Shown piece after piece: positions 1-64,000 of a stretch of DNA of 64,000 nt (position 1 is its first letter; each line of letters begins with the position of its first letter). Origin of the DNA: Branchiostoma floridae (lineage: Eukaryota > Chordata > Leptocardii > Amphioxiformes > Branchiostomatidae). The translations under genes and the position numbers were made by a program. The stretch covers positions 7,129,935 to 7,193,934 of the forward strand of contig NC_049994.1 of assembly GCF_000003815.2 (NCBI RefSeq), given 5' to 3'. The notes below the pieces were generated by a model, which made no database searches, was not told where the DNA came from, and saw only the letters and a program-made list of their open reading frames with translations.

Positions 1-2670
1 CGAGCTTAGCGCTCAAGGCTTGCCAGGCGCTGGGAAGGACCAAAAGGCCCTTTCGGCGCAACATGCACGGGAAGAATTGGCCAAGCATGCCGTAGAACCT
101 GGAGGTTATCGGCGAGGCTACGTATACAGACGGCCGTCATACCTTGTGCCTTACACGGAGCTGGCATTATCGGCGCACCAGGCCGAAAAACCTGGAGGAT
201 AGCGCAGCCACAGACGGCCGCTATGGCCATGGTGCCCGAGGTTGAGGCACTGGCCCTTTCGGTGCAGCAGGCACGGAGAATTGAGGTAATACCCCACGTT
301 CTTTGCGCCAGGTGACGCTAAAGATTCGAGAACGGTGGAAGACTGTTCTCGTGGCTCCATCCATATTCAGAAGGAGCGGCAGCCGCCGTGCCACGTGGGC
401 CGATCGGGGTAATCGACATCTCAATGGAACTGTAAGTAGATTACGGGCTCCGGTCGCTCCGTTATGGTTGCTCGGATAAGCTTCCATGTTGAACACGCTG
501 TTAGGCATGTTGCCGTTGCATTCTACGCTCGTCTAGGAGGAGCGTCCAGCAGTTTTCCCCATAATTTAAAGTCGCTTTATGAGCGGTTGACTTAGGAAAG
601 ACGTCAATCGGCACAGAAAGGGGCCTCCCCTTCTTCTTCTGCTGACTATGATACGTCGCAGTTGTCTGACAAGAGAAGCTCCAGGTGAATAAAATATTGG
701 GAGCTTATGTTAAAGCTTGTCCCTGAGGGAAGCTTTTTTATGGCAATAAAGTTATCAATTACTTAGCCATACTAGAAATGTGTGTCCGTAATTAGCATTA
801 TCACGGAGAATGCTCCACAAAGACAATTGACGAAATTGAATTCGTCTGGGACGTTGTGTGACTAGTCACGCGCGTAGTTATTACACATGTATGTTCAACG
901 TCTGGCTCTTTGTTGTTACTTTAGACAACAAGATTTAACATGATTCATGTTGACGAGTCTAACATGTTTTTGGTAGTCTTGATAGAATATTGTTCTTTAC
1001 GAGGAACACGTGTCCTTTCTAATAAACCATTGTTATGCAAACAATGCAAACATTGCGAATGTTGTCGGCAAATGGTCGACGGTATTCCTCCGAACTCCGC
1101 TCACCCAGGATTGACCGTCCCGGGTGTGGTTGCGGAGCATTCTTATGATTCTACTTCTTCCTGGTAATTATGTTCCAGAAGATGGGAAGAAGGAGCTCTG
1201 TGTGCTTCACGGAACTTCAGGTAACATTATTGTGTTTACCTACTTACTACGGTAAAAACGATTGTTTACCTTTTTGCTGTTCGGTACGGCCTTATCACAA
1301 GAGCCGACAATGGAGTTTTGTTGTGTTCATTATAGTGCAAACAGACAATATAGTCTGAACATGGCGGACACTTGTCAGTTATACACTGTTTAGCCTTGCG
1401 TCCACATCGCTCGGCTTGAAAGTATCCTCATCATTCTTAGCAAAATTGTTGGTGTTTGACACCGGAACGTTGTCTTCTTCCTGTTGTTTTAGGATGAAGA
1501 AAATATTAACCACGTTCTTTAACTGGTTGATGAACTATTATATGCCGACCATCTGAGCATTTGTATACAGTTGCTCGTCTTGGCTCGCCACGTGCTCGTC
1601 CTGGACTGGCGGGGATTCCCAGTCACCAGAGCAGGGGCTATTGAGGTAGCCAATCAGGTAAACTTATCCTTGATCCAATCAAGGACACTACCGTTCGAAT
1701 ATTGTAGACGTTCAACACCTCGTATGCAGGTGTGAAACCTGTTATTCTTGCCAGTAGACTTACGGTCCTAGTTACCGAATCCACAAGCACTTAGTCGGAT
1801 GTTTATAAATACTGATGGCTAATGTTGTATCAGAAGTGCGATTCTTGTTTAAATCGCTAGAGGACCCCATTAAAGGGTCAAAAGGTCATTGGTAACTTTT
1901 TGGCCGCCATTATTTACGTTCCAGGCTCAGCTATATAGACCTGTTTTTACACGTTATACGTTATCGGGAACATCACATTGGTTGAATCCGACTGAAGTCC
2001 ATTATCAGCGTAACGTTCGGTGGTGTCATGGGTTTTAAAAGCAACCCGCCTTTTATCTTGTCGGCATGAACGCCCCCCGATGTTCCATTCATAATTTTCG
2101 GGAAATCGGTGGCGCTGTTTTTGAGGAGGGGCCTCGAGCACGCAATTCAGCCGCCTTACATTAACTTAGCTACCTTTCTGGCTGCTAATTTTACACCAGT
2201 AGTTACTTGGTTACGTGTACAGCGGTAATCTGAAGTCAAGGGGCAAAACGCCTTGGCTACATGTACCATCATGAACGGTGAACTTCAAGTTTCGGAACAC
2301 TTGTTCTGAATTGGCGCCGCTGCCCGAGCTTGATACGTCTCCACAACTATCGCTAATATGGTTGAGTTGTGTGGAGAAATTGTGCAGACAATTTTGCTTA
2401 CAATTACATTATGTTTTGTACATGTTTTGTGGCTTATTATTAGCGTTAAGCTACTGCTGGCGCTTCTATGGACGGAAAAAGTCCGTCGCCCTTCTTCTTC
2501 ACATGGTGTTGAAGTAGCGCAATATGTGTTCCTTTTAAGTTCACAGGTAACTTACAACAGAGTTGTAGAACATGTTACACATAACCATGATCAAAACTGA
2601 TCATGACAGACATTGCAGAGAAGATCAATTTAATTATCTTGTGCAGTCTTTGCACACAGACTAACGTGTG
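1..2670. other. no gene recognised; possibly repeat-derived left edge
   Basis: The first 320 bases hold related GC-rich blocks (CGGCGCAACATGCACGG near 55, TCGGCGCACCAGGCCG near 170, TTCGGTGCAGCAGGCACGG near 260). This looks like a degenerate internal repeat or decayed coding element, and all frames are broken. An AATAAA lies at 745. From about 940 to 2670 only short ORFs without family resemblance occur. No SHOC2 N-terminal exon was found. Confidence 0.3.
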
Positions 2671-2671
2671 G

Positions 2672-2890
2672 TGTGATCAATATGATGAGATATGTGATCA
2701 ATATGATGAGACATGTGATGTGATCAATATGATGAGACATGTGATGTGATCAATATGATGAGACGTGATGTGATCAATATGATGAGGCATATGATGTGAT
2801 CAATATGATGAGACATATGATGTGATCAATATGACGAGATATGTGAGGTGATCAATATGATGAGCCATATGATGGGATTAATACGATGAA
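2672..2890. repeat. tandem array, unit about 26 bp
   Basis: Roughly eight to nine imperfect copies of GTGATCAATATGATGAGACA followed by TATGAT or TGTGAT. No coding sense; a minisatellite. Confidence 0.85.
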
Positions 2891-2899
2891 ACTTGTGAT

Positions 2900-4010
2900 G
2901 TTTTTCGTATTATGTCAACCCTTAATACACCAGATGATTATTATTATAGTCTTGCTGGTGTCTGCAACATGACGAAGGCCCACAATGTACCTTGTCCTTC
3001 AGTGCTACTCTTGATGTCAGTTGATATTGACATATTGCAAGTACTTCTTGCTATTAATGTTTCTTAGTGAAATATACAAGTTCACACGTTAAGGGTGGAA
3101 CTGTACTCATGTGTGAGTGTAAAAAGTTCACTGTGGAATTAGGTGTTGGGGAACAATGCAAGTTACCAGACACCTTTCTGAACGTCACTATCCCGAGCTT
3201 CCGGTAGGTGATTGGTGACAAGTGAGCCATGCAATTTAGGCTCACAAGGCTGGCTTCTGGCAGCCTGCAATCCACTTGACTGGAAACATTAAAATGTGGT
3301 GTTGAGTTACCAAAATTGGTACTCACTTCGATTGTATTTGTAAAGATTGCCTTTACCACAGATGAGGCTCCTACTTGTTACAAGTTCAGTATGTTTGTTA
3401 CACACGTTATGGGGATTCCGGAGGAATCTAACACAGTTGACTTCATGTTTTGCATGAACCACACCAATTCAAATGTATTATTGGTATGTTGGTACTCTTT
3501 GGTTTATTTAGAGCCACAGTTAGCTTGAATTTCAGCTATTGTTTCCTGTGGTCGATAGATGGCTTGGGCGCTCTTATATTAGCCCAGTCGTTCAACACAT
3601 GCATGCTATACATTGCCTTACCTTACATACATTGTACCCGTTACAATTGTTGTGCAATAAACATTGATTTGTTTTATTGTTATAGGCTGTTCTTTCACGA
3701 GGATCAGCCACTTAATCTAATGGGTTTCTCCCCTCTATGAAGGGAAACAAGAGGTTTGTGTTTTTCTCCTCAAAGGTCACTTGAGGATGTCTCCTTCCCC
3801 TTGGGAAAGGGGGGGGGGGGGGGTAAGTTGACGGGACTGGACAATGTGTACCAAGTCCTAAGGATTAATGCTTTTTCAGTGTTTGTTCATCAGGCACTCA
3901 GTGTTATCTAACAGTTATACTGGTAGGACATTAGGTCACGAGAACTGACCTTCTTAGACTATAACTGATACTTCAGTTGATACCTGTGCTGTCCAGATAC
4001 AGCTTTGGAG
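2900..4010. other. no gene recognised
   Basis: Only short ORFs without recognisable domains. There is a G run near 3808-3822. Nothing else stands out. Confidence 0.4.
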
Positions 4011-4011
4011 T

Positions 4012-4430
4012 CTGCATATGGTACTCTCCCTGAACAAGGTCGAGTCAGTGAGGTATAATTGGGGGTTATGCTAAGATGTACTTACCATCTACAGTATAAT
4101 CTGAATTATACCTCATACGAGACCTTGTTCAGGTATATCTTCCCACCCTCAGTAACTTATGTTCAGCTGCAGGGATTTAGTGAACATTGCCCACCCATGG
4201 ACAGCACAGACTTATTTATCTACTCTCGCACTCAGTCAATGATGATTGGGAAGGGGCGTCATCACGTGAGGTCCCATCATGCTTTTCTTTTCTTTTCTTT
4301 GTATGTGTGCACCATCTAGCGATTCCCAGGAATACTGCATATGGTACTCTCCCTGAACAAGGTCTCGTATGAGGTATAATTCAGATTATACTGTAGATGG
4401 TAAGTACATCTTAGCATAACCCCCAATTAT
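4012..4430. repeat. compound inverted and direct repeat
   Basis: About 79 bp at 4053-4131 is repeated inverted at 4352-4430, nearly perfectly. In addition the 30 bp at 4012-4041 (CTGCATATGGTACTCTCCCT and onward) recur in direct orientation at 4337-4366. The loop is about 220 bp and has no recognised gene. Confidence 0.85.
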
Positions 4431-4938
4431 CTTACACACAATATCAATATCTTTTACTTGTAGACAAAAAGAAAAGATAGATAACTGTATTCTGGAAAAA
4501 ATGTGTCAGGTAAGTCTATAAGACTTAGTGAGGATTTGACTAGGAAGTTGGATATCACTCGTGTACACATACATTTGTAAATACAGGCACAGACACACAC
4601 AAACACAAACATGAAGATGCAAAACTATTACACAATATTGCAGAACAAAGCAAACTAGACTTTATATACAAATGAATACACACAAAAATACACATCTGTA
4701 AAATCTGTATGTACAATTATTATATTGTATTGATAAAGGTTGTGAGTTGTAAGAAGGAAATTTCAAAATTGAAGAAAATGATTTACACATTGTACTTTTG
4801 AATGGTATTCTGTAAAAGTTTCAGAATTAGAGAATGAGATTATTTCTGGTAACATACATGTAGGTTTCTTTATACCAAAGGTAAAGAATATTTTGTTAAT
4901 TTCTTCTTGATTATACTAATTTTTGTATTTTCTAACAG

Positions 4939-5053
4939 TCGATCAACATGGAGCATAACCACATCAACAAGATTCCGTTTGGCATCTTCTCTCGTGCCAA
5001 GTACCTGACCAAGCTGAACATGAAGGACAACCAGCTTACATCCCTGCCTCTAG
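4939..5053 (+). CDS. SHOC2: SHOC2 exon a (alternative ends to 5263)
   Basis: Acceptor TCTAACAG then [21 protein letters not shown]...NQLTSLPL plus one base of the Asp codon completed by the next exon. The first GTAAG donor is at 5054. Seven further identical or near-identical donors follow at 30-bp steps (5084, 5114, 5144, 5174, 5204, 5234, 5264), and the reading frame stays open through all of them. The end at 5053 matches the vertebrate protein without an insertion. Confidence 0.9.
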
Positions 5054-8000
5054 GTAAGGCACAGCTTACATCCCTGCCTCTAGGTAAGGCACAGCTCACA
5101 TCCCTGCCTCTAGGTAAGACACAGCTCACATCCCTGCCTCTAGGTAAGGCACAGCTCACATCCCTGCCTCTAGGTAAGGCACAGCTCACATCCCTGCCTC
5201 TAGGTAAGGCACAGCTCACATCCCTGCCTCTAGGTAAGGCACAGCTCACATCCCTGCCTCTAGGTAAGGCATCTGCACATGACATACCAGGCATTGTGTG
5301 GCGCAATTGGTAAGGTGTTTGACCCAGACCCCAGATGAAATGGGTTCAAGTGGAATTAGCCTGGATTTTGAGTGGAAAGCCTTTTGAAGTTGCAATGTTG
5401 CAAAGGTGTCCTGGGTCTCCTTGGAAAATTTTAAATCAGATTCTTAATCCTCTGAAGCACTATTTCCTGCATTTTGAGGGGCAAGCTTTGCAGGTAACGT
5501 AAGGTTATATTTTATTATAATGGTTTATTTGGCAAGCATGTCATACGAATCGCAGCCTTGCGGCTGAATTGAGGTAATGGCATTACATTCAGCACAGTTA
5601 TCACTTCATACAATATAAACGATACAATTCCTAGCACATTAAGATAAGAAGCAAGGTTTAAAATATCTATAAATGAATTACGCGATTAAAAACTAATATT
5701 GCACATTCAATTAATCGTGATTATCAAGGTTACCAGTTAATGGTCGAATTATGGAAAATGATTATTGTTATTAAATGCCTGGGCAGATTCAAATATTTAA
5801 CCCATTTGAAGAAACAGTAGTTTGTCTGCTAAAAAAGTGCATGGTAATTTATTTCTTCCCTTCATCTTTGGCTGCGCACCAGCATGTAATAATGGAGTAG
5901 TTGGCAGTGAATAATTGTTCTAGGGTGACCAATTAACGGTCACTTGAGTATTTCTCCTTGTAGTGCTCTACCTACAAGCACACATATTCAAACACTTGCT
6001 GCAAAATATTACGAAAGTGGTAAACAAACAAACCACAGTAAAATTTTTGTGTATTACCCCACCATCGCCTGCAGTAGTGCCATAGTGATGAATGAAGTTG
6101 GACCGCCGAATTTGGCTCAGTAGAACATCACGTAAAGTCGACCCGGACACCACAATCTTCCATGAAAATTGTGCAATATTCATTGCAAGGGTTTTCAATG
6201 TGAATAACACATTTATAGTTTTATTATTATTGACTAATTTTTGCATGGTGCACCTTGAAATGCAGTCATGTTGCTAACTGACCGTTAATTGGTCCTGCAC
6301 GTAAACTGGTACCTTACGTTAGACTCAGCTTGGTTTAACTAATATCTTTAGTTTACATGACAATTTTTGTCCGTCACAGAGGACGGAATGGCCAACATTT
6401 TTGTCCGTCCCCAGTTTCAAAATTCCGTCAAAGGACACTAGGACGGTCGCTGGCTAGAACCCTGCTTCAAACTGTACTATGTTACAATTTGAAACTACCA
6501 TATGTCGACTTGATTTCCATAAATACTCTCTTTCAAAAACAATGAACATACATATAGGTTGCCTTCAGATAAATTTGAACTACATGTAGCATCACACATA
6601 ATGAACATAACTACTAATGGTAGTTCACCTTTATCCGCATGATAACCTATATCCATTGTTTTAAAAAACCCGAATATTTAGGGATGTCTAGTCGACGGAT
6701 GTTGGTTTCAAATTGCAATATTTTCATAGCGACTTGACATCCCTAAATACTCTGATTTTGTATACAACAGAGAAAGGTTACCCTGCGGATAAAGGTGAAC
6801 TATCGTTACATAATGAACGTCTCTCTACAGATGTGGGGACGTGGGAGAACATGGTGGAACTGAACCTGGGCACCAACCAGCTGCAGAAGCTGCCTGAAGA
6901 CATTCAACATCTCACCAACCTGGAGACACTCATCCTCTCCAACAACCTGCTCAAGGTCAGGCATGGGGGAGGGGGGCAGAGGTTTACTCACTGTTACTAT
7001 ATAGTTTATGAACAAAGAAGGTCACTCTGAGGGGAGGGGGGATCCAGCATCGCACCCACCTGGAGACACTCATCCTGTCCAACAACCTGCTCAAGGTTAG
7101 ACATGGGGGAGGGGGACAGAGGTTTACTCACTGTTACTATATAGTTTATGAACAAAGAAGGTCACCCGAGGGGAGGGGGGCAGAAGTGGTTTCATCGTTG
7201 CTATATAGTTTATGAACAAAGAAGGTTACTCTGACAGGAGGGGGGGATCCAACATCTTACCAACCTGGAGACACTCATCCTCTTCAACAACCTGCTCAAG
7301 ATCACGCATAGGGGAGGGGGGCAGAGGTTTTCTCACTGTTGGTAATGAATATGGTTCATGAACAAGAAGTTCATTCTGAGGGGAGGGGGGCAGAAATCTG
7401 AATACAAACTTCAAGATATTGTCAAAAGGATCAATGAGAAATCCCTTTGTATTTCAACTAGAAAGACTTTCAGTAGAGCAAATTGACCTCAGGTTGCAGC
7501 TCATGATCAGTTGCCCATTTTTCCTTCTGTCTTACAAATGTAACGTAAGGTTACCAGTTTACGTGCAGGACCAATTAACGGTCAGTTAGCGACATGGCTA
7601 CATTTCAAGGTGCACCATGCAAAAATTAATCAATAATAAAGAAGCTCCATCTTAAGATTGGAATTCCGTTTTTCCCATTTTGAAATGTGCTAATATTTTC
7701 AATATAAAAGCACTTGGTGCAAAGTCTTTACATATGATTGACAAGTATGATGCACAGTTGTGAAATATGATAATAACTTTCATGAATATTCATTTTGAAA
7801 ATTTTCTTCCTGCAGGAATTCCTGCAGGAATTCCTGCAGGAAGCGTTTTTCCTGCAGGAATTCCTGCAGGAAGCATTTTTCCTGCAGGAATGCTGCAGGC
7901 ATTCCTGCAGAAATTCCTGCAGGAGAAAGGTAAATTCCTGCAGGAAGAATGTTTCCTGCAGGAATTTCTGCAGGAATGGCCTTATAATTCATATCTAAAT

Positions 8001-11000
8001 CAATGACACTAAGATAGGAGTGCTACACACCGGCAAAAAAGTATGCAACAAACGTTTTAGTAGTAGTTTCTCCTATTCATGCAACTTTTTCAACATATAC
8101 ATTTACATTTTGTACTACAGTTAAATGTAGAGTATAATCACACCCCGCGCAACATTTCTACCCCCAGTTCAACCTGTATGACCTCACAAGCGCCATGTTC
8201 TTGTTGACTGTCGACGCATCAAAAGCCAGCCAATTTCTCAACAGTTATCATATATAATATCAATGTCACTAAATCCTTCAAAATTATGAGGTAGTCTGGC
8301 AACATTTTGGAAGCACGACGTGTGCCCGACTCGGGGTGGTCGTGGTCGCAAGTTTGAGTTTAATCCGATTAAATGTGAACGCATTTTTTTAATCCAACAG
8401 AAAGCTTTAATCGGATTCCTCATTTAACTCACTTGTATTTTTTCATTTGAATGGGGTCCAAGTTGCCCATGACATGTTCAACAGTTGTGCCGACAGAGCC
8501 ATTACGGCTGTTCACACATGGGTGTTTTCATCAAATGAAAACTGCTCTATTCGAATGCTCCTTCCATGCATGCAATGATATCTTGTAAATGCAGTACCAA
8601 GTTGAACGTGGCAAAGAATGAAAGCTCCTTGGTCAGCAACTTGAGATTTGTTTGATCTGGTTGGTCATATTTTGACCATCATAAGATTAACACTTGAATG
8701 TTTGTTCCAGAGAATATTTCATAAAGTTTAAAATTGGGCCTAAGAAAGCCAGGGGCTTGCTTCCTCTTGTTGAAAATTCAAGTAAGTATGCGCTATTGTA
8801 ATGCGGGTTCAAAGTAAGGTCAGCTATTGTTCTATAGATATGCAAAGGATGCTGGTGTCCAATTATCAATTATCAAAGGACTAATTATTCCCCAGGTCCA
8901 AACATCCTGGCTACCTGTAGTGCTGAGGACCTAAGGCCTTCAGAAAGAATCCTGGAACTTGGGGGTACACTATTACAAGAAATTACAGACTGAAGAATTA
9001 CAGAATTTCAGAAACCTAAGTTCACTTTTACATTAATCTATTTAAATATGAAATGGTAAACCAAANAAGAAGCTCCATCTTAAGATTGGAATTCCGTTTT
9101 TCCCATTTTGAAATGTGCTAATATTTTCAATATAAAAGCACTTGGTGCAAAGTCTTTACATATGATTGACAAGTATGATGCACAGTTGTGAAATATGATA
9201 ATAACTTTCATGAATATTCATTTTGAAAATTTTCTTCCTGCAGGAATTCCTGCAGGAATTCCTGCAGGAAGCGTTTTTCCTGCAGGAATTCCTGCAGGAA
9301 GCATTTTTCCTGCAGGAATGCTGCAGGCATTCCTGCAGAAATTCCTGCAGGAGAAAGGTAAATTCCTGCAGGAAGAATGTTTCCTGCAGGAATTTCTGCA
9401 GGAATGGCCTTATAATTCATATCTAAATCAATGACACTAAGATAGGAGTGCTACACACCGGCAAAAAAGTATGCAACAAACGTTTTAGTAGTAGTTTCTC
9501 CTATTCATGCAACTTTTTCAACATATACATTTACATTTTGTACTACAGTTAAATGTAGAGTATAATCACACCCCGCGCAACATTTCTACCCCCAGTTCAA
9601 CCTGTATGACCTCACAAGCGCCATGTTCTTGTTGACTGTCGACGCATCAAAAGCCAGCCAATTTCTCAACAGTTATCATATATAATATCAATGTCACTAA
9701 ATCCTTCAAAATTATGAGGTAGTCTGGCAACATTTTGGAAGCACGACGTGTGCCCGACTCGGGGTGGTCGTGGTCGCAAGTTTGAGTTTAATCCGATTAA
9801 ATGTGAACGCATTTTTTTAATCCAACAGAAAGCTTTAATCGGATTCCTCATTTAACTCACTTGTATTTTTTCATTTGAATGGGGTCCAAGTTGCCCATGA
9901 CATGTTCAACAGTTGTGCCGACAGAGCCATTACGGCTGTTCACACATGGGTGTTTTCATCAAATGAAAACTGCTCTATTCGAATGCTCCTTCCATGCATG
10001 CAATGATATCTTGTAAATGCAGTACCAAGTTGAACGTGGCAAAGAATGAAAGCTCCTTGGTCAGCAACTTGAGATTTGTTTGATCTGGTTGGTCATATTT
10101 TGACCATCATAAGATTAACACTTGAATGTTTGTTCCAGAGAATATTTCATAAAGTTTAAAATTGGGCCTAAGAAAGCCAGGGGCTTGCTTCCTCTTGTTG
10201 AAAATTCAAGTAAGTATGCGCTATTGTAATGCGGGTTCAAAGTAAGGTCAGCTATTGTTCTATAGATATGCAAAGGATGCTGGTGTCCAATTATCAATTA
10301 TCAAAGGACTAATTATTCCCCAGGTCCAAACATCCTGGCTACCTGTAGTGCTGAGGACCTAAGGCCTTCAGAAAGAATCCTGGAACTTGGGGGTACACTA
10401 TTACAAGAAATTACAGACTGAAGAATTACAGAATTTCAGAAACCTAAGTTCACTTTTACATTAATCTATTTAAATATGAAATGGTTAAACCTAAAGGGTA
10501 AATCAAGGTTGTCTTTGTCAATTTAAAGGTAAACTATGAATAATTTTTCTTGAAGTTTTGTGAAAATTTGATGGTAATTGTGGACTCCACTTATAATAAG
10601 GTAATAAATAGACTGCTCAAACCAAGGAGGTTTAATATAGGCATCATGGAATGAAGTCAGCACCTCTGTGCCTAATTTCCAATCCAGCTGTGCCTTGCTC
10701 AATTTGCCCTTCAAGCTGCGTTACATTAAACAACTGCTCGCTATCAGACCCCCTTCTGTCAGTAATGACCATGGTAAAATCAGACCCGAGTGCTCGAAAA
10801 TAAAAGCTGGACTGCTTCTAGTTGGGGGGGCTACTTTCAAAGTTGGTCATTTGGTCGTTTGATACTACTGTTGCACAGTGACTATGACTGCTTCCCAAAA
10901 AACCTAGTGCAGGATGAAGACCCAAAAAAAGTTTGCTTTTGCCCAACTAGTGTAACAGTGGGTTCAAGTAGTTCCTACCGTCCTTGCTAAGGAGCTCTGA

Positions 11001-14000
11001 GCTTTTGTGGTGACAGCGGTAGCGTACTGGATTTGTGATCCGGCTGCTGGTTTGAATCCTGGGAGTTGGGATGTTGTTTTTTCTGTTCTACTCGCCCCTC
11101 TGGTTGTTTCACTGGTTGCCACACCAGATATCGAACCCTTTCTTGAGTGACAGATAAAGCTCCTTGGTTAATAACAAAGGACACAAAATATGCCAGGAAA
11201 GGAATATACACCGGTAAGCTTGTACGGGCTAGACGAGTTCGGCTTTTTTTGGCGCTAAACTAGGTTACCTCGATGGTTGAAAATATCAGACTAATGGCAT
11301 TGTGAGAAGGAAAAGGTGCCCAGAGCCCGGAGGAATGACAGGGACAATGTCTGCTGTGTCTATGACGTTTGCTTCCCTGGGTCAGTGCTCCCACCAGAGG
11401 CGGCAACAGCAAGTTTCTTGTAGGCTGGGGGGGACTATTGCTGACGAAATTTTCAGCACATGGAGCGCCGAAGGCGCAACGCATCGTATGGGGGTAGGGG
11501 GTATGCTCCCTGGGAAATTTTTTAAAATCATGGCCCTCTGAAATGCTATTTCCTGCATTTTCCGGCAAATTTTGCTGACAGAATAATGAAATTTTCATCA
11601 AAATTACACATGGTTGTAGCAATTGACCTCCGGCCTCCGACATATTTTTACCATTTCAAGCTCGGACGGCACGAGAAATTGCCAGACAAGTCCGGGGAAA
11701 TTTAAAAGTCTGGACCGTCTGAAACGCCATTTACTGCATTTTGAAGGACAAATTTTGCTGGCCAACGAAGGTAAATCAAATGACATTTTATTAAAGAGAA
11801 AATTTTTTGGGCCAACGCCCCTGAAACATGTTTTCGCCAGGTCGTCGTGAGCACCAAAGCCACAAGCCGTTGCAAGGGAGGTCTGGAGAAACCTCATTTT
11901 CTGCATTCGATGAGAAAATTTTGCCGGAAACTATGCTAAGTTGGACACTGAAATCTGTTCGAGTGAAAAGGTTTTTTGGGAGGGGGAGGGGCGACGCTTC
12001 CGCAACATATTTTTACCCGAAGCGGCCGGGAGGCTCGGAGAAATTTTGAAATCTGGACCCTTTGAAACACAAATTTCCTGCATTTTCAGGGGCTCTATCT
12101 GGCATTTGACTTCGTGGGTATAACTTGTTACGAAGAATTTCTTGGTAATGCTTAACGGTGAATTCGGGATAACAAGTAACGATTAACGTGGAATTAAAAC
12201 GACCAATACGCTTCACGAAGAATATACCGATAACGCTTAACGGTGAATTAGAGTGGGTCGGTAACGATTAACGGTAAATTAAAATGGCTCGTAACACTTA
12301 ACGGAAAAAGGCATGCAGGCCCTCACAGAAGTGCAACGTCCTTCACAACCTTACACTTCTGAAACACAAGAGAAAAATTTGTGCCTGGCTCCCAGGATTT
12401 TAACCTGGGCCCGCCAGCTCATGAACCCAACACATTTACCACTCAAGCTAAAAGTTGACAGAACAGACTAATTAGACTAGTCAGTTGGTGTCCTCCGAAC
12501 CCTACTGTGTCATTTGCACTGTGCTTCTTTGTCTATCATGATCAGAATCTCCAAGCGGATCTTGCAGGCTGACAATACTATCTTATGCAACCGTAAGAAG
12601 CTACATTCTTTCATGGCCTTTCAAGTGCCTTCAAACACATCCTGTTTCAAAAAAATTTTTGATTCAGAAACATGGCCAAAATATAAGATTATTATCTAAA
12701 AACTTTTATTTTCCTGGGTGACGCCACAAAGTATGACGTAACATACCTGGATGTAACCTGGATCCAAGCTTCAATGGTATATAATATTATATTATATTAT
12801 GTAAAGTGAGAGGTTGGCTAAAGTGCAATGCAGAGCACTACCTAATTTACCATTTTTCTGAATTCTAAGATTTCCATTAGTTGGCAGTTCAAAACAAAAG
12901 TGTTGAGCCAGATCAAAGAGGTTGAAAGAGGGCCAGATCAAGTTGGTGAGATCAAGGAGCTTTTATTACTCCTTAGGGACTGTACGATATTTATCAGGGG
13001 GGGAGGGCTGGTGCGTTAGGGGGGGAGGGCCATGTTAATTTTTTTTGATGTGGGGGGAGGGCCATGTTAATTTTTTTTTAGATAGGGGGGAGGGCCATGT
13101 TGATTTTTTTAAAAGAATTGTTTATACTCTTTTTGTTTTGATATCTTGACATGGCCCTAAAACTGATAAAATAAGCCTTCTGAATAGCCTAAAATGCAAG
13201 AGCTTCCGGGGGGCTTTGCCCCCCTAGGCCCCCCAAAGTGGCGCTGCCCTGGACCAGTGTTCCCGCCAGGCATACGTCATTCCGTCTACGGACTTATTTT
13301 TTTCTGGAAAGACGCACTCGGCTCGGCTAAGTTTCCCAAAATATTTAAGTTACAAAAGCGGTGCACGGTAAATATGTGAAGAATCCAAAACCATACACTT
13401 TATTTTTTATTTAAAACATTTCTTTTGTTTCAAAAAGACAAAATGTGCGGCAGAAAAAGGGGCCGCAATATTGTTGTCAAGTGTCGATCTAGTCGGCTGT
13501 GCACTGGCATTGGCGTCCGTAGCACATGGCGCGGCACGCCCCCCTCCCCAGACGGACTGTCGATCGCAGCGCCCAGCACGTCTTTCTGGCTACTCCTTCA
13601 AGACTACACCGGCACTGATCACTGCCAAAGATGCAGCAGATCGCCCTCCTTCGTATAATGTATAACATTCTTGGTCTACTCTACTCTATGTAAAAAGAAA
13701 TCCAGCGGTGAGCCAAAGATTTCACGCCGAAAACAGGGTTACCTGAGGTCGCGCGAAACAAACGCACGCTCGTGGAAAATGACGGCGCGGCCTTGTAAAA
13801 CCCGACCGATTCAATAAATGATAAATTTGAGTAAAATCATCGGGCAAAATAGAAAAAAAAACACAAGGTGTGATGGCGCCGTTATTTTATCCTCTGAAAA
13901 AACTACTAGCATTTGATGCGGGAGGGCGCAACATCGATCACACGAGGTAGGCATTCTTTTAATATTCAATGCCGGAAAAAAATTGGCAGGATTTTTCCAT

Positions 14001-17000
14001 GGGCTGACGAACTCACTGGCTAGAGCCCTGTTTGGAAGCATCAAAAACCCCAAATTTTCATATAGACATGACTGGACAAATAATACCCGGGCCAGATCAC
14101 GGACTGCTGATTCCCCGAGCTTATAGTTATAACGTATTTTTGGGGAGAGGGCGGACGTCGATTACTGAAAAACGGGAGTAAAAAAGGCAACCGGCATCCA
14201 ATCTCATGGGCATAATTTTCTTCTCAAATTGCAGGAAATTCTGTTTTAGAGGGTTTGAAAATCCAAAATTTCCCCTGCCCCGACGCTGTGAAAAAATCCT
14301 GACGAGAACACTGGCGCCCTTGTGCCCTGACGTCTATATTAAGATTATTTTATCGGTTGTTTTTCTACCTGTTTAATTATGCCTGTCGGGGGGAGGGTCA
14401 TGTTGATTTTTTTTAGGTGGAGGGGGAGGGTCACGTTAAATTTTTTTGATATCGGGGGGAGGGCCATCAAAAAATTTTTTGATCCGACTTCCAATGCACC
14501 AGCCCTCCCCCCCCAATAAATATCGTACGGTCCCTTAATTTGCCGATCTGGTTTAACCATTCGAATCCTGTAATCTATCCCAGAAGTGAATTTTCAGGTT
14601 TCTGCAATTTTGAAGTTCTTCTAGTTCTAATCTGGCTCAAAAGCAGTTCAGTATAGAAATATCTCAGCAAGAAGCAACCTCCTTGATCTCAGGGAGGTGT
14701 TCTGAATCTTTCCATCCAGTGCTTTGGGACAGTCCCTGTGGGACTTGCTAATTCAACTTGCTAATTGGGAAGCATGCATTAACAATAACTGACCTCCTTT
14801 GAACCTGCATAACAATGTGCATAATTACCAAAAAGAGGAAAGTGAGTGCCTTATATACAGGCCCATGTAATAGGATTTGGAAACTACAAATAATCTCTGG
14901 AACAAACTTTTGCCTGTTGTTTCTATATAATGAATCAATGACCTTGATTGTACATTTGTGCTCAAACAAGCTAAGTACAGATTGTAGCGCTAGTGATAAT
15001 GTACAATTTTGATTAAAAAAAAGGTATCTTGTCACCTCTACAAATACTAATACATTCCAGTATTTACAAGTTCAACTTCTTCTCACCTCTTAAAACAGTT
15101 ATAAATATAAGTACAGATGGAATCAATAATGTATGGTTGATCTAATTGCATGAGAAATATGAATTTTTTTCCGTGGTATTCAAGTATTTGAAATAGGGAA
15201 CATATCTTGTATATTTTCAAAGAGGACGTTTCTTTTGTTGTTGTATAAAGTACAGTAAACAATAAAGTGACACTCATCCTCTATCTTATTCAAGTTACAG
15301 TATTGGCAAATTCTTTGTTCCAGAGGAATGCGGTTATGTCGGCCTTCTGGCTTATAATGAATCATACTGGTAAACAGCTTCATAGCGGGCTTCAAGTTTA
15401 TTAATAGTCAAAAAGATAATGGTTCTTTGGACCAGATAAAGCCCAGGTTATCAATAAGTTTGGTTATCAAAAAGTTTGTTGTTATTTTGTGGGCCTTTCT
15501 GCTTTTCAATGGCTGGCTCTATAGTACAAAAATTGCTTGTATTTGCAAGATACTCCAGGACCCCAAATTTTACATATCAATACCCTCCGTGTTGGCAAAC
15601 TTTCCTGGTTGATTTTGAAGAGTAGAAGGCCTGTGGTATATATTTTGATGTGATACTGATAGCCATTCTGGAATGGTAGCTTTATTCTGGCTATCAGTAT
15701 CAGCCTTCAAACCCATCATCAGGAACTTTTTGTCTGAAACCAAGATAAAAGCCCCTTGCTTAAACAAGAGACCTAAGGTAGCCAAGACAAGAGTAAAAGA
15801 TTACCAATTGAAAGGCAAATAGTAAAAAATTATATCTATTCCAAGGTTGCTGTAAAACCTAGGTTAGGTCAGTGAGATCAGAGAATTCTAAACTCCTTGG
15901 TGATCTACAAGGTAGTTAAACCTCTTTGGGTAAACTTTAGTCTTCTGTGCAGTGTTAAATACTGACCTGTTCTATACACCAGTGGAGGCACTGAATAAGG
16001 CAGCTACCATTCACTTCAGTCTCTAATTACCTGTCATTATAAATCAATACACGCATTGTTGTTGCTGGCTTTAAACACCTTCATGTAGGTGCAAAGGAGA
16101 TTATATAATGACTTCTCTAAAGATAGGTGAGAAAGGGGAGGGGAGGTGATAATATCACACTCTTGTGATAAAAAGGCCTTTGTCCCAATCTCAAGGATTT
16201 TAGAGCATGTAAAGAGTTCCAGATGAGGACAGGGTGTTGTTCTGATTGATCAATGTTCTGTGATCTGATCTGATCTGGTGACGGTTGATTATTATTTTCT
16301 ATTGGGCACTTAGAACTTCATTAAACACAGCTGTCCAGTAGGTATCAAAAACCTAATAAATAAGATTCATTTAGCACCAGTGTTTAATGAATTTCTAGGT
16401 GTCCACGCACCCGGCTCGGGACACTTCTAATATTGTGTTACAGTGTCATAACTAACATAAAATATGACTGGTGAATGCCACCTGGCTATATGCTAATAAA
16501 GGATCAATGTTTTACCCTGAGGGGTGCATCATGAGATAAAGCCGCCAGTGGTTGGTTTCTATAACCCAAACACCAGCTATCAGCATGGCAAACAAGGCGG
16601 TTCATGTCATCTACTTTTCCACCAACTGAATGTATCATTTGATTTACTACAGTTTAGAATTCAGTAAATAGTTACTGGAAGTTCCGAAAATAATTTCATC
16701 AGGTTGGCACTGATAATAGGATAAAGGTTTTTACACAACATGTAACTAAAAGTACTGTACTTTCATTGTACAGTACTTTTCTTATGGACTCCAATGATTA
16801 TCCTATTAGGGCACCCTACCCTTACAGTACATGTGCAATTTACAATAATTGAATTTATACTTTTAAGGGAAGCTTAGGCCTGTCATGAAATTTATGAATT
16901 TTGTGTTTATGTTCCTGACTTGCACCTACATGTACAATCAAATTGGCTTAGATACTAATAAACCCTAAGTGGTGATGTTAAAGAATTAAAGAAAAAAATG

Positions 17001-20000
17001 AAAGAAGTAACCATGCCCAAGCTTCTGTACTTCTGAAAAATATGAGTAGCCACTGAAGGAAATGCATTTTCTTGAAGTGAAGTTCATTCATAGGTCAGTT
17101 ATTTCTAATGCCAGGCATCTCCAGCAACAGTCAATAAAACTAGGAAAACAAAACAATAAAAAATGCCTCCATTATATATCTGTTTTATATACATAGTTAA
17201 AGTCAAGTCTGAAACATCTAATGAAATCTAATGCATTGTTTAACAGTTTCAAAACAAAATTAAATGCATAAAGAATGCTTCCTGTCATTGTCAAGGCCAT
17301 TCCTGCAGAAATTCCTGCAGGAAACATTCTTCCTGCAGGAATTTACCTTTCTCCTGCAGGAATTTCTGCAGGAATGCCTGCAGCATTCCTGCAGGAAAAA
17401 CGCTTCCTGCAGGAATTCCTGCAGGAAAAACGCTTCCTGCAGGAATTCCTGCAGGAATTCCTGCAGGAAGAAAATTTTCAAAATGAATATTCATGAAAGT
17501 TATTATCATATTTCACAACTGTGCATCATACTTGTCAATCATATGTAAAGACTTTGCACCAAGTGCTTTTATATTGAAAATATTAGCACATTTCAAAATG
17601 GGAAAAACGGAATTCCAATCTTAAGATGGAGCTTCTTAATAATAAAGCTATAAATGTGTTATTAACATTGAAAACAATTGCAATGAATATTGCACAATTT
17701 TCATGGAAGATCATGGGCCCTTGGTGCCTGGGTTGACTTTACGTGACGTTCTACTGAGGCAAAATCGGCAGTCCAACCTCATTCATCACTACGGCGCTAC
17801 TGCAGGCGATGGTGGGGTAGACACAAAAATTTTACGGTGGTTTGTTTGTTTACCACTTCTGTAATATTTTGCAGCAAGTGTTTGAATATGTGTGCTAATA
17901 GGCAGAGCACTACAGGGAGAAAGACTCAAGTGACCGTTAATTGGTCACCCTAGAACAATTCTTCACTGCCAACCTCTCCATTATTACATGCTGGTGTGCA
18001 ACTAAAGATGGAGGGAAGAAATAAATTACCATGCACTTTTTTAACAGACAAACTACTGTTTCTTCAAATGGGTTAAATATCTAATTCTGCCCAAGCATTT
18101 CAGAACAATAATCATTTTCCATAATTCGACCATTAACTGGTAACCTTACGNNNNNNNNNNNNNNNNNNNNNNNNNNNNNNNNNNNNNNNNNNNNNNNNNN
18201 NNNNNNNNNNNNNNNNNNNNNNNNNNNNNNNNNNNNNNNNNNNNNNNNNNACAAGTCCACAACCCGCAATTTGCATATTTTCGCGCGTACAAGTCCACAA
18301 CCCGCAATTTGCATATTTTCGCGCGTACAAGTCCACCACGAAATGTCGCAGGATGTCTGACATTTCTTGATCAACCTCAGGCGAACTCCAACAAGAAACA
18401 GCTGCGCGGCTGATTACAGTACCGTGCTCACCCCAGACGGCCATGAACTTGTGGGTCCTTAGTCTATCTGTTACCCTGGAAACCAGACTTGTAGTCAGCC
18501 AAGGCAGGTTTTCCCGAGGACCGGGGTTTTGTCATGCGGGGAGATTTGGCCGGGCCTAGCTAGTCCAGTATGGCTTTGAGCTATACCAGCTAGGGTCGCT
18601 AGAGAGTCAAATGAGGATGTAAATAGATATAGAGAGAGATAATGAAAGTATATGTGTGAGGGTAGGCAATCATACGAAAGAGATCCTGATTGCATATAAA
18701 TGTATACCTACATGTATTGGAGTTTGTAAATTAAAAAAATATTCCTATGAAAGAAAGTCAGAAGTACTTTATAACTTTGTATCATGTCGGATTGTCCCCT
18801 ACGCACGAAGTATTGACTTCAACTTCAGAAAAATAAATGGATGTCCACCATAACACATTCCAAGTCGACAGAGACTCCAATCGGGATCTTTCTTTTCTTT
18901 TTAAACTGTAAATTAGATTAGTATGCAGCTAATATCACTTTCTTTCTTTTTTCACGTTTTAGCACGATCTCGTTTGTGGTCGGAAATGGATGGGCAGTTT
19001 GGCACAGTCCATTTTTATGGTGGGCGTTTTGTTGGGAGCCGTCATTTTTGGCGACCTTTCTGACAGGTTTGTTTCGTGTTTATGATTGCATGTTTTCACC
19101 ACACAATATTTATCTCATTCTGTTTTATCAAATTTCCATCAATTTTCTTGTCGCACATATGGATGGCGTACACGTATGCGGGCCATATTTGGCCATGTTC
19201 TTTATAATAATTCTTGCGAATCTTTTTTTTACAGATTTGGAAGGAAAAAGATCTACTTTCTTTCCCTCTTCATCATGCTGGTGTTTGGTGTGTCGACGGC
19301 CTTCGCACACAACTACTGGCTCTTTGTATTCCTCCGCATGATCATTGGAGCAACGAACTCCGGAGTTTTCCTGACGGCCTTTGTGTTAGGTAAATTATGC
19401 ATATTCGCTGTACGATTTTTCATCACAAGACAGCTAGATTTTATACGTCACAGCTACAGCTGTCCTGAAAAATTCATCAGATTGCTGTCACAGACACGTA
19501 ATGCAACAAATGTGTCCATTAGCCATAACGTTGCACGCTTCGTTGAATACGTTGAAGTAAGAATTCGAAGCAAATCATGCAATGGTTAGCGCCCTCGTGC
19601 AATACATACAAAAACTGCAGAACGAAAAACGAAAACGTACGTGTCACACTCTCATACATTTTGTACACATACCAAATCAACACTTTACTGCTCAAGGATA
19701 AAACTAACATAAATTTTGTAGTTTTTTTATTTTTTATTTTTTATTTTTTTATATATGAAGGGATCTCAAACTCGTTCGTCTTAATTCATAGTTGATATAT
19801 GTTGTCTCTTTCTTTTCCAGCATCAGAGCTTGTTTCGCCCGACCACCGCACGCTGATCTCCATGTTCCTGGTGATATTTTTCGGGGTGGGAGGGATGATT
19901 CTGTCCCTGGTCGCCTATCTCATCCGGTACTGGGAGTGGCTTCAGCTGGCCATTTCACTGCCTAACGTCCTCTTCATTATGGTCTACTGGTGGTGCGTAA

Positions 20001-23000
20001 GCTTTTTCTTTTAGTTACCTCTATAAAGCAGGTGTTTTCGGTTGTTTTGTGTCTGCCTCTGTGTGGAAATGGTCTGACATACAATTTAATTGTGATGATA
20101 TTTTGTCAGAGGGGAGGCGTTGGTACCCCAAAGTTGGCCCCAAAGTTGGGACTGCAGTGGAACTTTCAGTACCCATACCTCTTATTCTGGACACCATTTA
20201 CTGTTTAGTGTTGATTTTTCTGTACGTAGTAAATAGCTCTTGGGGTAGGCAAGAAGTAGTCTAAAAATCTCCACAGAAACACAAACTCCTGGACACACAC
20301 ACACACGACCACCAGTCATACACACCAGGATTTTGTTTAGGAACTGGAGGTTATCCTTACATGTTACCACTATCCTGTCTGTTCCTGTTTACAGGGTTAT
20401 TAACGAATCTCCCCGCTGGCTCCTAGCCAACAACCAGAAGGACAAGGCGGTGGAGATTTTCCGAAAAGTTGCTGACGCCAACAAGAAAGACATCCCGGAG
20501 GGGCTGTTTGAAGAGGAGGGGAAAACAGATGGCGGCAAAGTACGTAAATATTTTTATAAGCTTTTTTTATTACGTAGCATTGGAGTTTCGAAACTGGCTA
20601 TAACTAGACAATACCCGCCTTTATGCTAATGATTTTGTACTAGAAGCAGGAATGTAATATCATCTAATATCTAACAGTTCATGCCACAAATTGTAAAGCT
20701 TATTGCTTTTGATAAATTCAATATAAGAGATTTTTAGCCCAATTGCTTCGGTCACGTGACCTTTCGAACCCGACCTAATGTCTATATTCCGTGTAAGTAT
20801 AACAGAGCTACCTAAAGGTGGTATCTCATGCTCTGGGGGACCGGTGCGGCACTGCGGGGTTTGTTCACTGCGGCACTGTTGTGTTATTTACGCCGATTTT
20901 TTTTATATTTCAAATATTGCGTAATACGTAAAAGTATGACTTAGAAGACAACAAAATACATAAACAAAATCGTTCTTCATCTCTGAAATTCGTTGAGTAA
21001 TATTTCGAACCCCACAGTGGCGCACAGGTACCCCAAGTGCAGTGAGATACATGTCCCACCTTAACCTACGTCTCTGACTATCACAGACAGACGGAGAACC
21101 CAAGTCGCGCCATAACCTGATTGACCTGGTGAGGACTAGAAACGTGCGAAGGAAATCCCTCATCATGTTTTATGCTTGGTACGGTTTATTTGTTACGAAC
21201 ATTCAAATGTTACCTCATGGACGTAAGATTACATGGGATCCACGGTAACTTTAAAGTAGATTAAGAGCTCGACCCGTAGTCTGTAAAATTGCTGACACGC
21301 CGCCTACCGTTGTGACTACATGTGTGCTACCGATTATTTATTTACCACACGTGTTATTATTGAGCGAGGTACTGTACAGTAATTTTGCAATCAGTGCCTA
21401 TTATATTTGAAAAAAAAACTGTAATAAATTGAATAAGCCTACAGTTACTAGTATATTAGATACATATTGAAGATGTGCGTAAGGTGAGGAACTTGAATAT
21501 TACGTCAATGTGAAAAAAGGCGACGATGGCAACATTACGACAAGTAGAATGTTGAAATAACCGTGGGTCGTATTTCATACTTGCTGCCGCTGCGCCACGC
21601 GGTCTCACTATGATGATGTATTTCGTATCATTTGCTGATGGTTTTCTCTAGGTTCGTCGCTGGGTTCGTTTTCTATGGCCTGGCGTTGAATGCAACTAAC
21701 CTGGCCGGAAACCCCTACCTGAACTTCTTCGTCTCCTGCGCTGTGGAAATCCCAGCCTACATCCTTGCAAAGATCTGTATGGATAGGTCAGTCTAGAAGA
21801 ATTTCTTCAGCCAATCTGATATATGAGTGTGTAATGCAGATGGTTAAGTGTCTAATACTCCTACTTTTAGATTGTAAGGTCGGGGTACCGGGTTTTATTT
21901 GTTGTTTTTCCAGTCAGATTTAGAGCAGCATTTATCAATACTACAAAGTGATAACTGTCATAATAGCTACCGGTCAATCAATTTTTCATGTCTTGTACTT
22001 TTTGTGTACGGACTTTGAAGAAAGTTCCATACGATTCGAAATCTTGTGAAATATCCTGACGTATGCTACGTACCTGAATGTCTTTTTCTCAATAGGATCG
22101 GACGGCGGTGGTCCCTTCTGGCATTCCTGTTGGTTGCTGGCTTGTCGACGTTTTGCATCATGTTCATCCCGGTTGGTAAGGAATTACTCGCTTTTAATTT
22201 GTTTATCATTTCGTTTATAAAGCCACAGTACACAGAATTCACAGGTTTTGGTCTTGGCACTTTAAGTTTTCCTTTTTACCTTTTGAAACTGGAAATCGGT
22301 GTTAAAGTATTCAAGACATACACAACGTATACAGATTTATGTCATACCTAGGCCTGTGACGCGAAAACGTTCGATACGGGTGTTCCGGACCGGGTGATAA
22401 CTTTCCGTACGGCCCGGGCTTATCACACGGGCTCCATTCGAATAAATCGAACTGTTTCGAGTGGGACGAGTACGGCGCCATCGAAAGTTCGAATACCTGA
22501 TTCGGACGTTGGAACATTACTGTTGCAACGCTTTTTTCTCGAGGGCAACAAATTTGTTCAACTTCTGGCGCATTTCGCATCAAAACAGTGGTTTTCTCAG
22601 GTGGGTATGACATAAATAAAATACAACACGGTGTATTCCGTATCACCCGAGGTACCAGCCCGACCGCGGGTCGGATTGCACGACGGCCGAATTATGTACA
22701 TGTAGAAGCAACATTAAAAGTGGATATGCAAGCCTCGGTGTACGGTCTGTCTTAAACTTTCTTTGCCATAACTCATATTTCTTTGGCACCCTTATTATCC
22801 TAAACTATTTATAAATGAATTTTCTTTTACTTTTTAACACACAATAGCCTACTCCAAGGCGATCACCGTGCTTGCAGTGATAGGGAAGTTCGGAGCAGCT
22901 GGTTGTTTCGGGACCATCTACGTGTTCGCTACAGAGATCTTCCCCACAGTAGTCAGGTAATAAAGATGGACTTGTTTTCACATTCTACAACCTACGTCAT

Positions 23001-26000
23001 ATTACGTCATCAAATATGGTGTCATGCTGTGTCCTGACTGGGATGGACGCAATATGACGCCATATTTGATGATGTAAGCAGCACCCCGTGGTTTTCATTT
23101 GCCGGGATTAAAATGAGATTGGCATATTTACCGCACAGTGTATTACTCTCATCATTTGATAATGAAATCGCGAAGTAGCCACAGTCAACAGTAGTAGCCA
23201 CCGCCTTCTTCTGAATGGATGGCCCATACAAACAAGTACGGTCACATGGGCTTACGAACACGTGACTTCCGTTCCTCGTTCTTCGTCAGGATTGAAAGCA
23301 ACATTTGACAAATGCGTAATGCGTGTAAGATTACATACTAATATTTACTTCTTCTTGCTATAGTCATTTGAAGAACAGGAAGGTGGTATCTCACTGCACT
23401 TGGGGCACCGATGCACCGGTGCCCCAAGTGTAGTGAGAGTCCACCTTAACGTTGACTTTTAGCTATATTTTGGCAGGAATGTTGGTGTGGGTGCGTCCTC
23501 CATGTGTGCCCGTATCGGTGCCATCGTGGCCCCGTTTGTCTTCCTCCTGCATGACGTCTGGTCCCCCCTCCCTTACATCACTTCCGGAACCCTGGCGCTG
23601 GTTGCCGCCGGTCTGGTGCTCCTGCTTCCGGAAACCCTGGGGACCAAGCTGCCACAGAGTCTGAAAGAGTCAGAGGACTTCACTAGGTAAGAATAGCCTA
23701 CAGTATGCCTTCCTACGGTGGTAAAGAACGTTACCACAACCGAGCATAAAATTTGAGATTACCTGTTGGTAACAAATGCTGATGATATCCTGAATTGAGA
23801 ATGTATGTTTACCTTTTCTTCGGACAGGAAAACAGCACAGGCGAGCAAATCGGAAGCACCGAAGGACGACGAGGCGGCCGACCTGACAGCCGAAACAAAA
23901 GTGTGATTTGTTAGAAGTAACTGTGATCCCACCTTACGAGTATGCCTTGCATGTGATATGCGTGTTGTTAGAGTGAGGATTCGACGTCCAGCAAGATGGT
24001 ACAACTGCAAGTACTTACAGTGACGTTATACAGCTAGTTTACTGAACTTTCGGTCGTAGCCATCGGCCTTCATCGGTAATTTGACGTTAGGGACAGTGAT
24101 CTTAGGGATGTATGACGTCATGAGTTAGTCAAAGGTGCCCGGAAGTCCACATGTGCCATAGCCATACCCTAACAAAGCAAAGGTATGACTAGTTAATGAC
24201 ACATTTGTCAAACTTTGACAATGCGAACTCTTCAGGTTTAGCCTCCATAGCAGGCTCTCTATGGCCTTTTTTTTGGCACTTTTGCTGGCCATTTCTTTTT
24301 GTACTGGGTCGCTGATTGCTGGCCTTTTCTGACAGCCGGCCGGGGGGGGGGGGGTGTTAGGGCGTGGGGTCACGCACTGTTTTATTGGTACGTGTTGTTT
24401 TGACCCTTTGTGCATCTTTAGTGATCAAGTTTTCATGATCAAGGTTATTATCTAGCGGTCTGGTGCTATCCCCATCGTGTACCACTTTTCTTAACAAATC
24501 CCGACGATCGCCAGTCCTGCAAAAGTGTATTAAATGAGTCACATGTAACTTCTGGCTTGTCGACAACATGCCTATGGCTAACACTGACAATGATATTTGT
24601 TCCCCATGGTTTAGGTAACATAATTAGCCTTAGTTTTGCATTTACTTCTGCAAATTTTATGCTAGTGTATGCATTGATGCACTGTAATATAAAGGTTCCA
24701 TGCACTTTGTTATAGGGACAATGTATTACTATATTACTATCAATATCGTAACATTGCTTTGTCTACAGATACAAAATATTTTTTCGTCATTTTTGTACGA
24801 ATAAAACATTAACTTTCTGTATTAGTCTGTGTGCTTTCATCATTTTACATGCCACTGTATATCCAAGGAACGTGGTATTTGCGTGCCTTTTGCCATACAG
24901 TCGTAGTCTACCAGGGGTCGCAGTATACACATAGCACCCATTTTGCAAGTGGCACACAATATATATGTATTATGAAGACATACGTCTACCAGGGGTCGCA
25001 GTATACACAAAGCACCCATTTTGCAAGTGGCACACAATATATATGTATCATTTATTGGCAGGCATTCAGGTAGTATCTATATAGTTACCCTTAGAATAAG
25101 TCTTGGAGCCCAGATATTCCATAGTTTTCCGCGATAATTGAATAAGGGCTGCGGAAAAACGTTTGGGGGAATTTCCGCGCTGCATTAGAGAACCATAGCC
25201 TGTGTTAAAATCACGAATCAGCGCTGCCCCAAGAAAAAAAGCCAGTACTGTTAGAAGTCTGCGAGGAAGGCAAGGGATACGCATCATGCCCCGGTTGTTT
25301 GATACTAGAATAACTACAGGATAACTTTGTTACACCACGCATATGCCCATAACTACACAATACATACATAATCTTTATTAAGGCAACCAAACGTACAGTG
25401 CTTTCGGGTAGTCGACTAGGAACTACAAAGAGATATAACAAATAAACCTTATGTCCGTTCTTTGTTTTCTATTGAGTGCAATTAACCAGTATATATACCC
25501 AGTATAGGTAAACTACGTTCCATATTCCGATCACTATACTGCAGTAGTCTCTACCAGACTGAATACGCTGACAATTATAGGGAGAACAATTTGCCAGTGG
25601 AGTTTTGCTACCAGAGGGATTGGGCGGTGGCCGCTCAATTGGAACGTTAACCTTCGCGTAGACTGACTCCCCTGGCCAACTTCCCGTTTTTTGTCGAATT
25701 CTACGACCCCCGTACCCCCGTGATAGGAAGGCCTGGTGGAGGCGCATACTGCTGCGCCTCTAGAGGAGTGGATTTTGTTGGGATTGAGAAATCCACGGTA
25801 TGTGTGATTCGCAGGCGTTTTGTTGCAAACACTGCATACCTGCATGTATGAGGTACGGTAGGCTATATAGCCCCTGACCATAGGTTTTGTCTCTTCTGTC
25901 CAAAACAAATTGGAAATAAATTCCTTTGTCATGGAATGATTTTCATATGATGCCTCACGTAATAGGTTATTCACATTTCTTTCATTGCTGAAGGGATACA

Positions 26001-29000
26001 TTTAAATGTATATATTCATTGACAACTCTACCAGCGCAAATAGATGAATATTTTATACCAGGAAAGATGCTGAAACCTACAATTTGATTATCCCTACCAG
26101 ATGGTGACATGATGTTACGGATATAATTACGGAAGTAAGATTTTTTCTAGCTTCAGTTGACTATACAAAAGCCACTTACTTCTGCTTGCCTCAATAAAGC
26201 TTTTTCCTCTATGTACTGTATAATCAATGGCGTGGTTGGAAAAGTATCCTGTAGATATTCTAGTGTCCAGCTAAATAGTTGTAAGTACATGCACGCCGAG
26301 CATTGGTAGGAAATGCATTAGTGCTTTACTGCGCGACCGTTGCAACAGGTACAATATATGGCAACTTGTACATACACGGCAGTTGAACTACTGTAAATTC
26401 AGAAATGTTCGCGGTGGTTTAATGTTCGCGGTTTAAGCGGTGACCACTTCACCACGAACTTAAAACCACCGCGAACATTTTTCCATTATAGTATGAGACT
26501 GCGGTCTAGGGCGCTACCGCGAATTTTAAAACTACCGCGAACACTCCATTTTCCCACTACCGCGAAATTGAATCCCCGCTAATTTAAATGCATTTACAGT
26601 ATCACATTTGGCATATTTAACCAACTAAGCTAATATATGACTATCAGTAATCACTAATAGCTTTGCATTCTAATGCTAGAATAGTATGTTGATAACAGTA
26701 TAGTGCACCAAGAATATATAGCATTGTCTCGTTTTTTGGGCAGGGTTGTTTATCAACTGTCCTATATAGATAGATATGGGCATGGTGATACGATTGATAC
26801 GCATACGTTTTATTAATATTCTCAGAAAAATCCATACTTGGCAACTACGCTTTCTATTGTCATTCACATCTACGGCAAATAACGAAACGGTCGCCTACAG
26901 TGTTTATTGGCAGGCATTCCGGTAGTATCTATATAGTTACCCATAGAATAAGTCTTGGGGCCCAGATATTCCTTAGCTTTCCGCGATAATTGAATAAGAC
27001 TCGATAATACAGCATAATAATGGTTTATATACATAACCCTGTTGTAGGCAAGTGCGATTTCTCACGAAGCAATTACGATTTCTCACGTTTGCTCTCAGCA
27101 CAACTCAAGTCTAAGTCACCCTTTGAAGAACAGTCGAATCTCGTTTCTTCAAGAAGCCTTTACCAGCGTTTTGTCGAGTGCAGGCTATAGATAAGACGTA
27201 TCAACACACCCCAGTCGTCCTTCGGATAGACGTCGCTGCCAGCTATGTGTAAGCTGGTGTATCAATCATTCTATAAACCAAATTCCTGTCTTTTTTTTCT
27301 AGTATCTGTGGGAACGTATCGTGTTTTCTTTTCAAGAGACATAGATCCAGCTAGGGCGTACTGTGAATGAGGATGTGGCAAGTTGGCAGGAGTGGGTTGG
27401 TGGGAGCTAGGCGGAGAAGTACTCGTAACCTGTTGTGGGTAGCTTGACACATCCCTTTTTCTTTTCTTCTTCTCTTGTATGTTCTTGGAAATGTGGATAA
27501 AAAAAAATGAAAACACTAGAAAAACTCTTGTTCATTTTTCCTTCTTTTTTTGTTGTTTTATTATTCCCCGGACCACCTGACCATTGATATACAGTCAAAT
27601 CTGTACAAGCGACCACCTCTACATAAGGACCACCTGACCATTGATATACAGTCAAACCTTTACAGATTGCGACTTGTATGTAAGGACCACCTGATGATTG
27701 ATATACAATCAAATCTGTACAATGGTCACCTCTACATAAGGACCGCCTGCTGGCCTATGTGACCCCTTTTTGGTGACCCCTTAAATACTTTTTCCAATTG
27801 ACACAAACATTAAATTAAGATTAAGAACCCTATCTATAGTGACCACCTGTCCACTTGGACGAGATTTATCGATCCCGATCATCTTGGTCAGTTTTGACGT
27901 ATATATTTATCATTGATTGTTTTCCACGCTTTCCAATTTATCCTATTGAAGAAATGCTTAATGCGGTCGACACAAGGTACGGAAGCTTTCCCGGATGTGA
28001 CATGACAGTACTAACGAGAATAGACATTTCCGACGGTTAATNNNNNNNNNNNNNNNNNNNNNNNNNNNNNNNNNNNNNNNNNNNNNNNNNNNNNNNNNNN
28101 NNNNNNNNNNNNNNNNNNNNNNNNNNNNNNNNNNNNNNNNNTTACCTAAAATTATTGAGTGTTGCCTTTAAAGCAATGCATGATCACAATGACTTTAACA
28201 TTGGCAGACTATTTATTAAAGACAGATTTTCAATCATAATACACCTTCTGCATTTTCCATGTGAGGCCTCAAACTCTTTGATCACCCCTTGTATACAAGG
28301 TCATTGATTCAGGAGTAAGACAAGTCAATTAAACTTGTACTTCGAAAAACAAGTAGGTCCACCAAAGAGGGAGGGGGAGGATAGATTTTGACTTCCCATT
28401 GCCCTAATGTACATGTACAAAACAAGGTCATTCAAAGGGAAACAGGGCAAAAGTCAGCTTGCTGTTTGCAGTTGTCCTGATACAAAAACAAACATGTACA
28501 TACATGTAGATAAGAGGGTCAGGCAAATGTCATAGGGAGCATGAGTCAGTTTACTCTTGCCATGGTGATATAGAAAACATGGTCAGTACAAATAAAGGGA
28601 GGGACCAAAGTCAATTTTTTTTTCATGTCCCACAAAGTCTTGTCATTTTCGAAATCAACCCGTTGAGGACGGGATAAAATTCAGGGTTGTTCCATGGTAC
28701 ATGTACTAGGTAAACTGTGGATATTAGCACAACGACCCCCGTACTGTTTGGGAGCTTGTACTTGCTCTACAAAGCGCTAGATAAGTAAATCTATACACTT
28801 TTGAAAAGCTGAGATCATGTCAAATACAAATAAATCAAAGACAAGATTATTCCAGGTCTAATACAGGAATTTCCAGCAATGATACATGTACATGGAAATG
28901 CTCAGTCCGGAAAGTCAACATAACATCGATTATCAGACCAAATCACGTCAAATATTTTTTCAGAAAATTTGTACAGACCTGTCCCCATGCCTTACATTGT

Positions 29001-32000
29001 AAATACGAGGCCAAAACATGGCTAGATTGAAGCTTTTATCGTAGTTACACTCATCAAAGTCCACGTCGATTGTGAAGCAATCATTCAACTATCGTCTCCG
29101 GTAGCGCCTTCATGGTAGCGCGGAAATAGCGCGCTAAATTTCAGCTGCAAAAGTCACAAAGAAATCGCCGATAACCTTCTACAAAAATGGCTTCCGGCTG
29201 TGTACATGAAAACGAGGCTGTTCCCCGAAGTATGCCGGGGATTCCCCGGAGATTACGGAGAATTAGCGGATATAATCGAAGTTGACCCGAGAGTGTCCCG
29301 AAGTGGCACGACCGTGGCCGATCGTCTTTCTCCGGAAGGCTCGATCGTGGCCGATCGTCTTTTATGGGTTAAGATAAGTGTCAGCTACAGGGTAAGAGTA
29401 GCACAGGTTAGCTTTCTTATACAGATATAGAAACAAGGTCATTGAAAAGAGGAGGGGGGCGGAAGCCAGCTTGCCGTCATCTGTGGCTAAGAATGCCAGC
29501 ATGGGGCTATATGAAAATATGTCATATGCGTACTATGAAATATGTGATAAGCACTAGGAGGTATATCGTAGAGGTATGTCAATAAAAGTCCTCTGAGATA
29601 TATTCCCAAGGCCATGCTCAAGGTGTGGCTTACAACTTACATAATTGTCACCTTCAAGAAGTGCATGGTGTTCTTCCTTTATTAGATAATAACAAGACCA
29701 TTTTTCCCCAGCAAATTCAGACTCATTTTGTTGTTCACTGTAGTAGACACTCAATGTGGCCCCATGGCTGAGAAAAACAATAAAATGAAATTAGAAAAAT
29801 TAATAGAGTCCATTCCAAGACACCATGCGGATGTTTGTTGCCATTGTTTAGAATTGATTTTAAAGTTTTGTAATTATATGTCTAGGACATTTGATACTTC
29901 AGAAATATTTTTAACACTGTTTCAACTTTATAAATCTTTACCTGGTCCTGTAAAACTTTGGAAATATTCATGGTGTGGAATTGGATACTTCTAATGGTTT
30001 CTAAATAATGATAACAGCATTCTACCATTATTTACCATTTTCTACCATTTTCTACCATTTTTTGTAAATGGTTCGGTGGGCTGGGAAGATAGCAATTCAC
30101 ACATCCTTGCAAAGTATGGTTGGGTGCCACGCAACAATGGCCCACCACAAAGGATCCACCAGTGCCCAGCAGTGAAATCTAAAGATATACTGATGCAACA
30201 ATAGGGCTTACTTTTATGGGGGCAATAAACTAATTTTACCATTTGGCCAGGTTTACCATTTTTTGTAAATATTTGTAAATGTGAAATAATAACAGAGAGG
30301 TTTCACAATTATTCTAAATAAAGATATTTTTGTACATTTACTTTCAAAATGTTTCTAAAATATTCAAAGAAATTCAAATAAATGAGTATTTTCTTAGTCA
30401 TTTTTTTGAAAATAATTTAATTATTGTGGCTCAGATATTCTTTTATTCAAAATAATTCAGACTAATTATAAATATCGCCTAAAAACCCTCATGGTGTCTT
30501 GGAATGGACTCTATGATAACAAATTAAAAACAATAAAGTAGGAAACAAAACAGGTGGTAATCATCTTTACAAGTAGTCTTGATTAATAAAAAGCAGTAAG
30601 CAATAAAATATGGATCATATGTCATTAGCTTGGTTGTACTAATTACAGAATATAGTCTGAAGTACTTTTAACTTCCTTAAGTTTGCCAAGAATGTTGGTT
30701 ATGTTTTAGGTTTGTGTATTTAGTGTTTGTTTGTGTTTGTGCGTTAGTGTACATGACTGTGTCTGTCCGTCAGTCCATCTGTAGACAGCAAAACTTGAGT
30801 GTAGATGAATCCTTCTAATATTTGGTATATACACAACATATACATGTAGGTGGGAAGGGTTAGGGAAAACAAACGTCATGTTAGATAATGGGCCTCCTAG
30901 CAGCTTTCCATATTACTGCAGTTTGATATGTCATAAAAGGTTTATATTTGTATACCTACCTACCTACCTAGGCTTTTGACCTCCAGGTCGTTGGGGGGAC
31001 AAGGTAGCCATGAAGAAAGAACCTTGTTCTTCCTTTTTGCAAGTTTTGACCTGAAAATAATGCTAACTCATCCTGTGTTTTGTTTACTTCAATGTCCAAC
31101 AGAAGCTGCCCCGTGGCATCGGCAACCTCAGGATGCTGCGTGTTCTGGATCTAGAGGAGAACAGGCTGGAGTCCCTGCCGACAGAGATAGGTTAGAACTT
31201 AAATCACTATATTTTCAGAAACATGTAGCAAGTATTGTCAAAAGTCTATCTCCCCAACCTGACATTATTATAGGATTTTCAAGGTTACTGTATACTTGAT
31301 AAAGTTTGGTCAGAATGTTTCCATAATGGGAACTCCAGATTTTCATTTTATTGCTGAGACAAGACAGCAGGAAAACTTTATCAAGTAAGCAGCTTACTTT
31401 GCATATGATATAACCTGGATGTTTATGATAAAAAAAACATTCATTAAAAAGTTATGAATGCATTTTCAAATGCAGTCCAAAAAGATTTGGTATTGAATAG
31501 GATAGCTAAAGTATAAAGTATAGATTGAATTTAATACAGATTCTTAAATCAACGGTTTAAACTGTTAACAGACTGAAATATAGGACGTCTGTTAGAAAAA
31601 TTTGCATAACTGCTTAGAATTCCTTTTTTTCCCATCACTCAGAGTCAGAATTGTCAGATTAAAAATTTTATCTCCCTTGCATCAGCCAACCAGAAATGAA
31701 GGCTTGATTTGGCATGGTCGGTCGAGTAAACAGAAAAATTTGTTGTTGTTTTCCCCTGGTCTTACAAGCCTTTTTTGACCTTTGTTGGTGGCCTTTACTT
31801 ATCATTATCATCAGTTCGGGTTTCAATAATTATCTTTCCATGATAGTTTTTCTTCATTGCCTTATGATGAATCCTCAAAACAGTGTAGTACACACAAAAG
31901 TGTACACGTGTATGTTACCGTAAATCTGGAAATATTCATGCTGTCAGTAGTTTCATTTCAAAGTATCTGGCCTTCATTGTTCCCCTCCGTATACATGTAA

Positions 32001-35000
32001 CACCGCAATGTATACATTTTTGTACAGTAATGTTTAGACCGCAAACTTCAAACACAGCAAACTTCCATCTCCTGCTGCAAATTGAAATCCCTGCTAAAAT
32101 AAACATTTTTTACAGTATTTAGCTATCTACAATGTACACCAACTTGATTCAAGAAGACCTTCCAGATGTACACAGTAGTGACATCATAGCCTTTCTGCCA
32201 AGGATTGATGTTGTTTTGACTGAAACCAAGAACAATACCTCACAAATTTGCATGGGGTTTGGTGTGTCCTTGAAACAGTCACAGTGACAGATCTGTTATC
32301 TTGAAAATCACAAGCTGGGATAAAATGTGCATCTGGACTTACCTAGACCTTTTTTTTTTTGCCAAACTTTTTTTTACATTATGTTACAATTTTAAGACTT
32401 TATATCCGTGCACAAAATAAAGTGCTTACCAACAAGCTTTCGATCAGTCCTCTGATCCTTCTCAAGTTGAAATGACCCAACACCTAAGTCACATATCCGG
32501 AACGGAAGTGTGACATCAGCAAAGGGTCAAAGGTGCTTGGGAGTCGGTATCGGCCCCCGTCTCGGTTGAGGGAAGGTTTTTTTTTTACATGCTTACATTA
32601 CGGTTCCCAGATCTAGAGAATTCCACATTGTGTCGACATTTTTAAAAGAATACCCTTTTTCTAGAAGTCACATAACACTATGGAGAGAACTAGCTGCTTG
32701 TGTGATATCATTGAAGGTTGACCAGTATCATTGAAGGTTGACCAATATCATTGAAGGTTGACCAATATCATTGAAGGTTGACCAATATCATTGAAGGTTG
32801 ACTGAACTTGAATGTATTTTTCCTACAGCATACTTGAGGGACTTGAACCGACTGGTGGTCCAGTCCAACCAGCTGACGACCATGCCCCGAGCGATCGGTC
32901 ACCTGACCAACCTGACGTACCTGGGTGTGGGGGAGAACAACCTACAGCAGATTCCAGAGGAGATAGGTGGGTGGCGTACAGTCAAAAAGTCCTTCCCACG
33001 CATTATGGCACATAGGGCGGTGCCCATCTCCGTTTCAGTAGCCCTAGTCCACACAACTTTGTGCAATCACTACAGCAGGGGGCTAGTCCACTGGTAGTGG
33101 CATGTATTCAATATCCATACTCTTTCTCGAATGCTGAGTGCTAAGCAAAGAGAGTAGTATGTACCATTTTTTAAAGTCTTTGGTATGACTTTTTTTTTTG
33201 GTATGACTCGGCCGGGGATTGAACTCATGACCTACCCAATGCAAGGTGAACACTCTACCCACTTGGCCATTGCACCAATGACATAATTGTGCATACAAAA
33301 CTTTTAACCTACAGCAAAGAGGTCCACCTCTTAAGTGAGACAGCAGTGTATTTTGCTTGTGACCTAGAGGTCTTTGATTTAAATCCTACTGTGTTGATGA
33401 TCTTGTGCCCTTGGGAAAGGCTTCCTCACTTCACTCAGGAGAAAATGAATAATTACCTAGTCTTGGCTGTAGTGGTGTCCCCTGGATAAGACGCTGAATC
33501 AAGGTCCCGTGTTTGGGGAGAGCCACACCCCACACGTTAAAGAACCCACCACACCTTTCGAAAAGAGTAGGGGCACGTTCTGGTGTGTGATGGTGCAAAT
33601 CCTTTTCTGGAGTTGGCAGTATGATGGCACCTGGTGGAATTCTGAAAGAAGAAGCTCATGTGTTTTGCCAAAGGGCAGTTATATGAGTGGCTCATAAGAA
33701 GACTTGTACACTTACTTAGATGAAGTAAAATGGCTAAATTGCAGGAGAACTGTAGAGTGAGACCCTGGGTTGTGTTTGGGAGGGAGCAAAACAATTAGCA
33801 GCAATGAAAAAATGAAGTACATTGACAGACATAATGACAGTAAGTTGTTGTTGTTGTTTTATCTTTTTGCTAAAAGCCAAGAGTATAATTGATCATCGTA
33901 CTTCTTCAGAAACATCATAGTTTTTAATTGCAAGAATGATCACGTTTAAGCTCAAGTCTGGCCCTGACCTGTTGCCGCGAACCCAAATCAAACAAATCTA
34001 TCAGTGCCCCCATCTTGGAAATGGTCGCCGTCGTGACAAGAATGAAGTCAACTCCCTACTTCAGAGTAATTTGTCCCCCAGATGAACTTACATTGTTGAC
34101 TCAGCAAATGGTGGGACACAAACTTCGTCATTATAGTGGGGCCCTTGTTTTTGTTTGGTTTGGTGTCATAATGATGATTCAGCAGCTTTGCTTAGTGTGA
34201 CTCAATACTGTACGAATATGTACTGTACGAATGTTGTCATGTGATGATGAGTTGTGTTTTGCTTGGTTAGGACAGAAAACCATAATACAGCACATGTTTG
34301 TTTACATCAAACAAGCCGGTATACGGCTTTCAAAAATTTGTGTAGAGCTTGAAATATGTATGACGTATAATATTATGGCTTGATTTTCATTAAAGATGAC
34401 CTTGGGAAAGAGAAGTTTATGCAAATTATGGGTCTTAAAGGCCAAATCTTTCAAGATTATTGACTTTTGGGGATAAGGGATCAACTAAACATGTACATGT
34501 ACACAAACTTTCTGTTATACGTGTAACACTGCACGTTTCACCTGTCAGAAATGTAAGAAATGACTGGAAACTTTTTACATGCAATATCCTTGCCATTCCA
34601 ACAAATTAAACATTTCTTTTGGGTACATACATGTAGCTACGATCTTAAAGCCCCTTGCAATTCAGGATTTTGTATACACAGTATGTTTTCGAATTAAGTA
34701 AGCACTCTTTAAACTGATTCAAAGAAAAGGTGCTACAATTTGTTGCCTAAAGTCAGTTATCCATAGATAAATGGAATAATAGAGCAATGTGGTGCTACAC
34801 TTCTACACTTTGTGGGATGAAAAACTATGCTGTAACTATAAAGTCCACCACAGTGATGGACCGAAAAGAGGTGGAGGATACAAACTTAGTCTGGGATTTT
34901 GTTCTCACCTCCAAAGCATATACATGCAGTGGCGAGAAGCAGTCAGAAAAGTCTTAGGAAGACGCTTGATAGACATTGAAACGTAAGCTTCTTCTAAAAC

Positions 35001-38000
35001 ATATATGATATTATACTATAGTTTACTATATCCCTATCTTGCATATTGTAACATCGTATGGGCGAGTACGTACTCCACATCACTTAAACCTCTACTTCTT
35101 CTGCAGAAACGCTTCGTCCGAATAGTCTCAAATGTGTCGTATACATTCCCTTCTGCATCTTTGTTTCGTAATTTAAAAGTATTAACTATATATGATATAA
35201 ACAAACTGCAAAGTTGCCTTTTTGTTCACAAAACAATTAATAGTTCTTGTATACCAAAGCAATTCCAGAACCTTTTCCATCACAATTCAGACCACCATCA
35301 TTACAATACCAGACAGTCTAACCATTTAAAACAGATACAAGTAAAAACACAACAAAGAAAGTTTTCCATGTTGTTCAAATGTCCGCAAATCTGGAATAGT
35401 TTAAGTGAAACCTTACATTTTTGTCAGTCACCAACCATCTTCAAAAACCTGTTAAAAAAGTCATTATTAGATAATCAAACATTTAATTAATCTCCCATTC
35501 ATTGTCAGTTGTTACTTTTCTTTCAATGTTATATTCTTATTACATCATTTCATTCATTTCGCCGTTATGATATTGCATTAGTTATCAATTATTGAACTAT
35601 TATGATTTATTTCCATTTTGTTAATTGATATAATTCTTTTGGTTACATTATTGTCTAATGTATAATTTGTACACGTCTATTCAATCTTGTTACTTTGGAG
35701 GAAGACTTTGTACAAGCCACGAGGCTTTTTTCTTCCCCCCTGCATGTACTTTCATCCTTTAATTTGTTTTATGTTAACTTTTTTAATGATTGTGCAAAAT
35801 AAATAAAATCAAATCAAATCAAAGCTTTGGTATGGCGGCCTTGAAAAGGCGTCTTCTAACATGAAACACCTGTTCTGCCATACCTTTCACCTCATTTTGA
35901 GAGTCTTGTTATTAAATAGATAAATAAAATGAATAAGCAGAGATGTTACTGGAACACTTTCAAGTCCTGTCCTTGCATGTACATTTTGAGTCACATCCCA
36001 CATCCTTAAATCCTCTTGGCTGTTTGCCAGCCCCTATCATGTGCCATGGCCAGCTTTGTTTGTTGAGGTCGCTTAAGGTGACAGTTGTGGTCAGATTTAT
36101 CCAGGTGTACGTGCGCGTGTATCAATCCCCAGGCTAGGTATTTGCTAATTAGTGCTTTGAAAGGAGCAAGTTAATGACAGATTTTGCGTATTTTGTTTGA
36201 TCCCTTTATTCCAGTATTGGAAAAAACACTATGAATACAGGACAAAGGTGATCTGTGGCTCTTGCAATACTTTTTGAAAGAGGGGAGATTGTCAAGTGGA
36301 GGTTTGGGCGCAAGTGGCCGAGTGTGACCACGACCACGGGGCAGGGCTTGTGAGGCAAGGCCAATTATCATAAATGACCTGTAGGGCATTTTTCCACCAA
36401 TTCAGGACACTAAGTATTACACAGAGAGTCTGACATACATTGTACACATCAGGCACAATTTTTTATTTCAACCAAATGTTTTGCATTCAGCTTTCAGATA
36501 AAAAAAACCTTACGTCCCTTGCTAGTGTTTGCCGTCAACAACAAAAAAGGCTAGGGTCACCAGGTTTTGCTAGGGTTGGTCAGTTAACCAAAAACACAAC
36601 ATTTTTTTCCTAGGCCCCATGAAACATTGTGACAATGTCTTTGTTGCCTTCATGAGAAATTAGGGAGAGCCTGAATGACCCACACATCTTTCCTCACAGA
36701 TTTAGCTTATATAACCACATTGTCTTCGTCCTTTGCAAAAGCGTGCCGTTGGAAAAGAAATTTGTTATAATGATTTATTTTAGAACTTTGAATTGGTGAA
36801 CAAACATTTAGTTAAAGGCTTCAAATAGCTATGCCCTGAAATTTTAGTTTTGCTCCTTCTTTCCAGAATCACTTTTTGAATGCCTGGCCTTGGATGTTAT
36901 AAGCTTAGGATGAATCATAGAGAAAGGCACTAGGTTACTCTGTAGGAGGTGAAAACAATTATGGTGGCTGCTTAGGTGGTATCTCACTGCACTTGGAGCA
37001 CCAGTGTGACACTGTGGGGTTCGAAAGATAACTCAACGAATTTCAGAGATAAAGAAATGGATTTTTTTACGTTTTGTGTATCTTGTTGTCTTCTTAGTCA
37101 TTCTTTTACATATCAGGCAATATCTAGATTATCTAATTATGAAAAATTGTCAAAAATAACACAACAGTGCCAGAGTGAACGAACCCCACAGTGCCGCACC
37201 GGTGCCCCAAGTGCTGTGAGATACCACCTTTAAGTATGATATGCAGGTGCCTTGGGTACAACGTCCAAAGGTATTGGCATGTCCCAGCAAATCCCCATGG
37301 GTTGGCTTATTAACAGAGTGATTGACATGTTTTTTATGATATCTGAAAGCGGGAGGTCCAGATATGATACTGCAGCTGTGCCGGATTGGCCACCAGCGCC
37401 CATACTGATTTGACGGAAGATAGGCCAGCTGTTTGCGTTATATATTTAGAGGAAGTGGGCGGGAAACCGGCCTTTTGCTTTCTCAACACTGTTCGGAAAT
37501 GACAAGATCATCCCGTTTTGCTCTGAAATGATTTAACATCTTTCCGGAAGCAAGCGAGGTCTTTGGAGTTGTTCTTTTGGATAATACGTTTCCACTGTCA
37601 CATCGCAAGAACAACGACGTGTTAGAGTGCTTACGCTGTCTCTGTCGCTCAAAAGGAAGGCCAAAGATTTCTCGCCAAGGAGGCTCTCTGGGGAGGTGCT
37701 TGCCTGCACGTATCACCCGAACCTTTGCAGGAAACCATTTCCCTTGACCTGTCTAGCTTGTCAGCTGCTAGCTGACAAGACCTCTGTGTCTTATCTATTT
37801 AAAGGGGAATGTAACTTTTTACCCAAAGACTCTTCCAACTGCCTTCGCAAGATGAAGCTCGTAGGACGTATGCTCGCTTTTCTCGTGTGCGCCAGCCTGT
37901 GTGTAGCGGGGAGAACCGGCGGTCCATCCATTGGTTACAACTGCTATCCGCCATGGGCGGCTTCGTGCCAAAGAAGCTCCACTGGCTTGCGAAGAGACGT

Positions 38001-41000
38001 CAGCCTCTACGAAAGGCTCTGGCCATCTGTTGTAGACCAAGACAAGAGGGTCCCCAAGAGCTCTGAGGATAGCAATGGACAATTCTTGAAGGGATCCGGA
38101 CTTCCTTCTGGAGAGCAGGGAAGCTTGGACAGGGAAGGACAAACTCTTTTCGAAACAAGAGACGAAATGCAACAATCTGACAACAGGAAAAATGTACTTC
38201 TTCGAATGCAGCTTCAAAGATGGATGGAGGAAAAGGCTCAAAGAAAGCTGAATTCTCAGTCTGCCTTACCAAGTCCAAGTGCGGAACTTGCTGACGACAC
38301 TGCAAAAGATGGAATCTTGACTGGTCTGTACAATAGAGGCAAGGCTTTTCTCGGCCGGTACTGGGCACCTTTGAACCTAACTTCAAGACCGCGGAAGATG
38401 TCAGGACTTGTCTCAAGGCTCCTTAAGAACATTGCTGACAAACTGAAAGACCAGAAAAGGAGCGAGGTTTCTCAGGACAGCGTTGTGCAAAGACTGCTAA
38501 GACTGATTGAATACTGATGGTGCAAAAGTGCTTATCCCTTGCAATTGTATGGTTTCGTAAGTGAACCTACTCCGTTCTATCTGTGATCTACATGTAAATG
38601 TACTGTAAAGTTATGCTGTAATATCTAAATTAGACTTTTATTTTATATTTCTTTTTCAATGGTTATTCGTTTTCAGATTAATTCTGACTGAGTCAGACAG
38701 GAAGTCCTTACTGGTGCTAAACTTATTTATGATGTCTTTTGAAGGCGAAGTTCTTTTTTACGTAACTAGACTTTCCTCACCTTCACAACAAGTCAGCTAC
38801 GTGTAAATCGAACTCTGCTACTTTTTACCACTCAGTTGTATTTGAAAGAACTTAGCCTTCAAAATGATGTTCCATTGCAAAGAAGTTATTCACTGTATTA
38901 CATTCTATCTGTGAGTCTCGGGCCTCTAAACATTGAGGTACCTCAAGTTCTCACCATACAAAAAATAATATAATGGGACTGCCTTATTGTCCAGTAGAAG
39001 CAAAGTATTTTATGGTTTAATCTTCTTTCATTTTGTATGTCATAAAAGCATTGATATTATTCCATAGAATTTTTTTGTATTTTTTTTTTTCATAACTGAA
39101 GTATTGAATGCTTCAGAATATGCAATGAAAGCTTGTCTCAGGATATTCTTTCATAGAAAGTACAATGTAATGTAATCCAAATTTTGATATTTTTTTCATT
39201 TAAGCCAATCTCTTACATGCAAGAGACAAATGTATACCAAGAGTAGAATTCATATTTCTGTTGTACTCTATATCATTCTATATTATGAAAATAATAAGCT
39301 TGTGATAAGAATTTTACAACCTGTTTTAGCCTTAAGTTAGAATATGTACAAACTATGGTGATGTTTAAGGAATCTGTATAGTTTTCAAAATGTATAAGAA
39401 ATGTACAAAATAATAAGAAGTGTTAAAGAGCCTCTTAATTTGTCCTGGTGTTTTTTAAGGGGTGAAGGTGGAGCTTTAAGTTTTCAAGGTGTCAATTCCT
39501 CAAAAGTCAAATTTGGGACCTTTGGTATATATGCCTTCCGAGAGGCATCCCTTACTGAAGCTATACAGTACTAGGTAGGTAGTATTGTATACATACAATT
39601 CAGTTCAATTGCTGATGTGATGAGGAAATAGTGCTCCCCCAAGATCACAACTTTGGGCCCTTCTAGGGATTCAAACCCAGCACCTTTAGATTCTATGTGA
39701 ACAACTCTACCCACAAAACATTGCACATACTTGGTATATGTGATGGCCAAAATCTCAGATTGATGGTCATTTTCTATTTTAAAGGTTTGGACTTGGTTCT
39801 AAAGGCTTTATTGCAGTCCATTGTGTAAAAAACTTTAAGGTACATTGTAGTCCTATAGCCTTTTTGAGACTGTATCAGAAGGCAGAGCCCATCCCATAGA
39901 TTCCCTTCACTGCCTTTTACCAACATCTATCCAAAGTCAGGAACCCCTGGGTGGAGGGAACAAAGTCGTGTCAAGTGCCTCTCCCAAGACAAAGTGTCTA
40001 GTCAGTAATGAGAGGAATCAAACCTGTGACATCTCGATCTTGAGTCTACTAACCTTTAGTCACTTGGCAATTTTGACACCTCAGACTAACAGGGCAATAC
40101 ATGATATAAGAAGATGATTTTCTGTCACCTTTATTTTATTGTCATTAATGAAGAAATAGTAACGTCCATTTAAATCACTTTCTTGTCACCATCTGAGACA
40201 GCGGAAGTCTGTCTTGCAATAAGACTTGAATTTATGTAATATATATTCTAAATTCTTCTTCAGTGTAGTGTAGTACTTGTCTAAAAGCCATTGTGATAAA
40301 GATTCGAGTATCAGACGAAATCCTTTGAACCAACAAAGTTGTTGACCCACTCTTTCTAAGGTCAGGCTGACCTTTTATTTGAAGGTGAAGTCATTTTTCT
40401 TTACAAATTCAACAACACAGACAATTCCTACCCTGTTTGTTAGGAGAACTTGTGCATGTAGCTATCATGCGTATGTGACTGTGTCTGCATGCAGCGATCA
40501 TGTGCTCGATGCATGACCATAAGCAAAGTTTAAAGTCTTTGAAATGTTAATTATCACCTCCAAAATTTGCATAACATTACACATGACTGGTGGTTGTTTT
40601 AACTTGCTGCTTATGTAAAAGATTGAAAGCAGCGCATGCGCTATGGGGAAATATTGAATATAAATCTGCCAGCCAGTGCCTGTCTGGAACATAATTTGAA
40701 AGCATGCGCAATTAATTTCCAAACGACTTCCCACACCTACAGTATGTAAATCATTTTGTAATCATCCTCTTGTTTAAAGCCAGGGCTCGAAATACTGGGT
40801 GCACCCGAAATTGGAGCTGTGCACCCAGTTATTTTCTGTGGGTGCACAGGGTACACCCAAATATTTTCTTAGGTTTATGTATTTAAAGATATAAAGTATA
40901 CTAGTATACATCATATTCTTGACATCTAAGTGTTAGAAAGATAAAAATGTCTGTCATAGTACTTTAAGAATTTGATAGCTTGAAATTAGGTTTTATTATT

Positions 41001-43749
41001 AGGTTATTACTTAAACTTAAGTGGTGCACCCAAAATTTTTGCACCTAATCCCAAAAATGAATTTCGAGCCCTGAAAGCTCAAATGAAATATCTCCAACCC
41101 TACATGTTTTAATAGTTTCATAATTGCCTAAATTCATTTATTGTTTTTTCATCGTTTTGTATAAAAAGCAAGTTTTTGATTGATTTTGAATTATCAAAGT
41201 TGTACAATAGATGTGGGAATTGTACATCATGTGACTTTCCGAGCCTCACAGACAAATATGCTACAAACACAATATACAAAAAATTAGATACCAAAGGAAA
41301 GTATGTTTTTGAAGGATGATTTTTTTTAGCATAGGTTTTTGCTTTTAATGGGTAAACTTGTTCCCTAGCAAGCGTGGCCAAGAGACATGTTTTTGGCATA
41401 ACCCCTGATGTTAAGACTACGTTTTCATTATGCCATTATGCCAAATTTCGTGCTTTTATCGCTGTTGTATATCACCTTAAGTTGCACAACGTATTGTTTT
41501 TGTTATGCATTACGCAATTTGTCCTTAAATGCAAACACAGGTAGTTATTTGTACCTAATTTTGCAACCAAACTGCAATTATGCAATCCTCTGAGCTATTT
41601 TAACTCCATCAAAGCTCTATAGGCAAACACTGGAACTGATAATTGTGCTCTGTAACTCACTTGTCAGCAAGTTGTCCACCCGTAAGGTTACTTCCCAATC
41701 TAGCCCATTGTTATGGCTGGATCAAAGTTCTTCCTTTATTTGTTCGGTGTTGACACACAAGTTCCTATTCCAATAGACAGAAGTTATCAGTCTTTGTGAC
41801 AGAGTAGACTTTGTAACAATTGGTCTTTTTCAATAACAAGTTCAACAAGCATTTAGAAATGGAACTTTATTTCTATTTTATTTTTCATAAGAAATATAGA
41901 AATATAATGTATTTTCATCACTTTACCCTAAAAAATGGGATCCTTGTTAATGTTATACTAAAACCTCTAATTAGCCCTTATAGATGACATTTTTGTAATC
42001 TATTGTGCAAGATACAAATTAAGTCAAGTGATCATAAAAGATTATTTAACAGTTGATACATCCATCTATCTATCTATCTATCTATCATCAACCTAACCTA
42101 CGTATTCAATGGCTAATTTTGTTTAGCGAATACATACAATGTAGAAACTGACAAAATGATACCCCCCACAGTGTAACTGGTACAAACCAGTGGTACCACT
42201 TGTTGCCTGACCAATGATGTCACAGCATAAGAATCAATTTTAAGATGGGGGTCTCTGATTGGTCAATGTCGTTTGGCTACAAAAAATGATAACTCAATGT
42301 GGGAGCAACCATCTGTCCTCAGCAACCATTTTTGCTCTGTCCCTTGAGTGGTTGCTAATCAGACAGGTTTTACAGTATGATGTTGATTAGGGGTGTTGTT
42401 TTTTTTCTGTAGGACTGTTTTTTCTTGTTAGACTGGTTCAGAAAAAACTGACCTAAAAAAAATCATTGGACCAGATCTTCTGTATCTGTATCTATATAGC
42501 CGGTATAACCGCCCTTCAGCGTAACACACCAGCTTCACAGGCATGCGGCGCAGCAGCAGCTGGTTGTATTACACCAAACGACTCGTTACACCTGACTTTT
42601 GCACATCTATCTGCAAGCGTTCTTCAAAACAACCCAGAGAAGATGCCCCTACTGTACTTGGTGATAACAAATTCCACTCTACGATCTTGGACCAAATAAA
42701 AAATTAACAGATTTTACCGACAGGCGTTCAAGTGTTTAGGGGCTTACAAGTCTAAGAAAATAACAGGAGCAAAGTGGTGGAGTTTCTACAGTCAAACTTG
42801 CTCTAAAAGTTAAAAGCAGTCTGAGGCAGTTGATATTGTTAACTATTGAAGATGATATTTGAAAATGCCAATGGACGTCAGATACTCCACCAAACAGAAT
42901 CCTTTGTGTCGAAGAAGTAAACCATAGTAATTGTTTTAGGCATCGCCCATTCACATGTTTTCACAGATCATTTGGTTCAGGTTCAGGTCTGGGATCCTCT
43001 GGACCTGTACCATGCCTGTACTTGAATTTTCTGTACCGGTACCCACCCCTTATGTTGATGTGAATTCCTATGTTCTCAGGTACATTGGAGAACCTTGAGC
43101 AGCTGTACCTGAACGACAACACCAACCTGCACAGCCTGCCCTTCGAGCTGGCCCTGTGTGGTAACCTCCAGATCATGAGCATCGAGAACTGTCCCCTCAG
43201 TCAGCTGCCCCCAGAGATAGTCAGCGGTGGACCATCCCTTGTCATCCAGGTTAGACTAGTTGTTGTTATTCTTTTTCTAAGTAATATGTTAATTAGCAAA
43301 AGCCAAATGTGATATAATATATGTTCTTTATGGGAAAACATATTGTTTTTGTTGGTGTGTTCTTCTGTCATGAACCAATCAGAGCTTAGAACTGCTGATA
43401 TTTCAAGTCCCCTATTTCCTCTGTTCTTTTTATACCAATGTAGCAAGGTGATTTCCTCAAAAGGAACGCTACCAGTAGTTCACCTTTATCCGTGGTGTAA
43501 CCTATATCTGTTGTTTAAGAAAATAGTGTTTTTAGGGATACAAGTCAACGGGTGGTGGTTTCAATGTAGTGTTTCAACTTATGACAGTTTGAAACCTCCA
43601 TTCATCAACTCGATGTCTCTAAATACCTTGTTTTTAAAAACAACGGATATAGGTTACCCCACATATAAAGGTGAACTTAGTGTTGAATATTTTTTCCTGT
43701 TCCCCAGTTTCTGAAAATGCAGGGTCCATACAGACAGATGGTGGCATAA
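4939..43749 (+). CDS. SHOC2: SHOC2 leucine-rich repeat protein, C-terminal 225 codons in six exons
   Basis: Exons 4939-5053 (first possible end), 6831-6955, 31103-31190, 32829-32966, 43080-43249 and 43708-43749 join in phase with AG/GT borders and end at TAA. The product is a run of leucine-rich repeats that follows vertebrate SHOC2 closely, including [50 protein letters not shown] and the terminal [12 protein letters not shown]. By family knowledge SHOC2 is a cytosolic scaffold that, with MRAS-GTP and PP1 catalytic subunit, removes an inhibitory phosphate from RAF kinases. About 580 residues are expected, so the N-terminal 60 percent is missing: no upstream exon was found in 1-4938. Odd points are the tandem 5' splice sites of the first exon, partial copies of the second exon's end, and other genes inside the introns. 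The protein assignment is very secure; the exon-to-exon linkage crosses two assembly gaps. Confidence 0.93.
5032..5271 (+). repeat. eight tandem 30-bp units duplicating an exon end and its 5' splice site
   Basis: Each unit encodes [10 protein letters not shown] (one copy GKT) and contains CTCTAGGTAAGG, the exon/intron border of SHOC2 exon a. Units differ by one or two bases. 30 bp equals ten codons, so every donor leaves the phase unchanged. Confidence 0.97.
5290..5380 (+). repeat. tRNA-like sequence, probable SINE head
   Basis: TGGCGCAATTGGTAAGG resembles a pol III A box and GGGTTCAAG a B box about 40 bases on. No complete cloverleaf, so it is read as a tRNA-derived SINE rather than a tRNA gene. 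Confidence 0.4.
5497..6319. mobile_element. TA-flanked MITE (family ACGTAAGGT), with a nested insertion
   Basis: The ends ACGTAAGGTTACCAGTT and, inverted, ACGTAAGGTACCAGTTTACG are flanked by TA on both sides (5495-5496, 6320-6321). Length is about 605 bp without the nested insertion. Near-identical sequence, inverted, lies at 7543-7638 plus 17645-18150. No transposase. The TA duplication suggests mobilisation by a Tc1/mariner-type enzyme. Confidence 0.8.
5508..5725 (-). mobile_element. short retroposon insertion within the MITE
   Basis: 218 bp flanked by direct repeats AAGGTTA (5501-5507 and 5726-5732) interrupt the MITE terminus. One end is AT-rich (TATTTTATTATAATGG). This fits a 5'-truncated LINE or SINE copy in minus orientation; the family is not known. 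Confidence 0.6.
6621..6802. mobile_element. MITE (family TAGTTCACCTTTATCC), copy 1
   Basis: Inverted termini TAGTTCACCTTTATCCG / GGATAAAGGTGAACTA and inverted inner arms around TTTAGGGATGTC. Second copy at 43476-43678. This copy ends 28 nt before SHOC2 exon b. Confidence 0.8.
6831..6955 (+). CDS. SHOC2: SHOC2 exon b
   Basis: Acceptor CTCTCTACAG, then AT completing the split Asp codon, [20 protein letters not shown] and onward to SNNLLK, with donor GTCAGG. It corresponds to the LRR that follows exon a in the vertebrate protein. A 182-bp MITE ends 28 nt before the acceptor, and partial copies of the exon's 3' end lie at about 7061 and 7266. Confidence 0.92.
6913..7400 (+). repeat. tandem copies of the 3' end of SHOC2 exon b and its intron start
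   Basis: CCTGGAGACACTCATCCT plus AACAACCTGCTCAAG recurs at 6919, 7059 and 7264, each followed by related G-rich intron sequence and CTATATAGTTTATGAAC. Copy 2 keeps a donor-like GTTAGA, copy 3 has lost it (GATCAC). The two extra copies lack the exon's first half and an acceptor. Confidence 0.85.
7804..7983. repeat. TTCCTGCAGGAA palindrome array in the left TIR
   Basis: About ten copies of the 12-bp palindrome TTCCTGCAGGAA or close variants, singly or fused, separated by short A/T-rich spacers. Open frames reading LQEFLQE arise from the repeat and are not genes. The same array is at 9232-9411 and, inverted, at 17293-17472. Confidence 0.9.
9068..10490. repeat. exact second copy of 7640-9062, offset 1,428 bp
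   Basis: From AGAAGCTCC onward, the sequence repeats 7640-9062 with no difference that I could see, starting just after the single n at 9066. The first copy ends with small indels (GGTAAACCAAAN against GGTTAAACCTAAAG), like poor contig-end sequence. Confidence 0.9.
11000..11075 (+). repeat. tRNA-like sequence, probable SINE head
   Basis: GTGACAGCGGTAGCGTACTGG resembles an A box region with a five-pair anticodon stem following, and GGTTTGAATCC is a good B box. There is no matching acceptor stem, so it is not called a tRNA gene. Confidence 0.5.
11400..12110. repeat. degenerate repeats with CATTTCCTGCATTTT core
   Basis: Four spaced copies of a block like CTGGACC...CTGAAACGC...TTTCCTGCATTTT...GGCAAATTTTGC near 11530, 11710, 11860 and 12055. 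One more copy lies outside the element near 5450-5493. Intervening short ORFs are not conserved. Confidence 0.5.
12117..12310. repeat. degenerate tandem repeat (GTAACGATTAACGGTGAATTA)
   Basis: Five or six imperfect units containing TAACGCTTAACGGTGAATT or close forms. No coding sense. Confidence 0.65.
12380..12455 (-). repeat. tRNA-like sequence, probable SINE head
   Basis: On the minus strand AGCTTGAGTGGTAAATG (A box-like) and GGTTAAAATCC (B box-like) are spaced as in a tRNA, followed by TGGGAGCC as in the copy at 11000. Inverted relative to that copy. Confidence 0.45.
12976..14534. mobile_element. 1.56-kb TIR element with subterminal repeats
   Basis: Termini GGGACTGTACGATATTTAT and, inverted, GGGACCGTACGATATTTAT are flanked by TTA (12973-12975, 14535-14537). 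Inside each end are three or more copies of GGGGGAGGGCCATGTTAATT or variants. The interior has no intact transposase; it holds a G/C hairpin-like stretch GGGGGGCTTTGCCCCCC near 13208. Confidence 0.75.
15083..15400 (-). pseudogene. LINE remnant, C-terminal zinc-finger-like tail
   Basis: The minus-strand frame reads [20 protein letters not shown] then [16 protein letters not shown], the C-x2-C...H...C pattern found after the reverse transcriptase of many non-LTR retrotransposons. The frame is broken around 15180-15280 and no upstream domain remains. Confidence 0.7.
16706..16812. repeat. small imperfect palindrome with perfect core hairpin
   Basis: AAAAGTACTGTAC (16748-16760) and GTACAGTACTTTT (16768-16780) are perfect arms with a 7-nt loop. 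Outer arms GATAATAGGATAA / TTATCCTATTAG extend it. Likely a tiny MITE. Confidence 0.6.
18151..18250. other. assembly gap, 100 N
   Basis: A run of exactly 100 N, the usual placeholder for a gap of unknown size. The left side ends at a MITE terminus and the right side starts in a tandem repeat. Confidence 0.99.
18251..18336. repeat. 38-bp tandem repeat at the contig edge
   Basis: Two full units and a start of a third (ACAAGTCCACAACCCGCAAT then TTGCATATTTTCGCGCGT). More units may lie in the gap. Each unit contains ATTTGCAT and TTTCGCGC. Confidence 0.85.
18340..18960. other. no exon recognised upstream of the SLC22-type gene
   Basis: I searched for the expected TM1 and extracellular-loop exon and saw none. 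Only short ORFs without resemblance. Confidence 0.4.
18963..23906 (+). CDS. SLC22-type organic ion transporter (MFS), N-terminus missing
   Basis: Ten exons join in phase: 18963-19066, 19235-19389, 19821-19992, 20395-20539, 21087-21178, 21652-21786, 22096-22175, 22848-22956, 23477-23686, 23828-23906 (TGA), giving 426 residues. SLC22 marks in order are [19 protein letters not shown], the MFS loop motif [27 protein letters not shown] at the start of the cytoplasmic loop, and [20 protein letters not shown] then [11 protein letters not shown]. Members are plasma-membrane carriers of organic cations, anions or carnitine; the substrate cannot be read here. The product covers about TM2 to TM12 and a charged tail. 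TM1 and its large extracellular loop (about 110-130 residues) are not seen between the gap at 18250 and 18963, so they probably lie in the gap. The gene sits within the span of SHOC2 on the same strand, but on a contig bounded by unsized gaps. Confidence 0.9.
20814..21063. mobile_element. MITE (family AAGGTGGTATCTCAC), copy in SLC22 intron
   Basis: Inverted ends AAGGTGGTATCTCATGC / GCAGTGAGATACATGTCCCA, with inner blocks CGAACCCCACAGTG and TTCAGAG/CTCTGAAATT shared with copies at 36973-37231 and 60150-60390. It ends 23 nt before the exon at 21087. Confidence 0.85.
22336..22616. mobile_element. MITE (family TTTATGTCATACCT), copy 1
   Basis: Inverted ends ATTTATGTCATACCT / GGGTATGACATAAAT. The 280-bp body is about 90 percent identical, inverted, to 47950-48220. 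It lies in the SLC22 intron 22176-22847. Confidence 0.85.
22617..22690. repeat. palindromic repeat GCCCGACCGCGGGTCGG, copy 1
   Basis: ATACAACACGGTGTATTCC followed by GCCCGACCGCGGGTCGGATT, directly next to the MITE. The related copy at 47868-47949 also abuts a MITE of the same family but in the opposite relative orientation. Confidence 0.7.
23379..23448. mobile_element. minimal palindrome of the AAGGTGGTATCTCAC family
   Basis: AAGGTGGTATCTCACTGCAC and its inverted partner meet directly at TGCACCGGTGCCC with almost no interior. It ends 28 nt before the SLC22 exon at 23477. Confidence 0.85.
24800..24805 (+). promoter_or_regulatory. probable polyadenylation signal of the SLC22-type gene
   Basis: AATAAA about 0.9 kb after the TGA at 23906, at the end of a stretch with no other coding signal. 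A 3' UTR of this length is plausible. Confidence 0.4.
24899..25054. repeat. tandem duplication, two units of about 85 bp
   Basis: CTACCAGGGGTCGCAGTATA through GTGGCACACAATATATATGT occurs twice (from 24907 and 24989) with one difference seen in the shared 70 bases. Confidence 0.9.
25050..26998. repeat. 97-bp direct repeats bracketing 1.75 kb
   Basis: 25050-25147 and 26902-26998 (TTTATTGGCAGGCATTC and onward to TCCGCGATAATTGAATAAG) are direct copies with few changes. The space between holds a MITE (26389-26601) and a 155-codon minus-strand open frame (25534-26001) with no recognisable domain. An old LTR-like or dispersed repeat pair. Confidence 0.6.
26389..26601. mobile_element. MITE (family TACTGTAAAT...TTCGCGG), copy 1
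   Basis: Inverted ends TACTGTAAATTCAGAAATG / GCATTTACAGTA with repeated inner blocks ACCACCGCGAACA and its complement. Related copies: 31917-32117, 52554-52679, 57245-57437, 60760-60968. Confidence 0.8.
27570..27750. repeat. tandem repeat, unit about 60 bp, three copies
   Basis: GGACCACCTGACCATTGATA then TACAGTCAAATCTGTACAA, repeated three times with drift. Confidence 0.8.
28042..28141. other. assembly gap, 100 N
   Basis: Exactly 100 N. It closes the middle contig (18251-28041) that carries the SLC22-type gene. Confidence 0.99.
28142..29030. other. no gene recognised
   Basis: AT-rich sequence with several GTACATGTA motifs. No exon or repeat structure that I can support. Confidence 0.4.
29060..29360 (+). 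promoter_or_regulatory. CpG-rich patch, possible promoter or 5' exon
   Basis: Unusually many CpG for this region. GCGCGGAAA and GCGCGCTAAA lie near 29120, then ATGGCTTCCGG in a good start context at 29187. The frame from there stops after 32 codons, and an overlapping frame stays open longer without family resemblance. CGTGGCCGATCGTCTTT occurs twice. It may be the promoter of an unidentified transcript. Confidence 0.3.
29803..30514. mobile_element. element with perfect 25-bp inverted ends
   Basis: ATAGAGTCCATTCCAAGACA plus CCATG at 29803-29827 is repeated inverted at 30490-30514. The interior is AT-rich with repeated TACCATTTTCTACC. No transposase. Confidence 0.65.
31103..31190 (+). CDS. SHOC2: SHOC2 exon c
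   Basis: Acceptor TGTCCAACAG, then [20 protein letters not shown] and RLESLPTEI plus one base of the next Ala codon, donor GTTAGA. One full LRR, continuing directly from exon b (LLK joined to KLPRG) although the two lie 24 kb and two gaps apart. Confidence 0.92.
31917..32117. mobile_element. MITE, diverged TACTGTAAA family
   Basis: Ends TTACCGTAAATCTGGAAATA and AACATTTTTTACAGTA, with weaker inner similarity to the family at 26389. Confidence 0.5.
32706..32802 (+). repeat. 20-bp tandem repeat, five copies, next to a 3' splice site
   Basis: ATCATTGAAGGTTGACCAAT five times, ending 26 nt before the SHOC2 exon at 32829. Confidence 0.95.
32829..32966 (+). CDS. SHOC2: SHOC2 exon d
   Basis: Acceptor TTTCCTACAG, then [20 protein letters not shown] and onward through [20 protein letters not shown] to EI plus one base, donor GTGGGT. 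Two LRRs. A 20-bp tandem repeat ends 26 nt before the acceptor. Confidence 0.92.
33177..33286 (-). mobile_element. tRNA-derived SINE
   Basis: The minus strand starts TGGTGCAATGGCCAAGTGGG (A box), then GAGTTCAATCCCC (B box), and ends in an A run (T run at 33189-33198 on plus). Confidence 0.75.
33310..33640 (+). mobile_element. SINE with conserved central domain
   Basis: A B box-like GATTTAAATCC near 33376 is followed by CCCTTGGGAAAGGC and TTCCTCACTTCACTCAGG, then GAGAGCCACACCCCACACGT and TAAAGAACCCACCAC. The block pattern recurs inverted at 39625-40080. This resembles widespread tRNA-derived SINEs of deuterostomes. Confidence 0.6.
33650..34980. other. intron sequence, no gene recognised
   Basis: Short ORFs without resemblance; nothing structured that I can support. 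Confidence 0.4.
34985..35823 (+). mobile_element. 5'-truncated LINE with reverse transcriptase C-terminal region
   Basis: One open frame (from about 34990; Met at 35005, stop at 35490) reads [32 protein letters not shown] and [12 protein letters not shown]. This is the thumb/C-terminal part of a non-LTR reverse transcriptase of the L2/CR1/RTE type. A non-coding tail follows and ends in ATCAAATCAAATCAAAG, a short 3' repeat typical of CR1-like elements. The catalytic part is absent. Confidence 0.85.
35830..36970. other. intron sequence, no gene recognised
   Basis: No exon or structured repeat that I can support. Confidence 0.4.
36973..37231. mobile_element. MITE (family AAGGTGGTATCTCAC), copy
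   Basis: Ends AGGTGGTATCTCACTGCACT / GCTGTGAGATACCACCTTT. It shares inner blocks with 20814-21063 and 60150-60390. Confidence 0.9.
37757..37803 (+). promoter_or_regulatory. TATA-like box with upstream palindrome, promoter of the secreted precursor
   Basis: TATTTAAA lies at 37796-37803, 49 bases before the ATG at 37852, which would place transcription start near 37825-37830. A perfect inverted repeat, CTTGTCAGCT / AGCTGACAAG with a 3-nt spacer (37757-37779), contains a CAGCTG E-box. A GGCGGGAAA motif lies further up near 37457. Promoter function is inferred from spacing only. Confidence 0.5.
37852..38517 (+). CDS. secreted precursor with a Cys-loop peptide, neuropeptide-like
   Basis: A 221-residue ORF without introns. 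The chosen Met is the second in a longer open frame that begins at 37627. It is preferred because it opens with a clear signal peptide ([20 protein letters not shown]) and lies about 50 nt after a TATA-like box. Right after the signal comes a short segment with only two cysteines, CYPPWAASC, ending in RR before [18 protein letters not shown], which itself ends in KR. Both are typical prohormone convertase sites. The rest is charged and Ser/Gln-rich, with a basic amphipathic C-terminal part ([20 protein letters not shown] then LLRLIEY) and no further cysteine. The layout suggests a peptide hormone or neuropeptide precursor. A peptide placed just after the signal with one small disulfide loop recalls elevenin-type precursors, but the spacing differs and I do not claim homology. 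It lies in the SHOC2 intron 32967-43079, same strand. Confidence 0.7.
   Translation: MKLVGRMLAFLVCASLCVAGRTGGPSIGYNCYPPWAASCQRSSTGLRRDVSLYERLWPSVVDQDKRVPKSSEDSNGQFLKGSGLPSGEQGSLDREGQTLFETRDEMQQSDNRKNVLLRMQLQRWMEEKAQRKLNSQSALPSPSAELADDTAKDGILTGLYNRGKAFLGRYWAPLNLTSRPRKMSGLVSRLLKNIADKLKDQKRSEVSQDSVVQRLLRLIEY
38518..39620. other. AT-rich region after the secreted precursor gene
   Basis: Probably includes its 3' UTR. No canonical AATAAA close to the stop was found; no other gene seen. Confidence 0.35.
39625..39735 (-). mobile_element. SINE fragment with tRNA-like head
   Basis: On minus, TGGGTAGAGTTGTTCACAT then GGGTTTGAATCCC (B box), followed by ATCTTGGGGGAGCACTATTT, the central block also seen at 33390. 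Confidence 0.6.
39850..40080 (-). mobile_element. SINE copy with conserved central domain
   Basis: On minus, TTGCCAAGTGACTAAAGG (A box region), CACAGGTTTGATTCCTC (B box), then TGTCTTGGGAGAGGCACTTG and CCCTCCACCCAGGGG. Confidence 0.65.
40781..41073. mobile_element. MITE with CAGGGCTCGAAAT ends
   Basis: Inverted ends CAGGGCTCGAAATAC / GAATTTCGAGCCCTG and internal GGGTGCACCC blocks. Flanked by the direct repeat AAAGC (40776-40780, 41074-41078). The ends resemble hAT-type non-autonomous elements, although those usually make 8-bp duplications. Confidence 0.8.
42060..42088. repeat. (ATCT)n microsatellite
   Basis: Five to six ATCT units. Confidence 0.95.
42480..42692 (-). mobile_element. LINE 3' tail, copy 1
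   Basis: Over 85 percent identical to 50200-50410. The 3' end on minus is marked by repeated ATACAG units (TGTATCTGTATCTATATAGC on plus). Possible target duplication TTGGACCA near both ends. Confidence 0.75.
43080..43249 (+). CDS. SHOC2: SHOC2 exon e
   Basis: Acceptor TGTTCTCAG, then [20 protein letters not shown] through [15 protein letters not shown] to GGPSLVIQ, donor GTTAGA. It carries the last LRRs and the start of the C-terminal cap, close to the vertebrate sequence. Confidence 0.93.
43476..43678. mobile_element. MITE (family TAGTTCACCTTTATCC), copy 2
   Basis: Same termini and inner arms as 6621-6802; 29 nt separate it from the last SHOC2 exon. Confidence 0.8.
43708..43749 (+). CDS. 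SHOC2: SHOC2 terminal coding exon
   Basis: Acceptor TGTTCCCCAG, then [13 protein letters not shown] and TAA. The 13 residues match the conserved SHOC2 C-terminus with one extra Ala. A MITE of the same family as the one before exon b ends 29 nt upstream of the acceptor. Confidence 0.92.
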   Translation, partial: FLKMQGPYRQMVA

Positions 43750-46700
43750 GGGCCTCTACGGTCAGCCAAAACTTCACGGAAGACGGGAATGGAAAGAAGA
43801 AAACAAACGAGGATGAACGAGAATGAAGTTAAAGAAGAAAGGGACAGAGAGAAGGGCAGTTATAAACGATAAACAGTACAACTATTTATTTTCTGGATGT
43901 ACTTGTGGCTATAATGGTTTGAGAATTGTTTCCCACAAGAAGAGAAGAAGAAGAAGGTATTTGGTCGGTTACAAAGAATAGGACAAGTTTTAAGCAGTGC
44001 TGCTTTACTTTTAACTCACTGTTATATATCATATTATAAGGGAACAAAACATCACATGCAGTGACCTGAAGGACAAAAAAGGGGAAACAACAACACCTAT
44101 AGAGTCACCATTTTACAACTAGTGAGCCCTGCAAATGCAATGTACAATAACAGAATCATCCAAGTATACACTACAAATAAACTATGAAATATAGCCTAGA
44201 AATGAAGAGAAAAACAGGGCACAATGTTGAAGACTTTCGAAAGCATAGGCAGTGTTACTCTCTCTCTCAGGCTGGTGAAGAAGTGAAATTCAAGAAACTC
44301 TCGTAAACAAGAAGTTGTGAGAATATACAAGTTTGAAAGAAGTGCAGATCATGCAAGGAGGGAAAGTGTTGATAGGTGCAGTTTTCAAGGGTCTTTTTTT
44401 CAGTTTCAGAACCTTTAGAAGCCGTAGTTTGAAATGAGAATGGTACATCGCTGCTTTATTAATATATGAGCCAGAAAGCCAATTTTGCCATAGATTTGCC
44501 ACAAAGACACACAAGCTTTTAATCTAGCTTCTTCAATGCTTAATGGAAGGGAGAATGGTTTTTAGTTTAACAGTTTCTACTTTGTACAATGTTTTTTAGG
44601 TGGAAGCTTATACATGTACACACCTACCAGGTTATCAAGCAAGAATGGGATGGTGAATTGTGGACTTTCTCTAATTCAACTTTTCATCAACAATTGAATA
44701 TAAAGAGCTTGTGAATCATTCATATCTAATTTGAAGGGAAATGAAGGACCAATCCCAGGGTCTGTATCCTATTAGTCCTTGAAATAGCATGGCACAAGTC
44801 AGACAGCTTCTGATACATTGTTGAACTTCAAACGGTGCCCCCTTGCATGTAAGGCACACACTGCAGGGTTTACAAGGCATGTTCTGTGTGTGTCAAATTT
44901 CATATTAGCTTCCAACAAATGATGACTTCACAATTTGAGTTTTGCCTGTTTTAAGATCTAGAGTAAGTCTCTCTTTCCACAGAGATTTAAATGTTTCCCT
45001 TTCTTCTAAATTGTTACCAAACAATACATTGTGCAGGTACATATTGAAGAATTAAAAGTGGACCCCATCGGAAATTACAACCTTTACAAGTGAAGAGCTT
45101 TGTCTGGGTGTTTCAAACCTTTTCAGAAAGCTTCATACACAACAAAAGAACAATCCCATAGCTGCTGTCTCATTGGTTAAACCACAAATTGCCATATTCT
45201 CATTGGTTGAACTGCTAATTGTGATTGGCAGTCAAGATCAGGCTATCAAAATATTTGCATTTGTAAGATTATATCTTTTCTGGAATGATTTTGCTCCTTA
45301 TAATCCTGAATCTCACATATTATAATTTGTAAAAAAGTTTTGTCCAAGACTCAGTAATATGGTGTATGTCTTTCTTCCTTGATCAAACCAAGAATTGACA
45401 TAATGAAGTAACATGTGAATATTAGTTTTCTATGACCTTGCTCAACTTCTATTGCCATTACTTCAGTACGTTTCCTTGCACTCGTAATCTAGTATGACAA
45501 TTTTCCAATTGGAAATGAGTCTAGATCCTCACTGATAATGCAAAACTGTATCAGCACAAAATTCATAAGTAGACAAATTGATATAGGTTCGTCTTTTAGG
45601 GCTCAAATTTTTTAAGTGTCTGATGGTAATGGTATGCAAGTTAATGCAACTTATGTTATTAGAATAGCCTGCAACGAAATACATTCAAAATTTATAGCAG
45701 GTACTGAAGAATTAATAAAGAACTATCTGTTTCGCATATTGTCAGTAACATAGAACTTTTATGTACATTTTAACGTAGAGATTTATCCTGTGTATTTTTT
45801 TGTTCATATCAGTCAGTCTTGCAATATTTTTTTCGAGTTACACTTCTGACTTAAACAGCAAGTTGAAAATGTATTATTGTCTATTGTACAGAATTTTATC
45901 AACAATATCATGATTTTCTTTGCAAGGCTACGCTTTGTCAGCTTATTATACGGGACAGGGTACTAAGATTGTAACTTTGCAAAAAGAGATGGTATACATT
46001 GTTATGGGAAAAATCTTTTAGAATACAGGATTCAGACCTATATGTGCATTGAAAGGTATATAAAAATTCAGAAAAGCATGAACGAAAAGAAACAATTAGA
46101 TGATTGTAAAGGCTTGTGTAACAATAATTGCCATCTCTCATTAGAATATTGTTTCATGTGAACTCTTTTTATTCCACCATATCTCAAATTATGAACGAAT
46201 TTTACACATAAGCTGCCCCCCTCCCCCACGTTGGACAACCAACATGGTAGGAACATGTTGACCAATGGAACTGCTTCTTCCAGACTAGGAGTAAGGGTAA
46301 GGAGTTGTTGACCAATGAAGTTGCATCTTACATACTAAGTATGTACCTGTATCAGAAAAAAGCATGATGGAAATGGAATTCTATCGCCATACGTTTAGCA
46401 AGCCTCCTGTGTACATGTATGGGCTGACTTATAACAGCCAAAATGCAAGAAAAAGACAGACAAAAACATTGCAGCAGCTATAAAGGTGGGCAACATTAAC
46501 GTTAACTGTCATTTTTATTTTCTTACCATATCTAATTTGCAATCTCGTGGACATTGGACGAAACTATTTTGAGAAATTTTAACTGCCAGAAAAGTCGAGT
46601 CTATGTTGAGTAGCACTTTTTGTACAGTAAATATTTTACTGTTATGTATACAATATAATATTCATACGTGCTATCACCACCTGCACCCTTTTTTAAGAGA

Positions 46701-47340
46701 TCCAATTGTGCCATTTTACGAAGCATTTTGATAGACATAGATCCAGCCTTTATGTGTAAATACTAATTATGCTATTCCTTAAATGTATCGGTACGATTTT
46801 AATTTTACCAAATTTCGGGCATATGTGCTGATAGATCTTCAAAAATTTTTGCAAGTCGAGGAAGAAAGGGTAGAAATTTTCGTGGGGCATTGTACATGTA
46901 GACCTTGGTCACTTAATGTAGAAGTGTAAGAAGGTATTAGCATCCAGCCATATGATTATCAATTAAAATTATATGTTGTGTCGGAAGAATACAAGAATAA
47001 ATGGCTTTTTATTACAAACACTTGGCTCCTTTTTAATTGTATGACATATATGTTGATGTATTGATAGCCTCCAGCCCGGAAACAACAATTGAGATTCCAT
47101 ATGAGACAATGAAGGCATGTCATCTACTACTGTGAGATGATGTACATATCATACGATTTTTTCATGAATTTCAAATCCTGTTCATGTAATTTTGCCAGTG
47201 AAAAAAAGACTTGCACACACACACACACACTAAGATGATTCTCTGGGGTAAATATTCTGTATTTTCCTTGAATCGAGTAAGTTTGCCAGTTGTGTGAAGA
47301 CCAGTACATTTTTATCCTAACCTGTCTACATGCATAATTT
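43750..47340 (+). other. SHOC2 3' UTR and following non-coding sequence
   Basis: AATAAA occurs at 44176-44181, 45714-45719 and 46996-47001, any of which could end the transcript. A motif ATTGGTTGAACTGCTAATT at 45203 recurs near 62081. No other gene seen. Confidence 0.45.
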
Positions 47341-47748
47341 TAGCCTGGTTACCAAACCCCAGCCCGATCTCAAGTATCTATCGTGCAGGGGTCTGGCCAG
47401 ATGGGATAGGAACTCTTCTCAATTTTGCACCTTATAGTGGGCAAAAAACCCCACCAATAGAACAGCAGCAGGATCAGCAGGAGGTACTACACCCCTACCA
47501 TGATTGGTTAAAGACCCCCAACTGTATTTTTTGAATCCATAACAGTGGCCACTTAGTACCTGATTCGCTACTGTGATAGCCTGCTGACCAACTGTAGTGT
47601 GTTGTAGCTGGCTACCTGTGGGGAGAGTGGTCATAAATCTTAGGTTCTCCTCCCTCTGAGCAAGGGCCTTCGAGAACATTTCTACAGCCATCCTGCCAGA
47701 CCCCAACACAAAAGATATTTTTGAGATTGGGGTATGGTATCCAGGCTA
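47341..47748. mobile_element. MITE with TAGCCTGG ends
   Basis: TAGCCTGGTTACCAAACCCC and its inverted partner ending GGTATGGTATCCAGGCTA enclose about 350 bp. A 96-codon open frame inside (-) has no known domain. Confidence 0.75.
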
Positions 47749-47867
47749 GCATAATCTTGACTACTATAGACTACCTATAACATTTTTTTTTCATATAAGT
47801 CACAATTTGAACCATCCATTATACTTTAGTTCCTAAACAGTATCATCATCATCATAGTTCCTAAATA

Positions 47868-47949
47868 TAGTATACAACACAGTGTATTCCATATCATCCA
47901 AGGTATCAGCCCGACCGCGGGTCGGATTGCCCGAAGGCTGGGACCGCGC
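47868..47949. repeat. palindromic repeat GCCCGACCGCGGGTCGG, copy 2
   Basis: ATACAACACAGTGTATTCC followed by GCCCGACCGCGGGTCGGATT and GGCTGGGACCG, the start of an inverted return arm. Confidence 0.7.
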
Positions 47950-48220
47950 TTTATGTCATACCTGAGAAAACCACTGTTTTGATGCAAAATGCGCCAGAAG
48001 GTGAACAAATTTGTTGCCCTCGAAAAAAAAGCGTTGCAACAGTAATGTTCCAACGTCCGAATCAGGTATTCCAACTTTCGATGGCGCCGTAATCGGCCTA
48101 CTCGAAACAGTTCGATTTATTCAAATGGAGCCCGTGTGATAAGCCCGGGCCATACGGAAAGTTATCATCCGGTCCGGAACACCCGTATCGAACATTTTCG
48201 CGTCACAGGTATGACATAAA
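47950..48220. mobile_element. MITE (family TTTATGTCATACCT), copy 2, inverted
   Basis: Ends TTTATGTCATACCTGAG / CACAGGTATGACATAAA. The body matches 22336-22616 in inverse orientation. Confidence 0.85.
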
Positions 48221-48751
48221 CAATATTATCATATAGTTCCTGAACTTATCATCATCATCATTATAGTTCCTCTACAATATCATCGTGTGTATTTAGGTAT
48301 ATGAAGTCGTCAATCGTTGGTTTCAAACTGTAATAATTACTGTGGTGTAATGTATTGGAAATAATTAAGTTCGAAATCACAGACCATTAATTACATATTA
48401 AAATACTGAGAGGATGTTGTATATATGTAAGTAGTTGAGAGTATCAATAACTTATTCATGAACATAACATCAGATATTCTGCATGTAAAATGGCACATGA
48501 ATTGTACAATACCATAATTTCTATGATTTCACAGTAGAATCAAAGTTCAAATGGCACTTGACATATTTTGACACTTAAGTCTATCTTATTTAAAGATATA
48601 ATGTTTCATTCATGATAGTCAACCATAATCATAATAAATTATACTTCTTACCTGGAATAAATCAAAAGCAGTAAGTTACACAAAGACCTACCCTTGCACA
48701 TTGAAATCTATACTGGGATTACTTCATACAAGCATACTCAAGAAAATCATT

Positions 48752-50091
48752 TCAGCTGTATCTTAAAAAGAGAAGTTTGTGGGTTATAGCATCCGTTACG
48801 ACCAACGTGTTTCGCTCCTGTAACAGTGCAACCCCAACCGGACAACCCAAGCCATCCTCTGCCGTTACCACGTGTGCTACAAACTCCCCTTCCTCGCTGA
48901 AAACTTCCACTCTTCTGTTTCCCGAATCAGCTACGAGAATCCTACCTTGATCATCACAATGCACACCTAACGGATGCCGCAACTGGCCCTCCCCTCCACC
49001 TTCTGATCCAAATGTGTGCAGGTGCGCCCCCTGTGAGCTCAGAACTTTAATGCAGTGATTCTGGCAATCAGAAATGAAGATTTTACCTTTTAGGCTTGTT
49101 GTGATACCAAAGGGGTGATTGAAAGAGTGGGAATAGTTAGCTGAAGGGCCAAGACAACCCAGTGCCGGGCATGGCAGCCCAATGCGGACACAGTTGGTGT
49201 CTTCGTCAACAACAATAAGTGCCTGATTTTGTTTACTCACAGTAAGTCCCATCGGGCCCATACAGACATTCCCCACCCTGTCTATGAATGTGCCGTACTT
49301 GTCAAAGATTCGTAGGCCCTGTTCGCGCTTATCCGTGACGAGAACTCTGCTCTCGTTCTCAAAAATGGTCACACAGACGTCTTGCGGCTCGGAACCGTTC
49401 CCAAAGACATCCGTAGAGAAACTACGCCTGCTATTGCCATGGTAGTCAAACACATGTATCTGTTTGTTCCCCCTATCTACAATATAAACCTCATCTTCCC
49501 ATGTTGTTACTCCTCCAGGGTTTAATATAATACCATTCCCACCTACCTGCGATAGTATGCGATTCGTAAAGGACTCTCTATCTACTCTCTCAACGGTTTC
49601 CGTTACCTCCCCAAACAACAGATCACTGAGTTCCGTCCTACTTGCCTTAAATCCCAAGGTAAGAACATCCTGAGACACTGGAACATCTTCAGACACAACT
49701 TGCTTCAACTTATCACCCATTTCTTGCTCTTTCTCTACAATTCTTGAATGGGTGCTGTTTTTTAGTTCTGCTTCTACGCCTGAACAGATCTGACTGAGTT
49801 CCTTTAGTTTTCCAGAAGCAGAATCTTTCTCTCTGGTTAATATTTGAAGCTGATTTTGATAGCGACCTTCTATTACACCTAAGATGTTAGCAACTATTGA
49901 GTCTATCTCAGACTTGAGTGTTCTTCCCAGATTCTGCACGTCGGCTGTTGCAGCTTCTCTGCTGGCTTGAAGACGTTCTTCGGCGTACTGTAGTCCCTTA
50001 AGGTGTCCGCCTAGTTCTTCCGTCTTCCACTTGCCCTCGCTGAGAAGGGGGTTCAAATTCTCCTTGGACAGGCCTGCAACTTTCTTAATTC
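48752..50091 (-). CDS. coiled-coil/NHL exon of the three-exon TRIM-type gene
   Basis: Acceptor TTCTTACTTCAG, two bases finishing a Gly codon, then IKKVAGLSKENLNPLL, the coiled coil and about six NHL-like blades, ending KLLFLRYS and TGA. Confidence 0.9.
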
Positions 50092-51890
50092 CTGAAGTAA
50101 GAAACGTGACACAAGATGACAATTTTCTTTGTAAAAATTGGGAATACTCTCAAGGGCAGATTGACAAAATTAGCAGTACATAACAAGTTTTACATAAGTT
50201 GTCTGTATCTGTATCTATATAGCCGGTATAACCGCCGTTCGGCGTAACACACCAGCTTCGCAGGCACGCGGCGCGGCAGCAGCTGGTTATATTACACTGA
50301 ACGATCCGTCGCACCTAACTTCTGCACATCTATCTGCAAGCGTTCTTTAAAACTATCCAGAGAAGATGCCCCTACTGTGCTTGGTGATAACCAGTTCCAC
50401 TCTACGATAGTTCTGGGAACATGCGAATTTTTGAACACATCAATCCTAGCTTGGTAACTCTGGTACTTGAAGTCGTGGCACAAGCTGGCCTTTTGCAGCA
50501 GTATGAGTCGGCAAGTTCCAGACTTGTGTGGAGCCTTGGAGGAAGCGATTTTATTTTTTTCTTGAGAACTTGCCAAACGTAATGCGATTGCAGATGTTAT
50601 CCATAAAATAAAATCAGTGTTGCCTTACTGTAGTTATGCTTAGGAAACAAACATATTTACAGTATATTCAAAGTGTCATTATTCAAAAACAGCCCCAAAA
50701 GTCAAACCACCACGAATGTTTCCAGATTGCCGTACGTACCAGACGTGCTATGTCCATCATGTTCATTCTCCACACACTCGGCGCACACGGGCATGGCACA
50801 CCGGTTACAGAACATACGCAGATTTTCCCGCGGGTGCTTTGGGCAGTTGTCAACTACTTGCAGGCTGATACCATCCTGTGAGACATTGTAAGATGAATAC
50901 AAGTACCATATGCTAAATCACACACACAAATCAAAATATGCACCCCTGATTGGGGGCTATTGCAATTCTCGGACACAGCTATGGGACTGAAGCGTATAAT
51001 GGAAAAACTCAAGAAAGTAAAACCTTATTAACAACTCTACAACACATCTTGAACCGGATAAATTCAAAAAAGTTTTCTTCCCTTTTCCCCAAGTAATTTT
51101 GCGTAAACCCCCAGGCCACTGTCTGCCACAAAAACAATGAATGTAGTTTTGCATCCTTCCTAGAATTGTAGCACCTTGAACCTCGCTGTATTTGAGGTCC
51201 TTCTTCCGATTTATTGTTTGTTTGTTTGTTAGTACCTTTATGTATACTCGAAAATACTCCATTCGGACGTCGGGGCTGCTTTTATCCATGCAATAACAAA
51301 ACAACAACAAAAAGTATGCAGCCTAACCTTGGCGACAACTTGAAACACCTGTTCAATTTTGACAACTAAAAGTGTGTGCTCAATATTCGAGACACCGTTA
51401 GACCTTTAGAAAAAAAAAGACTGACCATAATTTTATTTCATTTCAGGATAGAAACAGGAAACACAACACATTTTTTCTAGGCCCAATCGACAATGGGCTA
51501 AGCCTTTATGTGAAGTAATGCATCAAAGTTCCCACACACCTTTCTGTATTTCTCACCGCCCTTCGTTGTTAGTTTAACAGCTCCCTTGTTGAGAACTTTG
51601 TCCGTCAAACCTAGAACAGTCCTGTCATCGGGCAGTCCCTCCACACCCTTCGGCGACAGGTTCACCTTCTTCCGACAAGTCGGGCACTCGAACGTAGTCC
51701 ATCCTCCTTGCCCCCGCCTCCTCTGTTCCGTAGCGACATGTTTTGTCAAACACTCCATGCAGAAGATATGCCGACATGACGGAAGACTTTTTGGCTTCTT
51801 CAACTTGGAGTCGAAGGTTTCTAAACATATGCCGCAGGTCAGGAGATCATCGACTATTTGCTGCTGTAAGTCCTTTTCGGGACCCGCCAT
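48752..51890 (-). CDS. TRIM-type RING/B-box/coiled-coil/NHL protein (three exons)
   Basis: Exons on the minus strand are 51890-51540, 50875-50740 and 50091-48752. They join in phase to 608 residues. Residues 19-71 form a C3HC4 RING (CGIC, CRHIFCMEC, CPTC). Exon 2 is a B-box2 (CPKH, CNRC, CAEC, EHDGH). Exon 3 gives a coiled coil of roughly 120 residues (about 165-290), then a C-terminal beta-propeller of NHL-like repeats (NPGGVTTWEDEVYIVDRGNK, HPFGITTSLKGKIFISDCQN, HPLGVHCDDQGRILVADSGN) to the stop. Such proteins are RING E3 ubiquitin ligases whose NHL propeller binds RNA or protein partners; the target here is unknown. The start MAGPEKD is the first Met in the RING exon and has a good context (AAAATGG). 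Intron 2 holds a LINE tail at 50200-50580. It is divergent, head to head, from the gene at 53035. Confidence 0.92.
50200..50580 (-). mobile_element. LINE 3' tail, copy 2, in a TRIM-type intron
   Basis: The minus frame reads QKASLCHDFKYQSYQARIDV, then [20 protein letters not shown] and SFKERL. This is the conserved C-terminal end of CR1-type LINE ORF2. The ATACAG repeat marks the 3' end at 50200. Confidence 0.8.
50740..50875 (-). CDS. B-box exon of the three-exon TRIM-type gene
   Basis: Acceptor TGTCTCACAG, then DGISLQVVDNCPKHPRENLR through MFCNRCAMPVCAECV and EHDGHSTS to a G, donor GTACGT. The phase fits both neighbouring exons. All zinc ligands of a B-box2 are present. Confidence 0.88.
51540..51890 (-). 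CDS. RING exon of the three-exon TRIM-type gene
   Basis: 117 codons from ATG to donor AAG/GTGTGT. The RING cysteines are at residues 19, 22, 38, 43, 46, 68 and 71, with His40. It is followed by NLSPKGVEGLPDD, a stretch also recognisable (PxGVxGL) in the two neighbouring genes. Confidence 0.9.
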
Positions 51891-52553
51891 TTTGTCTCAC
51901 ATACTTGCCATCTTTTCCCTATAGAAGAAGCTTTGATTTCCAGTCGTCAGGTCGAGCTGTCACGGGATTTGGGCAAAAATATGCGACAGTAAATTATGAC
52001 GATGTTTACAGGACACTTCTGTGCAGCAAAGTGGAGGCGAACTTTAACCTTTGCTCTATGATGGAGTGTACCATTTTCCTGTAGAGGTGCTAGGTCAACT
52101 TGAAAAAAAATTCCTATGGTAGTGGTGGGTCGGGTTCACATAACATGATGATGATCAATGACAAATACATTTATACCGAAACAAGTAGGTGATAACGGTT
52201 AGGATAGTATATAATAAGACTATTGTGATGAAAAAAGTGATGATAGTAGTTCCGTTTTCTTGCGCGTGCAAAGAGTTTATAAAAATTAGCGTTTATTGTC
52301 TGTTTAAGACTTGAATGATTTACATGTATGAGGAATTTTTTTGAGCTCAAATAGTGTATCTTACAATCCCACTGGTCTGGTTTTATTATTTATTTTTTTT
52401 TTTATATCAAAATAATTTATAAAATCTTTGCAAAACTATTCTTTGGAAAACTATTGAATTCCTGACTTTTACTATACAACTAAAAGTTTAGAAAATTTAG
52501 TTTCTTTCCATTAACGTTATTACCTGCAACTGCCAATGAGTTTTTGCTTGCAC

Positions 52554-52679
52554 TACCGTAAAAGGGAAAATGTTCGCGATAGTTTTATGTCCGCGGTTTT
52601 CGAGGTATGCTAACCTCTTTGGTCTTTTTCTTTCCTACTCCCTTTTCCCAGCAAACTTTTTTTTTTTCCTTTTACAGTA
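52554..52679. mobile_element. MITE, TACTGTAAA family, between the divergent TRIM-type genes
   Basis: Ends TACCGTAAAAGGGAAAA / TTTTCCTTTTACAGTA with inner GTTCGCG and CCGCGG. It lies in the shared 1.1-kb intergenic region. Confidence 0.65.
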
Positions 52680-53034
52680 TAACTCTATCAGTATCACATC
52701 GCCTGTTATTGCATGACATTTTGCATGCGCAAGTCATACGTTCCCACAGAAATATGTGGTGGGCGTGTCAACGCTTTGCCACATGTTATACGCAATCGGG
52801 GACAAAGCTGAAGTCTTCGCTACAATTGTTTCAATGATAGTTAAGTTAAATAGCTTTTAGATAATACATGTAACGTTATGATATGATCCATTAATTGTTT
52901 TTCATTGACGAAATGTCACTGATTTTGCATTCTGTGTCCACAGACACCCACTCCCGTTAGTTTCAGGTTGTCGAATGGTTAATCCCCGAAAATGTGGTCT
53001 ATGAACTTCACCCATACAGAAAAAATATATCAAG

Positions 53035-55239
53035 ATGGCGGCTCTGTCTTGCAGTAGCTGTTTTGACGCTTCGGGACCGCATAAAATCCTTCCGTGTGCC
53101 CATTCCTTCTGTTGGCGATGTCTCGTCAAGTGTGCCGACCGAAAAGCGGATCTCTCCTGTCCGATCTGCGGTGTTGTGGTGCGCCTACCACCGCAGGGAG
53201 TCCGCGGCCTCAGCGCCCACTTCCTCGTGGATGACCTCCTGGAAAAATTCGACCGCGACTTGGAGAAACAGTCTCAGAAGTACTGCTCCGTCCACAAAGG
53301 AGAAAAGGTGACGATTTTCTGTCAGACTTGCGTGGAGGCCATTTGTGTTCAGTGTGTTGGGGCATGGCACAGTGGGCACCAAATGGGCGGGCTAACAGGA
53401 AGCGGTACTGTCACCGAAAATGCAAGATCTCTTCTTGTAGAGAGCAAAGAACATGTGCAAGAACTACACAGGCTTCAGTGTGGGATCGACTCTACCATCC
53501 GCCAAGTTGACGACTGTAGAGAGCGGATAGAAAACGGGATCAAGCTAGCTGCACGGAAGGCTATAGACGGCATACAAAGGAAAGAGGCACAACTCATGCA
53601 AGAGCTTGAGGGGAGGGTGGGGCATGAACGGTTGGGCCTGGAGCAAGAAAGGCGGGAAATTCAAACTGCGATTGGGGCGGTAGCGGAGGGATGGAGAATG
53701 GTGGATGGAGAGTATTCCACTAGGGGGCGTGAACGGCTATACGAATCCATGGGGCACCTGTCTGACAAGGTGGGCCAAGCGCAGCAGACGGTACGGTCGA
53801 CTTCTCGCGCCTACCAAGTCGACTTGAGGTTTATTCCGTCAGAGTATGAGAGCGAGGATCTTCTTGGAAGTCTTGTGGTCAACATTGGCGGGGACGTAGA
53901 GATGAGGGAGCGGCATTCTGGGCGATACCAATCCTCGGGTAGGGGAGAACCCAGCTCTGGTGCCACAGGGAGGGGTACTTGGTCCCAGACTACGTCCATG
54001 TTCGACGATGTAGGGAGAGAGGGAACCACAAGGTGGCGCTCTAGCACGGCATCTACGACTGTAAGGATGGAAGACAGAGCTGGTACAAGTAAAGAAAGTG
54101 CCCTGTCGCCTCATTCAAGGAGTAAGCTGTGGCTTGAGGAACAAGACAAAGAAGAGGGTGAGGTACACAAAAGCGGACGAGCCCTTACCCCAAGTGTCCG
54201 GCCTTCACCTAAAGCTAAGAGTAGGCCCAAACCCAAAGGCGGTACCAAGAAATCAAGCGAAGATGACACCCAAGTAAAGAAGAAGTTAGAAGTGAAAGTT
54301 AGTGAAAGTCCAGCTAAGACCACGCCAGAAGCCGCGACGTCGTCTACGAGGGGAAAGAAACGTGGAAGAAAGGAGGAAGACGCCTTGCCACCAAAGGACA
54401 CTCCCAAGAAAGTTAAAGTTGAGGTAGAAGAGCTTGTACAGTTTGGCGAAAAGGGCTCTCGCAACGGACAGTTCAACGAGCCCAACGGCGTGGCGTGCTC
54501 AAAAAATGGCGAGATGTTCATAATCGACAGACGGAACAAGAGGATCCAAGTGTTCGACAGTGAAGGAAAGTTTCGCAGAAAGTTCTCCACCAAGGTGAAA
54601 GGAAAGGACAGCGACCCACGAGGTCTCGCGATAAGTTCCGTGAGTGGCGAAGTTTACGTCACCGATTCGAAGCAGAAAGTGGTGAACGTGTTTTCATCGT
54701 TGGGAGAGTACATTAGAAGTTTTGGTGCGGGGGTGGTAAGTATACCGTGCGGGATAGCTGTGGACAACTCTGGACGCGCGTTCGTCGCCGATATGGAGAA
54801 CCATCACGTCACAGTCCACGATCCAGAAGGGAACGTTGCCATGGAGATCGGGTCCGCCCAACGAGGTGACAACCACCTGCACATTCCGCTAGGCGTCGCT
54901 CTTGCCCCGAACGGCGACGTACTCGTCACAGACGGCTTCTTGCGTTGCATCAAACGTTTCGGTCCAGATGGATCATTCCGGTCCAAGTTCGACTGTCCCA
55001 AAAATGACGAGAGGTACCAAGACCCCCGAGGTATCTGCGTGACTCCGCTTGGTGATGTCGTTTCTTTCTCCGGCGGTGGGTGTGTGGCCTTGTTCGACCA
55101 AGAAGGCGAGGCAGTGCGTCGTCTGGTCACCCAAGAAAACGGACTGGAGGCGCCTTCTGCAGTTGCCTACCAACCCGAAGGGCGGCGCCTTGTGGTCACC
55201 GACACCAAAAAGCACAGCATCACAATTAAAACAATCTAA
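53035..55239 (+). CDS. single-exon RING/B-box/coiled-coil/NHL protein with basic linker
   Basis: 734 residues from ATG (context AAGATGGCG) to TAA. The RING uses C6, C9, C21, H23, C26, C29, C42 and C45 (CSSC, CAHSFCWRC, CPIC). The B-box is near residues 83-113 (CSVH, CQTC, CVQC, HSGH), then a coiled coil to about 260. A long polar linker (about 290-465) carries basic clusters: KSRPKPKGGTKK, RGKKRGRK and PKKVKVE. The last overlaps VKVE, a match to the sumoylation consensus. Residues about 466-734 are an NHL propeller starting FGEKGSRNGQFNEPNGVA. Family members are ubiquitin ligases; the linker suggests a nuclear or nucleic-acid role, which is inference. There is no intron, unlike the divergent three-exon gene 1.1 kb upstream, so retrocopy origin or intron loss is possible, but the ORF is intact. 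Confidence 0.92.
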   Translation: MAALSCSSCFDASGPHKILPCAHSFCWRCLVKCADRKADLSCPICGVVVRLPPQGVRGLSAHFLVDDLLEKFDRDLEKQSQKYCSVHKGEKVTIFCQTCVEAICVQCVGAWHSGHQMGGLTGSGTVTENARSLLVESKEHVQELHRLQCGIDSTIRQVDDCRERIENGIKLAARKAIDGIQRKEAQLMQELEGRVGHERLGLEQERREIQTAIGAVAEGWRMVDGEYSTRGRERLYESMGHLSDKVGQAQQTVRSTSRAYQVDLRFIPSEYESEDLLGSLVVNIGGDVEMRERHSGRYQSSGRGEPSSGATGRGTWSQTTSMFDDVGREGTTRWRSSTASTTVRMEDRAGTSKESALSPHSRSKLWLEEQDKEEGEVHKSGRALTPSVRPSPKAKSRPKPKGGTKKSSEDDTQVKKKLEVKVSESPAKTTPEAATSSTRGKKRGRKEEDALPPKDTPKKVKVEVEELVQFGEKGSRNGQFNEPNGVACSKNGEMFIIDRRNKRIQVFDSEGKFRRKFSTKVKGKDSDPRGLAISSVSGEVYVTDSKQKVVNVFSSLGEYIRSFGAGVVSIPCGIAVDNSGRAFVADMENHHVTVHDPEGNVAMEIGSAQRGDNHLHIPLGVALAPNGDVLVTDGFLRCIKRFGPDGSFRSKFDCPKNDERYQDPRGICVTPLGDVVSFSGGGCVALFDQEGEAVRRLVTQENGLEAPSAVAYQPEGRRLVVTDTKKHSITIKTI

Positions 55240-56400
55240 ACCATCATTTACAACGTCATAAACTCGCCCTATATAACGCAATAGGTTTCTTAAAGTTTTC
55301 TTGCCTAATACTAATAGGGTGATCATGCTTGTACCACAGTTGCTTGTACCACAGTTGCTAATACAGAATGAGCTTTTGAGGAAATGTACCTAAGATTCAT
55401 GTTATGCGTACCCTGATTGGTTGCATAAGATAGTATTGTTCTAGGATCATTGGTTGCATAAGATAGTATTGTTCTAGTATTGTTCTATAATCCATAGTTT
55501 TATATCTACGGCCTGATTCAAATGTAAGAGAATATGTGACTTGGGTGATCGTCTGAAAAGCAGAATGTTGCCTATTGTGAAACATTGACTTGGCTTAGAG
55601 ACAGTCAAATTATTTTGTTGTCAGTTGTTGCAGATGTATAGTTGATTTGTTATGTAAAATATGAAAGATTAGAAAGTCGCATATGTGTATCTAACTTTGG
55701 ATATTTTTGGTATGAAAGGCTAGTTATTTTCTGTATACATTGTTCTTATAATGAGCGGCAAAGCAAAAAGCTTTATACTAAATGTGTTTACGCATAGATG
55801 CGTTTGGTGTCTTGTGGATTAAAACAAAGTTGCGTGCTTTGAGTTGTGTTTGGTTGTATTTTATTAAGCTTCATTTCTTTAGAACAGTATAAAAATGTAG
55901 TAATACACTGGAAAGGCATATTCGCGACCGAGATGTTACCACGAAAACTAGTACTGAAACTAGAGTTCGGCGAACTCATACCTCCACGAAATATTTAGAG
56001 CTTTTGTAAATTTTATGCAAATGAACATTAACATAATTTATATAACACTAATTTCCTGAGCACAAGAGCTATCTAACACCCAAAAATCGTGACTATATCT
56101 TGTTCAGAATATGAGGTAGCAAAACCGGGTTACGCTGCAATACCAATGGAAGCCGCTAGGTGGCCCAAAATATAATCATTTCCAGCTTTCATCACACACT
56201 ACCAACATGAAACCAATCTGCCCAGCCGTTCTTGAGTTATCTTGTTTACAGACAGACAGACAAACGCTGGTGGAAATGTAACCTTCATGATATTTCATGG
56301 AGGTAATACAGTGGAATCAGGCATAAACCAAAAAGAGCGCTAATTATAATATTTAATATCCATAAAATTTACTTTGTGTGGCCTAAAAACAAGAAAAATC
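55240..56400. other. non-coding, with a small tandem duplication
   Basis: ATTGGTTGCATAAGATAGTA then TTGTTCTAG is repeated at about 55417 and 55449, and TTGTACCACAGTTGCT is doubled near 55330. Otherwise nothing recognised. Confidence 0.5.
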
Positions 56401-56960
56401 CGCAAGACTGAGCTGAATTGGTGTGTAGTATCAACACTAATGCCATTTGTAAAGAACGGTTTGTCCAAACCGTCACGTACAGAAAACACATTAGCGTACC
56501 ACCCACATTCTCACGAGTAGATTACCATCTTAAGGTATATTTCACAGTCAGGGAATGGAACCGCCTACCGGAACCAATAGTTAGAGCCAAAACACTTCAG
56601 GCATTCAAAAGTGCTCTGAACAACATGTGAATTACTACTAGAGTACTCATCGCCACCCACCTACATGATGGCGGATCGGGGGTAGCGCCCTGCCCTTGAG
56701 GGTCCATGAGGGTCTATGCTCCTCGTCTCTCAGAACCCCCCCCCCCCCCCCACACACACACACACACACACAAACATAACTAGCCCAACTCGATTGTAAC
56801 ATTATATCAAAGACTTGTCTTATCCCTACTTGTTACGTTAATGAGGATGTTAAGTCTTATTCTAAACACCTATTTTGTACTCAGTCTGTGTAATACATGT
56901 AGTAGTTGCCATACATTGTACCATGTACAAATGTCGTGCAATAAAGTTCACTCTCTCTCA
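56400..56960 (+). pseudogene. LINE 3' remnant
   Basis: The frame ending near 56630 reads VREWNRLPEPIVRAKTLQAF and KSAL, the C-terminus of a CR1/L2-type ORF2. A G/C-rich untranslated tail follows, with a C run and (CA)n at 56738-56772. No upstream reverse transcriptase. Confidence 0.75.
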
Positions 56961-57244
56961 TTACGAACAAAATAAAAAGCGACCACCGCGTCTATAACCA
57001 CAAGGCCCTCGTCCCAATCCGTGTCGGAGCCTTCAACCAAATGAAGTTAAACACGAAACGTTATGTGGAAGAAGAAGAATACGTGGGTCCTGTTTACATT
57101 TCAGGTATATGTTTGTTCAAGCGTTGCTTGTACTTTTGTAAACACCTGTAGCGGGCGTGTGTAGGGAGTGAAGTGGGCTGTGTCAAACTTTGATCCGGGA
57201 AGGTACATTTTACTTCTGCTTTGGTCCAAACTTAGCCTCTACCA

Positions 57245-57437
57245 TTGTAAAAGAGCTAATATTTGCGAGGAACTAATTTCGCATAGGGCCTAGAGGAGCG
57301 TTCGCAGTGGTTTTAGGTTTGCGATTGAAACGTGGACTGATCGGCTGAACAAACAAATAATAACGTCCTTGCTGTGAAGATGTAAACGCAAAATCTGCAA
57401 ACATAAAACCACCGCGAATATTTCCGGTTTTACAGTA
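57245..57437. mobile_element. MITE, TACTGTAAA family
   Basis: Ends CATTGTAAAAGAGCTAATA / ATATTTCCGGTTTTACAGTA with ACCACCGCGAATA near the right end. Confidence 0.6.
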
Positions 57438-57808
57438 TGTCTGTATGTGTTTTTGTTTGTTTTCTTTAGACAGACACAGCTAGTGAGTAGGCTGTGACAT
57501 TAAACTTGGTTTAATATCTACTGATATTCATACGGTAGATTAGTTCTTTAGATCTTTTTTGTTAGATATTGGTGATATATGTCTTGTAACGTTACTACTA
57601 TTTAGTATTATACACAAGTTGACATATGTACATTGTTCCTGCAGCTGTTACAATTTCAAAAGCATTTCAAAAGTTCTATATGCTATGCCATGACGTCACT
57701 TACGTGCCCTTTGACACAAACTCCCTATGCGTGTGTAATGAAACTCCCCTCCCGGATCCCATGACACGGAAGAAGGGTCAGTCAGTCGATCTCTCAGTAC
57801 AGTCCAAC

Positions 57809-58690
57809 ATGGCGGTCTCACCGAGAGGTCACCGCACACACGTCACCCTGTCCTGTAGCATTTGTTTTGAAGAGTTTCCCGACGCTAAAATTCTACCGTG
57901 CTGCCACAGCTTCTGTTGGCGGTGTCTGATCAACCACGAGGCCGAGAGAGCGGACTTCCCTTGCCCGGTGTGCGGGAAGACTGTCCACGTTCCCCGCGAA
58001 GGCATCCAGGGTCTCCCCGAGCACTTGCCAATCGAGGACCTACTCACGAGACTCGAGCCAGGTAGTAAACAACCGGGATCGGGAATCGAACCCGAGAATG
58101 GTAATCTGTTTTGCCAGCGGTGCAAGGTGCCTGTGACAAGCGAGCGAATTCGGAGTCGCAACCACAGTGGCCACAAGATCACCCCATACCAACACCCTCC
58201 CCCCATCCCGGAAGAAGTCCGTACCCAAGCCCGACCGGTCGTCGAGAAATGTCTGGACGGCGTTCTCGGCCTCCACGACCGCCAGAAAAACATCGACGCC
58301 TCGCTGCGACACCTGGAGGAAAACAAGCTCAAGATTGCGGACGAGATTCGGATGGAGACTCAAAATTGGATCGCCGCCATCTTGGTCCGACAGGACCAAC
58401 TACTTCGAGACCTTGAAGACCGCACCGAAGACCAAAGGTCGAATGTTGTCGAAGGAAGGCTGAAAATCCAAGCCAAGATAGCGGAAATGTCGAATCTGTG
58501 GGTACAAATGGATGACAACTTATCCAATGCAACATTTTCGGCCGAACATTGCGATCAGTCAGTTGACCAGATTTGTGGACCAAAAGATGATACCCTTCTT
58601 GAGAACATTGCGAAAGACAGGGGGCCAAATTTTGCCTTTGTCCCCAAACCACTACCGAATGACGTAGTCATAGTTGGGGAGCTTTCCTAA
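57809..58690 (+). CDS. single-exon RING/coiled-coil protein, degenerate B-box, no NHL
   Basis: 293 residues from ATG at 57809 (CAACATGGCGG). An in-frame ATG at 57626 would add 61 residues without family features, and the RING begins soon after the later Met, so the later start is chosen. RING: CSIC, CCHSFCWRC, CPVC, followed by PREGIQGLPEHLPIEDLLTR, very like the neighbour at 53035. The B-box keeps CQRC and NHSGH but lacks the first Cys/His pair and the second Cys pair (VTSERIRSRN in that place), so it cannot bind two zinc ions normally. A coiled coil fills about 130-250. The protein ends where an NHL propeller would start, and no NHL sequence follows. Probable E3 ligase or dominant partner of its paralogues; function not known. 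Confidence 0.85.
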   Translation: MAVSPRGHRTHVTLSCSICFEEFPDAKILPCCHSFCWRCLINHEAERADFPCPVCGKTVHVPREGIQGLPEHLPIEDLLTRLEPGSKQPGSGIEPENGNLFCQRCKVPVTSERIRSRNHSGHKITPYQHPPPIPEEVRTQARPVVEKCLDGVLGLHDRQKNIDASLRHLEENKLKIADEIRMETQNWIAAILVRQDQLLRDLEDRTEDQRSNVVEGRLKIQAKIAEMSNLWVQMDDNLSNATFSAEHCDQSVDQICGPKDDTLLENIAKDRGPNFAFVPKPLPNDVVIVGELS

Positions 58691-59640
58691 AGCTACATGT
58701 TTGTAAACTTCTCTTTTAAGCGTACAATTCCTTATACTATTGTTTTACTTTGTAGCTTTCGGGCATGTACCTGATATATAAAGATATTATGAAGTTTCAA
58801 AGGTCGATAGTAACTTTGCTTTGGCATCCAAAGGGCTACAGTGGGTATCTCACCGGCCTGCGCCTATTTGCGCCAAATTGCGCCAGGTATTCGCAAACTG
58901 CCGCCTTAAAGTTGCTAATGTTTCTCTAAATGAGAAAAAATGTGATTCAAAATTTGGACGTAATCTATATATGTTATGATATGCTGCCTATGCAAATCCC
59001 TTTATCGCTTCAAATATCGGCACAAATTCGCAAAGTTGTCGCAATGTTTGGCAGCTTTTGGTGCAGTCTTGTGAGATAAACTAAGTGAAGAATCATATGA
59101 ATATGAACACAAACGGAATTTATTTTACAGAGGTATACTGATCCAAGAGTGTAAACTATTCTGATATATCACGTAATGATAGTAACTATTATACCAGTAC
59201 GATGCCTAAATTTATAGTAACTGTTGAAACATATCAGTGTGCCAGATCAGTCAGTGCCGAATGTCAATCGCCGACCCTGTACTGTATTAATTTTAGTTAT
59301 TAATAAGTAATAACTCTTATAACCTTTATTTATTTATGATAAGCCCAAAATGTCACACAGGTCGCTTTTCATTGAGATAAGGGTCAGGTAGAATATCAAA
59401 GAGATACAGATTACGTATACATCATTTAAAGGCACCCAATGCAATTCTAGAAATTAGAGCATTACAATTGGAAATATTCTGGATAAGACAATCGGTACGA
59501 TATAAACATTTACTTCTCCATACTAGCACATTTGTGTCACTATTTCATACTTTGGGCGTTTAAAGAAGGACACACAAACATGCCTCAAATCCCTTCGTTT
59601 CGTTTTCGTCATTGCTTTTACTTCAAAGAGTCTCTTAAAG
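58691..59640. other. non-coding after the third TRIM-type gene
   Basis: A possible MITE at about 58850-59085 has loosely inverted ends (GTGGGTATCTCACC / CTTGTGAGATAAAC) and inner TTGCGCCAAATTGCGCC. No gene seen. Confidence 0.4.
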
Positions 59641-59679
59641 TCAAAAGAGGTCAGATTTGGAGCCATACTTGTGTTTGCT

Positions 59680-59813
59680 TAGCTTGAGTACCATCCGGGT
59701 AGTAGTTCCTACTATGTTTATTCGCCTCTGCTACCTGGAATAACAGAGAAGCGCCTGTATATACTGCATAATAAACACTGTAGCGAACTACTATCCGGAT
59801 GGTACCCAGGCTA
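59680..59813. mobile_element. short MITE inserted in a LINE remnant
   Basis: TAGCTTGAGTACCATCCGGG / CTATCCGGATGGTACCCAGG and CTA as inverted ends. It interrupts the minus-strand frame of the adjacent LINE remnant. Confidence 0.75.
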
Positions 59814-60114
59814 ATGTCTGGTGGTAGGTCGTTCCAGACATTTAGTCCACGTACACTGTAGGCGATCGATCTTCTGAAGGTCTCTCGTTTAGATTTTGGG
59901 ACGACCAGCTGACTACTTGTGCCTTGTCTGGTTGTCCATACATGTTGTACGTTTGCTTTGAACTCTGAAGTACACAATTTAACATCTGGCGCTTGTAGGA
60001 TGGAAATTTGTTGTATAGGGCTTTGTAGATTAGCACTGCATTGTTGTACTGGTGTGTTGTTTTGACATCTTTCCTGCCCATCCTAGCACAGAATGGCAAG
60101 CTGTCCCATGCCAT
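59814..60114 (-). pseudogene. LINE remnant, reverse transcriptase C-terminal part
   Basis: Two overlapping broken minus frames read DVKTTHQYNNAVLIYKALYN, then TTRQGTSSQLVVPKSKRETF and RGLNVWNDLPPDI, the usual C-terminal blocks of CR1/RTE-type ORF2. A frame change near 59960 shows decay. Confidence 0.8.
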
Positions 60115-60149
60115 TACCTACAAAACAACAGGGCTGGAAAACTGATACA

Positions 60150-60390
60150 AAAGGTGCACTCTCACTGCACTTGCGTCAAGCTTGCGTCACTACGGGGGTT
60201 CGAATGATGCTCAACGAATTTCAGAGATAAAGAACGAAGTTTCTTACTTTTTGTGTATTTTGTGGTCTTCTAAGTCCAACTTTTACGTATTTAACAATAT
60301 TTGAATTGTAAAAAAAACGAAGAAAATAGCAAAACAGTGCCGCAGTGAACGAACCCCGCAGTGACGCAAGTGCGGTGAGAGTGCACATTA
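60150..60390. mobile_element. MITE (family AAGGTGGTATCTCAC), diverged copy
   Basis: AAGGTGCACTCTCACTGCAC and its inverted partner, with inner blocks GGGGTTCGAATGATGCTCAA and GTGAACGAACCCCGCAGTG. Confidence 0.8.
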
Positions 60391-60759
60391 AACGCCCTAT
60401 ACAGGACACCATCAATTGAAGTTCTAACTCGGGTGGACAGAAAGACAAACCAGTACAACAAAAGTACAACGACTTTCGCAAGGTCTATTTCAACTTCATA
60501 TACTGCATATAAACAGAAAAGTGTATACAAATGCGTTGCCTACATATATGAATATCTATAGTAAACGTGTTGAATCATTAACACTATTGGGTCTAACTGT
60601 CTAAGGTATAAACATTCTTTGATATATTTACCTATTTGTACACAGTAAGGGGTATCGCCTCCCAAAATGTAGTTGAATTTATCTGTCGAGCAGAAAGTAT
60701 CAAATTCTTTAGAGCAAGCGGAATATATGTCATGTGTGAGAGGAAGATGGCGTTATACA

Positions 60760-60968
60760 TACTGTAAATGCATTTAAGTTCGCGTCGATTTAATTTTGCG
60801 GTAGCTGGAAAATGTCATGTTCGCGGTGGTTGTAAGTTCTTGGTAGCACCATGCACTGTAGTCTCTTACTGTCATGGAAAATTTTTCGCGGTGGTTTTTT
60901 TTTCGCGGTAAATTTGCAACCGAAGCCGCAAAATTAGAACCACCACGAACACTTCTGCATCTACAGTA
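60760..60968. mobile_element. MITE (family TACTGTAAAT), copy
   Basis: Ends TACTGTAAATGCATTTAAG / TTCTGCATCTACAGTA, with inner GTTCGCGGTGG and ACCACCACGAAC. Confidence 0.85.
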
Positions 60969-60969
60969 A

Positions 60970-62216
60970 TACAGGGTACGAAGTGCTGCTGTTGAGATGA
61001 AGGGGCTGCCTTTAAAATTACTAATAATGATTATAAAGTTTTGCTAACATTCTTGGCAAAATCAAGGCGCTATTACATGAAATATGATGTCTAAATATTA
61101 TATGGATTTTGTGTATTAAACATGTAAACAATACAGGTATATATGGTGACGGAAAAAATCGTTTCTGACTCAAATCTCTCTTTTTGAAAGTGATTAAAAG
61201 TGAAATTTACAAGCTATAGGAAATTAAAACTTACAGCTTTTGCGATTTTGCTTGTGTCGACTTCCGTGTATGTACTGTTACGCATGTCATAATTACGTAA
61301 CTGTACACACATATTTATCTGCGCCTGTATCATAAAAGTATTAAAACCAACGTACAAAAAACACTTCAAGATTATTATCTTTATTTCCAAGACTTTGCAT
61401 GTCAAGAATTCAAATGACAAAATTCCAAAACTTACATAGATCATATACATGTAAAACACGCCTGTCATATGTGAATCTGTGCCTAAACCGCTGTGTACGT
61501 CTACTTGTATTTTTTTAGGTACACGGCCAGATGTGCTAGATGCTGATTGCTGACCTTATCTTTTGACTGCAGGCAAATGCTGGAAGACAACATTATCTCC
61601 GGTAAGACGAAACGACTCAACTTGCCTGAAACACCTGAAGAAGATAGATGCACTTCACTTCTAGTTTGAACGGTCTATTTCAGTCTACAAGATCAAGAGT
61701 ATTGGGTGCATATCTTTTGCCTTAGCCCTACAAATGTCACTTTAAAACATAAAGTAATTTCAGGTGAATTGTCCGCCATCTTGGTTTAAGCGGAAAGAGG
61801 ATGATGTCATAATTTCCTGACCAATGGAAAGGTCTGTAAAGTACTTGCACGTGACGTCACAGCCGCCATGCAGTTGATTGGTTAAACCTTGAATCTTAGC
61901 TGTGCATCAATCATTTGAACGTATGCAGTGATTACGTAACTGCAAATGCGTTTCGATATTCAAATACAGCGATCCCACAGCCCCGCCCACCTCTGTAAAA
62001 TGTAGAAATGCAAAATAAAGGCAACACAAATATTTGTCACTTTGCCATTGCAATTGGTTTAACCGCTTATTGCCTTTATATCATTGGTTGAACTGCTAAT
62101 TAGGATAGACAGCCACGATAGTCTACTAGTATTTCAATTGCCAGGTTTAACCAACCAACATGGCGGACATTATAACTTACGTCACAGCCACGTGACCGCA
62201 AACAAACGCGTACGTC
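60970..62216. other. non-coding; 3' UTR of the EF-hand gene likely in part
   Basis: Contains an isolated exon-like 29-bp segment on plus (61573-61601) and a repeat around 62052-62150 related to 45171-45262. No gene recognised on plus. Confidence 0.35.
61380..61385 (-). promoter_or_regulatory. possible polyadenylation signal of the EF-hand gene
   Basis: AATAAA on the minus strand (TTTATT on plus) about 830 nt after the stop codon at 62217. Position is plausible; nothing else supports it. Confidence 0.25.
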
Positions 62217-62399
62217 TTATAGGATTTTGAACAGTTGGGGATTACTACGGACTCCTTCGACGAACTCCTTGAGCTGTAGTTTGCCGTCGTGGTCGATGTC
62301 AAGTGAGTTGAAGATGCCCGTGATAAGCTCCTCCTGTTGAGCCTCCATTTGGCGGGTCTCTTCCTCCGGCGCTCCGGGGTTTCGCAGTTCGTTCATCAG
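62217..62399 (-). CDS. last exon of an EF-hand calcium sensor, NCS/recoverin-like
   Basis: Acceptor TCGTTCCTAG, then 60 codons and TAA: LMNELRNPGAPEEETRQMEA, then ITGIFNSLDIDHDGKLQLKE and FVEGVRSNPQLFKIL. The loop DIDHDGKLQLKE is a complete calcium-binding EF-hand (D1, D3, D5, G6, L8, E12). The helix pattern and the tail about 12 residues after the loop resemble the fourth EF-hand of neuronal calcium sensor, visinin or GCAP proteins. Other EF-hand families are possible. No upstream exon was found in 62400-64000, so the rest of the gene lies beyond the right edge. Confidence 0.75.
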   Translation of the reverse strand: MMNELRNPGAPEEETRQMEAQQEELITGIFNSLDIDHDGKLQLKEFVEGVRSNPQLFKIL

Positions 62400-62401
62400 C
62401 T

Positions 62402-63525
62402 AGGAACGAAACACAGAATCATGTTAGAAGTGTATAGAAATCGTTAAAACGAAGGCATTGTACACTTGATCAATTGGTGTGTGTATTTGTCTTGGGCATG
62501 AAGAAAACGGCATGAAATAGAAAGCCCCACAAAAACGCAAGAAAACAGTCACGTACAAAATAGCCGTAGCCGAACCTCCGCTTGTACATAGTACCAGCGA
62601 GGCAGAAGTGGTGTAATATAATACATGTTCTTGGAGAATTGGAAGTGTGTTTTGACTCGATACGGCCAAAAAAATAAAAACAAATGCTCTAGAAAATCAG
62701 TTGTTTCCCCCTCGAATTGTTTTTAAAAAAGGATTTTAGCTTCAGATATGATTTGTAAATGCACAAAAGATTCGTATGCAGCTGCATTCCTCTATACTAG
62801 ACACAAACACAAATAGTTTGTAAGTCATGGCACGTGCTTCCGACAAAATTCCAAACTTTTCGTCGAAGACATACTAGTCCTAATCTTCGCAATGGCAAGT
62901 ACGAGCTAGCGTCACTGAACACCAAAGTATTCAACCAATGCAGATTCTACATTTCAAGCCGCCACTTGCCGAAAAAGCTTTTCAGTCGGGAGTTTAAAAG
63001 ATGGCCAAAAGCTCCGCTCGGTTTTATGTTCAAACATAAATCGTTGTCTCTTCTTGTCGCCTTCTGCTGGTCGAAACGTCACGACGTGTAGCCCATTAGG
63101 CCCAACTACCTCCGGCAAGGTTGAAGTACTCTCGTTTGAATTTTCAAATGGACAACGGTTTATAACGGTAATAGTTTCCCGGATGGAGCTTTCCGGTGTC
63201 GCAGTGCGTACCACTGTCAATCATTTTCTGAGTTGCCTACCCATATTTTGAAATTTTGCCGGGAGAATGTATCCTGATGGGATTTAGTGAAACTTCACTT
63301 TAGCTACTAAGCATCGTCTGGGTTTCAGATTTGAGTGATATCGGCCTTACGCTACAGAGGTCACGTAGACTGAAACTATACGTCTTCCATTTTTGGGATT
63401 TGGTTACGGACTCTTGGCAAACACATATAGAAAGACACGACAAAGGAAGCCACATGTAGACATACATAGAAACCCAAACACCACACACACATACAACACA
63501 ACACAGAGAAACGGTGACGTACACA

Positions 63526-63572
<47 letters not shown>

Positions 63573-64000
63573 AGAGAGAGACACTGCACAACACAGAGAA
63601 ACGGTGACGTACACACAAACACACACACACACACACACAGAAAGCGCGCGCGAGAGAGAGAGGAGAGACATATACATTATACTCTAATAATGCACTGAGA
63701 CACACATTCCCAGCCATATTAGCACGCGCAGCTTGAGAGAAAGAAAGAAATAGAGAGAAAGATAAATTGGGGGAAGAGAGAGAGGGGGGCTTAGAAACTC
63801 TGAGGAAAGAATGGTAGGTCAGTAATTAACTATTTATAGTAGCAAGAAAGACACACCGAAGTATCATTTCAACGCAAATTTGTCTCATTTATGTATTCCA
63901 TACATAACGGACTGCAGGCTTGCAAAGTTCTTTTCATACTGATACATAGCAGGTCCTAGCCTCTACCAGGCTCCACAGGTCACTGGATAATAGTAGAAAT
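62402..64000. other. intron of the EF-hand gene and microsatellites
   Basis: No further EF-hand exon found. (CA)n tracts at 63531-63568 and 63617-63640 are each preceded by the same 30-base stretch starting GAGAAACGGTGACGTACACA. The Cys/Val-rich open frames there are repeat translations, not genes. Confidence 0.5.

Follow-up and report, generated by a model that had tools for sequence, protein, structure and literature searches.

Lancelet genomes are known to carry minisatellite-like duplications of exon-intron boundaries, called mirages after those of Adh3 (PMC3087553). In the excerpts of the globin paper considered here, mirages reportedly leave regular splicing intact and are unstable in length, with somatic variation at Adh3 and 2 BflGb6 haplotypes of 6 and 3 units; they are proposed as a source of new introns, and their AG/GT signals are described as potential cryptic sites (PMC3087553). 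Within the literature consulted, amphioxus mirages are described in the excerpted globin paper only, which names further loci (PMC3087553); the PGBD5 paper contains no mirage description, and the consulted sections of the amphioxus huntingtin paper mention tandem repeats without describing boundary repeats. The array described here, located at an exon end of a probable SHOC2 gene, is most likely another instance of this kind of repeat.

The array lies within the analyzed window, a stretch of 64,000 nucleotides from Branchiostoma floridae, in a gene that is probably the lancelet SHOC2. Exon A, which carries the array, matches human SHOC2 chains in the PDB over one full-length stretch (E from 4.6e-25 to 1.4e-24); a designed leucine-rich-repeat protein ranks above them in the PDB search, its 2e-26 being a sum over 6 stretches. 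Exons were placed by tblastn, with human SHOC2 serving as the query, and by reading of the boundaries (Table 1). When joined, exons A to E form a single open frame, and the SHOC2 C-terminal exon was found downstream, at 43708, and left unjoined. The 5.5 kb preceding the window match residues about 89 to 358 of human SHOC2 by tblastn, with 5,324 bp separating the end of the last match from exon A, and the leucine-rich repeats follow the human SHOC2 order across the upstream matches, exon A, exons A to E, and the C-terminal exon. The gene identity named in the original prediction is upheld. The intron before exon A is about 5.3 kb long (counted from the previous tblastn match) and the one after it 1,777 bp. 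No local duplication was found around exon C (30900–31400) or exon E (42900–43500). A nested transporter gene may lie in the B–C intron (19086–20626, forward strand): of the 4 frames tested in the 19.1–23.7 kb region, 2 resembled MFS/Sugar_tr weakly, without reaching the curated cut-offs. Downstream of SHOC2, frames for RING, B-box, and NHL domains (TRIM-like) are present on both strands (48755–58687).

Table 1. Exons and tandem arrays of the SHOC2 locus, in window positions; a slash marks a splice boundary.
Feature	Position	Strand	Description
SHOC2 exon A	4939..5053	+	38 codons and 1 base; acceptor ...TTTTCTAACAG/TCG; first donor CTCTAG/GTAAGG
Array	5032..5271	+	30 bp x 8 over the exon A/intron boundary; every AG/GT doubles, by score, as a 3' splice site
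Downstream flank	5272..5313	+	Extended frame ends at the stop 5311–5313
SHOC2 exon B	6831..6955	+	tblastn, boundary reading
Second array	6905..7395	+	Three units over the exon B donor, shifts 140 and 345
SHOC2 exon C	31103..31190	+	tblastn, boundary reading
Third array	32705..32802	+	20 bp x 4.9, purely intronic, off the boundary; 26 bp between its end and the acceptor of exon D
SHOC2 exon D	32829..32966	+	tblastn, boundary reading
SHOC2 exon E	43080..43249	+	tblastn, boundary reading

Tandem Repeats Finder (TRF) resolves the exon A array into 8.0 copies of a 30-bp unit with 98% matches, in agreement with the eight-unit array that had been predicted to end a SHOC2 exon, and the 30-bp periodicity stops at both array edges, being absent from the flanks. 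The ten-codon, 30-bp unit of the prediction also holds, whereas its proposed composition of 23 coding bases plus GTAAGG does not: the unit consists of 22 exon-end bases and 8 intron bases (...CCTCTAG/GTAAGGCA). Variation is confined to 2 columns, with CTTAC in units 1 and 2 and CTCAC in units 3 to 8, and with GTAAGA in unit 3 and GTAAGG in the remaining 7 (a difference at position +6); the donor context, which was expected to be identical in every unit, is so in all units except the third. The donors follow positions 5053, 5083, 5113, 5143, 5173, 5203, 5233, and 5263, and all 8 join exon B (6831) in frame, without adding a stop and with the G/AT split codon for Asp kept, as had been foreseen. 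Due to the stop that ends the extended frame, intron retention would truncate the protein. A 28-base unit pattern allowing up to 3 mismatches has 8 matches, all inside the array, and none in 100 shuffles, and the 301 bases at 5000–5300 match a single place in the whole assembly, which comprises 513,431,437 bases in 431 contigs. The units were judged to have expanded recently, as originally proposed. Overall, the earlier account of the anatomy of the array was almost exact; it overlooked the 3' splice-site quality of every unit. RNA and DNA folding of the units and the array gave stabilities not above those of shuffled sequences (z from −0.69 to 1.11). The stretch just 3' of the array (5299–5360) has the look of a tRNA-like B box (GGTTCAAGT), perhaps of a SINE; since the scans of the window for tRNAs and Rfam families (ARAGORN, Rfam) returned no match, this likeness is an impression only.

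Tandem repeats span 2 exon-intron boundaries of the gene, that between 5053 and 5054 and that between 6955 and 6956, and it is this trait that defines mirages. The exon B array is older and decayed. Its donors read AAG/GTCAGG (6955), AAG/GTTAGA (7095), and AAG/ATCACG (7300, with the GT lost); since a stop precedes the second, which does not keep the frame, and the third lacks GT, only the first can yield full-length SHOC2. Neighboring introns of SHOC2 thus carry arrays of different age, displaying expansion and decay together in one gene. Among the 11 SHOC2 boundaries in the window, 2 fall inside one of 19 TRF arrays (P 0.06–0.08) and 3 lie at most 30 bp from one (P 0.02–0.04). The 19 arrays result from manual merging of 33 TRF rows, and the enrichment is weak and was picked after looking. 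Other repeats in the window include 3 arrays of the palindrome TTCCTGCAGGAA (7807–7924, 9235–9352, and 17352–17469), 2 of which are copies within a 1.43-kb duplication, and a 57-bp x 3.2 array (27570–27749) crossed by reading frames on both strands.

Multiple donors in close succession are a general phenomenon of the host genome. Three AGGTAAG motifs with 8 to 38 bases between them gave 1632 overlapping matches (902 + 730) in 513 Mb, compared to 252 (120 + 132) for the reversed-pattern control. The matches listed include at least 23 clusters, all on C1 and reaching up to about 32.4 Mb, of which 20 were fetched. Three clusters (C1 near 9.48, 20.22, and 29.24 Mb) were left out, being parts of one dispersed repeat common to them; its units hold several AGGTAAG motifs and a U-rich tract, and it is perhaps a mobile element with splice-site-like arrays. 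In at least 5 of the 20 fetched clusters, the frame closing at the first donor is a recognizable exon. The exons of INO80 (PDB, E 1.5e-40) and kynurenine 3-monooxygenase (KMO; PDB, E 1.1e-19) end at the first donor and are aligned to their last residue, as is that of TMEM237 (Pfam, 94.6 bits, cut-off 28.1); a cytochrome P450 exon (33.8, cut-off 22.8) is aligned to residue 57 of 58, and the fifth encodes an ephrin-receptor-like domain (26.6, cut-off 23.1). A sixth candidate is the upstream frame of cluster L028, which resembles a TPR exon (PDB 1.6e-7), its 18.7 bits falling short of the Pfam cut-off of 25. The Pfam scan covered all 30 upstream open reading frames of 20 or more amino acids (L030, L038, and L040 having none) and 20 of the 23 downstream ones; matches above the curated cut-offs were found upstream of 4 of the 20 clusters and, as a control, downstream of 1 (L032, OTU), with weak sub-cut-off matches on both sides. 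The 4 versus 1 is a trend only, and the exact alignment ends at the donor weigh more. PDB searches for clusters L024, L033, and L027 returned no match, and some of the remaining clusters may be plain minisatellites. Very long donor arrays occur in L024, L028, and L041, with 49, 56, and 25 AGGTAAG motifs, respectively, and the 31-bp units of L041 have strong acceptor scores.

If extra donors were commonly used, their spacing would be expected to keep the frame. The 20 clusters show no such preference: in 3 of them every donor keeps the frame, and in 8 the second donor does so, with one third expected by chance. Furthermore, when hypothetical units of 10 to 80 bp were placed over the 5 SHOC2 donors in the window (11,845 units), 33% were multiples of three and 25% were both in frame and open. 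Thus, the preserved frame of the exon A array is weak evidence of function.

All splice-site scores are relative to human matrices. On this scale, the unit donors score 10.04 bits (9.13 in unit 3), placing them at the 99.4th to 99.7th percentile of 3884 GT sites. In exon-defined minigenes with 2 identical donors, the upstream one was used exclusively, and shorter exons were preferred; among human near-equal donor pairs, the upstream donor wins in 60% overall, with exon-defined events favoring the upstream and intron-defined events the downstream donor (PMC9225289). By contrast, Reed and Maniatis, as cited in the same paper, observed a preference for the intron-proximal donor (PMC9225289). Depending on the donor, exon A would measure 115 to 325 nt. 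Because the long flanking introns favor exon definition, we predict that the donor at 5053 is the one used.

We consider it likely that the exon A array is a mirage, one of many in this genome, in which the first donor is spliced and copies 2 to 8 are intron. A short segment over the exon A boundary would have undergone repeated tandem duplication into a minisatellite, the copies presumably arising through slippage or unequal exchange. They would be tolerated, with exon definition favoring the donor nearest to the exon's own acceptor, and copies 2 to 8 would become ordinary intron. Internal excision from one AG/GTAAG to a later one would recreate the GTAAG donor in place, so that the choice of a distal donor would tend to be erased, and mRNAs with 10 to 70 extra residues would be minor.

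The alternative put forward originally, SHOC2 isoforms with 0 to 70 additional residues, is possible but not favored. Here, the 8 donors would be true alternatives, placing 0 to 7 ten-residue inserts after LPL in one leucine-rich repeat, one of the inserts being a sequence variant, with the copy number differing between animals. The strength of all 8 donors and the stop-free frame that they share speak for it, and human boundary repeats are often accompanied by repeat-retaining transcripts: for 66% of the intron modifications in human genes carrying variable tandem repeats, there is also transcript support for the exonic repeat (PMC2812944). When the extended exon was modelled from a single sequence with AlphaFold2, each ten-residue unit formed one strand, although at low confidence (mean pLDDT 64.5), and the model carries no claim. 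Nevertheless, published mirages are reported to be spliced regularly (PMC3087553), minigenes used the upstream donor only (PMC9225289), a unit that is in frame and open has a 25% chance, the 20 other clusters lack a frame preference, and the exon B array is out of frame. Long inserts could also be costly, since PP1C is held through the ascending loops of almost every SHOC2 repeat, and MRAS mainly by repeats 2 to 10 (PMC9452295). We therefore regard the isoforms as unlikely. Assembly artefact, either of the array or of its copy number, is an exceedingly improbable explanation. The window does contain N runs near 18151 and, flanking one N at position 9066, two copies of a 1.43-kb stretch (7639–9065 and 9067–10495; 99.86% identity), an arrangement suggestive of overlapping or allelic sequences having been joined during assembly; however, the units are not all identical, their variants are ordered along the array, and arrays of this sort are numerous in the genome. 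At 240 bp, the array is also shorter than the common sequencing read.

The third alternative concerns the AG of each unit, which scores 9.48 to 9.50 bits as an acceptor (98.8th to 98.9th percentile among 3699 AG sites, a set that contains the units) and exceeds 5 of the 6 real SHOC2 acceptors. By score, all 8 units thus fuse a strong acceptor to a strong donor, a trait of ratchet points, and the array might be a ratchet-like string removed mainly by recursive splicing, with the next unit supplying the donor of the recursive-splicing exon. Drosophila ratchet points require a downstream exon (PMC8605326), for which the next unit could provide the donor, and 2 fission yeast genes have introns within 24-nt repeats, although one EST contradicts an annotated intron (PMC3629103). 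The 13 pyrimidines among 16 positions in the unit are matched or exceeded by only 1.9% of 3694 AG sites, among them the units themselves; the end of exon E, however, is equally pyrimidine-rich without an array. Furthermore, the branch-like A of CTTAC or CTCAC lies merely 15 nt before the AG, and direct splicing at 5053 would give the same mRNA. Of the 20 other clusters, just L037 (7.5) and L041 (8.8) attain a median of 7 bits for the acceptor, indicating that the fused acceptor-donor is particular to SHOC2 and a few others rather than general. Recursive splicing as the main removal route is therefore very doubtful, although the array could, judging from its signals, erase its own copies by internal or recursive splicing. 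A broader conjecture holds that the array varies in length and that its copy number tunes, in a core RAS-pathway scaffold, this self-erasing splicing together with the dose of SHOC2 lengthened in ten-residue steps, and that hundreds of exon ends with multi-donor arrays in this genome form a reservoir for new introns and isoforms; it is improbable.

Collectively, the array and its donors, the decayed exon B array, the published mirages, the 1632 versus 252 matches, the first donors at exon ends, the lack of frame preference, the minigenes, and the long introns make a mirage the most likely explanation. Against the use of the first donor stand the preference of Reed and Maniatis, the human figure of 60%, the remark on cryptic sites, the 66% of human intron modifications, the short distance from branch to AG, and the human origin of the splice matrices. 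Near-identical donors at 30-nt steps amount to a natural experiment on 5' splice-site choice, in which exon definition predicts the first donor and intron definition the last, and the genome-wide excess of arrays allows existing RNA data to be used for addressing this choice in numerous genes in parallel. The SHOC2 units with their acceptor, in turn, can reveal whether internal splicing erases boundary repeats and whether such repeats feed intron gain.

Juxtaposed acceptors and donors are shared with the ratchet points of Drosophila (PMC8605326); these, however, sit within long introns, whereas the 8 SHOC2 copies, known from sequence, begin at an exon edge. As in the introns gained by tandem duplication in a potato gene (PMC4974935) and in fission yeast (PMC3629103), the copies carry donor and acceptor signals, but in SHOC2 they sit at an existing boundary and no new intron is shown. 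The internal repeats of human segmental duplications are similar in their units, which average 30 bp in about 4 copies, in their location, in some cases, at exon-intron boundaries, and in their link to novel introns; unlike the SHOC2 array, they belong to recent human paralogues, in which repeat-retaining transcripts are common (PMC2812944). With the mirages of Adh3, BflGb6, and BflGb9, the SHOC2 array shares repeats that span a boundary, many units with AG/GT, and homogenized inner units, the Adh3 units measuring 10 to 72 bp (PMC3087553). It differs from the published mirages in its gene, in its 8 in-frame donors at 30-nt steps, and, when compared with mirages as the excerpted globin paper describes them (PMC3087553), in that each of its units is a strong 3' splice-site-like element.
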